From the IMG/VR virus record IMGVR_UViG_3300045256_000753, positions 1-64,000 of that record: a stretch of DNA of 64,000 bases; one strand, written 5' to 3'. This document shows, one piece after another, positions 1 through 64,000 of this stretch (position 1 is the first letter of the stretch; every line of letters starts with the position of its first letter). The notes under the pieces were generated by a model, which was not told the DNA's origin, ran no database searches, and saw only the letters and a program-made list of their open reading frames with translations. The DNA comes from a virus. The position numbers and the translations under genes were made by a program.

Positions 1-340
1 TCGGCGCCGGGGCGGGAGGAACCGGTTCCACAACATCCCTCGGATCGACCCAAGAAGACGATGCCCCCGTGTTGATTTCAGGAGTGCGCCCCAAATCGAG
101 CGTCAGAAACTTCTGGGCCGTGATTGCAGGGTATCTGGGATCGTTGGGGTCCATCCTGGGGACCTTCTCGAAGAAACGTTCGTGCCATGTGGCCACACGC
201 TGGTCGAACTTCAACTTGCCGGTGAGGCTCCGCGTGCACTCCGGGTTGAAACAATTGGCACAGCACTCGCGCGTAAACACGTCGAGAGGCGCAGCCGTCC
301 CGTTGCATTCCGGGAGCAAGTCCAGCCTGTGCCGTTCCAT
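1..340 (-). CDS. Cys-rich hypothetical protein, 3' end beyond window
   Basis: The ATG at 340 is preceded by GGAGG, and the frame stays open to the left edge, so the C-terminus is missing. About 113 residues are visible. Near the N-terminus are Cys12, Cys26, Cys27, Cys30 and Cys34 (segment TRECCANCFNPECTRS), spaced like a small zinc-binding site. After residue 90 the chain turns Pro/Ala-rich. It lies just downstream of the DNA polymerase (31-base gap) on the same strand, so it probably belongs to the replication operon. I do not recognise the family. Zinc or nucleic-acid binding is inference from the Cys spacing only. Confidence 0.75.
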   Translation of the reverse strand, partial: MERHRLDLLPECNGTAAPLDVFTRECCANCFNPECTRSLTGKLKFDQRVATWHERFFEKVPRMDPNDPRYPAITAQKFLTLDLGRTPEINTGASSSWVDPRDVVEPVPPAPAP

Positions 341-371
341 CCTAAACCCTACCTCCGTCCAGGCCTATCCG

Positions 372-3368
372 CTAGGTTTCCTCGACAAAACGGCCATCGC
401 TGAGGTTGAGCATGTCGAGCGCCTTTGCCAGTGCAGTGGGATCGACTCGGATACCCATTTCAGGATCGACCAGCACAACACCCACCTCGTCGGTGAGCTT
501 GAGGATCTTGCCGTTCTCCTTGTCGAGCGCATCCACGCATGCCTGGCGCACTTGCCGCACAGTCTGATCGGTCAATCGATTGATCTTCATGACCACGACC
601 CTGCCAGCCGGTTTGGCGAGCTTGACCGTGACGGGGGGAGGCGGTGTGGGTGTTTTGGGCGGACTTGGGGGTGCCGCTTTGGCTTCAGCCGGGGCCGTCG
701 ATGTGGATACAGCCGTGGAGGCTGGTGCTGCGGGCCCCGCAACATCATCCGTTTTCTGGACGCCGGCCAACCAAGGCGCGTTGAGAATGCGGATGTCCAC
801 CTTCTTCTTCTCGGCGAAGACCGCGTGCTCGACCTCGCCGTCCCCGGGCTTGTCCTTGCCGAGATCCACGGTCCGAATCGTCCCGTACACGAAGCCGTTG
901 ACGATGTACTCGCCTTCCTTCGGCTTGTAGCCGGGCTTCACACGCTCGCACTTGTAGCCCGTTCCCCAGTTGGGGCCCACGAGCGGCTCGGTGATAAGCG
1001 GCACCTGCCATTTCGGGTTTGTCATGTGGGCCGGCGACTCCATGATGCTGACGATGATCGGGACGACCTCCGTCACACGATCGTTTCTGACCTCGAACAC
1101 GATTTCGTCGTGCACGGTCAAGAGCATGCGAACGGAATTGTCACCCTCGTAGCCCGGGCCTTGACGGAGCCAGCCGCGCTTGTGGAATTCCTTGTGCAAG
1201 AGCACCATGCTGATCTTCATGATGTCCGCGCCGGAGCCCTGGATCGGATAGTTGACGGCGTACCGCTCGCAGGCAGCTTGAACGGCGCGATCGGGGTTGT
1301 TGGCGTCGGGGATGGCCAGCCAACGACGGAACGGCGTCCAGACGCCCTCTTCCTTTTTGACGCGTTGCTGCTGGGCCTTGATCCACTTGGCGAAGGTCGG
1401 CACCGCCTTGTCGAATGCCTGCTTGCGGCGCGAGGCTTCGAGCTTGTCGCATCCGGTTGCTCGAATGATCGCCTGCGGTCCGCCGCCGTAGAGGAGCGCG
1501 AAGTTGGCAATCTTTGCCATTTTGCGTTCGTCCTTGGAGACGTCCTTCTTGTTGAAGAAGGCTCGCGCGGTGATGGTGTGGAGATCGCCCTCGCCTTCGA
1601 GGAACTCCTTGAGCCACACGGGTTCGCCCGAGACGTTGGTTGCGATACGAAGCTCCTGGCCAGCGTAGTCGCACTTGACCATCGTGAAGCCAGGGCGCGC
1701 CTCGAACAGCTTTCGCATGTCCGATTCGTTCGGAATGCCGTGAATGGGGACGCCGGAGAATCCCTGATCGGGCTGCCCAGCGGGCGCACTGAAACGGCCT
1801 GTGCCCGCGCCGGTTTGTTTGAAGTTGAACCGCAGCTCGTTGTTCTCGTCCGGATTGTTGTGCAGTTGTTCGAGGTAGGTGCCGACGAGCTTTTCGACCT
1901 GACGGTACTCGACGATCCATTTGAGAATCGGAGGCGCGTGGGGGTTGTCCTCGACCATCGTTTCGAGGGTCTCGGCGTCCGTCTTGTATTGCCCGCTCGC
2001 TTCGTTCTTGATTGGCTTGGGCGAGATGTTGAGGCAACCTTCGCCATTGCCGAACAAGAACTCTGAGAGTTGAGCCGTTGAGGACGGGTCGAGTCCGCGC
2101 CAGCCCTTTTCCGCCGCAAAGCTCTGGATCTTCTCCAGGATTGCGGTCAGCTCGGTCTGTTGCATGTCGAGCAGCTCTTTGGCCTTGGCTCGATTGACCA
2201 TGCAGCGATACCGCTCCATGACGCGAACCACCTGGGAGACCTGCTTTTCCAATCGATACGTGAACTCGTACTTTGTCTTGGCGAGATGGACGTAATCCGG
2301 TCGGTCCTTCTCCGTCTCGCGCGGGCGTTCGCAGAGAAGGTACGTGCAGATGGCGTCGGAGCATCCGTACTTCACGACGCCGGGCTCGTCCGGCGCCAGC
2401 TTGTTGAATTGGATCTTCTTCGAACCGTGAACGAACAGCTCTTTCAGCTCGATCATCACGTAGGAGTTGCCGTCAGGATCGCGCAGCCATTGAGCCGCCT
2501 TCAACTTGAGCGAGAAGGCTTTGTCCGCCGAGTAGTGGCAGAAAGCGGCGAGCATTCCGTCTTCGAAGCTGTCCGGGTGCCACCAATCGAGGCCCGTGAT
2601 CGGGAAGAGGATCTCCTGGTCAAACTTGGCGTTCCAGAAGTAGATGATGACCTGCGGCGCTTTCGCGAAGTTTTCCTTTCGGAACGAGAGAGGATCTTTC
2701 GCGAGCCCTTCCTCGGTCGGGACCGGCTGGGAGGCGCGGCAAAGGCGCCGGATTTCGGCGTCCACCTCGTTGAGCGGCTTGACGTTCAAATCCGGTCCGC
2801 CGTCATCCGGGTAGTGACGAACCGGGATGTAGTACCCCGTGTGACCGTCGATCGAAATGCAGTAGCCGACGATCTGATGCACTGTCCTCGGGTTGCCGAG
2901 AGCGTCGAAGGTCATGCGGTTGTCGAGGCCCTCAGCCTCGATGTCGAGAGAGCACTTGCCGTGTTCGAGAGCGGCATCGACGATCGCGCGGACCTCTTCG
3001 ATCGTCTTCACCTGGACGAAGGTGTGGTGCTTCATCCACGGCTTGGTGATGTTCGGAACGGTCCTCTCGACTTGCTTGTCCGCCATGACGGATGCAACAT
3101 CGTCTCCGTCGTCCTCTTGAGGCGCAGCGGCCGGAGTCGCCGGCGGTGGCACAGCGTCGTTCAGGAACTCGCCAACATCCATCTCGCTGTCTTGAGCAGC
3201 GGGCGCGGGCTCTGCGGGTTTCTCTTCGACCGGCGCGGCTTGCGCAACCGGCTCGGGGGCCTTCTCCTGTTCTGGAGCTGTCTCCTGGACAGGAGCTTGC
3301 GGCATTGGGGGTTCGACTGCGTTCGAAAGGTCCGCGAGAATGTCATCGAAGTCGTTATCTTCCGGCAT
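372..3368 (-). CDS. polA-like: Family A DNA polymerase with 3'-5' exonuclease and extra C-terminal domain
   Basis: Replicative phage polymerase of the Pol I family, 998 residues. Residues 1-100 are acidic and Pro/Ala/Glu-rich. The proofreading exonuclease shows Exo I LDIEAEG (about 141-147), Exo II NAKFD (246-250) and Exo III YGCSD (334-338). The polymerase domain shows TGRFSAP (about 523), motif A CDYAGQELR (D567), motif B around RKMAKIANFALLYGG (615-629), the YPIQGSGAD segment (708-715) and motif C TVHDE (751-755). No 5'-nuclease domain is present. After about residue 875 a Pro/Ala/Thr linker leads to an extra domain of about 100 residues that Pol I does not normally have. The ATG at 3368 was chosen because GAGGAG precedes it and the upstream extension overlaps the next gene. 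It overlaps the upstream gene by 14 bases. Confidence 0.95.
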   Translation of the reverse strand: MPEDNDFDDILADLSNAVEPPMPQAPVQETAPEQEKAPEPVAQAAPVEEKPAEPAPAAQDSEMDVGEFLNDAVPPPATPAAAPQEDDGDDVASVMADKQVERTVPNITKPWMKHHTFVQVKTIEEVRAIVDAALEHGKCSLDIEAEGLDNRMTFDALGNPRTVHQIVGYCISIDGHTGYYIPVRHYPDDGGPDLNVKPLNEVDAEIRRLCRASQPVPTEEGLAKDPLSFRKENFAKAPQVIIYFWNAKFDQEILFPITGLDWWHPDSFEDGMLAAFCHYSADKAFSLKLKAAQWLRDPDGNSYVMIELKELFVHGSKKIQFNKLAPDEPGVVKYGCSDAICTYLLCERPRETEKDRPDYVHLAKTKYEFTYRLEKQVSQVVRVMERYRCMVNRAKAKELLDMQQTELTAILEKIQSFAAEKGWRGLDPSSTAQLSEFLFGNGEGCLNISPKPIKNEASGQYKTDAETLETMVEDNPHAPPILKWIVEYRQVEKLVGTYLEQLHNNPDENNELRFNFKQTGAGTGRFSAPAGQPDQGFSGVPIHGIPNESDMRKLFEARPGFTMVKCDYAGQELRIATNVSGEPVWLKEFLEGEGDLHTITARAFFNKKDVSKDERKMAKIANFALLYGGGPQAIIRATGCDKLEASRRKQAFDKAVPTFAKWIKAQQQRVKKEEGVWTPFRRWLAIPDANNPDRAVQAACERYAVNYPIQGSGADIMKISMVLLHKEFHKRGWLRQGPGYEGDNSVRMLLTVHDEIVFEVRNDRVTEVVPIIVSIMESPAHMTNPKWQVPLITEPLVGPNWGTGYKCERVKPGYKPKEGEYIVNGFVYGTIRTVDLGKDKPGDGEVEHAVFAEKKKVDIRILNAPWLAGVQKTDDVAGPAAPASTAVSTSTAPAEAKAAPPSPPKTPTPPPPVTVKLAKPAGRVVVMKINRLTDQTVRQVRQACVDALDKENGKILKLTDEVGVVLVDPEMGIRVDPTALAKALDMLNLSDGRFVEET

Positions 3369-3789
3369 CAATCGGCTCCTCGACGACGACCACGTACACC
3401 CCTTCGCGCCACATCCGGACGATTTCTGCAACCCGTGGGCGTACAGAAGAGTCGAAGCCATCGGGCTCGAAACACCACGGCATTTTCTTCGCCGTCGAGA
3501 GACAGTTGGGCGCTTCATACATCGAGCATGTCTTTGCGTGCGCACATGTCTTCGATGGGAGCTTCATGAGGCAGCCCTTCGGTTGTGTGCCGAGCGCGGT
3601 CACGAGCGGCTTCGACCACCCGCGAATGGCGCTTTCCACAACGTCGTGATCGACCATCGTGAAGAGTCGAGTCACATCCAGACCCTGCAAGCCGCGCCAC
3701 TCTTCTTCCCAAGTCCCCCCGTACGAGTAGATCAGGAACAGCTCGACCTGTCCCATCTCTCGCGTCGGGACCTTGATCCTACGGGACAT
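3355..3789 (-). CDS. Cys-rich hypothetical protein between primase-like gene and polymerase
   Basis: 144 residues, ATG at 3789. The central part (about residues 73-107) holds five cysteines, C-x8-C-x4-C-x7-C-x9-C, inside KGCLMKLPSKTC, AHAKTC, EAPNC and MPWC. This could hold zinc or an iron-sulfur cluster, but it does not match a family I can name. The N-terminal part is mixed alpha/beta with VELFLIYSYGG. It overlaps the primase-like gene upstream by 11 bases and the polymerase start by 14 bases, so translation is probably coupled with both. A replication-associated role is inferred from position only. Confidence 0.8.
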   Translation of the reverse strand: MSRRIKVPTREMGQVELFLIYSYGGTWEEEWRGLQGLDVTRLFTMVDHDVVESAIRGWSKPLVTALGTQPKGCLMKLPSKTCAHAKTCSMYEAPNCLSTAKKMPWCFEPDGFDSSVRPRVAEIVRMWREGVYVVVVEEPIDAGR

Positions 3790-4411
3790 ACGCGCGTTCT
3801 TTTTCGGTGATCTTGGTCAAGACCTGCTGGAGGATGGTCTTGGTCTTCTCGGTCGAGAACGACGTCTGTTCGAAGTAGTAGCGCGTTCGATCGAGGATCG
3901 AACCAATCATCAGATAGCCCTTCATGTCGAAGGCGGGGCGCGAGTTGATGAGGAGCGATTCGCAGGTGGCAAAAAGCCGCTCACATTCGGCGACCTCCGG
4001 GTCCTCGTAATCCTCCATCTCTGCGGGTGTCGGCGGGCGCTCCGGAGGCAAGATCCCATACGCCTTTTCCATCTCGGCGAGAGCGCGAGTGAACTTCTCC
4101 TCGCCCGTGAATTTCTTCCACAGGCCGATGCAGTCCCAATGTTGCTGGCACACGAAGCACCATACGTGCGACGGGGACCGTGCTGTCTCCGTGTACACGC
4201 GAGCGGACGGCTTGCGGTCCACGCCGTGAAAGGGACACGAGATCTGCTCTTCCCGATCGCCGCCGTACCGAAGCTGTATCCCGTTCCTACGCAGCACATC
4301 GTGCGCAGTGATTCGATTTCGAATCGCTTCGACACGGGCGCGCACCCATCGCCGCATCGCCTCTCGGGCATCGGCTTCCCGAACGGCATCGTTGTAGAAG
4401 TCGCGCTGCAC
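3779..4411 (-). CDS. DnaG-type CHC2 zinc-finger protein without TOPRIM domain
   Basis: 210 residues from a GTG start at 4411, directly after the helicase stop, with GGGG upstream as ribosome binding site. Residues 59-62 are CPFH and residues 85-88 are CFVC, the CHC2 zinc site that DnaG primases use to recognise template. The surrounding pattern (CPFHGVDRKPSARVY, then VWCFVCQQHWDCIGLWKKF) fits well. The rest is helical, and no TOPRIM catalytic motifs (E-G-x-D, D-x-D) are visible. It is therefore either a stand-alone zinc-binding subunit working with a catalytic primase elsewhere, or a divergent primase. Its place next to the DnaB-like helicase supports a primosome role. Confidence 0.85.
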   Translation of the reverse strand: MQRDFYNDAVREADAREAMRRWVRARVEAIRNRITAHDVLRRNGIQLRYGGDREEQISCPFHGVDRKPSARVYTETARSPSHVWCFVCQQHWDCIGLWKKFTGEEKFTRALAEMEKAYGILPPERPPTPAEMEDYEDPEVAECERLFATCESLLINSRPAFDMKGYLMIGSILDRTRYYFEQTSFSTEKTKTILQQVLTKITEKERAYVP

Positions 4412-5878
4412 TCAGACATCCCCCAAGCTGCGCGCCATGATCTGCTGAGCATCATCGTCGTTCGCCATGCCGGGGCGTTCCAACGTCGTGCGGTTCATCG
4501 AGTACATGCGGCGGGACGTGAAGTCCACCATCGCATCGAACGGCTGGAAGGGTGGGTTGTCGCGGTTTTTCAGGCAGCCGAATCGGGTTGTCCCATTCCG
4601 GCGATGATCCTGGTTGAGGTAGGTCGTCGTGATGTAGTCGGCCGTCTTCTCGACCTCGTTCGCGTAGGTGAGCGCCTTGGCCTTGTAGAGACCATCGTTC
4701 TTGTCTGCGTCGTCTTTGCCTTCGCGATTGATCTGCCAGAGGAGGCAAACCGGAATGCCCTCGTTGTGATTGAACTGCATCGCGAAGCGCTTGGCGTCTC
4801 GGACGATCGAGTTCAACTCGATGACGTAATCCTTGCTCTTCTTCCCCTTGGCCGCCTCGACCCACTGGCCGTGGTCGATGACGACGAATCCAAGCTCCAT
4901 CTGCTTGTGGAGGAGTTCGGCCTCCATGCGGATGTCCGCCATCGTCATCTCTTTGTCGGGGTTGATGACTTCGAAATGGCAGTAGCCGGGGTTCGTGTTG
5001 AAGTCCGGAATGACGTGGTTGAAGTAGAACGCCTCTTCCTCGGGGGTCAGCTCGCCGTCACGGATCTTCCGGTAGTCGAGCGGCGCGTAACCCATTTGCG
5101 CCCACTTCGCGTTCGCCGTGTGCACCGTATAGATGTTGCGGCGGATCTGCTCGTAGGGCATTTCAAGCGAGACGTAGAGCACGTTCGTCTTGAAATGCGT
5201 GATGAGGTTGTAGCACCAGTTGACTGCGAAGGTGCTCTTCAACTCTCCAGGATAGGCCGCGTGAACCCAAAGTTCGCCGCGCTTGGCGCCCTTGCAGGTC
5301 CTGTCGATCTCGGCGATGCCGCACATGCGGCCCCACACCTTGTCCTTCGAATTCTTGGCGGTGATGTACTCCTTCTTCATCTCTTCGGCGTCCATGCGGA
5401 CGTCGCCTCGGAACCGAGCGTTGAAGTTGGGTACGATGAGATCGTTTGCCCGCTGCGTGAAGTGCATCAGGCCATCGCGAATGCCGAACTTGCGTTCGCC
5501 CTCGATCTCCATGCCACGAGTGATGATCTCGTTGGCCTCCTTGAGGAGCTGGACGGCCTTGAGCTTGCTCTGATCGTCGAGGATCTGCGTCAGGAGGTTG
5601 TTGAAGTTCGTGCGGATGTAGGGCTGCGCGACTTCGATGGCCTTGAGGCGTTCGAGGGTCTCGATGTCGTCGAGACGTTCGAAGTAGTCACGAACCGTTT
5701 GGAGAGCGGGAACTTCGAGCTGCGTCTGGAAATACTGGTAGACGAACTTGAATAGCTTGTCGTCGTCCTGCCGTCCCCATTCGATGCGGGAGTTCAGGAG
5801 CTTCGTGAAGTTGAAGACGAGGTTCTCTTGGGTGATCGCGCCATCGACGTCGATCACGGAGCGAAGGAGGCGCTTCAT
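4412..5878 (-). CDS. dnaB-like: DnaB-like replicative helicase with altered Walker A
   Basis: 488 residues, ATG at 5878 overlapping the upstream stop as ATGA. The N-terminal half is helical. The RecA-like ATPase domain starts near residue 185 (GIAEIDRTCKGAKRGELWV). Walker A is AAYPGELKST (208-216) where DnaB usually has G-x-P-G-x-G-K-T/S, so two glycines are replaced while the Lys-Ser is kept. SLEM (237-240) and Walker B FVVIDHG (331-337) follow, then LLWQINREGK, the Q-loop region. The family unwinds DNA at the fork as a hexamer and contacts primase. Here it is translationally coupled to a primase-like gene downstream and a loader-like gene upstream. Confidence 0.9.
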   Translation of the reverse strand: MKRLLRSVIDVDGAITQENLVFNFTKLLNSRIEWGRQDDDKLFKFVYQYFQTQLEVPALQTVRDYFERLDDIETLERLKAIEVAQPYIRTNFNNLLTQILDDQSKLKAVQLLKEANEIITRGMEIEGERKFGIRDGLMHFTQRANDLIVPNFNARFRGDVRMDAEEMKKEYITAKNSKDKVWGRMCGIAEIDRTCKGAKRGELWVHAAYPGELKSTFAVNWCYNLITHFKTNVLYVSLEMPYEQIRRNIYTVHTANAKWAQMGYAPLDYRKIRDGELTPEEEAFYFNHVIPDFNTNPGYCHFEVINPDKEMTMADIRMEAELLHKQMELGFVVIDHGQWVEAAKGKKSKDYVIELNSIVRDAKRFAMQFNHNEGIPVCLLWQINREGKDDADKNDGLYKAKALTYANEVEKTADYITTTYLNQDHRRNGTTRFGCLKNRDNPPFQPFDAMVDFTSRRMYSMNRTTLERPGMANDDDAQQIMARSLGDV

Positions 5879-6756
5879 AGGTTGAGCCCTCCAACAGGGC
5901 CCCCACCGCCACGCTTTCTCCAGTCCTTCTTCCAGCCGGGCTTGCCTTTGCCCGTTCGCTTCTGACCCACGGGATCCGCGCTATCGGACGGCACGAGATC
6001 CGCCATGGCTTCCTCTTCGGCGGGCGGTTCCGGCTGCGTCGATTCGACGTCCATGGCCGGCTTGGCGACGGGAGCCGGTGCGGGCCCACCGTGGCGCATG
6101 AAGTCCAGGATGTCGAAATGCTCGTCCACGTAGAGCGCAACATCCGAATCCCACGAGACCGGCTGGGCACCCCCAGGAGTTGGCACCTGCACGATCCAGG
6201 TCGGTTTGAGCGCGACCTCGCGGATCATGAGAGCCTGGCGGAGAACGCCGGGCGCCGCGATGTTCTTGTAGCCGATGTGTCCGAGCCGGATGATAACGAG
6301 ATCGAAGTTCTCGACCAGATCTCTCAGGCTGTTGTAGCTCTGCGTGTCATCACGGTCTCGTGTCTTCTTCGACTTGGACGTGTACTTCTCGTCCCCCAGC
6401 CATACGCTGAGAAGTCGCTCGTCGGTGACCATGCGGTAACGAAACGTCTGGTCTCGCCAGTAGCGGCATCCGAGTGACCAACGTGCGTGCATGCGGAAGT
6501 CCAGCCACGTGATCTTTAGGAAGAGATTCTCCGTTGTCCGATCGACGACCGGCGCCTTCGTGATGCTGCCCCCATCGGTCTGATAGAGTGGGCTCTCTGC
6601 CTTTCCAACGTGCGGAGCCGTGGCGAAGTCAGGACCAAGAAATACGTCCTGCATCTTGAATCGCAAACATCGGCAAGGCGCCGCCTGCAAATCGTCGATG
6701 ACAATCCGCCCGGAACCACCGCAAATGGGACAGGGCTTGGTCTCTTCGCCAGACAT
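5875..6756 (-). CDS. Zinc-finger, loader-like protein coupled to the helicase
   Basis: 293 residues from the ATG at 6756. A TTG at 6792 is possible, but it would overlap the SNF2 gene. The N-terminus has CPICGGSG (about 8-15) and PCRCLR (about 27-32), a four-Cys zinc site like those at the front of DnaC/DnaI helicase loaders. The middle (NLFLKITWLDFRMHARW, then SYNSLRDLVENFDLVIIRLG) looks like a worn AAA+ fold in which FDLVIIRLG sits where Walker B would be. No G-x-x-G-x-G-K-T/S P-loop is present. The C-terminal third is Pro/Glu-rich and ends basic and glycine-rich. ATGA overlap with the DnaB-like gene supports a helicase-loader role, but this is inference. Confidence 0.75.
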   Translation of the reverse strand: MSGEETKPCPICGGSGRIVIDDLQAAPCRCLRFKMQDVFLGPDFATAPHVGKAESPLYQTDGGSITKAPVVDRTTENLFLKITWLDFRMHARWSLGCRYWRDQTFRYRMVTDERLLSVWLGDEKYTSKSKKTRDRDDTQSYNSLRDLVENFDLVIIRLGHIGYKNIAAPGVLRQALMIREVALKPTWIVQVPTPGGAQPVSWDSDVALYVDEHFDILDFMRHGGPAPAPVAKPAMDVESTQPEPPAEEEAMADLVPSDSADPVGQKRTGKGKPGWKKDWRKRGGGGPVGGLNL

Positions 6757-6772
6757 TCTTGGTGCTCGCGGA

Positions 6773-8542
6773 CTACACCGCAGGTTCTTCAATCACGTTG
6801 CTTTGGAGGCTCTGGACCAATTCGCGCGTGAAGCTGTTGTTCGAGAAATCCAGGGCTCCGACCGCCGCTTCACCGAGGACCTTATCGATAAGGTCCTTCT
6901 TCTTTTGGAGCAGCTCAAGTGTGTAGTGGTCGATCGTCTTTCGCGACGTTTTCCGTTCGCGCGGGCGTTCCGAGATGATGTGGTACGCGACGACGTGCTG
7001 GTGCGGCGATCCGATACGGATGGGTCGCCCGAGGAGCTGGACGTAGTTGCCCCAGGACCACGGGGCGTCGAAGAAGATCATCGCCGCCGCCGCTTGAAGG
7101 TTGATCGCTTCGCTGCCGGCATCGGTGATGAAGATCACTTGGACGCCCGATTCCATGTCCTGGAAGGCTTCCTTTGCCTTCTGGCGCGCCGGGTTCTTTG
7201 CCGTGTCCACGACGTCCCCGGTGATTGCCACGCTCTTGATGTTGCGATCCTCCAGGATTTTCTGGAGACGCGGAACGAGGCTGGAGAAGCGCGTGTAGAC
7301 GATCGTCTTTTCGCCTTCGAGGTCGCCTTCGAAGAGATCGACCAGCGCTTGTTCTTTCGCACCGAGGCTCTTGACCTCGACGGTCTCGTCTCGGAAGGCG
7401 TCGGTCTCGATTGCGGCGCCGCCTTCGAACTTGAGGAGGGCCAGCGAATTGACGATCTGCTGGCAGTAGATCAGCGCGACGAAGGCCTTGTGCTCTTCGA
7501 AGTCTCGGACCTCGCCATCCCCAAGTTGAAGGACGCCCGTGAGCGCTTCGGAATACTTGATGTCCTCTGCCTGGGACAGCTCGCACGTGATCTCCTTCGT
7601 GATGAGCTTCGGAAGCTCGTCGGAGACCTGATGCTTCGGACGACCGAGGAAGTACGGATCGATGCGTTCGCGGAACTGTTGCAGGTTCTTGTAGCCCACG
7701 ACGATCGGAATCTTTCTCGTCCGGCTAACGGCCTGAAGCTTCGTGACGCAGAAGTCGTTGAGGAATCGCGACTTCGTGGTGAAGACGGTCGGGTGCACGA
7801 CCTTGTAGATGGCGAAGCCCTCGATGAGGTTGTTCTTGAGCAGCGTCGCGGTGAGGCCGTAAACGCGATCGGAACGCACCGACAGAAAGCTGCACACCTG
7901 CCAGGTTTTGGTCCCCGTGTTCTTGAACGCGGTCGCCTCGTCGTAGATCGTGATGAGGTCCTTCTCCTTGTTCGTCAAACGGTCGAGCAGACCCGGCGTC
8001 ACCGGCTTCTTCGGGTCGGGTTGGCCGTTGGGAAGAAGCGGCTGCACTGAGCCCGCGCTCCAATCCTTCACGAGGGAGTGGTAGTTGAGGATGAGGACGG
8101 CCTTGTCCGGTCCTTTATGATTCGACCAGGCGTCGTAGACCTCGGCCCGCTCTTTCGGGTTTCCGGATACGACGTACGTCTTCACGCCGGTCGTGAACTT
8201 GTCGAACTCCGATGCCCATTGGCGGATGGCGCTTTTTGGCGAGACGACGATGACCTTGCGATCCGGGTACTTCTCCCAGAAGTAGCAGAGGGCGCCGATC
8301 ATCTCGACGGTCTTTCCAAGGCCGGTCCCGTCTCCGAGGACCATGCGCTTCACCATGAGGAGGTGAAGGATCCCCTGAACCTGGTAGTACCGAAGACGGA
8401 ACGGCTCAGCCTTGCCGGAGATCCCCACGATCTCGTTCTTGAGCATCGGGGTCGGGCGCAGCGAACACGTCTTCGACTTCCGGATCTCCAGAAGCTTCCC
8501 GTAGATGTTGTCCTGCGGCTTGGTTTCCTGCGGGTCCGGCAT
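6773..8542 (-). CDS. SNF2-family (superfamily 2) helicase/ATPase
   Basis: 589 residues, ATG at 8542. Motifs in order: LRYYQVQGI (Q-like region, about 50), motif I GDGTGLGKT (70-78), motif Ia VIVVSPKSAIRQW (about 97), motif II YDEAT (200-204; DEAH is commoner), motif III GLTATLLKN (229-237), a second RecA domain starting GEKTIVYTRFSSLV, motif V around TDAGSEAINLQ, and motif VI QLLGRPIRIGSPH, matching the Q-x-x-G-R-x-x-R-x-G arginine-finger signature. SNF2-type enzymes move along double-stranded DNA. In phages they are thought to help replication, recombination or clearing of bound proteins. It lies upstream of the loader-like gene with a 16-base gap. Confidence 0.92.
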   Translation of the reverse strand: MPDPQETKPQDNIYGKLLEIRKSKTCSLRPTPMLKNEIVGISGKAEPFRLRYYQVQGILHLLMVKRMVLGDGTGLGKTVEMIGALCYFWEKYPDRKVIVVSPKSAIRQWASEFDKFTTGVKTYVVSGNPKERAEVYDAWSNHKGPDKAVLILNYHSLVKDWSAGSVQPLLPNGQPDPKKPVTPGLLDRLTNKEKDLITIYDEATAFKNTGTKTWQVCSFLSVRSDRVYGLTATLLKNNLIEGFAIYKVVHPTVFTTKSRFLNDFCVTKLQAVSRTRKIPIVVGYKNLQQFRERIDPYFLGRPKHQVSDELPKLITKEITCELSQAEDIKYSEALTGVLQLGDGEVRDFEEHKAFVALIYCQQIVNSLALLKFEGGAAIETDAFRDETVEVKSLGAKEQALVDLFEGDLEGEKTIVYTRFSSLVPRLQKILEDRNIKSVAITGDVVDTAKNPARQKAKEAFQDMESGVQVIFITDAGSEAINLQAAAAMIFFDAPWSWGNYVQLLGRPIRIGSPHQHVVAYHIISERPRERKTSRKTIDHYTLELLQKKKDLIDKVLGEAAVGALDFSNNSFTRELVQSLQSNVIEEPAV

Positions 8543-8568
8543 TTCGGCGCCCGCTTACACCGGCCCGG

Positions 8569-9009
8569 TCAGACCTCGTAGAGCTTGACGTTCCGATCCT
8601 GCGAGGCTTCGTGCGGCTTGCGGCGCTTGATGACGACCGTGTTCTCCGACACGACGCCCAGCATCTTGCGCACGATGGATAGCGCCTTCTCGGCGTCGTA
8701 TTCCTTGCAGGAGAAAGCGTCGAGCGCGAAGTACCGTTGAAGCGGCCACGCGTGCAAGGAGAGGTGGCTCGTCGAGATCACTTGGATCGTCGAGATGCCG
8801 CCCTCGTCTTCGAATTGTCCGGTGAGCTTCACGCGCTCCAAGACGTCCGGATCGACCGGCACTTCGTAGACCTGCACGTCGTCGAGGGGTTTCATGTCGA
8901 GCGCCTTCACGACGTTCTCGAACATCTGAGTCAGCTTCTCACGCGTGAAAACGGATGGATCGGATACACGGGCGTCCATCACAATGTGCAAACCGGCCGA
9001 ACTGGACAT
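8569..9009 (-). CDS. speD-like: SpeD-type pyruvoyl-dependent decarboxylase (S-adenosylmethionine decarboxylase family)
   Basis: 146 residues, ATG at 9009. The family is made as a proenzyme that cuts itself at a serine, turning it into the pyruvoyl cofactor. The site is ISTSHLSLHAWP: Ser81 matches the processing serine, His86 the processing histidine, Ser73 and Cys101 the other two conserved residues. All keep the spacing of the Thermotoga enzyme (positions 55, 63, 68 and 83, offset 18). The usual product is decarboxylated AdoMet for spermidine synthesis. Some SpeD relatives decarboxylate ornithine or arginine instead, and the substrate cannot be settled by eye. No aminopropyltransferase is visible in the window. 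It lies between the replication block and the small-gene cluster. Confidence 0.88.
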   Translation of the reverse strand: MSSSAGLHIVMDARVSDPSVFTREKLTQMFENVVKALDMKPLDDVQVYEVPVDPDVLERVKLTGQFEDEGGISTIQVISTSHLSLHAWPLQRYFALDAFSCKEYDAEKALSIVRKMLGVVSENTVVIKRRKPHEASQDRNVKLYEV

Positions 9010-9099
9010 CTCTCGCTAGTTCCTGTCGTGGAAAGAAGACACCTTCACGTGCCGTTCAACCGCTTCGGCCACGCGTACTCGATACACCGTCGAGTATGA
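9010..9099 (-). other. 90-base gap with a 7-bp hairpin
   Basis: Between the outer-membrane-like gene and speD. A perfect inverted repeat (TACTCGA at 9076-9082, TCGAGTA at 9090-9096, loop of 7) lies just after the stop codon at 9100. No T-run follows on the minus strand, so it is a weak terminator candidate or an mRNA processing/stability site. A 23-codon GTG ORF (9017-9088) fits in the gap but lacks support. Confidence 0.35.
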
Positions 9100-9708
9100 T
9101 CACCAGAACGAAAAGTAAAGCGCCGCTTCCGGATTCGAACGCCACGTACCCCATGCGAGAGCGTACCCAGCGTAGAGACCGAAGTTCTTGGTCACGTCGA
9201 AACCAAGACCGCCTCCGAATGATCGGACGCCAACGTAAGCGTTGAGGTTGAAATATCGAAAGAAGTAAAACGGCTCGAACATCAATCCAGCATCGAGGCC
9301 GCGTCCAGCGTCTTTTTCTTCGAGGGCTTCGACCGGAAGATATCCGACCGCCGCCTTGAGTCGAAAGCGGAAACCCCACGTCGGCGGAACTTCCCGCGCG
9401 ACTTGCAGCTTCACGTTCGCATTCGCGTCGATGTGGTAGTTGCACCAATCGACGTGCATCTTGTACGGCTTCGGATCGTTGCCCGATCCGTAGACCCGCC
9501 CGTCCTTGTCCACGACGATGACCACGGGGTCGAGCGCGAACGTCGGCGGATTCTCCGACCGGCACTTCTGATCTTTCAGAAGCTGGACGAAGACTTTCAC
9601 GTCTTCTGCCGGCACGCAGGTCGCGCCCGCCTCGCAGGTGCCCTGAGCGAGTGCTGGCCGGGCCAGGAACATGCTGAGAAGAGCGAGGAAGGCGAGAACG
9701 CGCTTCAC
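9100..9708 (-). CDS. Secreted, outer-membrane beta-barrel-like protein
   Basis: 202 residues from a GTG at 9708 preceded by GAGGA; the start overlaps the upstream stop as GTGA. Residues 1-21 form a clear signal peptide (MKRVLAFLALLSMFLARPALAQ, cleavage after ALA). The mature part has four Cys (about residues 25, 31, 50, 89). Its second half alternates polar and aromatic residues (FRFRLKAAVGY, AGLMFEPFYFFRYF, LNAYVGVRSFGGGLGF, FGLYAGYALAWG) and ends in ALYFSFW. A terminal aromatic is what outer-membrane barrels use as an insertion signal. An envelope role such as lysis, receptor masking or superinfection exclusion is inference. A myxobacterial origin is possible. Confidence 0.8.
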   Translation of the reverse strand: MKRVLAFLALLSMFLARPALAQGTCEAGATCVPAEDVKVFVQLLKDQKCRSENPPTFALDPVVIVVDKDGRVYGSGNDPKPYKMHVDWCNYHIDANANVKLQVAREVPPTWGFRFRLKAAVGYLPVEALEEKDAGRGLDAGLMFEPFYFFRYFNLNAYVGVRSFGGGLGFDVTKNFGLYAGYALAWGTWRSNPEAALYFSFW

Positions 9709-9992
9709 CGGAAGTTCCTCACCATGTGATCCATGTCCTTGAGGAGATGGTCGATCTGGTCGTCGATGTCGTCGAGTTGGTCGGCGAAGTGCTGAATCAT
9801 CTGCGCATTCTTTTTCGCATCGTGATCGGACATGTGCTTCGTCATCATGTCCATCTCTTTGGAGAGACCGTGAAGGACGGCTTTCGCCTGCTCGATCTGG
9901 CGGTCGCCGCCCTTGATGTACTGCTCCGCGTCCTTCAAACGGCTCGCGGGGCCCATGGCGACAACGGTGCGGCGGTCGTAGGAGTAGCTCAT
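9705..9992 (-). CDS. Small helical protein with YSYDR N-terminal tag
   Basis: 95 residues, ATG at 9992 overlapping the previous stop as ATGA. It begins MSYSYDRRTVVAMG. The remainder is a long charged helix with heptad-like spacing (IEQAKAVLHGLSKEMDMM, then QHFADQLDDIDDQIDHLLKDM), so a coiled coil is likely. The N-terminal Y-S-Y-D-R is shared with the next two genes upstream, although the bodies of the proteins differ. The function is unknown. A virion-internal or scaffold role is one guess. Confidence 0.8.
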   Translation of the reverse strand: MSYSYDRRTVVAMGPASRLKDAEQYIKGGDRQIEQAKAVLHGLSKEMDMMTKHMSDHDAKKNAQMIQHFADQLDDIDDQIDHLLKDMDHMVRNFR

Positions 9993-10267
9993 TTCATCGA
10001 CGCCTTTCCAACAGCTTCGAGCAGCTTGTAGAACTCGGACGACATGCCCATCGCCTTCTCGATGTGCTTGAGCGCTTCCTCGTAAGCCTTCTTGGTCGCA
10101 CCATCGACCAGACCCGCGTGAATGGCATCGTGGAGATCGGTACGCACGTCCCAGTGCAGCGTGTACGCGGCGTCGAGATGGTTGCGAAGATCGGCAAGCC
10201 CTTTCTTCGCGTCCCCCACCGTGTCGGCGACGCGGCGATCGTACGAGTAGCGATCACTTGAAGACAT
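9989..10267 (-). CDS. Small helical protein with YSYDR N-terminal tag
   Basis: 92 residues from the ATG at 10267, chosen because GGGAGG sits upstream at proper spacing; longer readings run into the preceding gene. It begins MSSSDRYSYDRRVADTVGDA, so the tag is at residues 7-11. The rest is predicted helical (KKGLADLRNHLDAAYTL, then ATKKAYEEALKHIEKAM). It overlaps the preceding gene by 14 bases and the following by 4. Family not recognised. Confidence 0.78.
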   Translation of the reverse strand: MSSSDRYSYDRRVADTVGDAKKGLADLRNHLDAAYTLHWDVRTDLHDAIHAGLVDGATKKAYEEALKHIEKAMGMSSEFYKLLEAVGKASMK

Positions 10268-10505
10268 GGCTGCCTCCCGGCTTGTGGCCCCACGTGCCGG
10301 TCTTCGGGTCGAAGCCGATGTTGAACGGACGAAGGCCCTCTTCGATGTGCTTCGCAAGATGGAGCTGGCTCGTCTCGGTCGGCATCGCCCAGCCGCTGCT
10401 CTTGCCGTACATCACGACCTGGTTTGCGATGTAGCCCGCGTCGAGGACGTCATCCTCGTACCGGTTCGGGGCAGCCCCGATCTTGCTACGATCGTACGAG
10501 TACAT
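10254..10505 (-). CDS. Small protein with YSYDR N-terminal tag
   Basis: 83 residues, ATG at 10505 after GGGGG. It begins MYSYDRSKIGAAPNRYEDD. The body is not coiled coil. It contains DAGYIANQVVMYGKSSGWAM and a Gly/Pro/His-rich end (FDPKTGTWGHKPGGSH). The first 14 bases after the ATG region (TACTCGTACGATCG) are identical to the tag region of the next gene, so the tag may have been copied as DNA. Unknown function. Confidence 0.78.
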   Translation of the reverse strand: MYSYDRSKIGAAPNRYEDDVLDAGYIANQVVMYGKSSGWAMPTETSQLHLAKHIEEGLRPFNIGFDPKTGTWGHKPGGSHVFK

Positions 10506-10506
10506 C

Positions 10507-11070
10507 TCAACCCCCGTATTTCTTCAAAAGATCATCCACGGTCTGCGCCGGGATCTTCGAATCGTCCTTCACGGTCACGGCGATGACGCTCGGCTTGACG
10601 ATGACCACGGTATCCACGTCCTTCGCCTTCACTCCGTCCGGGAGTTGCACTTCGACCGGTTTGTCTGCGCCGGGCGGCGTGAAGGTCACGGTGTCCGGGT
10701 TCGAGAAGAGCCCGGGCTCGTCGATGGGAACGACTTGGGCTTGGACGTCGCCCTTCGAGTCGGGTTGTCCGATCGGAATGATCTTGCCATCCTTGTCCAC
10801 CCGCCCCTCGGGCACCGTGTTGGCGATGTCGATCGCCTTGTGCTCTGGATCCTTCTTGCCGAAGAGCTTGCCGAGCAGACCCCCAATCTGGAGTTCCTTC
10901 CAGCCAATCGCCACGAGCAGCACTGCCACGATGACGATGACCAAGGCCACCCCCGGTGCGACCAGCTTGGTGCCGATCCAACGGAGGATGGTCTTGATGT
11001 GCTCCCAAACCGTCGCCCAGAAGCCCGGGCCTTGCGGTTGCGGAGCCGGTTCGGGAGTCTGATCGGGCAT
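10507..11070 (-). CDS. Single-pass membrane protein with C-terminal soluble domain
   Basis: 187 residues from the ATG at 11070, which overlaps the stop of the upstream gene as TGATG; a much longer open frame upstream is only a shadow of that gene. After a Pro/Gln-rich start comes an amphipathic stretch (WATVWEHIKTILRWIG), then one strong transmembrane segment (about residues 39-57, PGVALVIVIVAVLLVAIGW). The remaining 130 residues are a soluble beta-rich domain. It lies directly after the three-segment membrane protein. A lysis or envelope function is a reasonable inference, but no signature motif is present. Confidence 0.78.
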   Translation of the reverse strand: MPDQTPEPAPQPQGPGFWATVWEHIKTILRWIGTKLVAPGVALVIVIVAVLLVAIGWKELQIGGLLGKLFGKKDPEHKAIDIANTVPEGRVDKDGKIIPIGQPDSKGDVQAQVVPIDEPGLFSNPDTVTFTPPGADKPVEVQLPDGVKAKDVDTVVIVKPSVIAVTVKDDSKIPAQTVDDLLKKYGG

Positions 11071-11522
11071 CACTTCCCCTGAGCTTCGTCGGGCGGAAGT
11101 TCCTCGGCCTTGCCTGCGGCTGCCGGAGGCGGGGGATCCGAAGTCTTGCCGCCGAGGCGCTGAGCGATCTTCGACGCCATCGCCGATTGGCTGTCGGCCG
11201 CGATGTTCAACCAGGCGCGGAAGCGACCGTAAACCCAACCGCTCGCGCCGCCACAAATGAGGCCGTAGAACATGCGCGCCGCACCCGACTCGCCGAGCGG
11301 CTCGGGCCACGGGAATTTCTTGGCCACGAGAGCAATGATGAGGCCGGTTCCGATCGGTCCGAGATGCAGACCCAGCTCGTTCCAGAGAACGTTCTGCTTG
11401 GCACCCTTCCAGAAGGCCTCCACGATCGTCCGAACGACATACGTCAGCATGTAGACCCCGAGGCAGAACAGAGCTGTCTGCCACGTGGCGAAAATCTCGA
11501 AAGCCTTGTCGAACGACGGCAT
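11070..11522 (-). CDS. Multi-pass membrane protein, holin candidate
   Basis: 150 residues from the ATG at 11522, with AGAGGTGAG upstream deciding the start. Three hydrophobic segments are visible: TALFCLGVYMLTYVVRTIV (about 16-34), LHLGPIGTGLIIALVA (about 52-67) and MFYGLICGGASGWVYG (about 84-99). The tail is hydrophilic with Pro/Ala and charged residues. Size, topology and pairing with a single-pass membrane protein and a secreted protein fit a lysis cassette with a holin. No endolysin is next to it, though the tail protein at 56154-57872 carries a cell-wall hydrolase. Function is inference. Confidence 0.72.
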   Translation of the reverse strand: MPSFDKAFEIFATWQTALFCLGVYMLTYVVRTIVEAFWKGAKQNVLWNELGLHLGPIGTGLIIALVAKKFPWPEPLGESGAARMFYGLICGGASGWVYGRFRAWLNIAADSQSAMASKIAQRLGGKTSDPPPPAAAGKAEELPPDEAQGK

Positions 11523-11568
11523 TTCACTCACCTCTGTGGGTGTCCGCCGATAAGAAGAAGCGCGGCTG
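11523..11568 (-). promoter_or_regulatory. Leader with CTTCTTAT motif
   Basis: 46-base gap upstream of the holin-like gene. On the minus strand it carries CTTCTTAT (11550-11557) about 28 bases before the ATG, then the ribosome binding site AGAGGTGAG. The same octamer occurs in the leader at 28723-28772. It may be a promoter element or RNA signal. Confidence 0.3.
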
Positions 11569-11913
11569 TTACCTACGGCGCTTCTTCTTGGGGGCCTCAA
11601 CGGGAGGCTCTTCCTGAGACTCTTCCGGAGCTGGCTCGTCCTTGGGGGCTTCGAGCATGGGCAAGTCGATCGACGGACCCGGAAGCGCCTTGAGGTCGGC
11701 GAGGAGCGGAGAGGGCTGACGAGGGGTCTCGACCGGAAGGAGGCCCGCTTCCCAACGGTCGATCTTCTCGGCCTGCTCTTGGAGGAGCTTGGCCTGGTCT
11801 GCCGTCATGAAGGGGTTGGCCAAGTGGCTGCGGAGACGCTCACGTGCCCGTCCCGCAGCCTGTTGGCGCTGTTCCGGAGAGAGATCGAGGTAGGTCAGAT
11901 GTCCGACGCCCAT
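11569..11913 (-). CDS. Small hypothetical protein with basic C-terminus
   Basis: 114 residues, ATG at 11913, one base after the stop of the giant fibre-region gene. The N-terminal 55 residues are charged and helical (LDLSPEQRQQAAGRARERL, then MTADQAKLLQEQAEKIDRWEAG). The second half is Pro/Glu-rich and ends in PKKKRRR. No known domain. Placed after the 1447-residue structural gene, it could be a small virion or assembly factor, but nothing in the sequence shows this. Confidence 0.7.
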   Translation of the reverse strand: MGVGHLTYLDLSPEQRQQAAGRARERLRSHLANPFMTADQAKLLQEQAEKIDRWEAGLLPVETPRQPSPLLADLKALPGPSIDLPMLEAPKDEPAPEESQEEPPVEAPKKKRRR

Positions 11914-11914
11914 G

Positions 11915-14900
11915 TCAGGTCACCCGGTTGGAAAGGGGAATCGAGTTCGGGTCGATGATCATCCGGATGTTGTCGTTGACGAGCGGGTGACCTTCGATGC
12001 GGTAGAGATCCGCCGCCGCATAGCCCTCGTTGGAACCGTTCGTTCCGATGAAGACGCTGCCGCTGTGCGCCGACGTGTCCTTGAGCATTTGGACAGTCGT
12101 GATGATGAGCATCATCAACTCGCCACCGGCCGAAACCTCCGTCGAGCCGACGTTCGTCACCGCGTTGCGAACGAGGTACGCGCGACCTTCGACGACGTTT
12201 GTGTGACCCGCCGCCGCTTGCACGCTCGGCTGCACGCACCCGACCTCACCGCCCGGGTGGGCGCCGTTGGCCGTGAACGCGGAGCCGCCGCGATTCGTGC
12301 GGAAGTTGACGAGTAGGGCGTAGTTCCCTTGCTCGCCATCGACGTGCACGATTGCATCGCCGGGGGCGCCGCTGGCGGTCGTCGAGGTGTCGAGGAGAAG
12401 CTCGTTCTGCTCGATCGACTTCGTGACCGCGAGGTTGCCCGCGATGCCGATCCCGTTTCCGTTGAGGAAGATGAGCGGGGCTCGCGAGCCTTCGCCCGAT
12501 CCGAGGAGGTTGCCTCGGAAGTCCTTGTCACGGAAGAGCGCACCCATGGGCAGCCGCTCCGTGCACCCGAGGTACTCCGTGCCGATCTCGTTGGCGTCGG
12601 CCGTTGCGAAGTTGCCCGGGAGGGTCTTCGGACGGGGAGCGACACCCGAAACGGGCGGGTACGCTGTCGGATCCTCGTAGCCAACATCTCGGAGGTCGAG
12701 TTGCTGCGTCGGATCCACATCGCCCGCGTAGCGGCCGGTGCCGAGCGTCGTCGCGAACCCAACCGAAGCGAGAACCTCCAGCACCTTCTGGTTCGGGCGC
12801 GTGAGGGCCGATTGGTTGAGGCTCGTCGAGGTGATCTGGAACGCCGTTCCGGAGAGCAGCGGACCAGGCTCGTACGGGATGTCGATGTAGTTCGTCTGGC
12901 TGCCCCACGCATCGCCCTGGTACGGCGTGCGCGAGTAGTTCACGACGATCTGATCGGAGTTCGTAGCCGGGCCCGGAACGACTCCGGTCGGGCCTGTGAT
13001 GACCACTCCGAGGTTGTTCGCACGAACGATGGTGTCTGCGGCCTGGTTGCGCATGAGCGTCGGCGACGTCGGGCGCGTGAGGACGAGACGGAACTCCTTC
13101 GTGATGTCGAAGCTTCCACGGTCGAAGCCGAAGATCGAAGCCTCGATGACGTAGTTGCCCGATGCGAAGGAAGCGATCGGGTTGACCGTCGAGCGCGTGA
13201 GGTCGATGGCTTTCGAGTTCAGGATGAACGTCGAGTCGCCGTCGTCATCGATCTCCACCCACATGACCGGACCATCGGCCGGATCCATGTTCTGCCGGAG
13301 GAGATTCTTCGCGCCGCCGCCCGTGGGGTTGCGGGTCGTGGCGTCGTAGGCCGAACCGTTCACCTTGTAGTCGTTGGCCTCGTACACTGCGAAGAGGCGA
13401 GCGACACCGTAGAACGGCGGAAGCTCCAGACCCGTTCGACCAAGGCCGCGCGAGTCCGTGAAGAACCGCATGCCGCCGTAGTTCTTGCCACCGAAGGTGA
13501 TCTCGGTGTTGTACGTGGCGGGGTTCGTGCCCGGGGGGTTGAAGTCGAGGGTCGTGAATGCGGCGTACGTGAGCGAACCGTTCGCGTACGGCACGTAGTT
13601 CTTGTCCCCATCGGCGAACGGCGGAGCGCCCTTCTTCGAGAGAGACATGTAGTTGACGCCCTCGGAGAAGACCGTGCTGTCGGCCGGCAGGATCGGAACG
13701 TTGAGTTCGCCCCATCCCGGAGAGAGATGGCGCGGCAACGTCACGTAGATGTTCTTCGTCGCGGCTTGCGCTTCCGTCGTGCCCGAGAAGAGTTGGAGCG
13801 GGTCGGTCGTCGTCCACTTGACCGTGGTGCCGTCCGGCTTGTTGAGCGGCATCAGGCCTTGTGCGTGCGCGATGCTGTAGGTGAGGTTCGTCGCCGGCGG
13901 AGCTGCGCCGCCGAAGATCGAGCGTTCGACGGTGAGCGTCGTCACGCCCACGGTGAGCACCGTGTATCGACCCGGAGCGAATCCGTTCGTGATGGTGAGA
14001 GCGTCACCCGGGGTCACGCCGGCCGCGCCGAAGTTGACCGTGGTGTCCGTGAACGTGGTCGAGCCGTTTGCTTGACCTTGGGTACCCGTCATCACGTTTG
14101 CGGTGCGCGGGTTCGCAGCGGTGCCGTCGATCGTACGGATCTCGGTCGGCCACGTCACGCGGCGGAACGGGGTGACGACGAGGGTCTTGCTGCCGAGGTC
14201 GGCAAACATCTCGGAGGTGGAGGGCACGAGACGCTTGTACGTCGTGCTTCGGAAGCGGCTCCAAAGGAGCGCCCAGTTAACGCGGGTCCCTTGGTTGTTC
14301 GAAGGAATGCCCGACGACTGGACGAGAAGCTCCGTCGAGGGGTTGATGAACGCGACCGAGTGGATCGAGTCCGGACGACGCGAGAGACCTCGGCCGGGCC
14401 CGTACATCACGTTGAGGCTGATGAAGAGCTGCTTCGACGTGACCGGGAAGTTCGCACCGAGGGTGATCGTGAGATCGTCGGTCGAAGCGGGGTTGGCCGG
14501 GGTGACCGTGTACATCGTGGACGGGAGCGGCTGGCTCTCGCCATCGAGACGGATCGTCACCGCGCCCGACACGCCATCGTTCAACCAGCGAACCTGATCG
14601 GCGTCGCCGCCCGGGAGACCCGACTTGAGCTGGGCCACCGGAACGACGATGACATCGGTCGGGCTGAATTGGTTGTTGCTCGAACGAACCGTGTGGTTCG
14701 CCGTGAGCTGTAGCGACCACGGGACGTTGATCGGCGCCGGAAGGGCGACTGAGTTCGCTTTCACGATGACATCGACGCTTTGGACGGTCGCTGCATCCGA
14801 GAAGGCGAGGCGAATGTTGTCCGGAGCATCGAGCTTCGTGACGCCGAGCGCGACGGAGCCTGCCGCGATCTTGTCCTGGTACGGAACGAACGGACCCTGG

Positions 14901-16258
14901 GGTCCCGCGCCCGTGCGCTTCCAGTTGGCGCGAAGCTGACCGCGAAGGACGCGATCGAGGTTCTCGCGGAGAAGCGCCGTGTAGTCGAACCCGTTGGGGT
15001 TGACGAGGTGACGAAGATCGAGGACGTCCGTCTTGGCGATCTGGTCGGAATACAGACCATCGGGGCGACCCGAGATGACCTTCACCGTTGCGCCCGCCTT
15101 GTGGAACTCGGCGCGGGTGCCGTTGGTTCCGCGAACGAGGCCCGTGATCATCGGAGGAACGCCGGTCGTGACGGCCGTGTACGTCATCAACTCGTCGCCG
15201 ATCTGAATGAGGACCGGGCTTGCGGGGCTGATGGGGAGCGGGATGTTCAACGCCGAGACGAGCTGTGCCGAAACCGCCACCGACGAAAGGTCGGCTGCGA
15301 GCGTCGCCGTCGTGGAGAACGTCTTGATGCCCGTGCGATCGACTGCCGTGGGGTTGCGGTTGAAGCCGCCGTTGAGGTTCTGGCTGGGATCGCCGTTCCA
15401 GGAGATGCTGTTTCGGCGGAAGACTGCCGCGATCGGGATCGCGTACGAGAACCCATCGACGGTGCCGAGCGCCGCTTGGGCGGTGTTCGAGCCGTCACCC
15501 GCGCGCCAAAGCCCGGCGTCGCCGAGAGCCTGTCGCATGTTGGTGAACGTGTAGCTCGTGGGGGCTCCCGCTGCGCCTTGCGCCTTGACGACGACCGGAT
15601 CGAAGCCGTCCGGGGCGCTCGTGAGGCCGACGAGACCCTTCACGACGCGAATGCGGTACTGGAGTTGGACACGCTCACTCGTCTCGAAGCCGAGAGCCGG
15701 ATCGATCAAGTCATCCGGAATGAACGTGTAGCCGCCTTCGACGTTGCCGTAGCGCCACACGGCGCTGGCTGCCGGCTTGTTGAGCGCGGACGGGTTCGGC
15801 GGGATGCGGGCAAGCCACGCCTCCAAGAACACGTAGTCGATGCGGAAGTCGCCCGAGTTCGCCGGAGGCGGGTCGAGCGCGATGACGTTGTATGTGTCCG
15901 CGTCGTCGGGGCTGCCGGGCGGGGTGCCCGTGCGCGTGCCAGTGACCGGAATCAGCCACCCGTTGACCACGGCCCACATGACAGCTTTTTGCTCACCCGT
16001 GCGCTGCGGGCCGAACTTCATCCAGTTCGACCAGATCGGGCTCGTGATGAAGTCCGCGCTCGGATTTGTCTCGTTGCCGAGAAAACCCGAGGGGCTTCCA
16101 CGAAGCACGATGCGACGGGAGAAATCCGTCGCCAGCTCTTGCAGGAGGTTGAACTCCGCATCCAACGGGGGCTTTCCCTGCTGGAGGATTGTGAGCGTGT
16201 ATGCTGTCCCGTTGGGGTCGAGGACGCGGGAGACGCCACTACCGAGATTCTCACCCAT
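11915..16258 (-). CDS. Giant tail fibre/adhesin-type structural protein (1447 aa)
   Basis: Mostly beta-structured, Gly/Thr/Asn-rich, as in distal tail and fibre proteins. The N-terminal 400 residues are related to the protein at 25455-28055: both carry a Q-x-G-K-P-x-L-D-x-E-x-N-L motif near residue 30, RVQ-QYR-RV, LGTVDGF-YAIP-AVFRRN and DGL-D-L-DLR. Residues about 320-395 contain a TYTAVTTG...ITGLVRGTNGT segment typical of phage beta-modules. Around residues 730-795 is one copy of the GV-x2-GD module shared by other tail proteins here. It sits next to the divergent lipoprotein island, and its leader resembles that of the 19482-23195 gene. Probably receptor binding or tail-end structure (inference). 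Confidence 0.85.
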   Translation of the reverse strand: MGENLGSGVSRVLDPNGTAYTLTILQQGKPPLDAEFNLLQELATDFSRRIVLRGSPSGFLGNETNPSADFITSPIWSNWMKFGPQRTGEQKAVMWAVVNGWLIPVTGTRTGTPPGSPDDADTYNVIALDPPPANSGDFRIDYVFLEAWLARIPPNPSALNKPAASAVWRYGNVEGGYTFIPDDLIDPALGFETSERVQLQYRIRVVKGLVGLTSAPDGFDPVVVKAQGAAGAPTSYTFTNMRQALGDAGLWRAGDGSNTAQAALGTVDGFSYAIPIAAVFRRNSISWNGDPSQNLNGGFNRNPTAVDRTGIKTFSTTATLAADLSSVAVSAQLVSALNIPLPISPASPVLIQIGDELMTYTAVTTGVPPMITGLVRGTNGTRAEFHKAGATVKVISGRPDGLYSDQIAKTDVLDLRHLVNPNGFDYTALLRENLDRVLRGQLRANWKRTGAGPQGPFVPYQDKIAAGSVALGVTKLDAPDNIRLAFSDAATVQSVDVIVKANSVALPAPINVPWSLQLTANHTVRSSNNQFSPTDVIVVPVAQLKSGLPGGDADQVRWLNDGVSGAVTIRLDGESQPLPSTMYTVTPANPASTDDLTITLGANFPVTSKQLFISLNVMYGPGRGLSRRPDSIHSVAFINPSTELLVQSSGIPSNNQGTRVNWALLWSRFRSTTYKRLVPSTSEMFADLGSKTLVVTPFRRVTWPTEIRTIDGTAANPRTANVMTGTQGQANGSTTFTDTTVNFGAAGVTPGDALTITNGFAPGRYTVLTVGVTTLTVERSIFGGAAPPATNLTYSIAHAQGLMPLNKPDGTTVKWTTTDPLQLFSGTTEAQAATKNIYVTLPRHLSPGWGELNVPILPADSTVFSEGVNYMSLSKKGAPPFADGDKNYVPYANGSLTYAAFTTLDFNPPGTNPATYNTEITFGGKNYGGMRFFTDSRGLGRTGLELPPFYGVARLFAVYEANDYKVNGSAYDATTRNPTGGGAKNLLRQNMDPADGPVMWVEIDDDGDSTFILNSKAIDLTRSTVNPIASFASGNYVIEASIFGFDRGSFDITKEFRLVLTRPTSPTLMRNQAADTIVRANNLGVVITGPTGVVPGPATNSDQIVVNYSRTPYQGDAWGSQTNYIDIPYEPGPLLSGTAFQITSTSLNQSALTRPNQKVLEVLASVGFATTLGTGRYAGDVDPTQQLDLRDVGYEDPTAYPPVSGVAPRPKTLPGNFATADANEIGTEYLGCTERLPMGALFRDKDFRGNLLGSGEGSRAPLIFLNGNGIGIAGNLAVTKSIEQNELLLDTSTTASGAPGDAIVHVDGEQGNYALLVNFRTNRGGSAFTANGAHPGGEVGCVQPSVQAAAGHTNVVEGRAYLVRNAVTNVGSTEVSAGGELMMLIITTVQMLKDTSAHSGSVFIGTNGSNEGYAAADLYRIEGHPLVNDNIRMIIDPNSIPLSNRVT

Positions 16259-16326
16259 GTGATCTACATCCCTCGTCCTCGCCCGCTTATCAGTGTTTTA
16301 GAGAGGGTCGGGGTGTAAGAGCGCCC
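16259..16326. promoter_or_regulatory. Divergent intergenic region
   Basis: 68 bases between a minus-strand gene starting at 16258 and a plus-strand ORF at 16327, so promoters in both directions or a break in transcription are expected here. I see no convincing sigma70-like -35/-10 pair. The minus-strand end, AGGGATGTAGATCAC before the ATG, closely matches AGGGATTAAGATCAC before the ATG at 23195. Confidence 0.35.
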
Positions 16327-16647
16327 ATGGCGACGAGTAGCTGGTCCGAGGCAGGTCACCGGGTTTGCGCGGTTTTTTGTGGAACCGTGATCACCTTCAC
16401 GTGCGAGGCGCGGCTTCTCATCATTGAAAATGGCAGCACGCACTGGCAAACATGGCCGCTCTCGCAGTTGACGATCGGCGGCCCTTTCACGAATTCAGAG
16501 CGTCTGATTCGTACCTGGCTGGGTTTTTACCAGGACCCGCAGCTTCAGGATGCCGGCGCCGGCCTTCTCCAATTGATCCTGGGCAGCATCCCGGAAGCGC
16601 GCCCGCCGCAGCCTCCCCCGCCACCATCGAGCAAAAACCCGAACTAG
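16327..16647 (+). CDS. Small hypothetical protein
   Basis: 106 residues from the ATG at 16327; the open frame extends further upstream but would overlap the divergent gene. The body (CAVFCGTVITFTCEARLLII, then THWQTWPLSQLTIGGPFTN) looks like a compact beta domain, followed by a short helix and a Pro-rich tail (PPQPPPPPSS). The ribosome binding site is weak. First gene of the plus-strand island. Its stop TAG shares the palindrome CTAG with the stop of the small minus-strand ORF at 16644-16739. Family not recognised. Confidence 0.55.
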   Translation: MATSSWSEAGHRVCAVFCGTVITFTCEARLLIIENGSTHWQTWPLSQLTIGGPFTNSERLIRTWLGFYQDPQLQDAGAGLLQLILGSIPEARPPQPPPPPSSKNPN

Positions 16648-16739
16648 GGGCCCCACTTCGACGGAAACGTCTTCGAAGCGATGATCGTGACCACGGTGAG
16701 GAGGCCCACCAATAGGATCGTGGGTAGCGTGCTCAACAT
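16644..16739 (-). CDS. Possible 31-residue membrane peptide
   Basis: Starts MLSTLPTILLVGLLTVVTII and ends with a Lys- and Pro-containing hydrophilic tail (ASKTFPSKWGP). This is one clean transmembrane segment with a positively charged end. AAGGG lies about 8 bases before the ATG. It is antisense to nothing but the last bases of the plus-strand gene, and the two stops interlock in CTAG. Small single-pass peptides are common in phage morons and lysis units. Existence rests on the ribosome binding site and hydrophobicity only. Confidence 0.4.
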   Translation of the reverse strand: MLSTLPTILLVGLLTVVTIIASKTFPSKWGP

Positions 16740-16880
16740 GGCCCAGACCCTTTCGCTTGCCGGTGACAGTCCCTAGTACACCCGGCAAACTGTAAGAAAA
16801 CCAAGCATGTAGGACATGTAGGTACAACTCATCTGTAGAAAAACGATTTGATCCGTGTCACCCTCGCCTGTATGGGGGAC
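16740..16880. promoter_or_regulatory. AT-richer intergenic region before the lipoprotein, with inverted and tandem repeats
   Basis: 141 bases, noticeably richer in A/T than the flanks, fitting a promoter region for the lipoprotein (plus) and the small peptide (minus). It contains an inverted repeat TTGCCGG (16757-16763) / CCGGCAA (16782-16788) and a tandem 9-mer CATGTAGGA/CATGTAGGT (16806-16823) that could be a protein-binding site. No strong -35/-10 pair was found. Confidence 0.4.
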
Positions 16881-18146
16881 ATGAAGACGCAAGTTTTTGC
16901 AATTTTCGCGTTCGTTTCGGTCGCCCTGACTGGCCTCACCGGCTGCGTGACCGACGTTCTTCCCTACCAGACGGCGCCGGATAGCGGCGACCCGACCAAG
17001 GATTCGGGCAATGCCCCGGATGTTGGGGAGGGTGGTATGGGAGCCGATTCCGCTGACGGTGGAATGGGGTCCGACACCGGCATGGGTCAGGACGGCTCGA
17101 TGGGCCAGGACGGGTCATCGACCGATGGCTCGATGGGCCAAGACAGTGGGACGGACTCCGGCATGGGTTGCGACGGTGGCAACCTGATGTGCGGTAACGT
17201 CTGCGTCGATTCGCTGACCGACAACAACAACTGCGGCGGTTGCGGGATCGCGTGCGGCGGTGGAGACACGTGCAACGCTGGCTACTGCACGCAAACGCTG
17301 GTCTTCGAGGCAACGAATCAGCTCGCGCTCTCGCTCAGCGGCAACAACGTCTACTTCTCGAACTCGGCGAACAAAGTCGAGAAGTGCGGAAAGAATGGAT
17401 GCGGCAATCAGCCGACCGTCCTCTCCACGAACCAGAACAACCCGACAAGCCTCGCGACGGATTCGACCGACGCCTACTGGACGAACTACCAAGGCGGATC
17501 GCTTTCGACTGTTCCTCTTGGGGGTGGCTCGACGACGAACCTGGCTACGAACCAGATGCAGCCGTACAGCGTCGCGGTCGATGCGAACGGCGTCTACCTG
17601 TACTGGGCAGAATCGATCTTCAACGGCACCGTCAAGAGGTGCTTGGCGGCCAACTGCGCGAACACGACGACGGCTCTGGCGACGGGCACTCAGGCGAGCG
17701 CCATCTCCGTCGATTCGACCAATGTTTACTGGTATGACTTCGCGGCGAAGCGGATTCTGAAATGCGCCGTTGGGGGTTGCAGCGGCAATCCAACCATCCT
17801 CGTCAACAATCAGAGTTCGACGAACTACACGTTCACGGACGGCTCGAATCTCTACTGGGCTTCGCTCACGTCGGTCTACAAGTGCGCGACTAACGGATGC
17901 GGCGGAAATCCGACCGTCTTGGCTTCGAATCAGAACGCCAACGCGATTGCTGTCGTCTCGGACGGCACGAACGCCTACTGGACCGACAAGGGTGGCACGG
18001 TGCAAAAGTGCGCCCTCAACAACTGCGCGAACACGATCACTCTGCTCGCGGTGAATCAGAACCAGCCGTACGCCATCGCGGTCGATTCGCAGCACGTCTT
18101 CTGGACGAACTACGCGGGCGGCCAGATCATGCGGGCCCCCAAATGA
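16881..18146 (+). CDS. Myxobacterial-type lipoprotein with beta-propeller repeats
   Basis: 421 residues from the ATG at 16881, chosen because GGGGG precedes it and the protein then opens with a lipoprotein signal (MKTQVFAIFAFVSVALTGLTGC; lipobox LTGC, lipidated Cys22). Next come a Gly/Met/Asp/Ser linker with repeated MGQDGS units, a Cys-rich module (CGNVCVDSLTDNNNCGGCG), and about six propeller-like repeats of 42-45 residues built on Y-W-T-N/D, K-C-x3-G/N-C, P-T-x-L-A-x-N-Q and I-A-V-D. This layout is characteristic of secreted lipoproteins of Myxococcota and is not a phage structural fold. It was probably acquired from a host. It is on the opposite strand to the tail genes and could alter the infected cell's surface. 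Confidence 0.9.
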   Translation: MKTQVFAIFAFVSVALTGLTGCVTDVLPYQTAPDSGDPTKDSGNAPDVGEGGMGADSADGGMGSDTGMGQDGSMGQDGSSTDGSMGQDSGTDSGMGCDGGNLMCGNVCVDSLTDNNNCGGCGIACGGGDTCNAGYCTQTLVFEATNQLALSLSGNNVYFSNSANKVEKCGKNGCGNQPTVLSTNQNNPTSLATDSTDAYWTNYQGGSLSTVPLGGGSTTNLATNQMQPYSVAVDANGVYLYWAESIFNGTVKRCLAANCANTTTALATGTQASAISVDSTNVYWYDFAAKRILKCAVGGCSGNPTILVNNQSSTNYTFTDGSNLYWASLTSVYKCATNGCGGNPTVLASNQNANAIAVVSDGTNAYWTDKGGTVQKCALNNCANTITLLAVNQNQPYAIAVDSQHVFWTNYAGGQIMRAPK

Positions 18147-18307
18147 ACCCGGCCCTCAAACGTGGACGCGTTGTCTACGATTCCTGGTGGCCCTGGCGAG
18201 TTGGCAGCATTACCAAGCGAAACAAGTCGTCTGTGTACGTGCAGTGGTCGGACGGCAAGACGTGGCGATACGACCGAGCCCACACCCAATTCCTGAGGAC
18301 CCGATGA
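18143..18307 (+). CDS. Small SH3/Tudor-like beta-barrel protein
   Basis: 54 residues. The ATG at 18143 overlaps the lipoprotein stop as ATGA, so translation is coupled. The sequence GRVVYDSWWPWRVGSITKR, then VYVQWSDGKTWRYD resembles the five-strand SH3/KOW-like folds found in small phage proteins that bind nucleic acid or partner proteins. The fold call is from pattern alone. Confidence 0.6.
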   Translation: MNPALKRGRVVYDSWWPWRVGSITKRNKSSVYVQWSDGKTWRYDRAHTQFLRTR

Positions 18308-18483
18308 TCGACAGACCTTACCGACCGACTCTTTTTGAAATCATCCTCGGGCGTCACGCCTACAGCATGGAGCCCGAGGAGGAGACGGCATGGTGTAGAG
18401 CGTTTCTCGTTATGGGTTTCGTCGCCGGCATCCTCTTCTGCGGACTCGTCAGCGACTTCATGGGACGGTTGCTCCATGGGTAA
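18304..18483 (+). CDS. Small single-pass membrane protein
   Basis: 59 residues, ATG at 18304 overlapping the previous stop as ATGA. After a charged N-terminal half (MEPEEETAWCRAF) there is one transmembrane segment, FLVMGFVAGILFCGLVSDFMG. It lies in the lipoprotein island between two other small genes. Unknown function. A membrane-sited moron product is plausible. Confidence 0.6.
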   Translation: MIDRPYRPTLFEIILGRHAYSMEPEEETAWCRAFLVMGFVAGILFCGLVSDFMGRLLHG

Positions 18484-18766
18484 GCTAAAATGGCGCACCC
18501 GAAGAGGAAACGCGATCTCGGCGCCTCTGTCGTACGCTGGAGACTTCGTGATCTCTCACCGCCACGAATGGCATACGGCTTCATACCGTCCTCCGGGCAA
18601 GCACGTCCACCTCGGGGTATTCCTCACGAAGAAAGCCGCACGTGAATTTTGCGAGTCTCTGGATGTCACCACGATAGAGATCGTCGGCGAAGGATTCACC
18701 CAGTTCCTTCGTGACCACCAGCGTCTCCACGCGGAGCGGGTCGCGGCCGGAATCTCGCCGCGTTGA
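18476..18766 (+). CDS. Small hypothetical protein, weakly AP2-like
   Basis: 96 residues, ATG at 18476, overlapping the previous gene by 8 bases; the start lies in GGTTGCTCCATGG with a poor ribosome binding site, so coupling is likely. The segment SYRPPGKHVHLGVFLTKKAA followed by REFCESL recalls the core of AP2-type DNA-binding domains found in phage proteins (K-x-H-L-G-x-F-x-T-x2-E/K-A-A). The match is short and uncertain. Last gene of the plus-strand island, followed by two hairpins. Confidence 0.6.
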   Translation: MGKLKWRTRRGNAISAPLSYAGDFVISHRHEWHTASYRPPGKHVHLGVFLTKKAAREFCESLDVTTIEIVGEGFTQFLRDHQRLHAERVAAGISPR

Positions 18767-18770
18767 CCGT

Positions 18771-18800
18771 TATACGTAGAGACGAACGAACCTACGTATA
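18771..18800. terminator. Hairpin after the plus-strand island
   Basis: Perfect 9-bp inverted repeat TATACGTAG / CTACGTATA with a 12-base loop, 4 bases after the stop at 18766. The stem is A/T-rich and lacks a T-run. Sited between converging genes, it may act in both directions. Confidence 0.45.
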
Positions 18801-18802
18801 GT

Positions 18803-18836
18803 TTGCCGATCTGCGTCGATTTGCTCAGATCGGCAA
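18803..18836. terminator. Second hairpin between converging genes
   Basis: Perfect 11-bp inverted repeat TTGCCGATCTG / CAGATCGGCAA with a 12-base loop, 7 bases before the stop of the minus-strand gene at 18844. Flanked by TT on one side and AA on the other, it resembles a weak bidirectional terminator for both transcription units. Confidence 0.55.
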
Positions 18837-18843
18837 GGACCGT

Positions 18844-19470
18844 TCAGTAGATCACAGCCCACGAACCGAGCCAGAGGCGGTTCGCAGAGGCGTTCGTGAG
18901 CCGGATGATGAAGTTCGTTCCCTGGCCGAGCCCAGGGATGTTCGTGACACCCCCATCGAGCGCGCTGTTGAACGTCACGCCCCCATCACAAGAGACGGAG
19001 CATGTAATGTTCAAGGGAGAGGACGCGACCTCGGCATACGTGCGCTGGTAACGATCCGTTTTGGCATCGGAGGCCGTGTACTGGAAGGTCTCCCACGTCA
19101 CGATGACGGCTGGCGGGGCGCCCGGGGTCAGACCGATGACGTTCGATTGCAGAACCCCGCCCGGGAAGAGCGAGATCGAGCCGCGTTCACCGAGCGTGAT
19201 ACCCGAGGAGTTCGCCGCGTCGATGCCCGAGGCGTTCACGAGATCGTCGAACGTGATTCGTGTGAAGCCAGCGTAGAAGGCAAGCAGCCCCGTGTATTTC
19301 TGCGTGATGAGGTTCGAGAAGCTTGAGGGACGAACGACCTGGACGCCATCCGGCACGCGAACGACGAAGCAACCATTCGTGAGCGACTGGAAGTTCGTCG
19401 GGTCGCGAACATCGATGAGGGCGGAGTTCGCCAAGATCGCGTTGTGCAGGTCAACGAGGTAGTGAGCCAT
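18844..19470 (-). CDS. Tail-region structural protein (208 aa)
   Basis: ATG at 19470 with GGAGATG upstream, 12 bases after the beta-helix gene. A helical N-terminus (MAHYLVDLHNAILANSALI) is followed by beta-rich sequence ending RLTNASANRLWLGSWAVIY. No known domain was found. Downstream of the beta-helix spike and last gene before the convergent hairpins, so a small fibre tip, chaperone or capping protein is possible, by position only. Confidence 0.72.
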   Translation of the reverse strand: MAHYLVDLHNAILANSALIDVRDPTNFQSLTNGCFVVRVPDGVQVVRPSSFSNLITQKYTGLLAFYAGFTRITFDDLVNASGIDAANSSGITLGERGSISLFPGGVLQSNVIGLTPGAPPAVIVTWETFQYTASDAKTDRYQRTYAEVASSPLNITCSVSCDGGVTFNSALDGGVTNIPGLGQGTNFIIRLTNASANRLWLGSWAVIY

Positions 19471-19481
19471 TTACATCTCCA

Positions 19482-22400
19482 TCATGTCGCGAAGATCGCC
19501 GTGTTGAACAGCATCGTCCCACCGTTCGCGTAGAGACGAGTGTCGGCGCCAGCGCCAACCGTCTGCCAACCACGCAAGTTGTAGGTAAGGTTCGCGTTCG
19601 GCGAGACGAACGCGCCGGTTCCCGACACTTGCATTTGACCGAGCGTGCCGAGAAGATCCGTGTTGTTGTTCATGGCCACCGACACGATTCCGCCGACGCG
19701 GCTGATCGTGTGGCAGTCGATCTTGATTTGCACGTTGGCGGCTGCACCGTTGTTGCCGGCTGCCGTGTTGTTGAGCAACCAGACACATCCGAGCCAAGAC
19801 TCGCCACCGGCATTGTCCGTCTCGACAAGGATGCCTTCCTGCGTGCAAGACCGAATGACGTTCTGCTCGATGGTGATGCCGTCCTCATCGATGATGTGCC
19901 CGGACACCCAGATGCCGCGCCCCAAGCCTCCGGAACCGAGGGAGTAGAAACGGCAGCGGCGAATGTAGAGGCCGGAGATGTTGAGCGACGTTGATGCGAG
20001 GATTCCGCCACGCAAAGACGAACCGGCCAAGTCTTCGATCTCGACACCGATGATGTTGCCCGACACGGCGTTGAGAAACAGGGCGTAATAACCGCCGACT
20101 GCGCCACCGCCGTTGAGGAAGCCGTGGACGCGCCCGCCAGAGAAGACGACATGGCGGTTGTCGTTCGACTCCCAGTTGAGCATGCAGATGATGCTGTCCA
20201 CGGCCCACGCGCCGCCGCCCGCCGTCTGACCATCCATTTGGATGTTGCGGATACGTCCACCGGAGTGAAATCCGTTGCCGTACCCCGAGAAGAGGAGGCG
20301 GTGGATCGGTGTGGAGCCCGTTCCGCCGTCCGAAAACGACGAGAGCTGGAGGTCATCGACATCGATGTCTTGCGTGCGAATCGAGATGTCGCCTGCGGTG
20401 GAGAGCTGCTTGAAGCCCGTGCCCTTGATCTTCTTTGCGGTCACCTTGTCGGCAAGGATGTTGACCGTTCCGTAGAAGAAGACGGACGGGGGTGCGCCGC
20501 CACCCGTGTACCAGAACGCGGTGTCGTCCGGGATCAAACAACCGGGCTGTGCGGCAGTCGGCACCATGGTGAACACGACATCATTCAACTCGAAGTGCTT
20601 GGCGCCCTGAGCGACGTTGAACGGCGTGAGCTGGTTCGGCGGAATCGGGTCACCGAGCTGGCAGATGATGCGCGAGTTTCGGATGACGAAGTGTTGGACT
20701 TGGAGGTACGGCCCCACGCCCGCCCCGTTCACCCCGTTGCCCGAAGGCGTGAGGTGGAGGATGACGTTGACGAAGCCGGAGGGCACGTTCGGATTCGGCG
20801 TCGAGATGATGCAGTTCTCGAAGACGACATCCTGAATCGTTGCGCCGTTGCCCGTTCGAGCGTCCTGGGCGTTCGGGTCGAGATCCACGATGCCCGTGTT
20901 CTGCGCGAGCACGCCGTTCGTGAAACCACCGGGGGTTGCCGTGGTGGTCTGGTTGAGAACGAACTTGCTGCGGCTGACGTGGATGCCTTCGATGGTTCCG
21001 ATTGCGCCAGCCAGAGCGCGGATTCGAATCGCAGGGACCGTGAAGCCCATCGAGAACGAGCACTCGTCCACGAAGACGCGCTTGCAGTCGGTCGTTCCAC
21101 CGCCCTCGATCGTGATTGCCGCGTCGTTTGCCGTGCCATCGAAGAGGCATCGGGTGAAGACGCTCGGGGCGTCGTCTCCGGAAAGCGACGACAGGATCAC
21201 GTTGTCGAACGAGCAGTCTTGGGCGATCACTCGGCCGCTGTCCGATGCGCGAACCGAGTAGACGCCGGCGGCGCCGTTCGAGATGACGTGAATGCCCTTG
21301 AGATACAGCGTGTTGCCGCTGTGGACGTACATCGAGTCGATGGCCGCAGCCGGAGCGGAGAGAGTCGAGCCCGAGCCACCCTGCCCGGAGCCGTAGCCCT
21401 CGATCGTGAGGAAGCCGGGCCCGAACGCGCCGAGGTTGATCGTCGCGTTCATCGAGTGGAAGCCGCGCTTGAGGAAGATCGTGGCCGAGTTGATGTTCAG
21501 GCCTGCCGATTGGATGCAGGCCATCGCTGCGTTGATGGCGTTCGTTCCGTTGAAGTCGCCGAACGAGTTCGTTCCGTCGCCGATCGAGCAGTAGAACCGA
21601 CCGTTGAGGTTTTTGAGAAGCTGCTCGGCCACCGGGACAACCGATCCGCCCGTGGACATCGTTCCGGTACCGCCCGTGCACCCCGTGAAGGTCGTGCTCG
21701 TCGTGCCCGTGTAGGTCACGAACTGCGGGCCCGCCGACGTGTTGACGATGAGCGATCCCGTGGCTGGGAACTTGGCCGTGCTCGCGACGTTGATGGTACC
21801 AGTCGGGAGAGAGACGCCGTTCGAGCCGGCTGCGATCGTTGTCGTGAACTGACCCCAGCCCTTGTCGAAGATGCGAACGATCTTCGCGCCATCCGCTGTC
21901 GTCGTGGACGAGAAGCGCATGAACTTGCCGCCGTTGTTGCCGGCGTTCGCAACCGTCTGCGCGTCGTAGAAGGCGAGGATGTCATCGGAGCCGATCGACG
22001 AGCCGTTCTGCGTCGTCGGGCTGAAGGTACCCGTGCTCCATCCGATGCCATCGAAGTAGAGCTTCGAGCCTGCGGATGCCACGATGTCCGTGCCGCGCGT
22101 CGCGTAGAGCAAACGTGCGGAGCCCTTGGTCAGGGTCGAATCGACGGCCCAGAAAACCGCGTAGAGATTGAGACGGCCCGTGACGCCGTTGACGCCACCG
22201 ACAACCTTGATGTTGCCGCCGATCTTCGGGGCACACGAGAAGCGAATGACGCCGGCCTTGTAGTCGATCGTCAGGCGTTGATCGCCGGGGGCGATGGCCG
22301 GATCGATGACCGGGTTGAGCGACGTGATCGGCTGCGTGAGATCCGGTCCGGTTCCGAGACCGTTGTCCGGATAGAGGACGACGCGGTACCCGAGCTTGTC

Positions 22401-23195
22401 GAGCGAGGTCCGGGGCGCCGGGGCATCGAATACCGAGTCGGCACGATCCACGGTCGAATCGAGGCCGTAGGCGGACGGAACGAGGCTCTTGACGCGATCG
22501 GCGTTGATCTGATCGACGGTCGGGGCGACGTTGCTGTGGAGCGTCGAGCCCGGAATGACCGCGAGGAATGTTTGCTCCTGGCCAGTCGGACCGGAGCCCG
22601 GGACCGCGAAGAGCTGCACCGCCAGGGGACGGACGATGACGTACGGGTAGAGATCCGCCGCAACGTTGAATTGGTTTGTCGGTGCGGAGACCCTGTGGAT
22701 GTTGGTGCACGTGAGGGTCGTCGCGCCAACGACCGAGATCGTGCCGACGAGGTTGGCGTTCGCGCTGCTCGTCGGGCCGTTCCGAACGAGGAGGAGGTCA
22801 CCTGCTTGGACGCCAGCAACGATGAAGCTTGCCGTCGAGTCGGTGAACTGGTTGACGGCAGTGCCGGCACCCTGAGTTCCGCTCACGATGTGCGTCGGGC
22901 CGTACCACTTGGCCGTATCGGCCGTGAGGTCCGAGGTCTGCGTCAACGTGCCGATGTACTTGCCCGGCTGGGTCGGAGGCGTCTGGCTGTAGACGTCATC
23001 GAGGAGGACGTTTGGTCCAGTGAGATAGGGCTCGGCATTGATGTCGCCCTTTCCGACGACACCTTCCGGAGGCAAAGCGGAATCGCCAACCGTGAGAGCC
23101 TTGCTGCCCGCAAAGAAGTCCGCTTTGCGGAGCTGTTCCAGCTCCAGACGGGTGAGGTTCGAGTACGAACCAGTCGGCGTGAAAGACGCTGCCAT
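19482..23195 (-). CDS. Tail spike/fibre with right-handed beta-helix (1237 aa)
   Basis: The N-terminal 150 residues contain one GV-x2-GD module (about residues 113-170). Around residues 450-500 is a beta-module ending FVTYTGTTSTTFTGCTGGTG. From about residue 520 the chain becomes a parallel beta-helix of the pectate-lyase type: FLKRGFHSMNATINLGAFG, LTIEGYGSGQGGSGSTL, then many short turns of the form I-x-G-x-x-I-x2-C-x-F/I and repeated R-N-S-R-I, E-N-C-I-I, R-R-C-R-F. Such folds in phage spikes bind or cut surface polysaccharide. No catalytic triad can be assigned by eye. The leader shares AGGGATTAAGATCAC with the 1447-residue gene. Confidence 0.85.
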   Translation of the reverse strand: MAASFTPTGSYSNLTRLELEQLRKADFFAGSKALTVGDSALPPEGVVGKGDINAEPYLTGPNVLLDDVYSQTPPTQPGKYIGTLTQTSDLTADTAKWYGPTHIVSGTQGAGTAVNQFTDSTASFIVAGVQAGDLLLVRNGPTSSANANLVGTISVVGATTLTCTNIHRVSAPTNQFNVAADLYPYVIVRPLAVQLFAVPGSGPTGQEQTFLAVIPGSTLHSNVAPTVDQINADRVKSLVPSAYGLDSTVDRADSVFDAPAPRTSLDKLGYRVVLYPDNGLGTGPDLTQPITSLNPVIDPAIAPGDQRLTIDYKAGVIRFSCAPKIGGNIKVVGGVNGVTGRLNLYAVFWAVDSTLTKGSARLLYATRGTDIVASAGSKLYFDGIGWSTGTFSPTTQNGSSIGSDDILAFYDAQTVANAGNNGGKFMRFSSTTTADGAKIVRIFDKGWGQFTTTIAAGSNGVSLPTGTINVASTAKFPATGSLIVNTSAGPQFVTYTGTTSTTFTGCTGGTGTMSTGGSVVPVAEQLLKNLNGRFYCSIGDGTNSFGDFNGTNAINAAMACIQSAGLNINSATIFLKRGFHSMNATINLGAFGPGFLTIEGYGSGQGGSGSTLSAPAAAIDSMYVHSGNTLYLKGIHVISNGAAGVYSVRASDSGRVIAQDCSFDNVILSSLSGDDAPSVFTRCLFDGTANDAAITIEGGGTTDCKRVFVDECSFSMGFTVPAIRIRALAGAIGTIEGIHVSRSKFVLNQTTTATPGGFTNGVLAQNTGIVDLDPNAQDARTGNGATIQDVVFENCIISTPNPNVPSGFVNVILHLTPSGNGVNGAGVGPYLQVQHFVIRNSRIICQLGDPIPPNQLTPFNVAQGAKHFELNDVVFTMVPTAAQPGCLIPDDTAFWYTGGGAPPSVFFYGTVNILADKVTAKKIKGTGFKQLSTAGDISIRTQDIDVDDLQLSSFSDGGTGSTPIHRLLFSGYGNGFHSGGRIRNIQMDGQTAGGGAWAVDSIICMLNWESNDNRHVVFSGGRVHGFLNGGGAVGGYYALFLNAVSGNIIGVEIEDLAGSSLRGGILASTSLNISGLYIRRCRFYSLGSGGLGRGIWVSGHIIDEDGITIEQNVIRSCTQEGILVETDNAGGESWLGCVWLLNNTAAGNNGAAANVQIKIDCHTISRVGGIVSVAMNNNTDLLGTLGQMQVSGTGAFVSPNANLTYNLRGWQTVGAGADTRLYANGGTMLFNTAIFAT

Positions 23196-23250
23196 GTGAT
23201 CTTAATCCCTGTCTGACTGCCTCGATAAAAGCCCTACGGTTGCGACCCCA
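23196..23250 (-). promoter_or_regulatory. Leader of the beta-helix gene
   Basis: 55 bases between the stop at 23251 and the ATG at 23195. On the minus strand it holds CTTTTATC about 30 bases before the ATG, and AGGGATTAAGATCAC directly before the ATG. The latter nearly repeats the sequence before the ATG at 16258. Confidence 0.3.
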
Positions 23251-25455
23251 TCACGGCGGGAGCCACTCCAGCTCGTCGATGGTGAGCGCCGTGCCCGCGC
23301 CATTGATGAGCGACACACGCACGAAGAGGAGGAAGTTGCCCGAACCGTTGTTCGAAGTGAATGCCGTCGTGTTGAACGTGACGAACACGTCCGGACCCAC
23401 CGTCGTGATGCCCGTGGCGCAACCATAGAAGTCGGTTGTCGCGATGCCGGGGTCACCGTACGCACGGCCGAGGTCGAGCCAACCGGTTCCGCCACCGCCC
23501 GGGACCTTGAGCTGGATGATGGCACCCCCAACGAGGTGGCCCGTGGTTTCCGTGCCGTTGTATGCGGCGTTCGTCTGGATCGCCGCGTAGGCGAGACCAC
23601 GAATGCGAAGCTTGCCGGTGTTGCGCGGAACGCCCGTGTCGAAGGCACGCTGGTAGCGCCGGAGGTGGTTGGCACCGTCGCCGGCCGGGAAGCCCGAGTA
23701 GTCCGGCTGGCCCACCGGACGGTATGCCGCCGCGCCGTAGTTCACTTGGGGGTAAGCGAGAACGTTTCCGACCTCTTGGAGGTCCGGTCCCGTCACCAAC
23801 AAGGCGGCGTTCGAGGCGTAGATGTTGCCGCCACCCGGAACGATCGGAACGGCAGCCGAAGTGGTCGGATCGAAGCTGAGCGCGTAGCGGTACTTCTCGT
23901 CCACGAACGGTTCGAGCGTGGTCGTCGAAGCCGTGCCGCCACCCGACTGCGGGTAGGAGTTGAAGAGGTAGCGCGTCGTGTCCAAGAACTGGACGGCCGC
24001 GTTGAAGGGATCCTTCAGATCGGCACGGAGAAGACCGTAGCCGTTCGCGGGGCTTGCGGGGCCGGCACCCGGGATCGCCAACGCAGCGTTGATGTACTGC
24101 GCGATGTCCGCTGCCTGCGGCGAGTTGATGTTGCTGTAGTTGCCGACGATCGTGGCCTTCCGCAGGTCGGAGTACGGAACCAGCGTGGTCGTGCCGCCGA
24201 ACGCGTTGAAGTTCAGGACCATCGGATCGTTGGCCGATTGGAACTGGTTCGGAACGAGCGGCGGGTTGGCGACCGATCCCGTATCGAAGCTGTTGCTGAA
24301 CAGGTCGCTCGCGCGGATGTCCACGTTCCAGTGAAGCGGCGTGCCGCCGTTGTCGTAGAACTGGACGCCCGAGAGGAAGACCGTCGTCGGAACTGCAACC
24401 TGTGCAGAGGAGAACAACGTCCCCGCCGGCGACGTGCCGGATCCAGCATCGCGGAAGACGTGGTGACGGTTGACGTTGTAGACCGGCGTCGTGTTGTCGT
24501 CGAAGTTGCCTCCGGCCGGAACCGCCGAGTAGCACTTGCTGGCCACGAGGTTGCCGATCGTGAGGTTCGCCGGCTGGATCGAGGCGAGCGTCGTCGCGTA
24601 CGTCTCTTTCCAGTGGACGACGAGGTAGTTCTGCGCGTCGCCGGCCGCGAGGGCCTGCGTGAGGAGCGAGAACACGGCGAGCTGGTAGCGGTAGAAGTTG
24701 ATCGAGAACGGTCCGTACGGTGTGCCGGGGTACGCCGTGTAGTTCGACAGATACGGAAGACGGAACGTCAGACCGAACTGATCGAGGCCGACGCCGGAGG
24801 CGACGTAGTTCGCCTGCTGGACTTTGCGGTTCGCTTCAACGAAGTTGGCACCAGGGATGCCGCCCGGAGGTGGGTTGCTTCCGAGGTAGAGCGCAGCGAC
24901 GAGGGTCGTGGCACCGGCGTTGAAGAAGTTGCCGTCCGTGTTCTTGTAGAACGCGACCACGCCGCGATCGGCCGGGAAGAGAAGGCCGCTCATCGCGAAG
25001 TTCGCGGTGCCGTTCGGAACGAGGAAGTGGCTGAATTCGACGTTCGCGCCGTTGGGGTAGCCACCCGTTCGAGACGTGCCGGACCCGATACCGAAGGCAT
25101 CGAGCAACCCCCAAGACGGGATGCCCGAGCTGATACCCTCGGGGAGGTTGAAGCCGATCGAATTCGGACGAACGGGGATGAGGTCCTTGAACTCGTCGAT
25201 GAAGTCGAGGACGCTCTCGCCATCGATCACGCCGCCCACGCTTGTGAGGAGCGCCTCTCCGGTCGGTGGGTAGAACGGGTTGATGCCGATGGCGCTCGCC
25301 ATGTGTGCGTCGATCGGATCGGTGATGTGCGCTTGCAAGGCGGCGTTCGAGCCCCCGCCAGGCGGGAAGAGAAGAGCGCCGGCCGGAACGACACCGGCAG
25401 AGAGCCGGCCCGGTCCCGGGTTGACAACGACGGTGGGGTCTTTGGTGGACGGCAT
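23251..25455 (-). CDS. Tail fibre-region structural protein (734 aa)
   Basis: ATG at 25455 overlaps the previous stop as TGATG. The N-terminus has DPIDAHMASAIGI, which recalls the D-A-H-x-A-x-A-I/S segment seen in many phage and exosporium structural proteins. The remainder is Gly/Asn/Tyr-rich beta sequence with few charged stretches. No enzymatic motif is visible. The coupling with the 866-residue protein suggests that both are built into the same distal tail structure. Function beyond 'structural' is not determinable. Confidence 0.8.
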   Translation of the reverse strand: MPSTKDPTVVVNPGPGRLSAGVVPAGALLFPPGGGSNAALQAHITDPIDAHMASAIGINPFYPPTGEALLTSVGGVIDGESVLDFIDEFKDLIPVRPNSIGFNLPEGISSGIPSWGLLDAFGIGSGTSRTGGYPNGANVEFSHFLVPNGTANFAMSGLLFPADRGVVAFYKNTDGNFFNAGATTLVAALYLGSNPPPGGIPGANFVEANRKVQQANYVASGVGLDQFGLTFRLPYLSNYTAYPGTPYGPFSINFYRYQLAVFSLLTQALAAGDAQNYLVVHWKETYATTLASIQPANLTIGNLVASKCYSAVPAGGNFDDNTTPVYNVNRHHVFRDAGSGTSPAGTLFSSAQVAVPTTVFLSGVQFYDNGGTPLHWNVDIRASDLFSNSFDTGSVANPPLVPNQFQSANDPMVLNFNAFGGTTTLVPYSDLRKATIVGNYSNINSPQAADIAQYINAALAIPGAGPASPANGYGLLRADLKDPFNAAVQFLDTTRYLFNSYPQSGGGTASTTTLEPFVDEKYRYALSFDPTTSAAVPIVPGGGNIYASNAALLVTGPDLQEVGNVLAYPQVNYGAAAYRPVGQPDYSGFPAGDGANHLRRYQRAFDTGVPRNTGKLRIRGLAYAAIQTNAAYNGTETTGHLVGGAIIQLKVPGGGGTGWLDLGRAYGDPGIATTDFYGCATGITTVGPDVFVTFNTTAFTSNNGSGNFLLFVRVSLINGAGTALTIDELEWLPP

Positions 25456-28055
25456 CAGACAGCCCTCTTGTCGAGCAGGTTGCCCTTGATGCGGAACACG
25501 GCAGCGGTCGTGGTGTTCTGCGTCAAGTTCGCATTGAAGAACACGCCATCGGTTTCATCGAAGAGCGCGTATCGGATGAGAAGAACGAGCACGAGCTGAC
25601 CGCGATGCCCGAGCGTCGAGTCCGCTGCAAGCTCGCAAATCATCGGGAGCACGTCTTTGTGGCGTTTCGGATCCGAGAGGTCTTGGGCGTAGGCGTTGGG
25701 AACGTATCCGCCCGGCACGGTCTTGAAGTAGCTTCGACCTTCGACGTCGATGTCACCGAGGCCGCGTTGGAAGGTCAGACCCTCCGGGGCTGCGACCATC
25801 GGAATGAACGTCGGGAGACGGAGGAAACCGGTTGTCGCGTTGAACTCTGCGACGGAAACATCTCCGCGCGCCGAGAGTTCGGCTTCGCCCGTATACGTGC
25901 CCGCCGAGGTCGGATAAATTCCGCCCGTCTGCACGTAGGCCATGGGGAACGGATAGCCCTCGTCTTGCGAGCCGCTGCCCGTCGTGATCACGAACATGGC
26001 CGGGCCCACGTACTTCGGGATGACCTGGAGGCTCGTGCCGAGCATCGATCCACGTGCAGCCTGCGGGGCGCGGGCCGCGTAGTAGATCGTCATCTGCTCG
26101 CCGTTTTGCGGCATGGGACGAATGCCCGTGTACGTGATCGTCAGCGTGTCACCGGGGTTCGTGAAGTCCGCCGCGTTGGTGAACGTGACGATGCGTCCGG
26201 TTGCGTCGATGACTGTGCCGCCGACGATGGGCACCGCGTTCTTGAGAACCGACACGATCGTTTGGGCGCGCTCCGGCAAACGGAACGTCGAATCGTTGTT
26301 GACGACCGTATCGGCCGCCTGGATGATCGTGATGTTCGCCGTCTGGTATTCGAGCTGCACTTCACGGTGCGTCGAGTCGATCGCCTGGTTCTGGAAGGAA
26401 CCGAACGAGACAGGGGCGCCGACCGGCATCTGACCGGGGTTGTTGATGAAGAAGCTGTTCGAGCCGAAGGTGTTGGTTGCCGTCTTCGACATGCCCACGC
26501 CGGTCGGGTACTCGATGAGAAGATCGACGTAGAGGGTCTCGTTCGTCAAAGCGAGCGGCGCCACCGTTCCGACTTTCAGCGTCAGAGAGACCGTGGGTAC
26601 GGCACCGAGATTCGTCACGCTGGCGATGTAAGGCATCGCGTTGGTTGTCTTCTTGCCGGCCGCACCCAACCACCAAGCATCCACGATGTCGTGGAGAACG
26701 ACGGTCGCGGGGGCAAAGCTTGCCCAGTTGAATGCGAGGTACGGGTAGATGGGAAGCGCGGTCGGATCGATGGTTCGGGTTGACCCGTTCGCCCATCCGC
26801 CGCCCGGCGCCGGAACAGCGACGGTGACGACTTCCATGATGGCGCGACCCGAGAAGCGTCGCCGCACGGCATCGAACTCGCCGAGGAACTGGCCCACGCC
26901 CGTGGTTCCGGTCGTGATGCCATCACCGCCGTGCGCGTTCGACAAGCCGATCTCGTCTGCGCAGAAGACCGTCGCACCACGGTAACCGCCACCGAACGGA
27001 GAGGTGTCGGTCCAGTCCGTGTAGAGCTGGTTGTCGAAGAGGTACTGGACGCTCTTGTCGAGAATCTCGGTGTACGACCAGCCTGTTGTCGAGACACCCA
27101 GACGAAGATCGATGATGTCTCGTGCAACGAAGACGTCCGCGAAGAGGCCATCCGGACGATCCGAAGGTCCCGGGGTCGCAACGCCACCGTTCTGATTGAG
27201 GCGGCGATCGAAGGCCGTCGTGTTGCGGCGGAAGACCGCAAGGAGCGGGATGGCGTACATGAAGCCGTCCACCGTCCCGAGAGCGTTCGCCGGGTTTCCG
27301 TCGCCGGCTACCCAGAGACCAGGATCGCCGTTCGACGACTGGTTGGTGTACGTGAAGATCGTCGCGTTGCCATCGGGGGTCGCGGCGTTCGGCGGAACCG
27401 ATCGCGCAACGACCGTGGGATCTTCCAACCCGTAGGGATAGGCGAAAACGTCCACGTTCTGAATGACGCGAAGGCGGTACTGGATCTGGACGCGTTTCGT
27501 TGTCTCGGCGCCGACGTTCACATCCTTGAGGTCGTCGGCAAAGTTGAGGACGAGATCGTTGGCCGGATCCGTCTTGACGTTGCCTTGCTGCCAGATGCGG
27601 CCACCGGCGCTCTTGCCGTCCGTGCTCGGCGCAGCGGAGATGAGCTTTCGCCAGACTTCGAGGACGACGAGATCATTGCGTCGCGCGCCTTGTCCGACCG
27701 GACCGGCGCCGAGATCGAGAATGTTCGAACCGGTGTTGTTCGTCTGCTGAATCTTGAGGAGCCAGCCGTTGACGTGGGCAACCAGTCCGTTCGGGACGAT
27801 GAGCTGGTTCGAGATTGCGCTTGCAGTGAAGATCGCCGCAGCCGGGTCCGAGGAGGTGAGGAAGTCGTCCGAGAGCCACCCGCTCGGGATCTGTCGCTTG
27901 AGGCCGGTCTCTGCCTGACCCCCATCGATGTCCTGTCCAAGGTTCAGCTCCTTGTCGAGGACGGGCTTTCCCGCTTGGAAGACTGCTGTCTCCCAATTAC
28001 GCCCCGTGGGGTCGAGGTACCCAGAGACGGCCGGTCCGAAATTCTTCCCACTCAT
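25455..28055 (-). CDS. Tail fibre-type structural protein, paralogue of the 1447-residue protein
   Basis: 866 residues, ATG at 28055. The N-terminal 350 residues match the protein at 11915-16258 in order: LDPTGRNWE, Q-A-G-K-P-V-L-D-K-E-L-N-L (about 27-39), RVQIQYRLRVI, LGTVDGFMYAIPLLAVFRRN, DGLFADVFVARDIIDLR. The two genes therefore arose by duplication. The second half differs: beta-rich, with ITYTGIRPMPQNGEQMTIYY and a C-terminal domain ending in NTTTAAVFRIKG. Possibly the shared N-terminus docks to the tail and the variable C-terminus meets the host, as in other fibre families (inference). Confidence 0.83.
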   Translation of the reverse strand: MSGKNFGPAVSGYLDPTGRNWETAVFQAGKPVLDKELNLGQDIDGGQAETGLKRQIPSGWLSDDFLTSSDPAAAIFTASAISNQLIVPNGLVAHVNGWLLKIQQTNNTGSNILDLGAGPVGQGARRNDLVVLEVWRKLISAAPSTDGKSAGGRIWQQGNVKTDPANDLVLNFADDLKDVNVGAETTKRVQIQYRLRVIQNVDVFAYPYGLEDPTVVARSVPPNAATPDGNATIFTYTNQSSNGDPGLWVAGDGNPANALGTVDGFMYAIPLLAVFRRNTTAFDRRLNQNGGVATPGPSDRPDGLFADVFVARDIIDLRLGVSTTGWSYTEILDKSVQYLFDNQLYTDWTDTSPFGGGYRGATVFCADEIGLSNAHGGDGITTGTTGVGQFLGEFDAVRRRFSGRAIMEVVTVAVPAPGGGWANGSTRTIDPTALPIYPYLAFNWASFAPATVVLHDIVDAWWLGAAGKKTTNAMPYIASVTNLGAVPTVSLTLKVGTVAPLALTNETLYVDLLIEYPTGVGMSKTATNTFGSNSFFINNPGQMPVGAPVSFGSFQNQAIDSTHREVQLEYQTANITIIQAADTVVNNDSTFRLPERAQTIVSVLKNAVPIVGGTVIDATGRIVTFTNAADFTNPGDTLTITYTGIRPMPQNGEQMTIYYAARAPQAARGSMLGTSLQVIPKYVGPAMFVITTGSGSQDEGYPFPMAYVQTGGIYPTSAGTYTGEAELSARGDVSVAEFNATTGFLRLPTFIPMVAAPEGLTFQRGLGDIDVEGRSYFKTVPGGYVPNAYAQDLSDPKRHKDVLPMICELAADSTLGHRGQLVLVLLIRYALFDETDGVFFNANLTQNTTTAAVFRIKGNLLDKRAV

Positions 28056-28065
28056 CTCGCGGTCC

Positions 28066-28722
28066 TCAGAAGGTCAGACGCCACACGATGGTGAGCGTCG
28101 AGGTCGGGGGCTTGTTGATCACCGGGAAGGTCAGGTAGTTGACCAGAGTGTCGAACTGCGTGAGATCCACGGTCGGGTTGTACGACCCGTTGGGAGGCAT
28201 CACGGGGTTGCGGATGCTCATGTTCGAGTTGATGTTGCCGCCAAGGAGGCCCATCTCGTCGAGCGGGCCGACCGCTTCGGCTTCGGCGAAGGTCGTCGTG
28301 AAGTCCACGACGTGGGTCGGAATCGCCGTGGGAACACCGCCCGCATCGACGAAGGCCGTGCTGGCGAACGTCTTTCGAGCGAGTTCGCTCCACAACGACC
28401 GCTGAGTGTTCGTGGCTGCCGGAGGGGACATCGGGTTCCAGCCGACGTCGCCGGTTCCAACCGCCAAGGCGAAGATGCCGTGCGGCGGCTCCTGGTTGTT
28501 CTTCATCAAGCGGGCGATGAGGATGGACGCGTCGAGCACGACCAGGTTGCGAAGTTCGCGATGTTCTTGGAGTTCTCCGGACTTCCCGTCGTGGAGATCG
28601 AGGAAGACATCGCCACGGATCTTGTATCCGCCGCTCTTGAAGTCCTCTTGGCAAAAGGGGCGCACCGCGAAGGCGGGCGGCGTCACCTCTTGAACTCGGC
28701 GAAAGGCCTCGCCGTTCTTCAT
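28066..28722 (-). CDS. Tail-region structural protein (218 aa)
   Basis: Two ATGs lie close together at 28728 and 28722. The GGAGG at about 28731-28735 sits only 2 bases from the first but 8 from the second, so 28722 is preferred. Beta-rich middle: YKIRGDVFLDLHDGKSGEL, then RNLVVLDASILIARLMKNN, a pattern often seen in small phage tail/fibre proteins (G-x-V/F-x-L-x4-x-G, then N-L-V-V/T). Its ribosome binding site lies in a hairpin (28731-28748). Confidence 0.75.
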   Translation of the reverse strand: MKNGEAFRRVQEVTPPAFAVRPFCQEDFKSGGYKIRGDVFLDLHDGKSGELQEHRELRNLVVLDASILIARLMKNNQEPPHGIFALAVGTGDVGWNPMSPPAATNTQRSLWSELARKTFASTAFVDAGGVPTAIPTHVVDFTTTFAEAEAVGPLDEMGLLGGNINSNMSIRNPVMPPNGSYNPTVDLTQFDTLVNYLTFPVINKPPTSTLTIVWRLTF

Positions 28723-28730
28723 CTTCATCT

Positions 28731-28748
28731 CCTCCGTTCAAACGGAGG
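28731..28748 (-). promoter_or_regulatory. Hairpin enclosing the ribosome binding site
   Basis: The minus strand reads CCTCCGTTTGAACGGAGG, a perfect 7-8 bp stem whose 3' arm is the ribosome binding site GGAGG of the gene starting at 28722. An upstream five-codon ORF (28738-28755, MKASV) ends inside the loop. No T-run follows, so translation control is a better reading than termination. Confidence 0.5.
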
Positions 28749-28772
28749 CTTTCATAAGAAGAAACAGGCGAC

Positions 28773-30050
28773 CTAGGTGGGTGTGGCCTTCACTGTGGAA
28801 TTGCCCGGCAAAGTAGCCGCGATGGCCTGTCGAGTCGTCGGCTTGGCGACCGCCATGCCGGAGTCAGCAACCAGGTGCTCGTGCAACACGATGATGGTGT
28901 TCGGGCCGGCAGGGATCGGACCAGCCGCGTTGTTGGCGGTGATGAACACCGGAGGCGTGACCAAACCCGTGTTATTGAAGAGGTACCAAGCCGTGTCGTT
29001 GAGGAGTGCGACTTGGGAGGGGTCAAACGGCTGCCGGAGGACGACCGAACATGATGTGTCATCGGCAGGCGGAACCACATCCACGGTGAGCTGCGGCGAG
29101 AACCCAAGGTCGAACTTGGCCTCGAAGTTTCGGGGGAAGGGCGCCCAAAGGACCGAGGTCGCTCCGATTGTCGTGTGAACTGCCCCGCCGAACGTATACA
29201 GGGTCGGCGGGTCGATGGGCTGCGGGGGCGTGTAGGTGTCGTACGCCCGTGTGCAAACATCCACCTCATCGACCTGGATGATCGAGTTGCCGATGGGGGT
29301 GATGAGGGCCGGCGAGAAGAACACGAGCCCAGCGTGGAGCCCGTAAAGCCCGCCCTGAACCTCTCCCGAGAAAGCGTCGATCGGTATGGCTACGGTCCCA
29401 ACGCCCGAAACCCACTGGAATGCCGACGACGCCGGGCTGACCGATTCGTTCGTTTCGGTTTTGACCGAAGCCGAAACGGTCAACTGGTAGAAGGCCTCGT
29501 CGTGTAGAGCAGACCCCAAGATGAGGATGACCGATAGCGGATGGGTCGCTTGCTCCGGCGTGGCGGATAGTACGGTGACGGAGGTCCCCGCCAGGTCCGT
29601 GAGCGTGTAGTTCGCTGGATTCGAGAGGTTCGAATCATTCAACATGGGCACGTCGAAGACGGCCCTCACGCGCGTAGGCGAGGTCGCGACGGCGAAGAAG
29701 GACGGCGTAGTCGAGATGCCGTTGAACGTCGCCTCGTTGTTGTTGATGTCGAGGAGCTGACCGTTGAGGGACTTGCCCTGCTGGACTGAGACTGTATATA
29801 CACCCGCTGCTTGGGGAGCGGTCCCCAAGACGACCGTCTGCGCGCTTTCCTGGGCGACGGAGTTGACGACCAGGCCGGGCGAGATTGTGTAGTTGGCCGC
29901 ATTGAGGATGGGGCCGAACGTGAAATCGATGAGGTCTGTGAAGCGGACACGGACAGACGTGTGCGAGAGAGCAATCGCGCTCTCGACCGCAAAGGGCGGA
30001 TTGCCTCCTCCGAGGGAACTACCGCCTAGACCGCCGCCACCAAGACCCAT
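28773..30050 (-). CDS. Ig-like tail protein (425 aa)
   Basis: ATG at 30050 with GAGGAAGT upstream. Begins with a Gly-rich stretch (MGLGGGGLGGSSLGGG), then Ig-like repeats of about 95 residues of the kind found in bacterial adhesins: VRVRFTD...NAANYTISPGL...VVLGTAP and VRAVFDVPM...NPANYTLTDLAG. The C-terminal 150 residues are different (FEAKFDLGFSPQLTVDV, then TIIVLHEHLVADSGMAV). The N-terminal region resembles that of the 1593-residue protein immediately upstream (PPF-x2-x2, N/D-x-Y-x-I), pointing to a tandem duplication. Confidence 0.82.
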   Translation of the reverse strand: MGLGGGGLGGSSLGGGNPPFAVESAIALSHTSVRVRFTDLIDFTFGPILNAANYTISPGLVVNSVAQESAQTVVLGTAPQAAGVYTVSVQQGKSLNGQLLDINNNEATFNGISTTPSFFAVATSPTRVRAVFDVPMLNDSNLSNPANYTLTDLAGTSVTVLSATPEQATHPLSVILILGSALHDEAFYQLTVSASVKTETNESVSPASSAFQWVSGVGTVAIPIDAFSGEVQGGLYGLHAGLVFFSPALITPIGNSIIQVDEVDVCTRAYDTYTPPQPIDPPTLYTFGGAVHTTIGATSVLWAPFPRNFEAKFDLGFSPQLTVDVVPPADDTSCSVVLRQPFDPSQVALLNDTAWYLFNNTGLVTPPVFITANNAAGPIPAGPNTIIVLHEHLVADSGMAVAKPTTRQAIAATLPGNSTVKATPT

Positions 30051-30058
30051 ACTTCCTC

Positions 30059-33000
30059 TCAGCTATCGATGAAAACCTGGACCGTGGCCGTTGCCGGGTC
30101 GCGGACCAAGCGATAAACGTGGTAGTTGCCGTCGTTGAAGTCGAAGGGCAACCCGCCCACGACCAAGAGGCTGTTGAGATCGTAGACGAGGACATAACGC
30201 TGTCCAAGTGGGCTGGTCACGAAGGCGAGTGCCATCGTGAGGCCCGGCGATGAGAAGCCAAAGCGGATGTGCGAATCGCCCAAGCCCCCGCTCGCGTCGT
30301 TCAAGACCTTGAGGCGGAACTTCACCTCTGTCTGAAGAGAGATCTGGTCGGTCAGTGGCGTCGCGTTCCGGTAGATCGTTCGCGTTCCCGTGGGATCGGT
30401 TCCGTACGTCAGGATGCCAGCAAACGCCGTGGCGAACGCATGCGAATCGTCGTCGCTTTGGCGCGACCACGGGGTTGGGGCACTCGTGTCGTTTTCCGGA
30501 AGAACATCGCCCGTGTAGGTCAAACACGTCGTGTGCTGGAAGGATAGCGTGCCGAGATCGATCGGGTTCGTTTCGTCATCGAACGGGGCGATGTGGTTCG
30601 GCTCGCCAGTGTCTCGCTCGATGACCTGGAGGGAGTTGTAGAGGACGTCGTTTGGAACCAGTAGTTCCACGCGCTGCTCGGACTCGTTCATGACGAACGA
30701 TTGCGAATTGAGCAGATCCTCCGGACGGTTGAAGCCGACCACCGAGACGAGCTGGGGCGTCGGGCGACGAACTTCGTACGTCTGCGTGCTCGGCACGAGA
30801 GGGGTGCCCTCGTTGAGCAGCGTGTAGGCCTGGAGGTTCGTGTTCTTCAGGAAGTCCGGATCCGTTTGCGGCGGGATACCTTCCGACTCACTCCAGAAAT
30901 CGGTGTGCGAGTGCGGGATGTTCGTCAGGTGGTGCTCGAACGACGCCATCACGTTGCGCTGGTTCATCACCTGGTGATGGGGGACGATCTGCAATTCCGA
31001 CTGCGGCCGAGTGATGCCGTAGCGAACGTAGTCCCAGGCGGTCTGAGACAAGTTCATCGGATCGAATGCGCCCCAGACCATCGAGGGCAAGCCTCCCGCC
31101 AGCCCGGACGGAAGACCAGCGGAGCTGGGGGGAAGGAGAGAATTGTTGTAGTCGAGCGCGATGAGCGGAAGCGGTTGCGTATCGAGGAAGAGGGCGACTC
31201 CGCCCGAGGGGTCTCGGAGGAGACGATACCGGTGCGGCGTCGTCCAATCGACATCCTTTGGGATTCGATAATCGACGGCAGACGGCTGGAACGGGAAGGG
31301 CGCGGTGATCGTCAAGTTGTTGGCATCGACAACTGTCGCGACCCTGTACACGCCCTCGTTGGGTCCGACATCGACCACGATGTCATCGCCGATCGCGACG
31401 CCCGCAGTGAGGAAGTTCACGTTGGTGTCGGTGAGCGTGTTTCCAACGATCGTCGCACCCCGACCTCCCGCCTTGAGGGGAAGGTGGTAGCCGATGAGCG
31501 AGTTTGGGTTGGTTCCCTTCCAAATGCCCACGTAATGGTGAGCAACCGTGTTCACGCGCCACACGTTGCAGTAGGCCCAATCGGCCACCGACGTGGACTG
31601 GACGCTGATCGGAGTGGTAGAGCCGAAAGAGATGACACCGACTGCGGACGGCGCCGGCACGCTGAAGCTGCTGTAGGCGGCCGTTCCGATCAACACCGTG
31701 TCGATGAAGAGCGTGACGAGGTTTCCGCCCGTGCTCTTGACCATGCGGTACGTGTGGAATTGACCGTCGTCCCAATTGAACGCGAAGTTGGCGACGACCG
31801 TTCCTTCCGAGTGAAGCGCGACCGATTTGACGCCGGCCACGTCTCGAAGGATCACGCCAAGATCGCGAAGGCTGTCGTAGACCTCGCCGTTGACGCCAGC
31901 AAAACCTCCGACGTCCGCCGCGTGCGAATTCACCCGCACGCGGAACTCCAGGACGTAATCGTTCAGGGACGAAACGACGCGGGTTGTGGCGCTCGGGGTC
32001 GAGGTGTCGTCGATGAAGTAGAGAAGGCCGTCCGTCGTGCTGCCATCGGTGATCCGCAGGATCTGGCCGACCATGCTCGGGGTCTCTCCGCCGAGCTTGC
32101 TCCACGTGTACGGTTGGAACGCATCCGGGAAAGACCGCCCGCCGTAGGAAAAGAGGGGCGAAGACGTGTCCGGGAAGAAGCACGTCTGGATGAGAAGGTT
32201 CCCGTCATCGACGGCGAACATCGCAGCATTCGGGGCGATACCGTGCGTGAACGTGCGGAGCTGGACGTTCACATCCAGAGCGACGCTGGAAGCTGCTTGG
32301 AGTAGCGGTTCGAGACGAACGAACCCTCGGAAGTCCCCATCGACGAGGCCGGCCAGCGTTTCGGTCGGTTGATCGGTCGCGCTCGTCGAATCGAGAATGA
32401 GGAGATCGTCGTTGAGGATGGTTTCCGTACCGTGCGAACCAACCGGAGTCCACGGCATCGTGGCCTGCTCGGGCAGGATGTCCGCTTCGTACGTGACGAA
32501 AACAGACGGTGCGCTTTGAGCCGGGTTCGTCGGGAGGATTTCGTAACGGAGAAAGTCCCAGGCCGTCGTGTTTGCCACGAGCCGCGACATCGATCCGAAG
32601 AAGACGCCTTGCAATTCGTTGAAGGGTTCGTTCAGCTCAGAGAGGAACGGAAGCTCGTCTTCGAGGACACGAAGCGTGTTGACGACGCTGCCGTCCACGA
32701 ACACGTGGATGATGCCGGACGTGTCCTGGAAGAGGCGGTAGCTGTGGATGATGGACCAATCGAAGGGGACAGGGGCGTTCGTGGGGTTGCCGCTGCCATC
32801 GACACCACCGGTCCAAGCGGAGATGTTTGACGGATCGTTTCCGGCGCCGGCCTTGAGGATGCCGATCTTCTTCGTGCCGGCATCGTCGAGGAAGCCGACG
32901 ACCACACACTTCTCACCGTCCGAGAATCCGGCTGCAACGCCCGTGAAAACGCCATCCGTCGTCGGCGTGGCCGTGAGGGTCATGCGCCAAGAGGACGCAA

Positions 33001-34840
33001 AGACGTGCGGGAACGTGAGATCGATCGGCCGCGTCCAGAAGATGGGCTCGCCCGTGGGGAACGGACCCGGGGAATTCGCCGAGACGATCAGTTCGTTGTT
33101 GACGATGTTCGCCGAGCCAGACCCGTGAAGCGTCCAAGGGTTCGTCGGCTCGTTTTGGGGAAGAACCGTCGCCTGGTAGTTGATGAAGACGGGTTCGAGC
33201 GGGCGGGAGAGGGGCGGGAACGCAATCCGCTGCGTGGGCGAGTTGAACAGCAGGAGGTGTGGGTCGTTCATGACCGCCGTGTACGCACGCTCGTAAGCGC
33301 GGTACTTCAAGTCGCGCTGGAGGGGCTGCGCGAGAACAGCCCGCATGTCGAGCGGAACGAACGACGACGGCTGCACCATCGTGTTGTTGAAGCGGTACTT
33401 GTGACGGCTGGGATCGTTCGGCCGACCGACGTCCCGATTCCAGTTGTTGAATCGGAATTCCCGCGAGTTCATGCGCCGGAAATCCACGGTGGGGTTGGCC
33501 ATCCAGTGGTAGTCCACGGCAACGGTCGAACCGTGCGCCGGCGGGGAGGCCATCACGATCTGACCGAGAAGGCCGATGACCGATTGAGCCGGAGTGGGCA
33601 CGCCGTTGATGCGCACCGTGACGTCCAGGGGATCGTCCGCGATTTCCCCATCCCGAGGATCGAAGACTTCCCATGTGATGGAGCCGTTCGAAGGATCGGG
33701 CAGATGGAAGCTCGCGGTCACTTTCGCTCTCGTGGCGCTGACAATCGACTTGATGAGGTAGGTGCCGCCGTTGGTTGCGGTGCCCGTGAGCTTCAGACTG
33801 AGCCCCACCATCGACGGAACGAGTGAAGCCGTGGGCATGCTCACGGTCGTCGCATCGAGGATGGTGGCCGTTGCGCCCGTTTGGAGGCTGAGCGGCGGCT
33901 TCGTGATCGGTCCCTTGTTCACGAAGATGCTGCGTGCCGTCAGAGGCAAGGAGCCCGTGAAGACCGCCTGGTTGAAGGTCGGGTCCATCGGGTTGCCGGA
34001 GCTGTCGTGCGGCGTTCCGTTTGCGTTGACCGTAACCGTGTAAGAGCCCGCACCCATGCCGATCGTGGTGAGCAGCACCTGGTTCGGCGACAGCGTGTTC
34101 ACCGAGACGACCTTGACCGACGTGGGTCCCGTCACCGTGTATTCGGTGGGGTTCGTCAGCGTCGGGTTGTCGAGCATCGGATCCGTAAACGTGACGACGA
34201 TCTGACCGTCAGCGAACGGCGTTGCCGAAACGACTTGGGGTTTCGGGGCAACGCCGATGAAGAGAGAATCGAAGCTGACGAGGTTGCCCGACTGCGCCTC
34301 GTGCAGGTCTTCCGCGTGGAGCGTGTAGAAGCCCGCGTTCGTGAGCTTGGTCGTCTCCATCGTCACGCCGGTGACTGCCGTCGTGATGTGCCACGGGATC
34401 GTCCCGTTCATCGGATCCGAAACGATGAGCGGCTTGTCCACTGTCACCACGCCCGGAGACGGGACCCCCGTGATTCGCAAGAAGTCGGTGGGGTTCAGAG
34501 GGCTGCCGAGGAAGACATAGTTGCCGACTTGGAGCGCGACGTTGTTCCCGGTCGGTAGAGACACCGTGTGCGGATCCACAACCGTGGCGTCGGCGCCGCT
34601 CTGAAGGAGCGCGATCTCTGCATCGATTCGAATGATCGAGACCGGGAAGGCTCCGTTGCCCGAAGCGAGGATGGCGTAGTTCCCGAGGTCGGCGATCCCA
34701 TCAACTCGAAGTTGCGTGTCGAAGACGACCGTGACGGTCGTTCCGTTCGACGTGATTGCGTGGAATGGAGGCGAGCCGCCGTAATGGCTGTCGCCATAGC
34801 GGTCCCCACCGAATGCTCCGAGCAGTGCGTCAGAAGTCAC
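30059..34840 (-). CDS. Giant tail protein with Ig-like and lectin-like repeats (1593 aa)
   Basis: GTG start at 34840 with GAGGA eight bases upstream; overlaps the previous gene by 11 bases. Residues 1-300 are Ig-like (VTVVFDTQLRVDGIADLGNY, then VVTFTDPMLDNPTLTNPTEY). A middle domain with MNSREFRFNNWNRDVGRP leads to three long concanavalin/laminin-G-like units, each opening with Y-x4-L-P-E/Q and P-W (INYQATVLPQ, VTYEADILPE, LTYTGDVLPE). Between them, near residues 1130-1195, is a GV-x2-GD module. The last lectin-like unit stops at TVQVFIDS, where the other copies continue for some 40-60 residues. Likely glycan-binding fibre. Confidence 0.85.
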   Translation of the reverse strand: MTSDALLGAFGGDRYGDSHYGGSPPFHAITSNGTTVTVVFDTQLRVDGIADLGNYAILASGNGAFPVSIIRIDAEIALLQSGADATVVDPHTVSLPTGNNVALQVGNYVFLGSPLNPTDFLRITGVPSPGVVTVDKPLIVSDPMNGTIPWHITTAVTGVTMETTKLTNAGFYTLHAEDLHEAQSGNLVSFDSLFIGVAPKPQVVSATPFADGQIVVTFTDPMLDNPTLTNPTEYTVTGPTSVKVVSVNTLSPNQVLLTTIGMGAGSYTVTVNANGTPHDSSGNPMDPTFNQAVFTGSLPLTARSIFVNKGPITKPPLSLQTGATATILDATTVSMPTASLVPSMVGLSLKLTGTATNGGTYLIKSIVSATRAKVTASFHLPDPSNGSITWEVFDPRDGEIADDPLDVTVRINGVPTPAQSVIGLLGQIVMASPPAHGSTVAVDYHWMANPTVDFRRMNSREFRFNNWNRDVGRPNDPSRHKYRFNNTMVQPSSFVPLDMRAVLAQPLQRDLKYRAYERAYTAVMNDPHLLLFNSPTQRIAFPPLSRPLEPVFINYQATVLPQNEPTNPWTLHGSGSANIVNNELIVSANSPGPFPTGEPIFWTRPIDLTFPHVFASSWRMTLTATPTTDGVFTGVAAGFSDGEKCVVVGFLDDAGTKKIGILKAGAGNDPSNISAWTGGVDGSGNPTNAPVPFDWSIIHSYRLFQDTSGIIHVFVDGSVVNTLRVLEDELPFLSELNEPFNELQGVFFGSMSRLVANTTAWDFLRYEILPTNPAQSAPSVFVTYEADILPEQATMPWTPVGSHGTETILNDDLLILDSTSATDQPTETLAGLVDGDFRGFVRLEPLLQAASSVALDVNVQLRTFTHGIAPNAAMFAVDDGNLLIQTCFFPDTSSPLFSYGGRSFPDAFQPYTWSKLGGETPSMVGQILRITDGSTTDGLLYFIDDTSTPSATTRVVSSLNDYVLEFRVRVNSHAADVGGFAGVNGEVYDSLRDLGVILRDVAGVKSVALHSEGTVVANFAFNWDDGQFHTYRMVKSTGGNLVTLFIDTVLIGTAAYSSFSVPAPSAVGVISFGSTTPISVQSTSVADWAYCNVWRVNTVAHHYVGIWKGTNPNSLIGYHLPLKAGGRGATIVGNTLTDTNVNFLTAGVAIGDDIVVDVGPNEGVYRVATVVDANNLTITAPFPFQPSAVDYRIPKDVDWTTPHRYRLLRDPSGGVALFLDTQPLPLIALDYNNSLLPPSSAGLPSGLAGGLPSMVWGAFDPMNLSQTAWDYVRYGITRPQSELQIVPHHQVMNQRNVMASFEHHLTNIPHSHTDFWSESEGIPPQTDPDFLKNTNLQAYTLLNEGTPLVPSTQTYEVRRPTPQLVSVVGFNRPEDLLNSQSFVMNESEQRVELLVPNDVLYNSLQVIERDTGEPNHIAPFDDETNPIDLGTLSFQHTTCLTYTGDVLPENDTSAPTPWSRQSDDDSHAFATAFAGILTYGTDPTGTRTIYRNATPLTDQISLQTEVKFRLKVLNDASGGLGDSHIRFGFSSPGLTMALAFVTSPLGQRYVLVYDLNSLLVVGGLPFDFNDGNYHVYRLVRDPATATVQVFIDS

Positions 34841-35645
34841 CGGAGTGGTCCTCCCCTTGCACGGCTTGGTTCACCTTCTTGCCAAGACGATCCCGATTCT
34901 TGATGCCGCCCCAGTACGATCGGAAGTCTTCGTAGTAGTACGCGCCGAGCGTCCACTTCATCGCATCGAGGATGATGTGAAAGACGTCATTCGGGATGTA
35001 CGTGTCCGTGAAGATGTAGCGGATGCGGAAGATCGTGTGCGCCGGTCGAACGAGATCGAGAACGATGCGTGTCGCCGTGTCGTTGGCAAAGACATCGGGC
35101 GGGAAGCCGCCGCCCGGAGGCGCGGTCACGTCCACCTGAAACGTGAACTCGTCGGAGATGTCGTAGCCGGATGCCCCTTGTCGAACGAGGAGGAAATCTT
35201 CCGTCACCTTCACGTTGCCCGTAAAGAATTGACCGACAGCATCGGCCATCGACTTGGGGACCGATCCCTGAAAGTAGATCCGAATGAGGTTGAGGAGGAA
35301 GTTGCGGAAGGTCTCGTCGTCCCAATCGAGCGGCGGGATCTTGCTGTTGACGAGAACCAGGTACCCGATGATCGAGTAGAGGAAGTCGGAGCGGGTCGTC
35401 GCGAACTGGCGGTCGCGATCGACGTCTTCGAGGGCAAGCTCGATACGAGCAAGCTCGACGGCCATCGCCTTGAGAGCGTTCGTGTAGTTCGGGCCCTGCA
35501 CGGCCGAGATGTAGTTCGACGGAAGCAGGTTGAGCAGCGTCGTGAAGATGGTCTGCGCCCTTTGGAGCAGGCGAAGGTTGTATTCCTTCCCTTTCTGCTC
35601 TGTCGTGTAGTTGAGTCGGCTCGGGTCGAACTGGAAGCGGGCCAT
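34830..35645 (-). CDS. Baseplate protein I-like
   Basis: 271 residues, ATG at 35645, overlapping the upstream stop as TGATG. The N-terminal 100 residues are helical (LLQRAQTIFTTLLNLLPSNYI, then ALKAMAVELARIELALEDVDRDR), resembling tail protein I of P2-like phages, which lies right after J as here. A beta-rich second half follows. In P2-type baseplates, I-like proteins join the wedge and fibres to the plate. Assigned on position plus the 'LLP...ALA-ELAR' pattern, so moderate confidence. Confidence 0.75.
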   Translation of the reverse strand: MARFQFDPSRLNYTTEQKGKEYNLRLLQRAQTIFTTLLNLLPSNYISAVQGPNYTNALKAMAVELARIELALEDVDRDRQFATTRSDFLYSIIGYLVLVNSKIPPLDWDDETFRNFLLNLIRIYFQGSVPKSMADAVGQFFTGNVKVTEDFLLVRQGASGYDISDEFTFQVDVTAPPGGGFPPDVFANDTATRIVLDLVRPAHTIFRIRYIFTDTYIPNDVFHIILDAMKWTLGAYYYEDFRSYWGGIKNRDRLGKKVNQAVQGEDHSGDF

Positions 35646-35809
35646 CAGGTCCCCTTGCTCAGCTTCTCCACAAGTGACCTATACTCGTCTTCGGTCAGGG
35701 CCTTCCCATTCACCACGAATCGACCCCCTTCATTCTTGGGGGAGCCCATCCGTTTGATGATCTCAGCCTTGTCGCCTTCCGGCAGCTTCGCGAGGAAATT
35801 GGGGTCCAT
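35645..35809 (-). CDS. Small hypothetical protein (54 aa)
   Basis: Begins MDPNFLAKLPEGDKAEIIKR and ends KALTEDEYRSLVEKLSKGT. The ATG at 35809 directly follows the stop of the J-like gene (TAAATG), and its stop overlaps the next start as TGATG. That makes it part of the baseplate operon. The sequence is charged and helical. Small proteins of this kind between J and I could be chaperones or regulators, but no family is recognised. Confidence 0.7.
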   Translation of the reverse strand: MDPNFLAKLPEGDKAEIIKRMGSPKNEGGRFVVNGKALTEDEYRSLVEKLSKGT

Positions 35810-38800
35810 TTATGATCCTGATGCGTTTCGATACGTGATCACGAAGTCGCCCAGATCGATGAACTCGACCTCGGCGGCCAGAATGTCGTGCGAGCCCGAG
35901 TCTCCACGGATGATGTAGCTCACCGCAAAGGCGTGCTTGCTCGGGTCGTCTTGGGGGATGCCGGCGCCGGTCAAAGAGACAAGGACGTGGTTGGCCGTCA
36001 ATTTGAGACGGGTCGCCGCGAGCTGGTCGGCCGGGACGCCCTGCGCGAGCAAGGTCGCGTCATCCGAGTATCCGGAGATGGTCGCGCCGCCCGATCCGAT
36101 GATCCATCCTTGGTTCGCCGCCGAGCCCACCGTGGACATGCTCGTTGCCATCGTGAGTCCAACGTCGTCCATGAAGACGCCCTTGTGCTCGGTGCTGACG
36201 CCGCCGCCGTCCGTGGTGGGGAACTCCAGGCCGGAGGTCAGAATGAAGACGCGATTGCCGCCGATGTCGAGGGAGCCGACGTGCGCGAACGACGAGCTGA
36301 CCGTCTCGCGCAACTTCTGGCTTCCGTCAGCGTAGGCCATGAGCGCCATGGGTAGAACGTTGAACGATACGCCGGCAGTGTCGGTGATCGCCGCATCGAC
36401 GTTCGATTGAGCGACACTCTCGCCGATGATCTTCCGGTTGAGTTCGAGTGACACAGCCGATCGCATGTTCGGATCGACGACATCTTTCGCAGCTCCGGCA
36501 GAGAGCTGCACCGTCGTCGAGATGTTCACGAAGTTTTGGATCGCCTGCTTGACGAGGACGTCCGCCGTCACGTGCCGTTTGCTGTTCACGACTTGTTGAA
36601 GCTGTTGGAGCAAGTCGTTGATGACGTACGTCACCGTGAAGTTCTCGTCCTTCACATAGTCCACCGAAACGGTGGCGCCGCTCGGGATCGTCGAGCTGGC
36701 CGTGCGAACGATCGATGCCGGGGTCGTCGGGGTACCCGCGATGATGTTGTAGTCCGGTGCCGGCGAGCCCGGACCGTCGTATTCGATCGTGCGAGCGGCG
36801 TTGAACACGCGGATGGTCAGCGTGTTGATGCCGATCGAATTGAGCGGGTCGGCCTGGAAGCCGATCATCACGTGGGTCTCGTTGTTGACCGGGATGGTGT
36901 TGCCGCTCGGTTTGCCGGCGAACTGGGTGAGCGTGAGATAGTCGTTCGCGATCGTAGACTCGCCCGTGAGGAGCGGGTCATCGGTCTTGAAGAGCTTGTA
37001 GTTGTTGTTTGGATCGAGCGGACCGGCGACTTCGCCAACAACCGAAACGACGCGGCGAACGGGTTGCAGCGTGAAGTGAAACTGGTTGACGACTCGGAAG
37101 CGGTAGTCCGCCGTGATGATGTCGTCGATGTGCGTGAGGGGCTGAGCGATGCCCGTGTTGATCTGGAACGTCTGGTAGTCGAGGATCGCGACGCCCGTAA
37201 GGTCGTAGTCGAGACCCGTCGTGACGTTGTGGACGCCCAGGTTTTGCGGGATGTTGTTGAGGATCTCGATGATCGGCGTGTTCGGGGTGACGCGCGAGTC
37301 GAGCACTCGGAAGATGAGATTGGTGAGGTCGATGATCTGGCACTGGATGCCAAGGGCGATCTCGAACGTGAAGGCGAACGTATCGGTGACTTGGCGCTCC
37401 TGAATGCCCTGCACCCAGATGTCCACCTTGCCGCCGATGTGCTTGTGCCGGAGGTCGTCGTAGTCCCTCATCATGAGGGCGTCGCCGCTCTTGACGATCT
37501 TCGCCTTGATGACGCCGATCTGCGATGCAGCGGTGCTTGCGTATCCGCCTTCGGTGCCCGTATCCACGGACGAGAAGGCAAGAATCGAACGCTCCGCGAG
37601 ATCGTGGTTCGTTTCCTGGTCGTCGCCGAAGACCGTTGCGCTCGTGTTCGTGACCGACACGCCCGAAACGCCAAGGATGTTCTTGATGCTTCCTGCGGGC
37701 AGATTTCCGGCGACGCCGACCTGCTGAGCAGTGATGTCCGCCACGATCTCGTAGCGCTTCGTGTTGAAGTTGAAGAACGCTTGTGCGTTCGCGGCCGAAA
37801 GGACGAACGAACCGCCGATGACGAATCGAATGGCCGGCGTGCCCGTCACCGGATCCGCGTCGGACGTGACGATGGTCCCGGCCGGGATGATGATGTCCTG
37901 CGTCGGTGCGGTCTCCGTGTAGATGACGACCTGGCCCACGGCGGGCCTGCCCGGCAAACGCGTCTTTTGGACGTTCGCGGAGAGCTTGTCGAATTGCTGG
38001 TCGATGAGCGATTGAACGGCGTCATCGCTCGTCAAACCGAGAGCTGCTTTGAGCGCCTGCTTGTACGCGCTGCCCGCAACGGAGTCGGACACACCGTTGC
38101 CACTCACGTTGTCGATCGGCAGGAGCGTCAAGAAGCTCTGGCTTCGGTGAACGAAGTCGAGCAAGAACCAGATGCGCTCCGCCTCGCTGGAGAACGGGTC
38201 GATGTCCACGTCGCGCGAGATGGAGCCGGGAATGAGCGAGATCTGGTTGTTGACTCGCTGCACGGCCTGCACGTAATCCGTGACGACCTGCGTCTGGTTG
38301 CGACCGGGGAGGTCCCGAATCGACGTGTCGATCGTGAGAGGCGTCCCGAGGATCTCCTGCGAGTAGGGCGTTTCGATCTCCGTATTCGTGAGGGGGTCGA
38401 AGTAGATGCCCGTCACCACGAAGTACAGGGGATCGTTCGCCTGGACGTTTGCGAAGAGATCCGTGTTGATGATGTTCGTCCCGCCCGCGCGGCTGAAATT
38501 GAACAGGACGAAGTTGTTGAGCTGGAAGTTCTCGACGGTGCTCGTGAACCGGAAGCGGCCGGTGAGCGGCGAGATGTTGTGGATGGAGTCCAGTTTGACC
38601 GCAAGCTCGTTGCCGAACTCGTCGAGGTCCGTCACGCGGATACGAACATTCTTGTGGAACTGCTCGTCCCAAGTTACGGTGTCCGTGATCGTTCCGAGAA
38701 CGTCTTCTTGAAATTGCGTCGCCGCCGAGACCGGGCTCTGGTTCACCTTGTGATAGCCGGTGACCGCTCCGCCAGGGTTCGCCGACGCGTAGTAATTGAA

Positions 38801-39265
38801 TCCGATGAAGGTCGGCTGCGGGATCGGAATGCCCGAGGAGTTCGTGAGGGGGACGGGCTTGGCCGCGAGGATGTCGATCGAGTCGATGTGACGGACGACG
38901 CGGATACCAGTCGGAATCTGCGCGGTCGTCTCGCTGATTGCGGCAACGCGCGTGACAGAAACCGTGGAGATGGGGCTCACGCCGCCAACGATGTCGATCG
39001 TTCGAATCTGGATCGTGTTGAGGCCCAGATTGAGCGGAAGTCCGCTCGGATAGTTCACCGGATTCGGAATGGTGAACGTCTGGAGGACGAAGCTGATGAG
39101 GGTCGGGTCCGTGACGAACGGGCTGCCGTTGATCGACACCTGGATGACCGAGGTGTTCACATCGACGGTGCCGGTGATGGTGATCGCATCCTCGTTCGTC
39201 GTGAAGACGAGGTTGGTCGTGAATCCACTACCGTCGCGAAGCGCGATTTGCGGTGCCGTTGCCAT
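35810..39265 (-). CDS. Baseplate J-like wedge protein (1151 aa)
   Basis: ATG at 39265 chosen over the TTG at 39268, with AGGG seven bases upstream. The N-terminal part is Ig-like (ITITGTVDVNTSVIQVSING). The central J-type core shows the expected pieces: DIIIPAGTIVTSD (about residue 458), GVAGNLPAGSIKNI, then DDQETNHDLAERSI and MRDYDDLRHKHIGGKVDIWV (about residue 600), where J proteins carry the conserved P-x-D-x-x-L-R/K segment. A long C-terminal part completes it. J-like proteins form the baseplate wedge that triggers tail contraction. It is about twice as long as P2 J, with extra N- and C-terminal regions. Confidence 0.88.
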   Translation of the reverse strand: MATAPQIALRDGSGFTTNLVFTTNEDAITITGTVDVNTSVIQVSINGSPFVTDPTLISFVLQTFTIPNPVNYPSGLPLNLGLNTIQIRTIDIVGGVSPISTVSVTRVAAISETTAQIPTGIRVVRHIDSIDILAAKPVPLTNSSGIPIPQPTFIGFNYYASANPGGAVTGYHKVNQSPVSAATQFQEDVLGTITDTVTWDEQFHKNVRIRVTDLDEFGNELAVKLDSIHNISPLTGRFRFTSTVENFQLNNFVLFNFSRAGGTNIINTDLFANVQANDPLYFVVTGIYFDPLTNTEIETPYSQEILGTPLTIDTSIRDLPGRNQTQVVTDYVQAVQRVNNQISLIPGSISRDVDIDPFSSEAERIWFLLDFVHRSQSFLTLLPIDNVSGNGVSDSVAGSAYKQALKAALGLTSDDAVQSLIDQQFDKLSANVQKTRLPGRPAVGQVVIYTETAPTQDIIIPAGTIVTSDADPVTGTPAIRFVIGGSFVLSAANAQAFFNFNTKRYEIVADITAQQVGVAGNLPAGSIKNILGVSGVSVTNTSATVFGDDQETNHDLAERSILAFSSVDTGTEGGYASTAASQIGVIKAKIVKSGDALMMRDYDDLRHKHIGGKVDIWVQGIQERQVTDTFAFTFEIALGIQCQIIDLTNLIFRVLDSRVTPNTPIIEILNNIPQNLGVHNVTTGLDYDLTGVAILDYQTFQINTGIAQPLTHIDDIITADYRFRVVNQFHFTLQPVRRVVSVVGEVAGPLDPNNNYKLFKTDDPLLTGESTIANDYLTLTQFAGKPSGNTIPVNNETHVMIGFQADPLNSIGINTLTIRVFNAARTIEYDGPGSPAPDYNIIAGTPTTPASIVRTASSTIPSGATVSVDYVKDENFTVTYVINDLLQQLQQVVNSKRHVTADVLVKQAIQNFVNISTTVQLSAGAAKDVVDPNMRSAVSLELNRKIIGESVAQSNVDAAITDTAGVSFNVLPMALMAYADGSQKLRETVSSSFAHVGSLDIGGNRVFILTSGLEFPTTDGGGVSTEHKGVFMDDVGLTMATSMSTVGSAANQGWIIGSGGATISGYSDDATLLAQGVPADQLAATRLKLTANHVLVSLTGAGIPQDDPSKHAFAVSYIIRGDSGSHDILAAEVEFIDLGDFVITYRNASGS

Positions 39266-39268
39266 CAA

Positions 39269-40411
39269 TCACCCTGCAAGTACGAAGTTGGTGAGGGACT
39301 GCCGAATCAGACCCTGCTGTTGCGTGGAGCCGAGGAGGTCGAGCGGAAGCGGGATGCGCAGACCCCGCTCGATTTGGATCGGCTCGGTCGAACGGTTTTG
39401 AATCGCGACTTGCACGAAGATGACCGTGGGGTCTTGCGTGCTCTGTTGGAGGTTGACGGACAAGAGACGGAACGGGTACTCCTTGTCAGAGACGACCTGT
39501 CCGACCTTTTGCTCTTGCTGCTGTTTGATTTGCTGCCAGCGTGTGAACGCCTGGTAGATGTCCGACACGATCAGGTTCTGAATGAAGCCACCCGCCGTGA
39601 GCTTCTTTCCGATGGTGTCGAGGAGCTGCGTCCCGTACCACGTGTGGAAAGGATTCGACCCCAACGTGGTGAAGAAGTCCTTCTGGACCTCCTGAATGAG
39701 CAGGGCTTCGTCCGAGACCGTGATCATCTGGCCGTTGCCTGCGTAGCGCCAATCGTGTTCGACGCCGACGCCACCGCATCGCCGGCACTCTTGGGCGACG
39801 GTCGCGTAGTCGATCTCCACGAAGTCAGTCGCGCTCTTGAGCGGCTCGTCGAAAATGATGTTGCGGCTCTGTCGTCCCGGCGTGATCGTCGTCGGGTCCA
39901 CGACAATCGTCCAGCCAGGAACGAGTTGCTGTCCTCGGAACTCACGTGTCGTGAGAAAGCCGAGAGACGATGCCAACGTGCTCGCCGAGGTGAACTGCAC
40001 CGTGGCGCCGCGACCGCTGCCGGTCGTTTGAAACATGACGCGACGCCCTGCGGCCGAGAAGTAGATGCCTTGGAGCTGCTCGTTCAGGAGGAACGCGAGC
40101 TTGTCGGCCGGCATTTGCTTCGAGGCAGGAAGCGTGGCCGTTTGCGTCACCATCCCATTCAGCGTGACGACGAGCGTGTCATTGACGGCCGCCGTGATGT
40201 TGAACGGGCCATCCTTGCTGCCCACGGCTTGCGCGGGAATGGTGACGCCCACCGAGGGGACTTCGATCTCTCGATTGAGGCGCATCTTCACCGAGGCGAT
40301 CGATGCAATTGGGCGAAGCGGACGAACCGTCTGCCGGTCGGTTGCGAGGAAGAGAGCTTCCTCCACAACCTCGTGCGGACAGATCTGATCGATCTGGCGG
40401 TCGTAGCTCAT
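39269..40411 (-). CDS. gp25/W-like baseplate wedge protein with N-terminal extension
   Basis: 380 residues, ATG at 40411, ATGA overlap with the upstream gene. It begins MSYDRQIDQICPHEVVEEAL. The C-terminal half (SDEALLIQEVQKDFFTTLGS, then NPFHTWYGTQLLDTIGKKL, then FRLLSVNLQQSTQDPTVIFV) fits the gp25/W lysozyme-like wedge fold, which in other phages lies just before J as it does here. CRRCGG near residue 208 together with ICPH near residue 10 may form a metal site. The 200-residue N-terminal domain is not part of standard gp25. Assignment rests on gene order plus weak motif match. Confidence 0.72.
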   Translation of the reverse strand: MSYDRQIDQICPHEVVEEALFLATDRQTVRPLRPIASIASVKMRLNREIEVPSVGVTIPAQAVGSKDGPFNITAAVNDTLVVTLNGMVTQTATLPASKQMPADKLAFLLNEQLQGIYFSAAGRRVMFQTTGSGRGATVQFTSASTLASSLGFLTTREFRGQQLVPGWTIVVDPTTITPGRQSRNIIFDEPLKSATDFVEIDYATVAQECRRCGGVGVEHDWRYAGNGQMITVSDEALLIQEVQKDFFTTLGSNPFHTWYGTQLLDTIGKKLTAGGFIQNLIVSDIYQAFTRWQQIKQQQEQKVGQVVSDKEYPFRLLSVNLQQSTQDPTVIFVQVAIQNRSTEPIQIERGLRIPLPLDLLGSTQQQGLIRQSLTNFVLAG

Positions 40412-41151
40412 TGACCGTCTCCCGTGGGCACGACCGGACCATCGTAGGTGCGCTCGAAGTCGGTGACGTTGGCGCGCTTCGGTCCCGGCATGTAAGAGGC
40501 GAACGGCGCGTACGCCATCTTGCCGTGCGGATCCGGTTTGCCGGAATCGTTCTGCGCGGCGAGGTACGTGCGATCCGAGATGAGCTGCTGGACGCCGTTG
40601 AGGATGAAACCGAGCGCACCCTGCACGGAGGCTTGCGCCTTGATTTGGTTGAGCGTGTCGATCTCTGCCTGCAATTGATCGGCGTAGTCGATCATGCGAC
40701 GGATTTTCCGTTCGAGGTACTCTCGGCGGTAGAAGAGCGCGTCGTAGGTCCAGTCGCGTGCCGATCGAACAAGCTCCGCCGACTCCTGGTCCGAGAGACC
40801 CGGGGTCCCCAATATTTCCCCGTTCGACATTTGCTGCGGCATTCCGTTCTCGGAACCTTCAAGCCGGAAGACCGCTTGGTTCATCGAACGGATCTGGAGG
40901 TCGTAGAAGGCGTCACCCCCAAGAGCCTCGTAGGCCAGGAAGAGCTTGCCGGCGTAGGTCTCGCTGTCCCCAGAGGACAGGTTGGTCGGGACACCCCCAG
41001 AATCGAAGGCGAAGGCAATCGCCCCGATGCGGTCCAGCTCGGCCTGGAGGTGGAGAACCCGGTCGTCAATTTGGGCAGTCTGCGCCCGCACCCAATCGGA
41101 AAACCGAGTGAATTGCGACGCTGTGAAGGTGCCCAGGAAGTCGAACGACAA
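40408..41151 (-). CDS. Baseplate-region hypothetical protein (247 aa)
   Basis: Starts at a TTG (41151) with GAGG about 8 bases upstream. No ATG occurs in a long stretch after it, so the TTG decides the frame. The protein is largely helical: FTRFSDWVRAQTAQIDDRVL, QESAELVRSARDWTYDALFY, then RREYLERKIRRMIDYADQLQ and AEIDTLNQIKAQA form probable coiled coils. It sits just before the gp25-like gene in the baseplate operon, so a wedge or assembly role is plausible. Family not recognised. Confidence 0.75.
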   Translation of the reverse strand: MSFDFLGTFTASQFTRFSDWVRAQTAQIDDRVLHLQAELDRIGAIAFAFDSGGVPTNLSSGDSETYAGKLFLAYEALGGDAFYDLQIRSMNQAVFRLEGSENGMPQQMSNGEILGTPGLSDQESAELVRSARDWTYDALFYRREYLERKIRRMIDYADQLQAEIDTLNQIKAQASVQGALGFILNGVQQLISDRTYLAAQNDSGKPDPHGKMAYAPFASYMPGPKRANVTDFERTYDGPVVPTGDGQ

Positions 41152-41202
41152 ACTTCTGCCTCTACCCCTGCGGGCCTTACAAGAAGCAAAACGCAGCCTT
41201 TC
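41152..41202 (-). promoter_or_regulatory. Leader with CTTCTTGTA motif
   Basis: 51-base gap between the 724-residue gene and the TTG-started gene. On the minus strand, CTTCTTGTA (41178-41186) sits 27 bases before the start, in the same place as CTTCTTAT in the leaders before 11522 and 28722. The ribosome binding site is AGAGG. Confidence 0.3.
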
Positions 41203-43377
41203 TCAGAAGATGAGCTGTAGGGCGCTGGCGAACGAAGAAACGTCGGGCGCGATGTAGGCGAAGGCCACCCCGGCCGTGTACCCGCCCGGGCCGCTCGGCG
41301 GCTTGGTCCCCCCGGCGCTGTCCACTGCCTGCATCCACTCGCCCACATCCCCCGTGCTCGACGGGACGAAAAGGACGAAGAACCCGACCTGGAGACCGAT
41401 GATGAAATCCAGTAGTTCGATGAGGTACTTGAGGAACTTTTCGAGGGTGTTGATCTTGCGCTCGATGAGGTCGATGTAGGCCTTGATCTCGTCGAAGACC
41501 CCCTGGAAGCCGTTGAGGAGGGCCTGAATCTTGGCGAGAAGCTCGTAGAGGAGCTGGCCCGCCCACGGCACGATGTCGCGAAGAACGCTGACCTGAATCC
41601 AGTCCGGGGGCGCTCCGCCCAACGTGAACGACTTGCAGAAGTTGACCGCGTTGAGGACGTTCAGGCGAAGGTTCGCATCGTTGGCGAACGCGTCCCCGTA
41701 AACCGTCATGACATCGCGCATCACGTTGGGATCCGTGCTGTCGGTCGTCAGATGGAAGCACACCGCCGAGAGACTCGTGTCTCCCGCCAAACCGCTCGTC
41801 GTCGGATTGCCCTTGACGAAGGGGCCGATCATGAGCTGCCGGAAGGCATCCGCGTTGTTTGCGCTCAAGATGGCGCCGGCCACAATCGTCGCAAGACGGG
41901 TAGCACTCCGTTTTACGCGAGAGGTCTGCCACGGCGCTTGCGGGAACTTCCCGGTCGCCGGATCCGCAACGAAGCCGCTCACGTTTCCGAGGCCAGCGGC
42001 AGCGCCAAGGATCGGGACCGACGTGAACGCCACTAGCGCGCCCGCCTGTTGCGTGAGCGAACCCTCGCCGATGTTCGAGATATGCGTGTCCGCGTTGCCG
42101 GGCAACCCTTGCGCATTGAACTGGGCGCCGGCCGGAAGCGGGAGATGGAAGTTCAACGAGAACGCAAGCTCGAAGAGCCGCTTGAGGTTTTCCACGACGT
42201 CGAAGAACGGGCCTGTCGGATAGACCGGGATGCGCTGCGAAGCGATTGGGCTCGCCCGACCCATGACGGGGTTGTCGCCGGGCCACTTCACGAGCCATTG
42301 CTGCGTAACCGGATCTTGTTCCGGCTGATCGAAGCTAATCGTCCCATCCGAGTTGACCGTGAGATCGCCGCTGTACGCTCGAACGCGGTAGAAGTAGACC
42401 TTGCCCTGTTCGACGTCACTATCGATGTAGCGGAACTTCCCGAGTTGCCCGAGGAAGAACGTCCCAGAGTTGTGTGACGGATCGACGACGATGTACTTCT
42501 GGAATTTGATGAACGGGTCGTTGTAGATGTCCTTGATCGCGAGTTTGCGGGAGATGGTCTTCCCGGGCTCGCCACGGACCTCGAAGTTCGTGGGCACGGT
42601 TGCCGTGACCTGACCCACTGCGCTTGCGTCGCCGATCTTCGTCGCGTCGAGTTCGACGTTCGGATTGGCGGCGCTCTTTTCGATGAGGAAGCGCGGCGGC
42701 ACGAACTCGGTCGCAAACGAGGAGAACACGTCCGAGAAACCCGGGTCGCCAACATTCTGCGTCGTGGGCAGGGCCCATTCGACGACGAGCGACTTCGGTT
42801 GCGACTGGAAGATCTTGACGACCGAAAGAACCGGGTCGCCTTGATCGCCGACCGGCAGAACCTTCACGTTTGCTGGCGCAGCATAGTGCGGAGCGAGGAA
42901 GTCCTTGCCGAAGAAGCGGAGCAAAAGGGTAAGGCGCCGGAGCAGAACTTGAACGTTCTCTGCATCGACGACAAGGAGGATGAATCCGCTCTGCGTTGCT
43001 CCGGCGATCGGCTGCGGTCTGTTCGGGTCTCTCGAATCGACGAGGGACCCTTTGAATCTTGTGACGAATCCTTGGTAGCCGCCCGCCACTCGGTTGAAGT
43101 TCGGATCACCGAGCGTGTCCGGGACGTCGTAAAGGGCGTAGAGACCCGTCTTCTTGAGGGTCTCGAACAACGTGTTGATGAGACTGATCAACGCTTGGAC
43201 GAGCGCGATGATCGGGTTCGGGAACGAGATGAGAAGCGCCTTGACGATATCGAGGAGCGTCTTGAGGATTTCCAGAAACGTGACGAGCGTTTCGAGGATG
43301 TTCCTCGCCCCTTCGAGCAGATCCTTCCCCGGGAGCTGGAGAGAGAACGAGTTCCAGGTGGGGGTCGGCGTCGCCAT
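41203..43377 (-). CDS. Baseplate/tail hypothetical protein with amphipathic helices (724 aa)
   Basis: ATG at 43377. The first 80 residues are long hydrophobic helices (LVTFLEILKTLLDIVKALLI, then IALVQALISLINTLFETLKK), and similar helices return near residues 600-680 (LLYELLAKIQALLNGFQGVF, LEKFLKYLIELLDFIIGLQV). Between them are beta-rich domains including a fibronectin-type piece (KVYFYRVRAYSGDLTVN). Located between the 2091-residue protein and the wedge genes. The helices could bundle subunits or touch a membrane. No family recognised. Confidence 0.78.
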   Translation of the reverse strand: MATPTPTWNSFSLQLPGKDLLEGARNILETLVTFLEILKTLLDIVKALLISFPNPIIALVQALISLINTLFETLKKTGLYALYDVPDTLGDPNFNRVAGGYQGFVTRFKGSLVDSRDPNRPQPIAGATQSGFILLVVDAENVQVLLRRLTLLLRFFGKDFLAPHYAAPANVKVLPVGDQGDPVLSVVKIFQSQPKSLVVEWALPTTQNVGDPGFSDVFSSFATEFVPPRFLIEKSAANPNVELDATKIGDASAVGQVTATVPTNFEVRGEPGKTISRKLAIKDIYNDPFIKFQKYIVVDPSHNSGTFFLGQLGKFRYIDSDVEQGKVYFYRVRAYSGDLTVNSDGTISFDQPEQDPVTQQWLVKWPGDNPVMGRASPIASQRIPVYPTGPFFDVVENLKRLFELAFSLNFHLPLPAGAQFNAQGLPGNADTHISNIGEGSLTQQAGALVAFTSVPILGAAAGLGNVSGFVADPATGKFPQAPWQTSRVKRSATRLATIVAGAILSANNADAFRQLMIGPFVKGNPTTSGLAGDTSLSAVCFHLTTDSTDPNVMRDVMTVYGDAFANDANLRLNVLNAVNFCKSFTLGGAPPDWIQVSVLRDIVPWAGQLLYELLAKIQALLNGFQGVFDEIKAYIDLIERKINTLEKFLKYLIELLDFIIGLQVGFFVLFVPSSTGDVGEWMQAVDSAGGTKPPSGPGGYTAGVAFAYIAPDVSSFASALQLIF

Positions 43378-43382
43378 TCAGT

Positions 43383-43577
43383 TCAGGCTCCGTATTGGAG
43401 CTTCTCCAGCTTCTTCCGGAGGTGCGAGAGTTCGGCTTCGGTCGCTTCCACCGTCTTCTCGATGACCTCTTTCATCTTGTTGTTGATCCCGAAATTCTGT
43501 CGGTACTCCCACTTCGGGGGCTCCGGCTTCTTCTCTTCAGACTGGGCTTCGGGAGCCTTGTTCTCTTCGGTTTCCAT
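43383..43577 (-). CDS. Small charged coiled-coil protein (64 aa)
   Basis: ATG at 43577 (a GTG at 43580 is also possible), overlapping the stop of the 2091-residue gene as TGATG. METEENKAPEAQSEEKKPEP is followed by a heptad-like helix NNKMKEVIEKTVEATEAELS, then HLRKKLEKL. Likely a short coiled coil. It lies 5 bases before the 724-residue gene. Role unknown; possibly an assembly chaperone. Confidence 0.72.
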   Translation of the reverse strand: METEENKAPEAQSEEKKPEPPKWEYRQNFGINNKMKEVIEKTVEATEAELSHLRKKLEKLQYGA

Positions 43578-46500
43578 CACGAGCCTTCCACTGTGAGAAG
43601 TTTGATGAGTTGATTGAACACGTCCTGCTGTTGCTTGACGCGATTTGCGGCTGCCGTCTGTTGCAAGACGAGGTACCCCGACTGCAAGTTAATGCGCGCA
43701 TCGATCCACGTGAATCGCTTGTCGTACAGACGTTCGGATGAGGCGAGAGCGCTCTGGAGGATGGCCCTCGGACCAACGCCCGGATCGGCGAGGTAGGTCA
43801 GCCGTGCCTGCACTTGCGCACTTCGCGTATCCAAATCGGCCGTCTGCAACCCGATGGCGAATTCGGCCGGATCCGGCACGCCGCTGAGGAGCACCGGCAC
43901 TTGGGTGTTGAGCACCGGTTGGAATGCTTGCGTTTGGGTGAGGAAGGTCGCGTTCTGTCCGAGGATTCCGAAGATCGCTTGCAGCGTGGCGAGCGACACT
44001 CCGAACGCCTTGACGATCTGGTACGTCACTGCGCCCGCCAACGGGAAAGTCGTCGCGATGGTGATTTGGTGCGCGGTGACGTTGCCGATTCCGTAGATGC
44101 CCGCGTTCGTACCCGTTGGGATGTAGACGAAGTGTGACGTGGTGACGCCCGACGTGAGGAAATTCACCGTACCATCGTTGAGGAGAGAAGAGCCGGGGCT
44201 GGGAACAGAGCCCGCTGCACTCGAAAGCACCGTCGTGAAGACCGTCGTGAAGAAGTTGAAGATCGACGTTTGTTCCGACTTGGGGTTGGTCGAGATGGTC
44301 GCGATCTCGGTCGCCACTGCCGTTTGCACGCCCGTGTAGATCGGGCCCGAGTACGTATCGAGCGGGTTGTCGATGCGGTACGTTCCGCCAGCGGGGTTCG
44401 GGAAGGCGCTGTCCAGAGTCAGAGTCGTCGCCGACGTGATGGCCACGATCTGCCGTCGCAATCCAATGTTCGGACCGCCCGTCATCACCACCGTGTAGCC
44501 AACCTCCGTGCCGTTCCCGAGGAAGTTGGCGAGGAGATCCGTCAGCGTGGTGCCGGCTAGAGTGGCTGTTCCCGTGATGGCCGTCCCACTGACTGCCACC
44601 GTGAATTGGAAATTGGTGTCCACCGAGGCGAAGGCGTCGGCGAGACCCACGGTGACGGAGTTCGGGGTGACAGCCGTGATGCGTCGCCAGCTCGTTGCGC
44701 CGTTCGTTCCAGAAAGGATGCGAACGAGATCGTGGACTTTCGGGACGGGCGAAGGAAAGTTGCCGGCCGTGAGCGTGATGATCGTCTTGGTTACATCGAG
44801 GTTGCCCGTTCCCAAGAATGGGGCTGTCGTGTTCGTGCGCAGCGTGCCCGTGATGGGGGTCTCCGCCTGGGCCTCGACGTTGAGCGGGCCGCCGCCAGAG
44901 GGGGTCAGCTCTCCGTCGAAGGTCGGGCCCACGATCGGAACCGACTGGTCGCCATCGTCGTTCAACGTGCCACCAAAGAGGGCCGAGAACTTGAACGGAG
45001 CCGTGTAGTTGACGTTCACCCCGGCGCCGTTGGCTTGGAGAACGTCCCCGTTCTGGATGGGATAGATGTCTGCCGACTTCGGGATGATGTTCGCGGGCGG
45101 GGGCAGAGAGCTAATGATGCCGTCGAAGGGAAACTTTCTTGTGATGTAGAGAAGCTCGCCCGTGCTCAGGTTCGCATCCACGTCTTTCCCGATGGGGTAG
45201 ATCATCATGTACGCGCCGTTCGAGCTTGGAGTGGGCGGCGGGGCGTTACCGTCCTTGAGCATCGAGTTCGCGTCGCTTGGCGAGACGTAGATGGTCGAAC
45301 CGGCCGGAACGAAACCCGGATCGGGACCCGGCGTGGGCGAATGTGCCCCAAGGCTGATCGTGATCGTCGTAGGAGTGACGCCGAGCACCGTCGCGGTGTC
45401 GGCATCGGTGATGTAGAAGCGGCCTTGTGGATCCTCGATGACCACGCGCATCTGCGTGATGAAGGCTGGCCGCTGAAGGGCGTCGCTCGTGCCGTTCGCA
45501 TTGTCCACGGTAAAGACCGTGGTTCCGTACGGGTAGTCGAATTGAATTTGTGCGCGCGGCCACCGCTTGAAGATCGAGGGAGGCAGAGAGAAAAGGCTCG
45601 TGTAGTTGAACTTCGCGATGATGTCGCCGTCGTGAGGGCTTCCTCCGACTTGGGCCGGCGACGGCGTGAAAATGTTCCGCCTGTTCTTGAAGAAGCGGCT
45701 GTGGGGCCCGGGGAGATAAATCTGTTGGACGAATCCGCCCGGAATAGGGAACGGAGAAGCGACGAGGAGATCGTCGATTTGGTTCGTCACCTGAGAGACG
45801 CTCGTACGGACCGGGTTGTTGATGTTTCCGTCGAAGAGGAATCGGCCGTCCGAGTCGCCAACAACGCGGCCATCGATCGCGTGAAGGACGTCTTCCAAAT
45901 CGTTGACCGCATCGTTGAAGAACTTGAGGCAAGTCCTGGCGATGATGTCCACGTTCGCCAGGTGCCCTTCCTGGAAGTAGACGGAATCACGGCCCTGGTT
46001 GAAGAGTTGGGGCGACGACGAGTTCGAGGTCATCGGCCCGCTTGAGGGTGACCCGGCTTGGGCAGCGGCCTGAATCGTTTGCTGCACCTCGCCCTTGAAA
46101 TTCGTCATCGTCTCGACGCGGTAGTAGAAGTTGTCCGGCGAGAAGACTGTGTAGTCCGCGTTGAGGACCTGGCCGAGAAGGCCATTCAATTGGTTCGGCG
46201 CGATCGTGCACGTGTAGGACGCTTTCAGATTCAGGCCAGCCGAGACCGTTCGGTGCTCGGTATCGAAGATCGAAAACTCCTCGTTCGGCAAGAGGGGCGA
46301 CGCGTACACGATGGTTCCAGAGTCGTCGATTGTGTAATCCGTGGGGGACGTGAGCAGCTTCCCGACCTGGCCGGCGATGCGCCGGAAGACCGTGATCGGT
46401 TGAGTGGTCACCGGAACCCCACGTGTGTGGACAACCGTGGGCGCCTTTTCGAAGATCGGTCGGATCGAATACGAAAGGAACTGCTGGCCAAAGACGTACT

Positions 46501-49500
46501 GCCGGATGGCGTTCGACGCCAAGGTGAGCGTCGTCTGGTTGACCGTCTCGTCGAACGTCGCTGCCGTGACGATGTAAAAGTCACGGAAGGACACGAGGCC
46601 ATCGGTAAATTCGACGATCGTGTTCGTCGAATACGCGGACGTGCGGTCCCCTTGAAGGACGATCGCGTTCATGCCCCGCGCGACCGAACCGAACGCTTGA
46701 AGCTCTTGCACGAAGTAGGCAGGAGCGCTCGTGGGGGTCGGGCCAGAGACGATGTAGAGATTCGGGTTGATGTAGTCGTTTTGGAATGTCTGCGTACCGG
46801 ACAGCGTGACCGTCGTCTGGTTCGCACCGGAGTCGTAGCTCGACGAGCCGATCTGGTAGACCTCAACCTGCTCGATACGGAGCAAGAAGTTCGGTTGGAA
46901 GATCGAAGTCTGGTCCCCGGAGATGATGACCGAATTCTGTCCTTGGGTGATGGCGACCTGAGCCGTCAGCATCGGCGGGTTGAGGACCGTGATCGACTTC
47001 TCGCCGCCATTCGCCTCGTAGACGAAGTAGTCGATGAGGACGCGTTCGGTCGGAGCGACAACTGCTCCGTGCGGAAGGGCATCCGTGAGCTGATTGTCCG
47101 GAAGGAACGTGATCGTCGATGCAGCCGTGTTGACAACGACTTGCGAGCTATCTTGCGGACGGCCGCCTCGGTAAACCTTCGGCGCCGGGTTGCTTGCCAC
47201 CGTCTTCCCAGTGGGGTTGAAGGTGAGAACGCTCGTCGGCGACGGGTGGGGCTGCGTCAGTTCCTTGCGAACGAGGAAGGTTCCGGGCTCTCCGACGATC
47301 GGCGGCGCCGGGGGTGTCGGTGGCGACGTGATGGGCGGTGCCTCGACATACGTGAGAAGGATCTCCTCGTTGGCCAACATGCGCTGCGCGAACGTGATGA
47401 ACCCCAGCGCCGGCTGGACCTGGTAATCCGTCCCCAGCGTCAGCTTTCGCACCCAGTAGAAGATGCGCGGCGGAGCAAGGTCGCCCGAGTTGAAGTTGAG
47501 GTTGCCCGTTGCCTGGCTGACTTCGACGTGGCCCGCAGGGAGGATCGACGGATTGGTGAATCCCGTGTCCGTCGAAACGGTCGTGACGACAGAAGAAAAC
47601 GTCGCCCCGCTACCATTTCCGAATCGGATTCGCGACACGCCAATGGCGCTCTTCGGAATGTGCAAGCGCCGGTACACACGGTACGTGCTGGACGACAGAG
47701 TGACGAAGGGTTGACCGGAGTCCACCGTCAGAGCGTGCTGGGCCACGCTGGTCACCGAGCGACTGCTACCGGAGTCCGGTCCGGATGTGATCCGAATGGT
47801 GTCCCCGATCTGCACGCCCGATACAATGAAGTCCGTTGCCCCATCGCTGAGGGTGACGAAATCCGGGTAGGTTGCGGTGCCAGAGGAGACGATAGAAGTC
47901 TCGTTCTGCCCGGTGCCGAGAGCGACGATTCGTTCGACCGACGTGTTCGGATCGATGAGCTGGACCTTTTGGAAGAACCGGTCGGCGAGGATCTCTTTCC
48001 CGCTCAAGATCTCGTACGAGAGAGGCCCGGAGCCAGCGGGGGGCGGAACGTCAGTGTCAACGCTGGTCGCGGCGACCGACGTAATCGTGTAGACGCCCTT
48101 TGCATATCCGGCGAGCCCGACCAAGTAGTCCCCAGCGACAACGCCGTCAGAGATGAAGTTCGCGCCCGTGTCCGTGAAAGTCGTTCCGCTGAATGCGCCG
48201 GTCGATCCGACAGCACGGTTGACGCCCGATGTCGTCGTGAAAAGGACGATGCCGGCAGTGGGATCGAAGAGGCAATCGGTGCCGATCGTGAGGGGCGAGT
48301 AGATCCCAGTGCCCGGCGACGTTTCGAGCGAGAGCTGTACGTTACCCGCGAGTACGAGTGGATCCGAGAGCTGCGCGGCGCCGGCCGGCTTCTGGAGCGG
48401 GATGAGGATGTTGTTCTTGCGCTGCGCGAACTGGAACGTCCCCGAATCGAAGTCGATCGTGTAGCCGAGACCGGCCGGTGGGCTCGTGAGGTCCAAACGC
48501 GGAAGCGTGCCAGTGAAGGTTCCCTGCCCTTGGTTGACCGTAACGATGAGGGTGTTGTCGTCCACTGGAACGGACGGCAAGAAGACTTGAGGCGAGCCAA
48601 TGATCGGGTTGGCCCAAACGGCATCCGTCACCGTGTAGAGCGCCGTGACGTCTTTCACACCCGCCGTCTGCGCATCGAGGTTCACCGGGGATCGGAAGAA
48701 GCGCATTGAGATGCCGTTCTCGATGGCGAGATCGCCGAAGATGACTTGAACTTGCGCGGCGCCGAAACGCGCCTTGTCCGCAAGCGAGAACTGCACTCCT
48801 CCCGTTCCAGGATTCACCTGCACGGTGCCCGCTTGCCCGATAGGATCGAAGCTCGACGTGTAGACGAACTGGGGGAACTGGTAGTACGGGTTGGCATTCG
48901 GCAAAGCGAAAATGAGGTCTCCGCCAGCAGGAGGAACGCTGCCGATCACACCCGGTGCCGTGATGGTGTTGAGCGCCTGCCTTGGAAGGAGGAGATCACG
49001 AGCAAGGAGCGTCCCGTCGAAGTAGACACCAAGTCCAGGGTTGGCGATGATATCGGCGTTGCTGAAATTCAGCTTGCCAGTCGTGCGCGCCCACTGGACG
49101 GTGCCGGCCGGAGGGCTGCCAAAGCTACCCTCGTTCGGAACCTCGACGGTGAGAAGCCACCTGTGAGATCCGATCCGGATGAGCGGGTACTGGGTTGTCG
49201 CCGGGAGCGGGTTGAGCAGGATCGTCTGGTCGCCGATCGTTCCGATGCGGCCCGTCGATTTGCTGAACGGGAAATATTGCTGCTGTTGCCAGCGAACCGT
49301 TTGACCGTTGTAGGTCGTGAGGTCGGCCGGGTTCCAATTGAGGTGGCCGGTCGAGAGCGAAAGCTCCGTCGTGCCGGCCGGAGGACTGCCGAAGTCTCCG
49401 TCCGTGAGGACAAGAGCAACCGTCTGCGTCGTGCCGCTGCCCACGCTTCCGATCGACAGACGGTAGGGTGCGGTTGCGAGAAGCTGGAGGGGCGGTGTGA

Positions 49501-49852
49501 CGGTGAGGCGCTGTGAGTTCGAGTTCGGGCCTAGGGTGCCCGCGACCGTGATCTGCCCACCGGGCAACGTGCGGAAGCGGCCATTCTTCGACTCGTAGTC
49601 GAAACGTTGAACGATTTCGTTCTTGGTCCATCCGAACTTGGCGTGGGCGATCAGGCCGTCCACGTTCGGAAGATCGCCCTCCGAGGTGACGATGACGAGA
49701 TAGTCGTCCCGGGGGTTGGCTTCACTCGATGGATAGGCAGCGTTGAACGCGCCCGAGTTCGAGATGAAGTTGTTGGGCGTGCTTGTGAACGGCGAGTTGG
49801 ACTGCCCTACGCGGGGCGGTTCAAGCACATACCCTGTGATCGAGAAGCCCAT
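43577..49852 (-). CDS. Giant baseplate/tail protein with repeated beta-modules (2091 aa)
   Basis: The largest gene in the window, ATG at 49852. At least four GV-x2-GD modules are recognisable (about 48004-48190, 47668-47870, 44370-44565 and 44010-44195). A second repeat, P-A-G-T/H-V-x5-T-G-x-L-N-F/W-x3-D-L, occurs at least three times in the first 850 residues. A helical section near residues 1295-1345 (IIARTCLKFFNDAVNDLEDV) separates beta regions. The final 120 residues are helical, with a possible coiled coil (RINLQSGYLVLQQTAAANRV). It lies between the spike/tip genes and the wedge genes, so it may form a peripheral baseplate arm. No enzymatic motif noticed. Confidence 0.85.
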   Translation of the reverse strand: MGFSITGYVLEPPRVGQSNSPFTSTPNNFISNSGAFNAAYPSSEANPRDDYLVIVTSEGDLPNVDGLIAHAKFGWTKNEIVQRFDYESKNGRFRTLPGGQITVAGTLGPNSNSQRLTVTPPLQLLATAPYRLSIGSVGSGTTQTVALVLTDGDFGSPPAGTTELSLSTGHLNWNPADLTTYNGQTVRWQQQQYFPFSKSTGRIGTIGDQTILLNPLPATTQYPLIRIGSHRWLLTVEVPNEGSFGSPPAGTVQWARTTGKLNFSNADIIANPGLGVYFDGTLLARDLLLPRQALNTITAPGVIGSVPPAGGDLIFALPNANPYYQFPQFVYTSSFDPIGQAGTVQVNPGTGGVQFSLADKARFGAAQVQVIFGDLAIENGISMRFFRSPVNLDAQTAGVKDVTALYTVTDAVWANPIIGSPQVFLPSVPVDDNTLIVTVNQGQGTFTGTLPRLDLTSPPAGLGYTIDFDSGTFQFAQRKNNILIPLQKPAGAAQLSDPLVLAGNVQLSLETSPGTGIYSPLTIGTDCLFDPTAGIVLFTTTSGVNRAVGSTGAFSGTTFTDTGANFISDGVVAGDYLVGLAGYAKGVYTITSVAATSVDTDVPPPAGSGPLSYEILSGKEILADRFFQKVQLIDPNTSVERIVALGTGQNETSIVSSGTATYPDFVTLSDGATDFIVSGVQIGDTIRITSGPDSGSSRSVTSVAQHALTVDSGQPFVTLSSSTYRVYRRLHIPKSAIGVSRIRFGNGSGATFSSVVTTVSTDTGFTNPSILPAGHVEVSQATGNLNFNSGDLAPPRIFYWVRKLTLGTDYQVQPALGFITFAQRMLANEEILLTYVEAPPITSPPTPPAPPIVGEPGTFLVRKELTQPHPSPTSVLTFNPTGKTVASNPAPKVYRGGRPQDSSQVVVNTAASTITFLPDNQLTDALPHGAVVAPTERVLIDYFVYEANGGEKSITVLNPPMLTAQVAITQGQNSVIISGDQTSIFQPNFLLRIEQVEVYQIGSSSYDSGANQTTVTLSGTQTFQNDYINPNLYIVSGPTPTSAPAYFVQELQAFGSVARGMNAIVLQGDRTSAYSTNTIVEFTDGLVSFRDFYIVTAATFDETVNQTTLTLASNAIRQYVFGQQFLSYSIRPIFEKAPTVVHTRGVPVTTQPITVFRRIAGQVGKLLTSPTDYTIDDSGTIVYASPLLPNEEFSIFDTEHRTVSAGLNLKASYTCTIAPNQLNGLLGQVLNADYTVFSPDNFYYRVETMTNFKGEVQQTIQAAAQAGSPSSGPMTSNSSSPQLFNQGRDSVYFQEGHLANVDIIARTCLKFFNDAVNDLEDVLHAIDGRVVGDSDGRFLFDGNINNPVRTSVSQVTNQIDDLLVASPFPIPGGFVQQIYLPGPHSRFFKNRRNIFTPSPAQVGGSPHDGDIIAKFNYTSLFSLPPSIFKRWPRAQIQFDYPYGTTVFTVDNANGTSDALQRPAFITQMRVVIEDPQGRFYITDADTATVLGVTPTTITISLGAHSPTPGPDPGFVPAGSTIYVSPSDANSMLKDGNAPPPTPSSNGAYMMIYPIGKDVDANLSTGELLYITRKFPFDGIISSLPPPANIIPKSADIYPIQNGDVLQANGAGVNVNYTAPFKFSALFGGTLNDDGDQSVPIVGPTFDGELTPSGGGPLNVEAQAETPITGTLRTNTTAPFLGTGNLDVTKTIITLTAGNFPSPVPKVHDLVRILSGTNGATSWRRITAVTPNSVTVGLADAFASVDTNFQFTVAVSGTAITGTATLAGTTLTDLLANFLGNGTEVGYTVVMTGGPNIGLRRQIVAITSATTLTLDSAFPNPAGGTYRIDNPLDTYSGPIYTGVQTAVATEIATISTNPKSEQTSIFNFFTTVFTTVLSSAAGSVPSPGSSLLNDGTVNFLTSGVTTSHFVYIPTGTNAGIYGIGNVTAHQITIATTFPLAGAVTYQIVKAFGVSLATLQAIFGILGQNATFLTQTQAFQPVLNTQVPVLLSGVPDPAEFAIGLQTADLDTRSAQVQARLTYLADPGVGPRAILQSALASSERLYDKRFTWIDARINLQSGYLVLQQTAAANRVKQQQDVFNQLIKLLTVEGS

Positions 49853-49864
49853 TCGATTCCTTCT

Positions 49865-50437
49865 TCATACGATCTTGCCAACGCCCACCCCGGTTCCCCC
49901 GACCGGCGTCGGCGCCCCCATAATGGCGACCGGAATAGCAAAATCCTTGAACACATGATCCAAAGCCATGCCGATTGCTGTCGCCTTCTTGACCGTTCCC
50001 TGACCTTTCAAATCCACGCTCTCGAAGCCCTGAATCATCAAAGGTACCGCAGAGCCTGCCCCGACGATTCGCGCTACACCGGCTCCCGCCCCGACTCCGG
50101 CGTGTGTCGTCACAAGGATGGCCTGGGCAAAGCCGGCCGAAAGGCCCGCAGCGATGCCTGCGGCCAACAGAGGAGCCATGGGCCCCAAAATCTGCTGGGA
50201 CTGCATGCCGAGCAGAAGGCTGGCCAGGAGGAGGGGCGGCGGGACAATCAGCGGAGTGACACCGGCCCCAACGCCGAGTGTGCCGGTGTCGATCGTAACG
50301 ACCGTGGCGGACCCGGCGAACAAGACCGTACCAGTCGCGATTCCGAGCGCGAGCTTCGGCATACCGGCGCCGATTTGGCCCGTGCCCGCCATCGCAGGAA
50401 CGAGAGTCCCAGTGAGACCCACCGGAGTGAGCGGCAT
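49865..50437 (-). CDS. Gly/Ala-rich hydrophobic protein, candidate spike tip or membrane-contact protein
   Basis: 190 residues from the ATG at 50437, overlapping the spike stop as TGATG; the longer frame to 50488 would overlap the spike gene by 52 bases. Composition is Gly/Ala/Val/Leu/Pro-rich, with two related halves: VTIDTGTLGVGAGV and LVTTHAGVGAGAGVARIVG, each followed by a hydrophobic run and a K-A-T/A-G motif. PAAR-type tips usually follow spikes, but no PAAR His/Cys metal site is seen. Being coupled to the spike gene, it probably acts at the tail tip (inference). Confidence 0.72.
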   Translation of the reverse strand: MPLTPVGLTGTLVPAMAGTGQIGAGMPKLALGIATGTVLFAGSATVVTIDTGTLGVGAGVTPLIVPPPLLLASLLLGMQSQQILGPMAPLLAAGIAAGLSAGFAQAILVTTHAGVGAGAGVARIVGAGSAVPLMIQGFESVDLKGQGTVKKATAIGMALDHVFKDFAIPVAIMGAPTPVGGTGVGVGKIV

Positions 50438-52605
50438 CAGAACGACCTCGAAACCGCACACCCTTGAAGTGGGAGACCCGTGATCCAATCGAGGGATGGC
50501 GTGCCGGGAGGCATCATGGGCAGACCACGAGCGATACCGAAGACCGCTGCGGGACCCCCAAGAAGGACTTGAGGAGCAATCAAGGACACGGCAACACCCG
50601 CGACCATGGTTGCAGCCAAGCCCGCTGTCAGCGTGATGGCCCCGCCGGCGATCGTGGAGTACGCGCCACCGGCGAGCTGGGAGAGCGCTCCGCCTACGGT
50701 GAATGAAGCGGAAGCGCCAGCGACGAGGGAGTACGCCGCACCAACGTTGTCACTCATGGCACCCGCGCCGGCTGTCGTGACGATTGCGCCCGCCGCCACC
50801 GTTTGGATCAAACCGCCTGCCAGGATGGTCGAGACCTTGCCGCCAGCGCTGATATTCTCCAGCACCTGGAGAGCGTATTGGTACTGGCTCTTTCCTGCGA
50901 TCGTGCTGCTCAAATCGGACGCGTTCACGGAGTAGCCGTTGTTCGCGTTGATGTTCATGCGGTCCGTGTGGATGTTGTAGCCACCGTTGACCGTCGTCAC
51001 TTTGGCGCCGCCGACGTTCTGGATGTTGTCTCCAGAGCAGAAGGTTTGCCTCACGCCCTGAATGTCTTCGGACAGGGCTACGTCGTTCGTGTCGGGCACG
51101 CCCTGGTAGCTCGCTTGAACCGACGAGTGATACCGAACGTCGATGGCCTTGCCTTCCGAGCTAGACCCGATGTCGAGCACGACGCCACCAACGCAGGTGA
51201 GATTGATCGAGACGTTGCTGGGGCTTGCCGCACCGATGTACGCCTTGAGCGCGCCGGACAACATGGCCTCGACCGAGACGTTCTTCGTTCCGGACGGGTA
51301 CCTTTCGAAGGACGAGCCCGGGATGTTCAGAAAGAGCTTCCCCTGCTTCGACACGGCTGCGGCGAAATAGTTGTCGGTCGTGCTGCGCGGGGGATGGATT
51401 GCGAGGAGCGCGGCGCCAGCGGTCGTGAACACTTCCAGGTCATCGAGCGGAGAGCGCGGAACCTCGTCCATCGAAAAGGTGCCGGCTGCTTGGCTGGTGA
51501 AATCGTCGAAGAGCTTGGGCTTCGTGACACGGGAATAGGTGCGCTGCCCGAGCGAGGTAGAGAGGTCGTTGCCGACCGTCGTTCCAAGGACGTGCTCGAT
51601 GTATGGACGCTTGCGGTCGATTTGGAAACCATCGATCTCGTCGAGCACCTGTTGTGTGAGGTCCGACGTATGATTGATCTGCATGCGGTATTCGACGAAA
51701 GGCTCCGCGCCGGCTCCGTTGTTCGGATCCTCGAAGTTCACCGCAGGGAATGTTGAGGGATAGAAGACGCGGCGACCGTTCGAGTAGGTCGTAGGCGGGA
51801 ATTCGTTCGTGTCGTTGAATGCATCCAGCAACTTGCCGGTTGCGTCAGCGAGCTTGTTCGAGCTTCCAGCAAATCCAGGTCCGGCGCTCTGATAGACCGA
51901 ACGACCAAAGTACCGCTCACTGCCAGCGTCCTTGAGCGTCTTGCCATCTGCGTGAAGGATGTCCGGATACGTGAAGTAACCGCCTCGACGAATCGGGCCG
52001 GAGATGCGGGTGACGCCGCTCTCGTTCTCCACACGATGGATCGACTGAGCAACAAGGGTCCGATCCGTGTCCCTCAACTCGATGAGGTCTCCGGCACGGT
52101 TGGCCATTCGCACGTCTTTGGTCAGCGCGAACTCGGCACCAGCGGCAGACATGCCTCCGACGTCGCCGGGGCGGAGCTTCAGGCGTTTGACGCGGTAGCT
52201 CGGGCCAAGAATCTGGCGGACGTTGGTTGCGTCCGTGGGATCGATTCCACCGGGATCGGTCGGGGCAAACGGATCGAACCGATTGCCAAGACGCTGCCCT
52301 GTCGGGATGTACCCGAGAATCATCGCCTCGAAGAGCTGTTTGTGCCGGCGTCGGTACCCCAGGATGACGATCGAGTTGACCTCGGGGATGCCTCCGAAGA
52401 AGCTTCGCGGGCCGCACATGGCTTGTGTGAGATCGATCTCGAAACGATCTCCGCCGCCCGTGAGGACCCTCACGTCGGCTTTCATCGTCACCTCATCCAC
52501 GCGCGTGATGAGGCCGAGCTTCAGGCCAAACGGATCGCCCGTGCTAACGAATTCCTTCCCGGGCGTGTGCCCGAGAGGGTGCTTCGGAATGTGTTCATTG
52601 GGCAT
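50437..52605 (-). CDS. Baseplate spike protein, gp5/gpV-like (722 aa)
   Basis: ATG at 52605. The N-terminal 120 residues resemble the OB-fold of V/gp5-type spikes: KLGLITRVDEVTMKADVRVL, then CGPRSFFGGIPEVNSIVILG, then GYRRRHKQLFEAMILGYIPT. The central region carries mixed domains. The last 150 residues are a regular Gly/Ala/Thr-rich repeat (ISAGGKVSTILAGGLIQTVA, then AGGAYSTIAGGAITLTAGL), which suits a triple beta-helix needle. The family forms the membrane-piercing trimer under the tube. No lysozyme domain is inserted here; the cell-wall hydrolase is in a separate gene (56154-57872). Confidence 0.85.
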   Translation of the reverse strand: MPNEHIPKHPLGHTPGKEFVSTGDPFGLKLGLITRVDEVTMKADVRVLTGGGDRFEIDLTQAMCGPRSFFGGIPEVNSIVILGYRRRHKQLFEAMILGYIPTGQRLGNRFDPFAPTDPGGIDPTDATNVRQILGPSYRVKRLKLRPGDVGGMSAAGAEFALTKDVRMANRAGDLIELRDTDRTLVAQSIHRVENESGVTRISGPIRRGGYFTYPDILHADGKTLKDAGSERYFGRSVYQSAGPGFAGSSNKLADATGKLLDAFNDTNEFPPTTYSNGRRVFYPSTFPAVNFEDPNNGAGAEPFVEYRMQINHTSDLTQQVLDEIDGFQIDRKRPYIEHVLGTTVGNDLSTSLGQRTYSRVTKPKLFDDFTSQAAGTFSMDEVPRSPLDDLEVFTTAGAALLAIHPPRSTTDNYFAAAVSKQGKLFLNIPGSSFERYPSGTKNVSVEAMLSGALKAYIGAASPSNVSINLTCVGGVVLDIGSSSEGKAIDVRYHSSVQASYQGVPDTNDVALSEDIQGVRQTFCSGDNIQNVGGAKVTTVNGGYNIHTDRMNINANNGYSVNASDLSSTIAGKSQYQYALQVLENISAGGKVSTILAGGLIQTVAAGAIVTTAGAGAMSDNVGAAYSLVAGASASFTVGGALSQLAGGAYSTIAGGAITLTAGLAATMVAGVAVSLIAPQVLLGGPAAVFGIARGLPMMPPGTPSLDWITGLPLQGCAVSRSF

Positions 52606-52608
52606 GGG

Positions 52609-55600
52609 TCACTTTGGCAGCGTGGCGAGTTTGGCTTGGTTGTTCGCGACGTTTTGTTTGAGCTGGCCGATCTGTTGCTGCAAAGAAGAAATCTGACCGG
52701 CCGGGTCCCCGCTCGTCGAGGTGCCCGAGGAAAGTTGCTTCTGCAACGTTTGAACTTGCCCTTCCAGGCGGGTGATTTGCGTGATGTCCGCGCTGATTTG
52801 GTTCGAAAGTGTGGCCTTGTCCGATGCGGCCTTCAATTGGTCGCCGAACTTCGTCCACTGACGTTGCAGGTCGTTTTCGGCGCTGTTCACGGCACCGGCG
52901 ATGGCGTTGGGATCCCCAAGCGCCGCGCGGTTGTTCGGCGCGAACGGCGGAGCGAATGCGGGCGGATTGTTGGGGGTGAACGAATCTGGGCTGTTCGAGA
53001 GCTTTCCTCCTGGCAGATAGTCGCCACGGATCGCTCCTTCGAACTGCTGGTGCGGACCGTCAAGTGCCTTGTAGAGACGTGCCAAGAATTGTTCGACGCG
53101 GGAGATGACCTCTTCACGCGACGGCGCGAGAGTGTGATGCTGGGTCTGCACCTGTTGGAGCTGCCCTTGAAGGTCCGCGAGCTGGCGCTGGTCTTCTTCG
53201 AGGTGGACTTGAAGATCGTTCACGTACTGAATCGCGCGTCGCACGTTCACGTCGTCCGGCCCCTGCGGTTTCAGCGCTTGTAGATCCGCTTGCGCTTGGG
53301 TGATGAATCCTTGCGTGTTGGCGATATCCGTTTGGAGCTGGGCGATCTGGTTCTCCAAGTCCGCCGTCTGGAAGCTTCCCCCGACCGGCTGACCAAGAAG
53401 GACCGCCGCTGCCGTCGTCCTGTCTCCCCCGATCGCAGCGGTTTGCTGTGCTGACGCAAACGCGGGCGACTGATTGAACAGGCTGGTGCTGTCTTGGGTA
53501 GCCTGATTGAGCGTGCGCACCTGGTAGCCAACGTTGATGAAGGCGAGGTCCGAACGGCCGAGGAGGCAGGGGCACTTGTCGTCGGGATCTTGCTCTTGCT
53601 GACGAATCGACATCTCGGCCAACGTCAAGGCACTCGACAATTGCGACGCTTCGACGCTCGCAATTGCCCCCTCTTGTTCGGGGGAACCGAGAGGTGCGGC
53701 ATCCACGAAGTTGTCACCGACGTCGGTGAACTGACCGGGCGTCCCATCCGGATTGATGACGGCCGACGTCTGGAGATCCTCCGGAGCGAGGCGCGCCACG
53801 GCATCGGCCGGATTCGAGTAGGCGCTTGCGATAGCCGTGAGGCCTTGCGATTGGGCGTTGAGGGTTTCGAACAGACCGCCGCCCAAGGCAAGCTGCATGT
53901 CGATGTTGGCGGGAGAGTTGACGTTGCCCGTGAGCACGAGACGCCCATCCCTGAGTGACACGCGCCGGCCATAGCGGAAGTGCCCCACGACTTCGAAGCC
54001 TCGCTCGTCCGAGACAGGGCGGATCATGCTCGTCTTGCCGCGAAGAAGCTTGTCGTCCGAGGACGACGGCGTGACGTTCACGTTGCTCGATGGGAGGAGG
54101 ACAATCTCGCCAATGACGCCCTTGCCCTCGTCGGACGAGTCATGCGCGTAGACGTAAACGCCGGCAGAGTTGAGACCATACTGGTAACGGTTCGTCGTGT
54201 ACTTCTCTTTGATGCGATCGAAGTCCAGGTCTCGCGTCGCCTTGTCGAGGGTCGCAAGCTCTTGCTGCGCGACGTTTTGGAGTTTTTGCTCGTTTTGCTG
54301 CGAGACGTTCGAGTTGGTCCCAGGTGCCTTTTGGCCCTTCAACGTGTCGAGGTCGGTGTTCGCGGGCGCAAACGGGCGCGTGTACACCATGACAACGTTT
54401 GGGTATCCAACGATGCGGCCAGTCTTCGGGTGGCGAAGAATGACCGGCTCGTAGGGGTTGTCGGTGCCAGCGGCGACAGCAGTGGAGGCGGCCGGCAACG
54501 TCGCAGCGTTGTTCAACTTGAGATCGAACACTCCACGTGCAGACAGCTCACGCGACGTGTACTTGAACGACAGGTTCGCTTTGGCCCGGACGGACTGAGC
54601 GGAAGGCTGCGGTCCGGTAACTGTTTTGAGATTGATCGACGCGATGCCGCGAGGAGCCTTGAACTTCTCCCTGAGCGCCGTGAGCGTCAAGCTCGTTGTC
54701 GCACGACCGCCAAACGCGATGTTGTGCGAGATTCCTTGGACGTACCAGATCTGATCCTTAGGAGCGAGGTAGATCGGGAACCCGAGACGCATTTCCGAGC
54801 GCATCGGGATGGTCACCGTGGCCCTGTGCCGACGCGAATTGATGCGGTCGAGCAGGTCGAGCCCATGGTAGAACATGAGCTGCTCGTTTCCGAGGAACTC
54901 GCTGTTGTAGCTTTGCGGGCGCCAGCCGTACTTGCGAAGGAGGTGGTAATCCGTGACGGACGTGAAGGGCGTTAGTTCTTCGGAGAAACCGTAGTCCACG
55001 TTGCCGTAGAGCGCGCCCTGCATCGTGAGCTGCGTCACAACTTCGGCTTCCGACTCCGATAGACCCCAGTCGATGATGTCGATGTCTTGAATCCACGACA
55101 CCGGCTTGTTCGCGAGGATGTCGAGGTTGTAAAAGGGCGGTTTGAAAACGATGTCGCCCGAGGGATCCATGAAGAACTCGAACCCGGCCGCTTCTTTGGC
55201 CGCGTGCGCGAGTTCGAGCTTCGTCTGGTATTCGCTCTGCCAGAAGTTGATTTGCCCGGCCTGAGTGAACTGAGTGCGGAAGGCCGTGACGCTCGGATCG
55301 GTCGGATCGAACACCATCTGGCCGGCGTCGGGACCGCCGTTTGCGTTTCGGACCGCCGAGGATGCGTAAGGTCTTCCGGGTGTCCCCTTCGATTTGCGCG
55401 AGTAGAACTGGTAGAGCGAGTCGCCACGAACCGCGACGCCGTTGATGCCGTAGAGCATCAAATTCGAGCGGATCTTCTGGAACCTCTGCTCCCAGTAGAG
55501 CATGAGATCCGAGAGCGCCGCATCGAAGGTGGGCCTTTGCTGTTGCTCCTTGTAGAGCGACACAAGCGACCCCGTTCCGATCACGACGTCTCCGTACGAC

Positions 55601-56154
55601 TGGAGAGCAAGCGACCAAATGACGTCGTACGGATTCATGCCGTAGAAGACGTTGCCGAAGATGCTCCTGCCTTGCTGACCACTCGGCGCCGTGTACGCCG
55701 GGTTGATGTTCATGCGGCAGAGTTCCCACCACTTTAGGATGTCGGCGCAGTTGATGCTGACCGTGTGCTCGCCGCCCGAGTAGTTGTCCGTGACCTCGGT
55801 TACGAGTCCCCAAAAGATGGGGTAGTATTGCGGCACGCCCTCGACCAAGTAGTACCCCTTGGCGAAGATCTCGATCTCCATCATCGGCGTGATGACCGGC
55901 CGACCGTCGAAGAAGAAATCATCCACCGTATGCCTGGGGATGGAGAGCGAAACCGAGGCGCTTCCGGGCACGCTGTCGATGTTGAGATCGACCTGAATGC
56001 TCGTGATGTACTTGTTGAGATCGAACGTGCGGTTGCACGAGGGGCAGCCGGTCACGTCCATCTCGCCGTTGATGTAGACAATCGCATCCGGCGCGGTGAC
56101 CACCGTGGGGCGAACGTTCGGCTGATAGGTTCCTTGGAACGGACTACGTGCCAT
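52609..56154 (-). CDS. Baseplate hub protein, gp27/gpD-like, with long coiled-coil C-terminus (1181 aa)
   Basis: ATG at 56154 with GGGGGA upstream; it overlaps the previous stop as TGATG. The first 450 residues fit the hub fold of gp27/gpD: ITSIQVDLNIDSVPGSASVS, IEIFAKGYYL, YYPIFWGLVTEVTDNYSGGE and HTVSINCADILKWWELCR. CPSC near residue 37 may hold metal. Unusual for a hub is the long C-terminal half, with two coiled-coil stretches (DLENQIAQLQTDIANTQGFI at about residue 930, and ITQITRLEGQVQTLQKQL with SSLQQQIGQLKQNVANNQAK near the end). These could grip the tape measure or tube. Adjacent to spike and lysin genes. Confidence 0.85.
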   Translation of the reverse strand: MARSPFQGTYQPNVRPTVVTAPDAIVYINGEMDVTGCPSCNRTFDLNKYITSIQVDLNIDSVPGSASVSLSIPRHTVDDFFFDGRPVITPMMEIEIFAKGYYLVEGVPQYYPIFWGLVTEVTDNYSGGEHTVSINCADILKWWELCRMNINPAYTAPSGQQGRSIFGNVFYGMNPYDVIWSLALQSYGDVVIGTGSLVSLYKEQQQRPTFDAALSDLMLYWEQRFQKIRSNLMLYGINGVAVRGDSLYQFYSRKSKGTPGRPYASSAVRNANGGPDAGQMVFDPTDPSVTAFRTQFTQAGQINFWQSEYQTKLELAHAAKEAAGFEFFMDPSGDIVFKPPFYNLDILANKPVSWIQDIDIIDWGLSESEAEVVTQLTMQGALYGNVDYGFSEELTPFTSVTDYHLLRKYGWRPQSYNSEFLGNEQLMFYHGLDLLDRINSRRHRATVTIPMRSEMRLGFPIYLAPKDQIWYVQGISHNIAFGGRATTSLTLTALREKFKAPRGIASINLKTVTGPQPSAQSVRAKANLSFKYTSRELSARGVFDLKLNNAATLPAASTAVAAGTDNPYEPVILRHPKTGRIVGYPNVVMVYTRPFAPANTDLDTLKGQKAPGTNSNVSQQNEQKLQNVAQQELATLDKATRDLDFDRIKEKYTTNRYQYGLNSAGVYVYAHDSSDEGKGVIGEIVLLPSSNVNVTPSSSDDKLLRGKTSMIRPVSDERGFEVVGHFRYGRRVSLRDGRLVLTGNVNSPANIDMQLALGGGLFETLNAQSQGLTAIASAYSNPADAVARLAPEDLQTSAVINPDGTPGQFTDVGDNFVDAAPLGSPEQEGAIASVEASQLSSALTLAEMSIRQQEQDPDDKCPCLLGRSDLAFINVGYQVRTLNQATQDSTSLFNQSPAFASAQQTAAIGGDRTTAAAVLLGQPVGGSFQTADLENQIAQLQTDIANTQGFITQAQADLQALKPQGPDDVNVRRAIQYVNDLQVHLEEDQRQLADLQGQLQQVQTQHHTLAPSREEVISRVEQFLARLYKALDGPHQQFEGAIRGDYLPGGKLSNSPDSFTPNNPPAFAPPFAPNNRAALGDPNAIAGAVNSAENDLQRQWTKFGDQLKAASDKATLSNQISADITQITRLEGQVQTLQKQLSSGTSTSGDPAGQISSLQQQIGQLKQNVANNQAKLATLPK

Positions 56155-57872
56155 CACGTCCCCCTATTCGTCGGAGCGGGCGGCACGGTCGGCGACGGCT
56201 GCGCGTTCACGTTGGGGCCGAGCGCGTTCGGGGTCGTGTTCACCTGGTTCGTGGGAGCGTTGCCCTGCATGAAGCCCGGCGCGCCGTATGTGAGGGACTG
56301 GGCGTCGAGCTGGTCCAAGAGGAACGACGCGCGAACGGTGAATGTGAAGTTGTATTCGAGGGTGAACGGCGCAGTGTCGGTCTCGGCGATGCTGAAATTG
56401 TCGAACGAGCCGAGGTAAAGCGTCCCGTCGTAGTAGATGTAAATCGAACCGACTGCCGAAAGGTTCGTCGTCCTCGAACTCGACGTGTTGATGAAGTCGT
56501 TGAGCCAGACCCCTCCGTTGTTCTTGTAGAGGAGCCAGAGCGACAGGAAGTTCTGGTAGCTCTTCGAGAATTGGCGCGCGATACGTGTGAGGCCGGGGCT
56601 GTTCCCTGCCGACCCGACACGACTCGGGGAGTTCTGCGGAATGAAAGCGCCCGCCACTGCATCGATGGAGTAGAAGCCAGCGATCTTTCCGCTTGCTTCG
56701 ATCTTGTCTTGGTTCTCGCCCCAGTGCTCGACGATCGGCCCGTTGCGGCCCCAGCTTCCGTCCGCGATGATCTTTTCGGGCGCGATGCGGAACGATTGCG
56801 GATTGACGAGCATCCGCAGCGGCGGCGTGTTCTTCATCCGGTCGATGGCCGCGAGCGTGGATTTGATGATCGCCGCCTGGGCCGCCAAGAAGCGGCTGCC
56901 GAGGTTCGTGCGATTCAGGTTCTTGTTCGATGCTTTTGAGGCATCCTTCTGCGCCTGGTTGGCGTTGTCCGATCCGGACGTCTGCCACGAGGTGGAGGAA
57001 AGAGAGTCGCCTCCGATTTGCTGCTTGAGGGGTGGCGGCAGGCTGTTCGGGTCGAGGTTCGCGACGTTCCCAACCTGTGCCTGGATGAAGGAGAGGTTGG
57101 GGAAGGCCGCTGCGTAGACGTCGGGGCTCGGAGGGCCGTAGTAGTGATGATCGAAGAGCGCCTGGGCGTACGCCTGCACGTCTCCGTTCTGAGCCGCTTC
57201 CAACCCACCCGAGGCGATGATTTGGGTGAGGAATCCGGACGCCCCGTCTTGAGCGCTTTGGTACGAGTTGAAGTAACGCGTGAAGCCTTCCGGAGTTCCG
57301 CCCGGATGCCACGCGAAGGTCTCGCGATTGTTCGGCGGCGTCGTGTAGTTGCCGATGAAGCCGAAGTTGTAGTTCGGAAGGTTGCCGCCCGTCTCGACCT
57401 GCGAATGGGCGACGAGGAGCGCCAAAGTGGCCGATGAGGGATCCGTGTGGAATCGTGCGCGCCACGCATCACGAATGGCCGTCGCTCTCTGCTGGAAGCT
57501 GAGTTGGTTCATGATGGGCGGGGCCGCGTTCGTGCCCGGTACACCCGTCCCGAGATTCGGTCCGCCATCTTTCACCTGAAGGGCGTTGATCTCCTGGCCC
57601 GGGTCTCCGGTGATTCGGGCGACGCTGGCCGATCGATCGAGCAGACGTCCAGTGACGTTCGACGACGGCGGCAGCACTCCCACCGCGAAGATGAGGGTCT
57701 GGTGCGCGCTCTTGTAGGGAACGGACGTGAGCGGAATGAATTGCCCGTCGAGTTCGTCCGGCTCGTTTTGCAGCGACGAGTAGAACGAGAGAAGCTCATA
57801 GATCGCCGGCTCGTAGTAGTCCGCCGACTGTTGAATCTGCTGGTAAACCCTCTGGTCTGAGCTGTCCGGCAT
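56154..57872 (-). CDS. Tail lysin: GH73-like glucosaminidase domain plus tube/hub domain (572 aa)
   Basis: ATG at 57872. Residues about 125-255 look like the FlgJ-type (GH73) N-acetylglucosaminidase: ALLVAHSQVETGGNLPNYNF with Glu160 in the position of the catalytic acid, FTRYFNSYQSAQDGASGFL for the 'F-R-x-Y' segment, and VQAYAQALFDHHYYGPPSPD for the terminal motif. The C-terminal 200 residues (MLVNPQSF, then PIVEHWGENQDKIEASGKIA) match the next protein and occur in tail tube/baseplate hub proteins. The fusion puts a peptidoglycan-cutting enzyme on the tail tip, as in many phages of Gram-negative hosts. Catalysis is inferred, not shown. Confidence 0.83.
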   Translation of the reverse strand: MPDSSDQRVYQQIQQSADYYEPAIYELLSFYSSLQNEPDELDGQFIPLTSVPYKSAHQTLIFAVGVLPPSSNVTGRLLDRSASVARITGDPGQEINALQVKDGGPNLGTGVPGTNAAPPIMNQLSFQQRATAIRDAWRARFHTDPSSATLALLVAHSQVETGGNLPNYNFGFIGNYTTPPNNRETFAWHPGGTPEGFTRYFNSYQSAQDGASGFLTQIIASGGLEAAQNGDVQAYAQALFDHHYYGPPSPDVYAAAFPNLSFIQAQVGNVANLDPNSLPPPLKQQIGGDSLSSTSWQTSGSDNANQAQKDASKASNKNLNRTNLGSRFLAAQAAIIKSTLAAIDRMKNTPPLRMLVNPQSFRIAPEKIIADGSWGRNGPIVEHWGENQDKIEASGKIAGFYSIDAVAGAFIPQNSPSRVGSAGNSPGLTRIARQFSKSYQNFLSLWLLYKNNGGVWLNDFINTSSSRTTNLSAVGSIYIYYDGTLYLGSFDNFSIAETDTAPFTLEYNFTFTVRASFLLDQLDAQSLTYGAPGFMQGNAPTNQVNTTPNALGPNVNAQPSPTVPPAPTNRGT

Positions 57873-57875
57873 GGC

Positions 57876-58805
57876 TCACTGCCCCCTGAGGATGTTGGTG
57901 ACTTGTTGGTTGGTTCGTTGCAGGGTTTGGAACGCCTGGGTGACGTTGCCCTGATTGAAGTGCGCTTGGGCTTCCTGAATCCCCTGGTTGGCGGCGCTCA
58001 CGGCGTTTGGATTCACCGGTGCACCCTGGTTCGAGGAGACAGCATTCGTCATGACGGCGTTGACGCGCTGATTGAACGCGTCCTGTTGGACGGAGTTGAG
58101 CTGCCCGATCGCCGTTTCGGTGGTCCCCTGAATGCCGTTTGCGCTTTGCAGAGCGTTTTGGGATTGGAATGGCGGCGCCGTCCCGGTCTTGTACATGCCG
58201 CGCGCAGCCGGATTCGAAATGAGGTTCGGGAGCTTCATGATCTCCTCCTGAACCTTGAACGACCACGAGATGCGGAAAGCGAAAGGCTGGTCGTCCGTCT
58301 CTTCGACCGAGAACGTACGGAAGTAGCCGATGTACGTCCCCCGGTCGTACATCATCATGATGTTCCCCTGGAGAACGATGTTGCCGTAGGGGTCGTGAAG
58401 CGATCCGTTGTTTCGGTAGAGGTCCAAAAGATCTCGATAGCGATCCCACGCGATCGTGCGCTGACGTAGTAGCGACGTGAGTCCCGTGTAGATGTTCATG
58501 AAGGCGCCGGTCGAGCCTTCCGCCGTGACCTCGGTGAGGTCGTCTCCCCAGTGCTGCTCGACGAAACCCCCTCGGGTCTGGATCCTCTCGATCTTCTTGG
58601 CGTGCTGCTCGTTGTAGTTCGAGGGGTTCACGTGCATCACGAGAGCGTGGGGGAGAAGGACTCGCCGCGTGTTGAATGGACTCGTGACCTGGAAGGCCAG
58701 AGGGATGAAGCTCTTCCTGCTAGCCAGACCATGTGTGTAAGTCGGCTTTTCCGAGGGGACTTCGACGATCGGGAAGTCCGGGTTGGCGGAGTTGATGCGC
58801 GGCAT
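57876..58805 (-). CDS. Tube-initiator or hub-type tail protein (309 aa)
   Basis: ATG at 58805 with a weak ribosome binding site. Residues about 50-190 show MHVNPSNYNEQHAKKIERIQ, then GGFVEQHWGDDLTEVTAEGS, GAFMNIY, and YDRGTYIGYFRTFSVEETDD followed by FRISWSFKV. These are the same elements as in the C-terminal half of the tail lysin, so the two are paralogous. The pattern fits contractile-tail proteins linking tube to baseplate. The C-terminal 100 residues are Gln/Asn-rich and probably disordered. It lies directly after the tape measure gene. Confidence 0.8.
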   Translation of the reverse strand: MPRINSANPDFPIVEVPSEKPTYTHGLASRKSFIPLAFQVTSPFNTRRVLLPHALVMHVNPSNYNEQHAKKIERIQTRGGFVEQHWGDDLTEVTAEGSTGAFMNIYTGLTSLLRQRTIAWDRYRDLLDLYRNNGSLHDPYGNIVLQGNIMMMYDRGTYIGYFRTFSVEETDDQPFAFRISWSFKVQEEIMKLPNLISNPAARGMYKTGTAPPFQSQNALQSANGIQGTTETAIGQLNSVQQDAFNQRVNAVMTNAVSSNQGAPVNPNAVSAANQGIQEAQAHFNQGNVTQAFQTLQRTNQQVTNILRGQ

Positions 58806-58812
58806 TGGTCAC

Positions 58813-61800
58813 TCAGCGCAACGGCCTCCGTCGATCGTGATCGTTGATGGTGTCCATCGCCTGGGCACGGATGATCTGCTTGAGCATGTCGCCCTTGAGT
58901 TCGAGAACGACCTTGACCGGTCCGCCTCCCGCTCCGCCCGCAGGGACGATGTGCTCACCCGGTGCAACGGAAGCGATGACTTCGCCCGGCGCCGGTTGGA
59001 GAACCGTGCCACCTTGCGCGTTACCGCGAAGAACCTGGACGGCATCGAGAATGGCTTGGTCACCAGCGGCTCCGCTCTTTTGCATGGCCGCGACGACGTT
59101 CTCTCCGAAGTTGCGTCCGGTCATCCCGGCCTGAAGGCTCTTGAGGGCGATCGAGCGATTCGTTTGGCTGTAGAGCCAATACTCGAAGAGGGCGCGAGCC
59201 GATCCGTAATAGACCGACTCCTCCATCTGCGTGCCGAACTGGTTCTTGAGGAAGGCCGTGTTGAGGACAACACCGCTGGCGGACGTTTTCAGATCCTTGG
59301 CGAGGCTGTCGCTGGCGGCCTGCGTGGACTCGACCTGATTGTCCATGACCTTCTTGTCGTAAGTCGGGTCTCCGCGCTGGAAGGACAGCGCCTTGCGCGG
59401 TGCGGCTCCGCCTGTATCGGGGGAGCCGGCCGTTCGCTGTTGCGCTTTTGCTTGCTCGCCCCCGCCGCCTTGTTGCGTGGCCGAAGAAACAAGGCCCTCA
59501 TTCTTCTTCAAACGGCTGTAGAAGATCGCCTGCTCGGCCGGGTCGAAGCCCTCGACTGCCGACTTCATGGCGAACATCTGCTTGTTGAATTCGGCGCCCG
59601 ATTCGGAAAGAGCCTTGGAAAAGTCCTTGCCCTGTGCCAGAGCGTCCGTGACTTTCTGTTGCTGCTCGGCGCTCATACCCGCAGCACCCATGGCTTTGCG
59701 CGCCTTGTCGATTTGATGTACGTCGAAGCGCATCGACGTGTTGATGCTCTCCACAATGGCGTTCATCGCATCGTGCAGCGGGCCCGCCATCTTCTCGGTA
59801 GGATCGGCCTCGACCCACTGCTTCATGATCTTGGGCACGTCCGTGTAGACCGGAGACTTGAGCATTTCCGCTCGGAACTTGGCCGCGTCGCCTCCCGACT
59901 TTTCGAGTGCGTCCATCAGATCCTTGTCCTTCGACAGACGAATCTGCTTTCGCTGCGACGTAGACAGCGAGTTCGTGTCCAGCGGATTCTTGATGATGGT
60001 TTCGATGCCCTCGACGGCATCGATGAGCACGTTGTAGATCTGGTTCATCACGAAGTCCACGAGGACTCCGATCTTGTCCATGATCGTCTGGGTGAACTCG
60101 CCGACGCGCTTGTTGAGTTCCTCGGTCTTGGCCGCCTTGGTCAACTCGTCCTGCTGGGTCTTGCTCATGTTCTCCCAGACTTTGCGGGCGTCGATCTTTT
60201 CGAGGGCCTCGGCTTGGTCTTTGCCATTGGCCTTCATGTCGATGCCGAGCTTCTCCAGGAGGCGCGTTTCATCCTCGGTGAGCTGGGTTCCGGCTTCGAG
60301 CTTCCCGACGAGCGTCTCCTTTGTGAGATCGAGGGATGCCTTGAACTTCGTGAGCTGATCGAGTTGCTCGTCGTTGACCCCTGTGATTTGCTCGAACGCC
60401 ACACGCTCGACATCGGAGAGATCTTCGACGGGCTTCTTGAAGAAGTTCTTCGCGATGTCGTCGAGGTGGTCCATGGCCGCCATCGGGCTCGCGTCTTTGA
60501 GAGCGCTCGCGACGTCCACGAGGCCACCCTTCGTGAGCTTGCTCGACATGCGCGAAGCATCGAGGAGGGCTTCACGGGTTGCCCCGTCGAGCTTGTCACG
60601 GGTTGCCCCGTCGAGCTTGTCCCCTTGCTTCGCCATCCACTTCATGAGGTCCTTCGGCTTCTTGATGACCTTCTTCAACTCCTCGCCCGTTCCCTTGCCG
60701 AGCTTGGTGTCAATGTCTTCCGCGAGACCGTCGATCTTCGTATTGAGATCGCGCTGAAGAAGATCGGTCGTCTTGCCTTTGCCGCCGAGGAGCGTGCTCT
60801 TCGTCCGATCCATCAACCCCATGCCCTTGAACATGTGGGTGATGGTTTGCATGAACTGCGCAGCGTTGCGCGGGCTCATGACCTTGCCGATCTGGCCAAG
60901 GAGTTTGGCCGCGTCGGCCATTCGCAGATTGAAGAGCGACATGTCCGACGAGATGCCACGGATGATGGCGAAGAACTTGTTGCTGGCGATGCCCGACTCA
61001 CGCGCGCCGTCGAGGAGTCGCTGGAACGACCCTTTCACCATGTCGAAGTTCATGCCCATCTCGGTCATCATTTCGCCTTGGAACTGACCGATTTCGCCTA
61101 GGCTCACGCCGAAGGCTCGCGAGAATGCGACGGACATCTGGACCATCGAGCCCCAGTCCTTCACGTATCCGGTTGCCGTTGCGGCGCCGTTCTTCACGTC
61201 TTCGAAGTAGGTCGCCATCTTGTCGATCGCGACGCCCTCTGCCGTGAGAGAGGAGATGACCGCCGTGTGGGTCTCTTTGCTGATGCCCCATCGGAGGTTG
61301 TCAAGAGAGGTTGCCGCGTCGTACATGTCGCGGAGCGTGGATTCGAGATCCGAAGCGGCACCAACGGCCGAATCGAAATTGCGGGCCATGAAGCCCGCAG
61401 AGCCGGCCGTCGCCAAGACTTCCTTGTTGAAGTCCTTCGCCGCTGCATCTGCATCGATGAGGATCTTGACGATGCCAACGAGCACGGAGCTGAGCGTCGT
61501 GACAATCGGGCCGAGCTTCGATGCAAAGTTGAGGATGGGTCCGATTTTTCCAAGGATGCCGCCGATCGCACCAAGGGCCTTGCCGCCCGCGCCTCCGGAC
61601 TCCATGCCCTTGGCCTGCATGCGAAGGCCCGCACCTTCGAGGTATTTGCCTGCGGCGCCCATGCCTTTGACGACGCTGCTCGCGAATCCGAAGACGTCGC
61701 GTCCCGAGACGGAACTGAGGGCATCGACGAAGGACTCCGCGAGATCCTCGCCTGCCTGACGACCGCCGTAGCCAACGGTCTCGGCGATCTTGGAGAACTT

Positions 61801-62238
61801 GCGTTCCTCCTCTTCCTGGCGGAGCTTCATGGCCGCGACCTTGGCCATCTGGAGAGTCTTCACGTAGTCCTTCGCACCACGGATGCCGACCTTGTAGCGC
61901 TCTTGGACGACTTCGATTTCCTTCTCGATCTCGCGACGCTCCTTGCCGTACGATCGGACAAGGCGCTCTTCGAGGTCCACGAGTTCCTCGGCGTGGGCCA
62001 AGGAGTCTCGCATCATGCGATCTTGGGCGTCGTTCTGGCGGGTCGCGTCACGGCGCCACTTCTTGAGGCCATCCCCAAGTTTCTTGGTGGCGTCGGTCAG
62101 CTTCTTCGTCGCCTTCGACATGATGCCGAAGCGCTTCGAGAAGGCCTTCTCGCTGGCAGCAACGTCGCGCTCGAACTTCCGCCGATCGAGTCTCGGCTCG
62201 AATTCAAGACCAACGCGCTCCTTCGAATCCGTCGCCAT
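58813..62238 (-). CDS. Tail tape measure protein (1141 aa)
   Basis: ATG at 62238, chosen over GTG 62241 because GGGAGG is 5 bases upstream; overlaps the previous stop as TGATG. Long helical/coiled-coil protein (KKLTDATKKLGDGLKKWRRD, then EERLVRSYGKERREIEKEIE) with a hydrophobic stretch around residues 220-260 (GAIGGILGKIGPILNFASKL, then SSVLVGIVKILI), the usual tape measure layout. The length suggests a tail of roughly 170 nm if the common ratio of about 1.5 angstrom per residue holds. It contains a perfect 24-base tandem duplication. The family sets tail length and may help DNA entry. Confidence 0.9.
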   Translation of the reverse strand: MATDSKERVGLEFEPRLDRRKFERDVAASEKAFSKRFGIMSKATKKLTDATKKLGDGLKKWRRDATRQNDAQDRMMRDSLAHAEELVDLEERLVRSYGKERREIEKEIEVVQERYKVGIRGAKDYVKTLQMAKVAAMKLRQEEEERKFSKIAETVGYGGRQAGEDLAESFVDALSSVSGRDVFGFASSVVKGMGAAGKYLEGAGLRMQAKGMESGGAGGKALGAIGGILGKIGPILNFASKLGPIVTTLSSVLVGIVKILIDADAAAKDFNKEVLATAGSAGFMARNFDSAVGAASDLESTLRDMYDAATSLDNLRWGISKETHTAVISSLTAEGVAIDKMATYFEDVKNGAATATGYVKDWGSMVQMSVAFSRAFGVSLGEIGQFQGEMMTEMGMNFDMVKGSFQRLLDGARESGIASNKFFAIIRGISSDMSLFNLRMADAAKLLGQIGKVMSPRNAAQFMQTITHMFKGMGLMDRTKSTLLGGKGKTTDLLQRDLNTKIDGLAEDIDTKLGKGTGEELKKVIKKPKDLMKWMAKQGDKLDGATRDKLDGATREALLDASRMSSKLTKGGLVDVASALKDASPMAAMDHLDDIAKNFFKKPVEDLSDVERVAFEQITGVNDEQLDQLTKFKASLDLTKETLVGKLEAGTQLTEDETRLLEKLGIDMKANGKDQAEALEKIDARKVWENMSKTQQDELTKAAKTEELNKRVGEFTQTIMDKIGVLVDFVMNQIYNVLIDAVEGIETIIKNPLDTNSLSTSQRKQIRLSKDKDLMDALEKSGGDAAKFRAEMLKSPVYTDVPKIMKQWVEADPTEKMAGPLHDAMNAIVESINTSMRFDVHQIDKARKAMGAAGMSAEQQQKVTDALAQGKDFSKALSESGAEFNKQMFAMKSAVEGFDPAEQAIFYSRLKKNEGLVSSATQQGGGGEQAKAQQRTAGSPDTGGAAPRKALSFQRGDPTYDKKVMDNQVESTQAASDSLAKDLKTSASGVVLNTAFLKNQFGTQMEESVYYGSARALFEYWLYSQTNRSIALKSLQAGMTGRNFGENVVAAMQKSGAAGDQAILDAVQVLRGNAQGGTVLQPAPGEVIASVAPGEHIVPAGGAGGGPVKVVLELKGDMLKQIIRAQAMDTINDHDRRRPLR
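60572..60619. repeat. Perfect 24-base tandem duplication in the tape measure gene
   Basis: The same 24 bases occur twice in a row, giving LDGATRDK twice in the protein (about residues 540-556). The reading frame is kept. Identity at every base suggests a recent event, in a gene where length changes alter tail length. Confidence 0.8.
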
Positions 62239-63509
62239 CACTTCCTCCCGAAGGGCGTGCCGCCCTGTTTACGCGGGACGATAGGAACAGCAGTGGAGGG
62301 ATCCCTGTCCGTCTCCTCGACCTTGAAGTCCACCTCGGAGCCCGTCATCCCCCATTTATCGAGGAATTCACTGGTCTTGGGGTCGGACAGTTCGGGATAG
62401 ACCATCGCACGGGCGGCCGTCTGGGCCTCGATCTGCTTGCGACGCCGGATCGCCTCCTCAACCTCAGCCGGAGTGAGCCCACGGAAGTCCGTGCCGCCGA
62501 TGAGCTTCTTGTCGCCGAACTCCTCTTCGTGCGACTTGACGATTTCCTTGATTTGGTTCTGCCGGGCCTGGAAGTTCTCTCGGACCCGTTTCTCGTGCTC
62601 CTCGATCACCTGGTCGTGCCAGTCCTTGTCGCCTTTGAGGTCCTTTTCGAGCTGGCTCGCGAGTTCCTCTGCCGTACGCGCGCTGGTGACGACTGCCCCT
62701 TGGATCTGGAAGACGTTCTCCTGCGGCTTCTCCCCCATAAGGACCTGCCGGAGCACCTTGTCCTTGCGGGTGAACCGCTCCTCTTTCTCCTTGCGGCGTC
62801 GCTCGGTATCTTGGTGGTAGACCTTCTGAAGGCTCTTGCCGGCAAAGCATGAGCCGACGAACTTGGCGTTCTCCCAGTTGCGCTCGATTTCCTCATTCCG
62901 ATCCTCGAAGTGATTGAGAGCGCGCCACGCGAGCTGCGCCCAGTTCAACCCCAAACGCTCCGAACCCGGAAAGCCCGTGACCGTTGGACTGGAGAGGTCC
63001 AGCCCCCGAAGCTGCGCCCACCGATAGCGCGAGTACGTCTCGGTGAAGTAGCACTCGGTGAGGATGACGGCGTTGCTCGCCCGACGATTGATCTCACTCA
63101 GATACCGAATGACACGCTGCTTGGGCTTGTTGTCCATCTCGGCGAACATCTTGGTGATCTGAGGAAGCCACCGGTCCCGATCGGGCAGTACGTTTTGCCC
63201 GTCGATCATCGCGACGCCGTAAGCGAGAAACGCGTCCCAGAACTTGTATGTGATGTTCTTCTCAAAGGCGCCGCTCAGACGAAGAAGCTCGAACTCGTGC
63301 TGGTTCAAGCTCTTGAAGACGAACACCACTTCGTTGATCTCTGCTGGTAGGGTGATGAACCCCCGGAACAGCATCGGTTCAACGTCGCGATAGACCTCGG
63401 GCTTGACCTCCGGTTCTTTGGGGGCCTCGATGTGAATATCAGGATCGCCTTCCACCCTGCGGCGAAGTGCTTCCTGTTCCTTCTCGTAGGACACAGCGGG
63501 CTCACCCAT
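62238..63509 (-). CDS. Tail assembly protein, possible tape measure chaperone (423 aa)
   Basis: ATG at 63509. The first 220 residues include FRGFITLPAEINEVVFVFKS, then LNQHEFELLRLSGAF, the type of segment found in tail assembly chaperones encoded just ahead of the tape measure. The second half is highly charged and helical (ERRRKEKEERFTRKDKVLRQ, then EEVEEAIRRRKQIE-like stretches), which suits tape measure binding. The C-terminus is basic and Gly-rich. Its place directly upstream of the tape measure (TGATG overlap) is the main support. No programmed frameshift with the upstream gene was identified. Confidence 0.72.
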   Translation of the reverse strand: MGEPAVSYEKEQEALRRRVEGDPDIHIEAPKEPEVKPEVYRDVEPMLFRGFITLPAEINEVVFVFKSLNQHEFELLRLSGAFEKNITYKFWDAFLAYGVAMIDGQNVLPDRDRWLPQITKMFAEMDNKPKQRVIRYLSEINRRASNAVILTECYFTETYSRYRWAQLRGLDLSSPTVTGFPGSERLGLNWAQLAWRALNHFEDRNEEIERNWENAKFVGSCFAGKSLQKVYHQDTERRRKEKEERFTRKDKVLRQVLMGEKPQENVFQIQGAVVTSARTAEELASQLEKDLKGDKDWHDQVIEEHEKRVRENFQARQNQIKEIVKSHEEEFGDKKLIGGTDFRGLTPAEVEEAIRRRKQIEAQTAARAMVYPELSDPKTSEFLDKWGMTGSEVDFKVEETDRDPSTAVPIVPRKQGGTPFGRK

Positions 63510-63515
63510 CGTTCA

Positions 63516-64000
63516 TCACGGCATCTTCTGCGGCGGACGGAACCTGGGGTTGATCCCAGCGCTCGGTGGCTTCTCGACGATCGCCGAGAACTGCTTGACG
63601 TCCACTTGTTCTTTGCCCTTGACGCCAATCGTCGCGACCTCCTCCGGTACCGGGGGCGGTTTGACGGCGGGATCTCCGGGGAGCGGAAGCGGGACCTCCA
63701 TGCCCAACGCGCCTTGCTCCATTTCGGCGATGTCTCGAACGCGCTTGGCTACACGCGGATCCGAGGCGATTTGGTGCGCCGGCGGAATGACGGGCGGGGG
63801 CCCAGCAGGCTGGATGTTCGGCGGCACAGTCGGTGTCGGAACCGGAACGCTGACGGCCTGCCGATTGAGCGGGGTCCGGCGCGCCATGGCTTCTTCGGCT
63901 GCCGTGGGACGAGCCTGAGCGGACGGCGGCGCTTGGGGAGGTGGAGCTGCCGGCGCCGTTGGCGGTGCCGCAGGAGCAGCGGGCGGCGTTCCCCCACCTT
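63516..64000 (-). CDS. Pro/Ala-rich protein, 5' end beyond window
   Basis: Ends at TGA 63516, six bases before the next ATG, and the frame is open to the right edge. An internal ATG at 63887 exists, but the frame upstream of it continues as Pro/Ala-rich sequence (TPPAAPAAPPTAPAAPPPQA), so the true start is probably outside. Visible parts are proline-rich linkers around a helical piece (HQIASDPRVAKRVRDIAEME). Position before the tail chaperone suggests a tail assembly or virion function. No family recognised. Confidence 0.65.
   Translation of the reverse strand, partial: GGGTPPAAPAAPPTAPAAPPPQAPPSAQARPTAAEEAMARRTPLNRQAVSVPVPTPTVPPNIQPAGPPPVIPPAHQIASDPRVAKRVRDIAEMEQGALGMEVPLPLPGDPAVKPPPVPEEVATIGVKGKEQVDVKQFSAIVEKPPSAGINPRFRPPQKMP

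Follow-up and report, generated by a model that had tools for sequence, protein, structure and literature searches.

Lipoprotein genes carried by phages as morons are of a kind already known. In T5 and BF23 the llp gene lies beside the gene for the receptor-binding protein, and the Llp lipoproteins of the two phages, although mutually non-homologous, each block the receptor of the cell under infection (PMC4728585, PMC9586334). The locus described here resembles that setting, in that the gene for the lipoprotein P0001 adjoins tail-fibre-like genes much as the llp gene adjoins receptor-binding genes (PMC4728585). The resemblance is nevertheless one of setting and not of homology: Llp is small, and its location in T5 is the periplasm (PMC9586334), whereas P0001 is a large Cys-rich propeller of different architecture.

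A second point of comparison is offered by the Cys-rich propeller lipoproteins of Myxococcota, such as the protein L172 and a set of Minicystis rosea paralogues, in which lipobox, linker, Cys module and propeller follow one another in the same order as in P0001. These lipoproteins are chromosomal and multi-copy, whereas the gene considered here is phage-borne, lies antisense in a tail region and has the codon use of the phage. The genes that border it, finally, are related to gp420 and gp421 of Bacillus phage G and to the tail modules of LR745208.1 and Tunturiibacter phage Tunturi_5, although in none of these three phages does the corresponding slot hold a propeller lipoprotein.

The phage and the slot between its tail genes

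The window, the whole 64,000-nucleotide stretch analysed, runs from position 1 to 64000 of a virus record of 101,637 bases, which is itself a fragment of a larger phage genome. In this record a simple gene caller finds some 80 genes, of which almost all are encoded on the minus strand; in one gene call, 15 minus-strand genes are followed by a plus-strand island at 16327-18766 and then by 61 more minus-strand genes, which leaves the island as the only substantial plus-strand unit on the fragment. The sequence-only reading had drawn the island with these limits, as a self-contained plus-strand unit within a minus-strand tail region, and the gene calls confirm it on both counts.

To the left of the island lies g14 (11915-16258, minus), which encodes a 1447-aa tail (fibre) protein with counterparts in huge phages, and to the right g20 (18844-19470, minus), which encodes a 208-aa tail protein with counterparts in the relatives and with phage G gp421 as its best fold match. 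Counterparts of g14 that are 53-65% identical occur in 14 IMG/VR contigs, the largest of 412 kb, equivalent to about ten distinct phages once near-copies are removed; among named phages, relatives are present in LR745208.1 (485 kb), in Bacillus phage G (gp420) and in Tunturi_5 (a tail fibre protein). This kinship of the border genes places the window in the huge contractile phage group, contractility following from a tail-sheath relationship, so that, judged by its genes, the source is a huge contractile-tailed phage. The view that this is phage DNA from a tail region is thereby borne out. A search of 360 Myxococcota and 200 Pseudomonadota genomes, run without a positive control, gave no g14 counterpart; from the result for these 560 genomes we rejected a prophage or host-contig origin, and, the relatives being huge phages as well, the role in a lysogen that had earlier been entertained appears unlikely. 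Downstream of the tail genes, and likewise on the minus strand, are genes for a DnaB-like helicase (4412-5878) and a SNF2-type helicase (6773-8542).

In the relatives the two border genes nearly touch. The distance between g20 and g14 is 31-64 bp in L193/L196, L194/L195 and L200/L201, the corresponding genes of LR745208.1 are 14 bp apart, and phage G gp421 directly abuts gp420 (0 bp). It follows that the two genes were adjacent ancestrally and that 2,585 bp have since been inserted between them in the window. Other relatives carry in this slot an AdoMet decarboxylase, a GIY-YIG endonuclease, small proteins or a protein with a signal-like N terminus, a diversity that marks the slot as a cargo hotspot. 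Homologous proteins of 579-781 aa, hydrophobic over a stretch at the N terminus and containing Gly-rich linkers, occupy the slot before g14 at L190:7062-9011, L197:7529-9874 and L198:8069-9808; the L190 protein, the one of the three that was scanned, has no Pfam or NCBIfam match. The window itself has an AdoMet decarboxylase gene at 8569-8925 (minus; PF02675, 4e-15), and a second type of the enzyme is encoded beside g20 in several relatives (L188:5825-6316; TIGR03330, 1e-36); by these matches polyamine synthesis is a recurrent cargo of these phages. Tunturi_5 encodes, close to its tail fibre, a protein annotated as "lipoprotein precursor" (gp251); it is without a propeller, by eye resembles RlpA, and was not counted.

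Beyond g20 lie two genes that probably encode adhesins, g21 (19482-23195, minus; 1237 aa), probably a variable one, and g22 (23251-25455, minus; 734 aa). For g21 no counterpart is present in any relative locus; of g22, only the first 27-57 residues are conserved in five distinct relatives, and it aligns over its full length only in L193/L196, at 41%. Such absence of counterparts, and such conservation mostly at the N terminus, is the pattern expected of variable adhesins.

The island itself is preceded by an intergenic stretch (16259-16326) from which g14 (minus) and the island (plus) start in opposite directions, a possible divergent promoter region in which no sigma-70-like site rises above chance. 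The first open frame of the island (16327-16647, plus; 106 aa) is a doubtful gene, with no homologue and atypical codon use. A leader at 16748-16880 (plus), upstream of the lipoprotein gene, has the A/T-richer composition that had been claimed for the island (GC 0.46 at 16800-16899 vs 0.61 overall) and may hold a promoter, although none was recognised in it. The lipoprotein gene (16881-18146, plus; 421 aa), an open frame with homologues, has alternative starts at ATG 16872 and TTG 16848. Three short frames follow on the plus strand: one of 54 aa (18143-18307), whose start shares an ATGA (18143-18146) with the lipoprotein stop; one of 59 aa with a single hydrophobic stretch (18304-18483), overlapping the 54-aa stop in the same way (ATGA, 18304-18307); and one of 96 aa (18476-18766), which overlaps the 59-aa frame by 8 nt. 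The overlaps that chain these last four frames suggest an operon. None of the four small frames of the island has a confident family match or a match in related phages, the 54- and 59-aa frames are without homologue, no counterpart of the 96-aa frame was found in viral contigs, and three of the four (106, 59 and 96 aa) show atypical codon use.

Between the converging 3' ends, two perfect hairpins at 18771-18800 (9-bp arms) and 18803-18836 (11-bp arms) part the island from g20, with z = -2.7 on one strand and -3.1 on the other. They had been described as closing the island; both are present, but neither has a T run and intrinsic-terminator scoring did not pick them up.

Architecture of the lipoprotein P0001

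The signal peptide and lipobox (LTG, then C22) occupy 16881-16946 (plus), with LTGC at residues 19-22 after a hydrophobic stretch, the sequence signature of a bacterial lipoprotein; lipidation is accordingly a prediction. Among Myxococcus xanthus lipoproteins, Lys at +2 is common in the inner membrane and Ala at +7 in the matrix (PMC3222651). P0001 has Val at +2 and Pro at +7, which makes the outer membrane the default guess for its location.

An Asp/Ser/Gly-rich linker (residues 23-95; 16947-17165, plus), predicted to be disordered (pLDDT <50), leads to a Cys module (residues 96-137; 17166-17291, plus) with the sequence CGNVCVDSLTDNNNCGGCGIAC. The module matches Stig1 (E 6e-4) and the MXAN_6577-like family NF041328, the latter at 34.6 bits (E 1.6e-8) against a curated cut-off of 100 bits, so that by sequence P0001 has a related module and is not a member of that Cys-rich family. 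The Cys-module pattern is matched at 17190-17245, where chance would yield no match.

The rest of the protein is a beta-propeller (residues 139-420; 17295-18140, plus) of seven YWTD-like repeats, several of which contain CxxxxC pairs. It matches PDB propellers at about 1e-9, with Pizza6 and LRP6 chains among those matched by sequence, and in the AlphaFold2 model, built from a 17-sequence alignment, the propeller has pLDDT mostly >90. Foldseek groups it with YWTD propellers and, at TM 0.80 by target length, with virginiamycin B lyase. The confident model and the repeat sequence together identify a YWTD-type beta-propeller, and the layout of lipobox, Cys module and propeller first read from the sequence is real by NF041328, Stig1, PDB propellers and AlphaFold2 alike. 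The likeness to LRP6, the designed Pizza6 and virginiamycin B lyase is one of propeller fold only, their functions being unrelated.

Origin and recurrence in related huge phages

The closest relative found is L172, a 414-aa Myxococcota lipoprotein (genome G362; E 8e-56), 34-36% identical over residues 9-421. That the nearest relatives would be in Myxococcota had been predicted, and P0001 is closer to L172 than to its counterpart in the phage G402 (29%). At E<=1e-10, homologues occur in 10 of 141 Myxococcota genomes, in none of 150 from Pseudomonadota and in one of 151 from Chloroflexota; Minicystis rosea alone gives 13 matches, and the organisms named in the Cys-module pattern scan are mostly Myxococcota or "Deltaproteobacteria". 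The full-length homology to L172 puts P0001 in an informal group of Myxococcota lipoproteins with Cys module and propeller. Among INPHARED phages there is no relative at E<=0.01.

The sequence-only reading had also predicted a codon use different from that of the flanking genes, and here it failed. Ranked among those genes of the phage that encode 200 aa or more, the lipoprotein gene falls at the 47th percentile for GC, the 55th for GC3 and the 49th for synonymous codon fit, which disposes of a codon-use contrast as proof of transfer and implies that the gene is fully ameliorated and any transfer old. Two features of a moron are therefore to be told apart: the island is inserted, in a separate orientation, between genes that are adjacent in relatives, but its composition is not unlike that of the phage (49th percentile codon fit). 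Foreign composition is not essential to the definition where acquisition is old. The homology is most simply read as transfer from a Myxococcota host; acquisition from the host, as originally proposed, is thus favoured by descent and gains nothing from composition. The Myxococcota-type gene likewise points to a host in that phylum, and it is from this gene solely that the assignment is drawn, so that the claim stands as a pointer and not as an independent demonstration.

A phage-borne lipoprotein of this type is no single oddity. Lipobox scans, run on loci and on entire records, turned up a single Cys-rich propeller lipoprotein in each of G390 (208 kb), G391 (412 kb), G402 (363 kb) and the window record, "single" referring to the propeller type, as other, smaller lipobox candidates are present in some records. 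In each of the four the gene runs against the direction of the tail genes and lies no more than about 6 kb from g14. A structural block of 127 genes in G402 has no other antisense gene, and the lipoprotein gene is identical in G402 and G403, two assemblies. The G390 and G391 lipoproteins are full-length homologues (41%) in phages of 59% and 44% GC; they form the only supported pair in a tree of the phage lipoproteins that otherwise has little resolution, so that one transfer or several would fit it.

Five of the nine scanned relatives are without a propeller lipoprotein gene, from which it follows that the protein is dispensable. The stricter scan found none in G392, in the first 400 kb of G397, or in G398, G399 and G400, absences that are less certain because these records were scanned whole with that filter only, and it also missed G390 and G391, which have short signal peptides. 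In these negative relatives the looser scan of the g14 loci again found none, and there is none among the antisense genes within 40 kb of g14; a direct protein search agrees but carries little weight, as it had missed G390 and G391 as well.

Several further matches were set aside. The L346 match is probably host chromosome DNA and was left out of the count, and many Cys-module pattern matches in viral contigs are other things, either long Cys-repeat proteins or short lipoproteins, possibly in host context. The contigs L006, L009, L016, L024, L028 and L035 (68-189 kb) encode very long proteins with dozens of the same Cys module. The more distant phages G404 and G405 encode, on the sense strand, lipoproteins that join this module to kelch-like repeats (L004:9656-11107 and L025:2403-4145; 37% identical). 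As many as 53 tRNA-like genes are present in G402 (L222-L240; two odd calls) and 36 in G391 (L248-L268).

With respect to expression, the 6-mer of greatest strand asymmetry in front of genes in G390, G391, G392, G397, G398, G399 and G402 (loci L211-L333) is YGGTGTA, most of whose 433 sites lie 10-19 nt ahead of the start codon. It precedes 17-26% of genes outside the structural block vs 8-13% inside, and 4 of 76 genes in the window record, and is a candidate phage promoter or leader element. The exact motif stands upstream of the lipoprotein gene in one of the four phages, G391.

Possible roles of the propeller lipoprotein

The genomic facts are firm; the function of the lipoprotein is what we infer from them. 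The propeller lipoprotein probably alters the surface of the infected cell, perhaps excluding rival viruses, and the original suggestion of such an alteration is judged plausible. More specifically, P0001 may protect the infection by receptor blocking or as a decoy, that is, by superinfection exclusion, a proposal that we consider quite possible while stopping short of calling it probable. The gene would be transcribed separately from the late tail genes, and its product would take the host's lipoprotein export pathway and come to be exposed in the outer envelope of the infected cell, where it would bind and block the envelope component recognised by the phage's tail fibres or, alternatively, imitate it and so act as a decoy, both for incoming virions and for those bound to debris. 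Its position beside receptor-binding tail genes would allow mask and adhesin to be exchanged together, as with llp beside oad or hrs. The architecture, the empty site in relatives, the recurrence in four phages, the variable neighbours g21 and g22, the kinship to Myxococcota and the Llp precedent all speak for exclusion; against it stand the different build of the known Llp, the absence of an exact YGGTGTA, as a possible mark of early expression, from three of the four genes, the dispensability of the gene in five of nine relatives and the unrelated cargo that the g20/g14 slot also takes.

A rather unlikely alternative has the protein change a surface function of the host, such as signalling, contact, outer-membrane exchange or nutrient or prey binding, and not block phages. 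In Minicystis rosea the same Cys module and propeller form the C-terminal part of a Ser/Thr kinase (L151:805-2466), a fusion which suggests that the module probably binds or senses something outside the cytoplasm, and L172 and the G402 protein show weak matches to SinM, a signal-integration protein. Myxobacteria, moreover, pass outer-membrane lipoproteins between cells (PMC4488436). Such a role leaves the neighbourhood of tail-fibre genes in four phages unexplained, though a general cargo hotspot would account for it.

Exclusion might also take the form of receptor mimicry, in which myxobacterial huge phages would repeatedly have captured relatives of the very propeller lipoproteins that their fibres bind, using them as decoys or masks and swapping them with their adhesins. 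We think this unlikely, but if it were true, the captured gene would name the receptor family of the phage.

It is more doubtful still that the lipoprotein landed at random in the g20/g14 hotspot as a passenger with no selected role. The diverse cargo of the slot (AdoMet decarboxylase, GIY-YIG endonuclease, secreted protein) and the several relatives that lack the lipoprotein would fit, but the intact frame with its ameliorated codon use would not, nor would the same protein type in the same orientation at slightly different places in four phages, or the retention of the full-length G390/G391 pair across phages of such different GC. A place in the virion, as an adhesin on the tail or a helper of fibre assembly, is very improbable: the gene does lie among tail genes, and phage structural proteins do include propeller folds, but P0001 has an N-terminal signal peptide with lipobox, is encoded on the strand opposite the tail operon, and has bacterial lipoproteins as its nearest relatives. 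An assembly chimera or host contamination is scarcely credible, for although host DNA may occur in IMG/VR contigs, as the L346 match illustrates, the codon use matches the phage, the flanks are syntenic, and comparable genes occur in independent assemblies, identically in G402 and G403.

Huge phages of uncultured hosts usually come without a clue to host or receptor. In the open-access literature searched on huge phages, we found no description of a Myxococcota-type lipoprotein beside the tail-fibre genes. Its recurrence at that position offers a pointer to the host phylum and, in the propeller lipoprotein, a candidate agent of superinfection exclusion or of surface alteration that can be put to the test.
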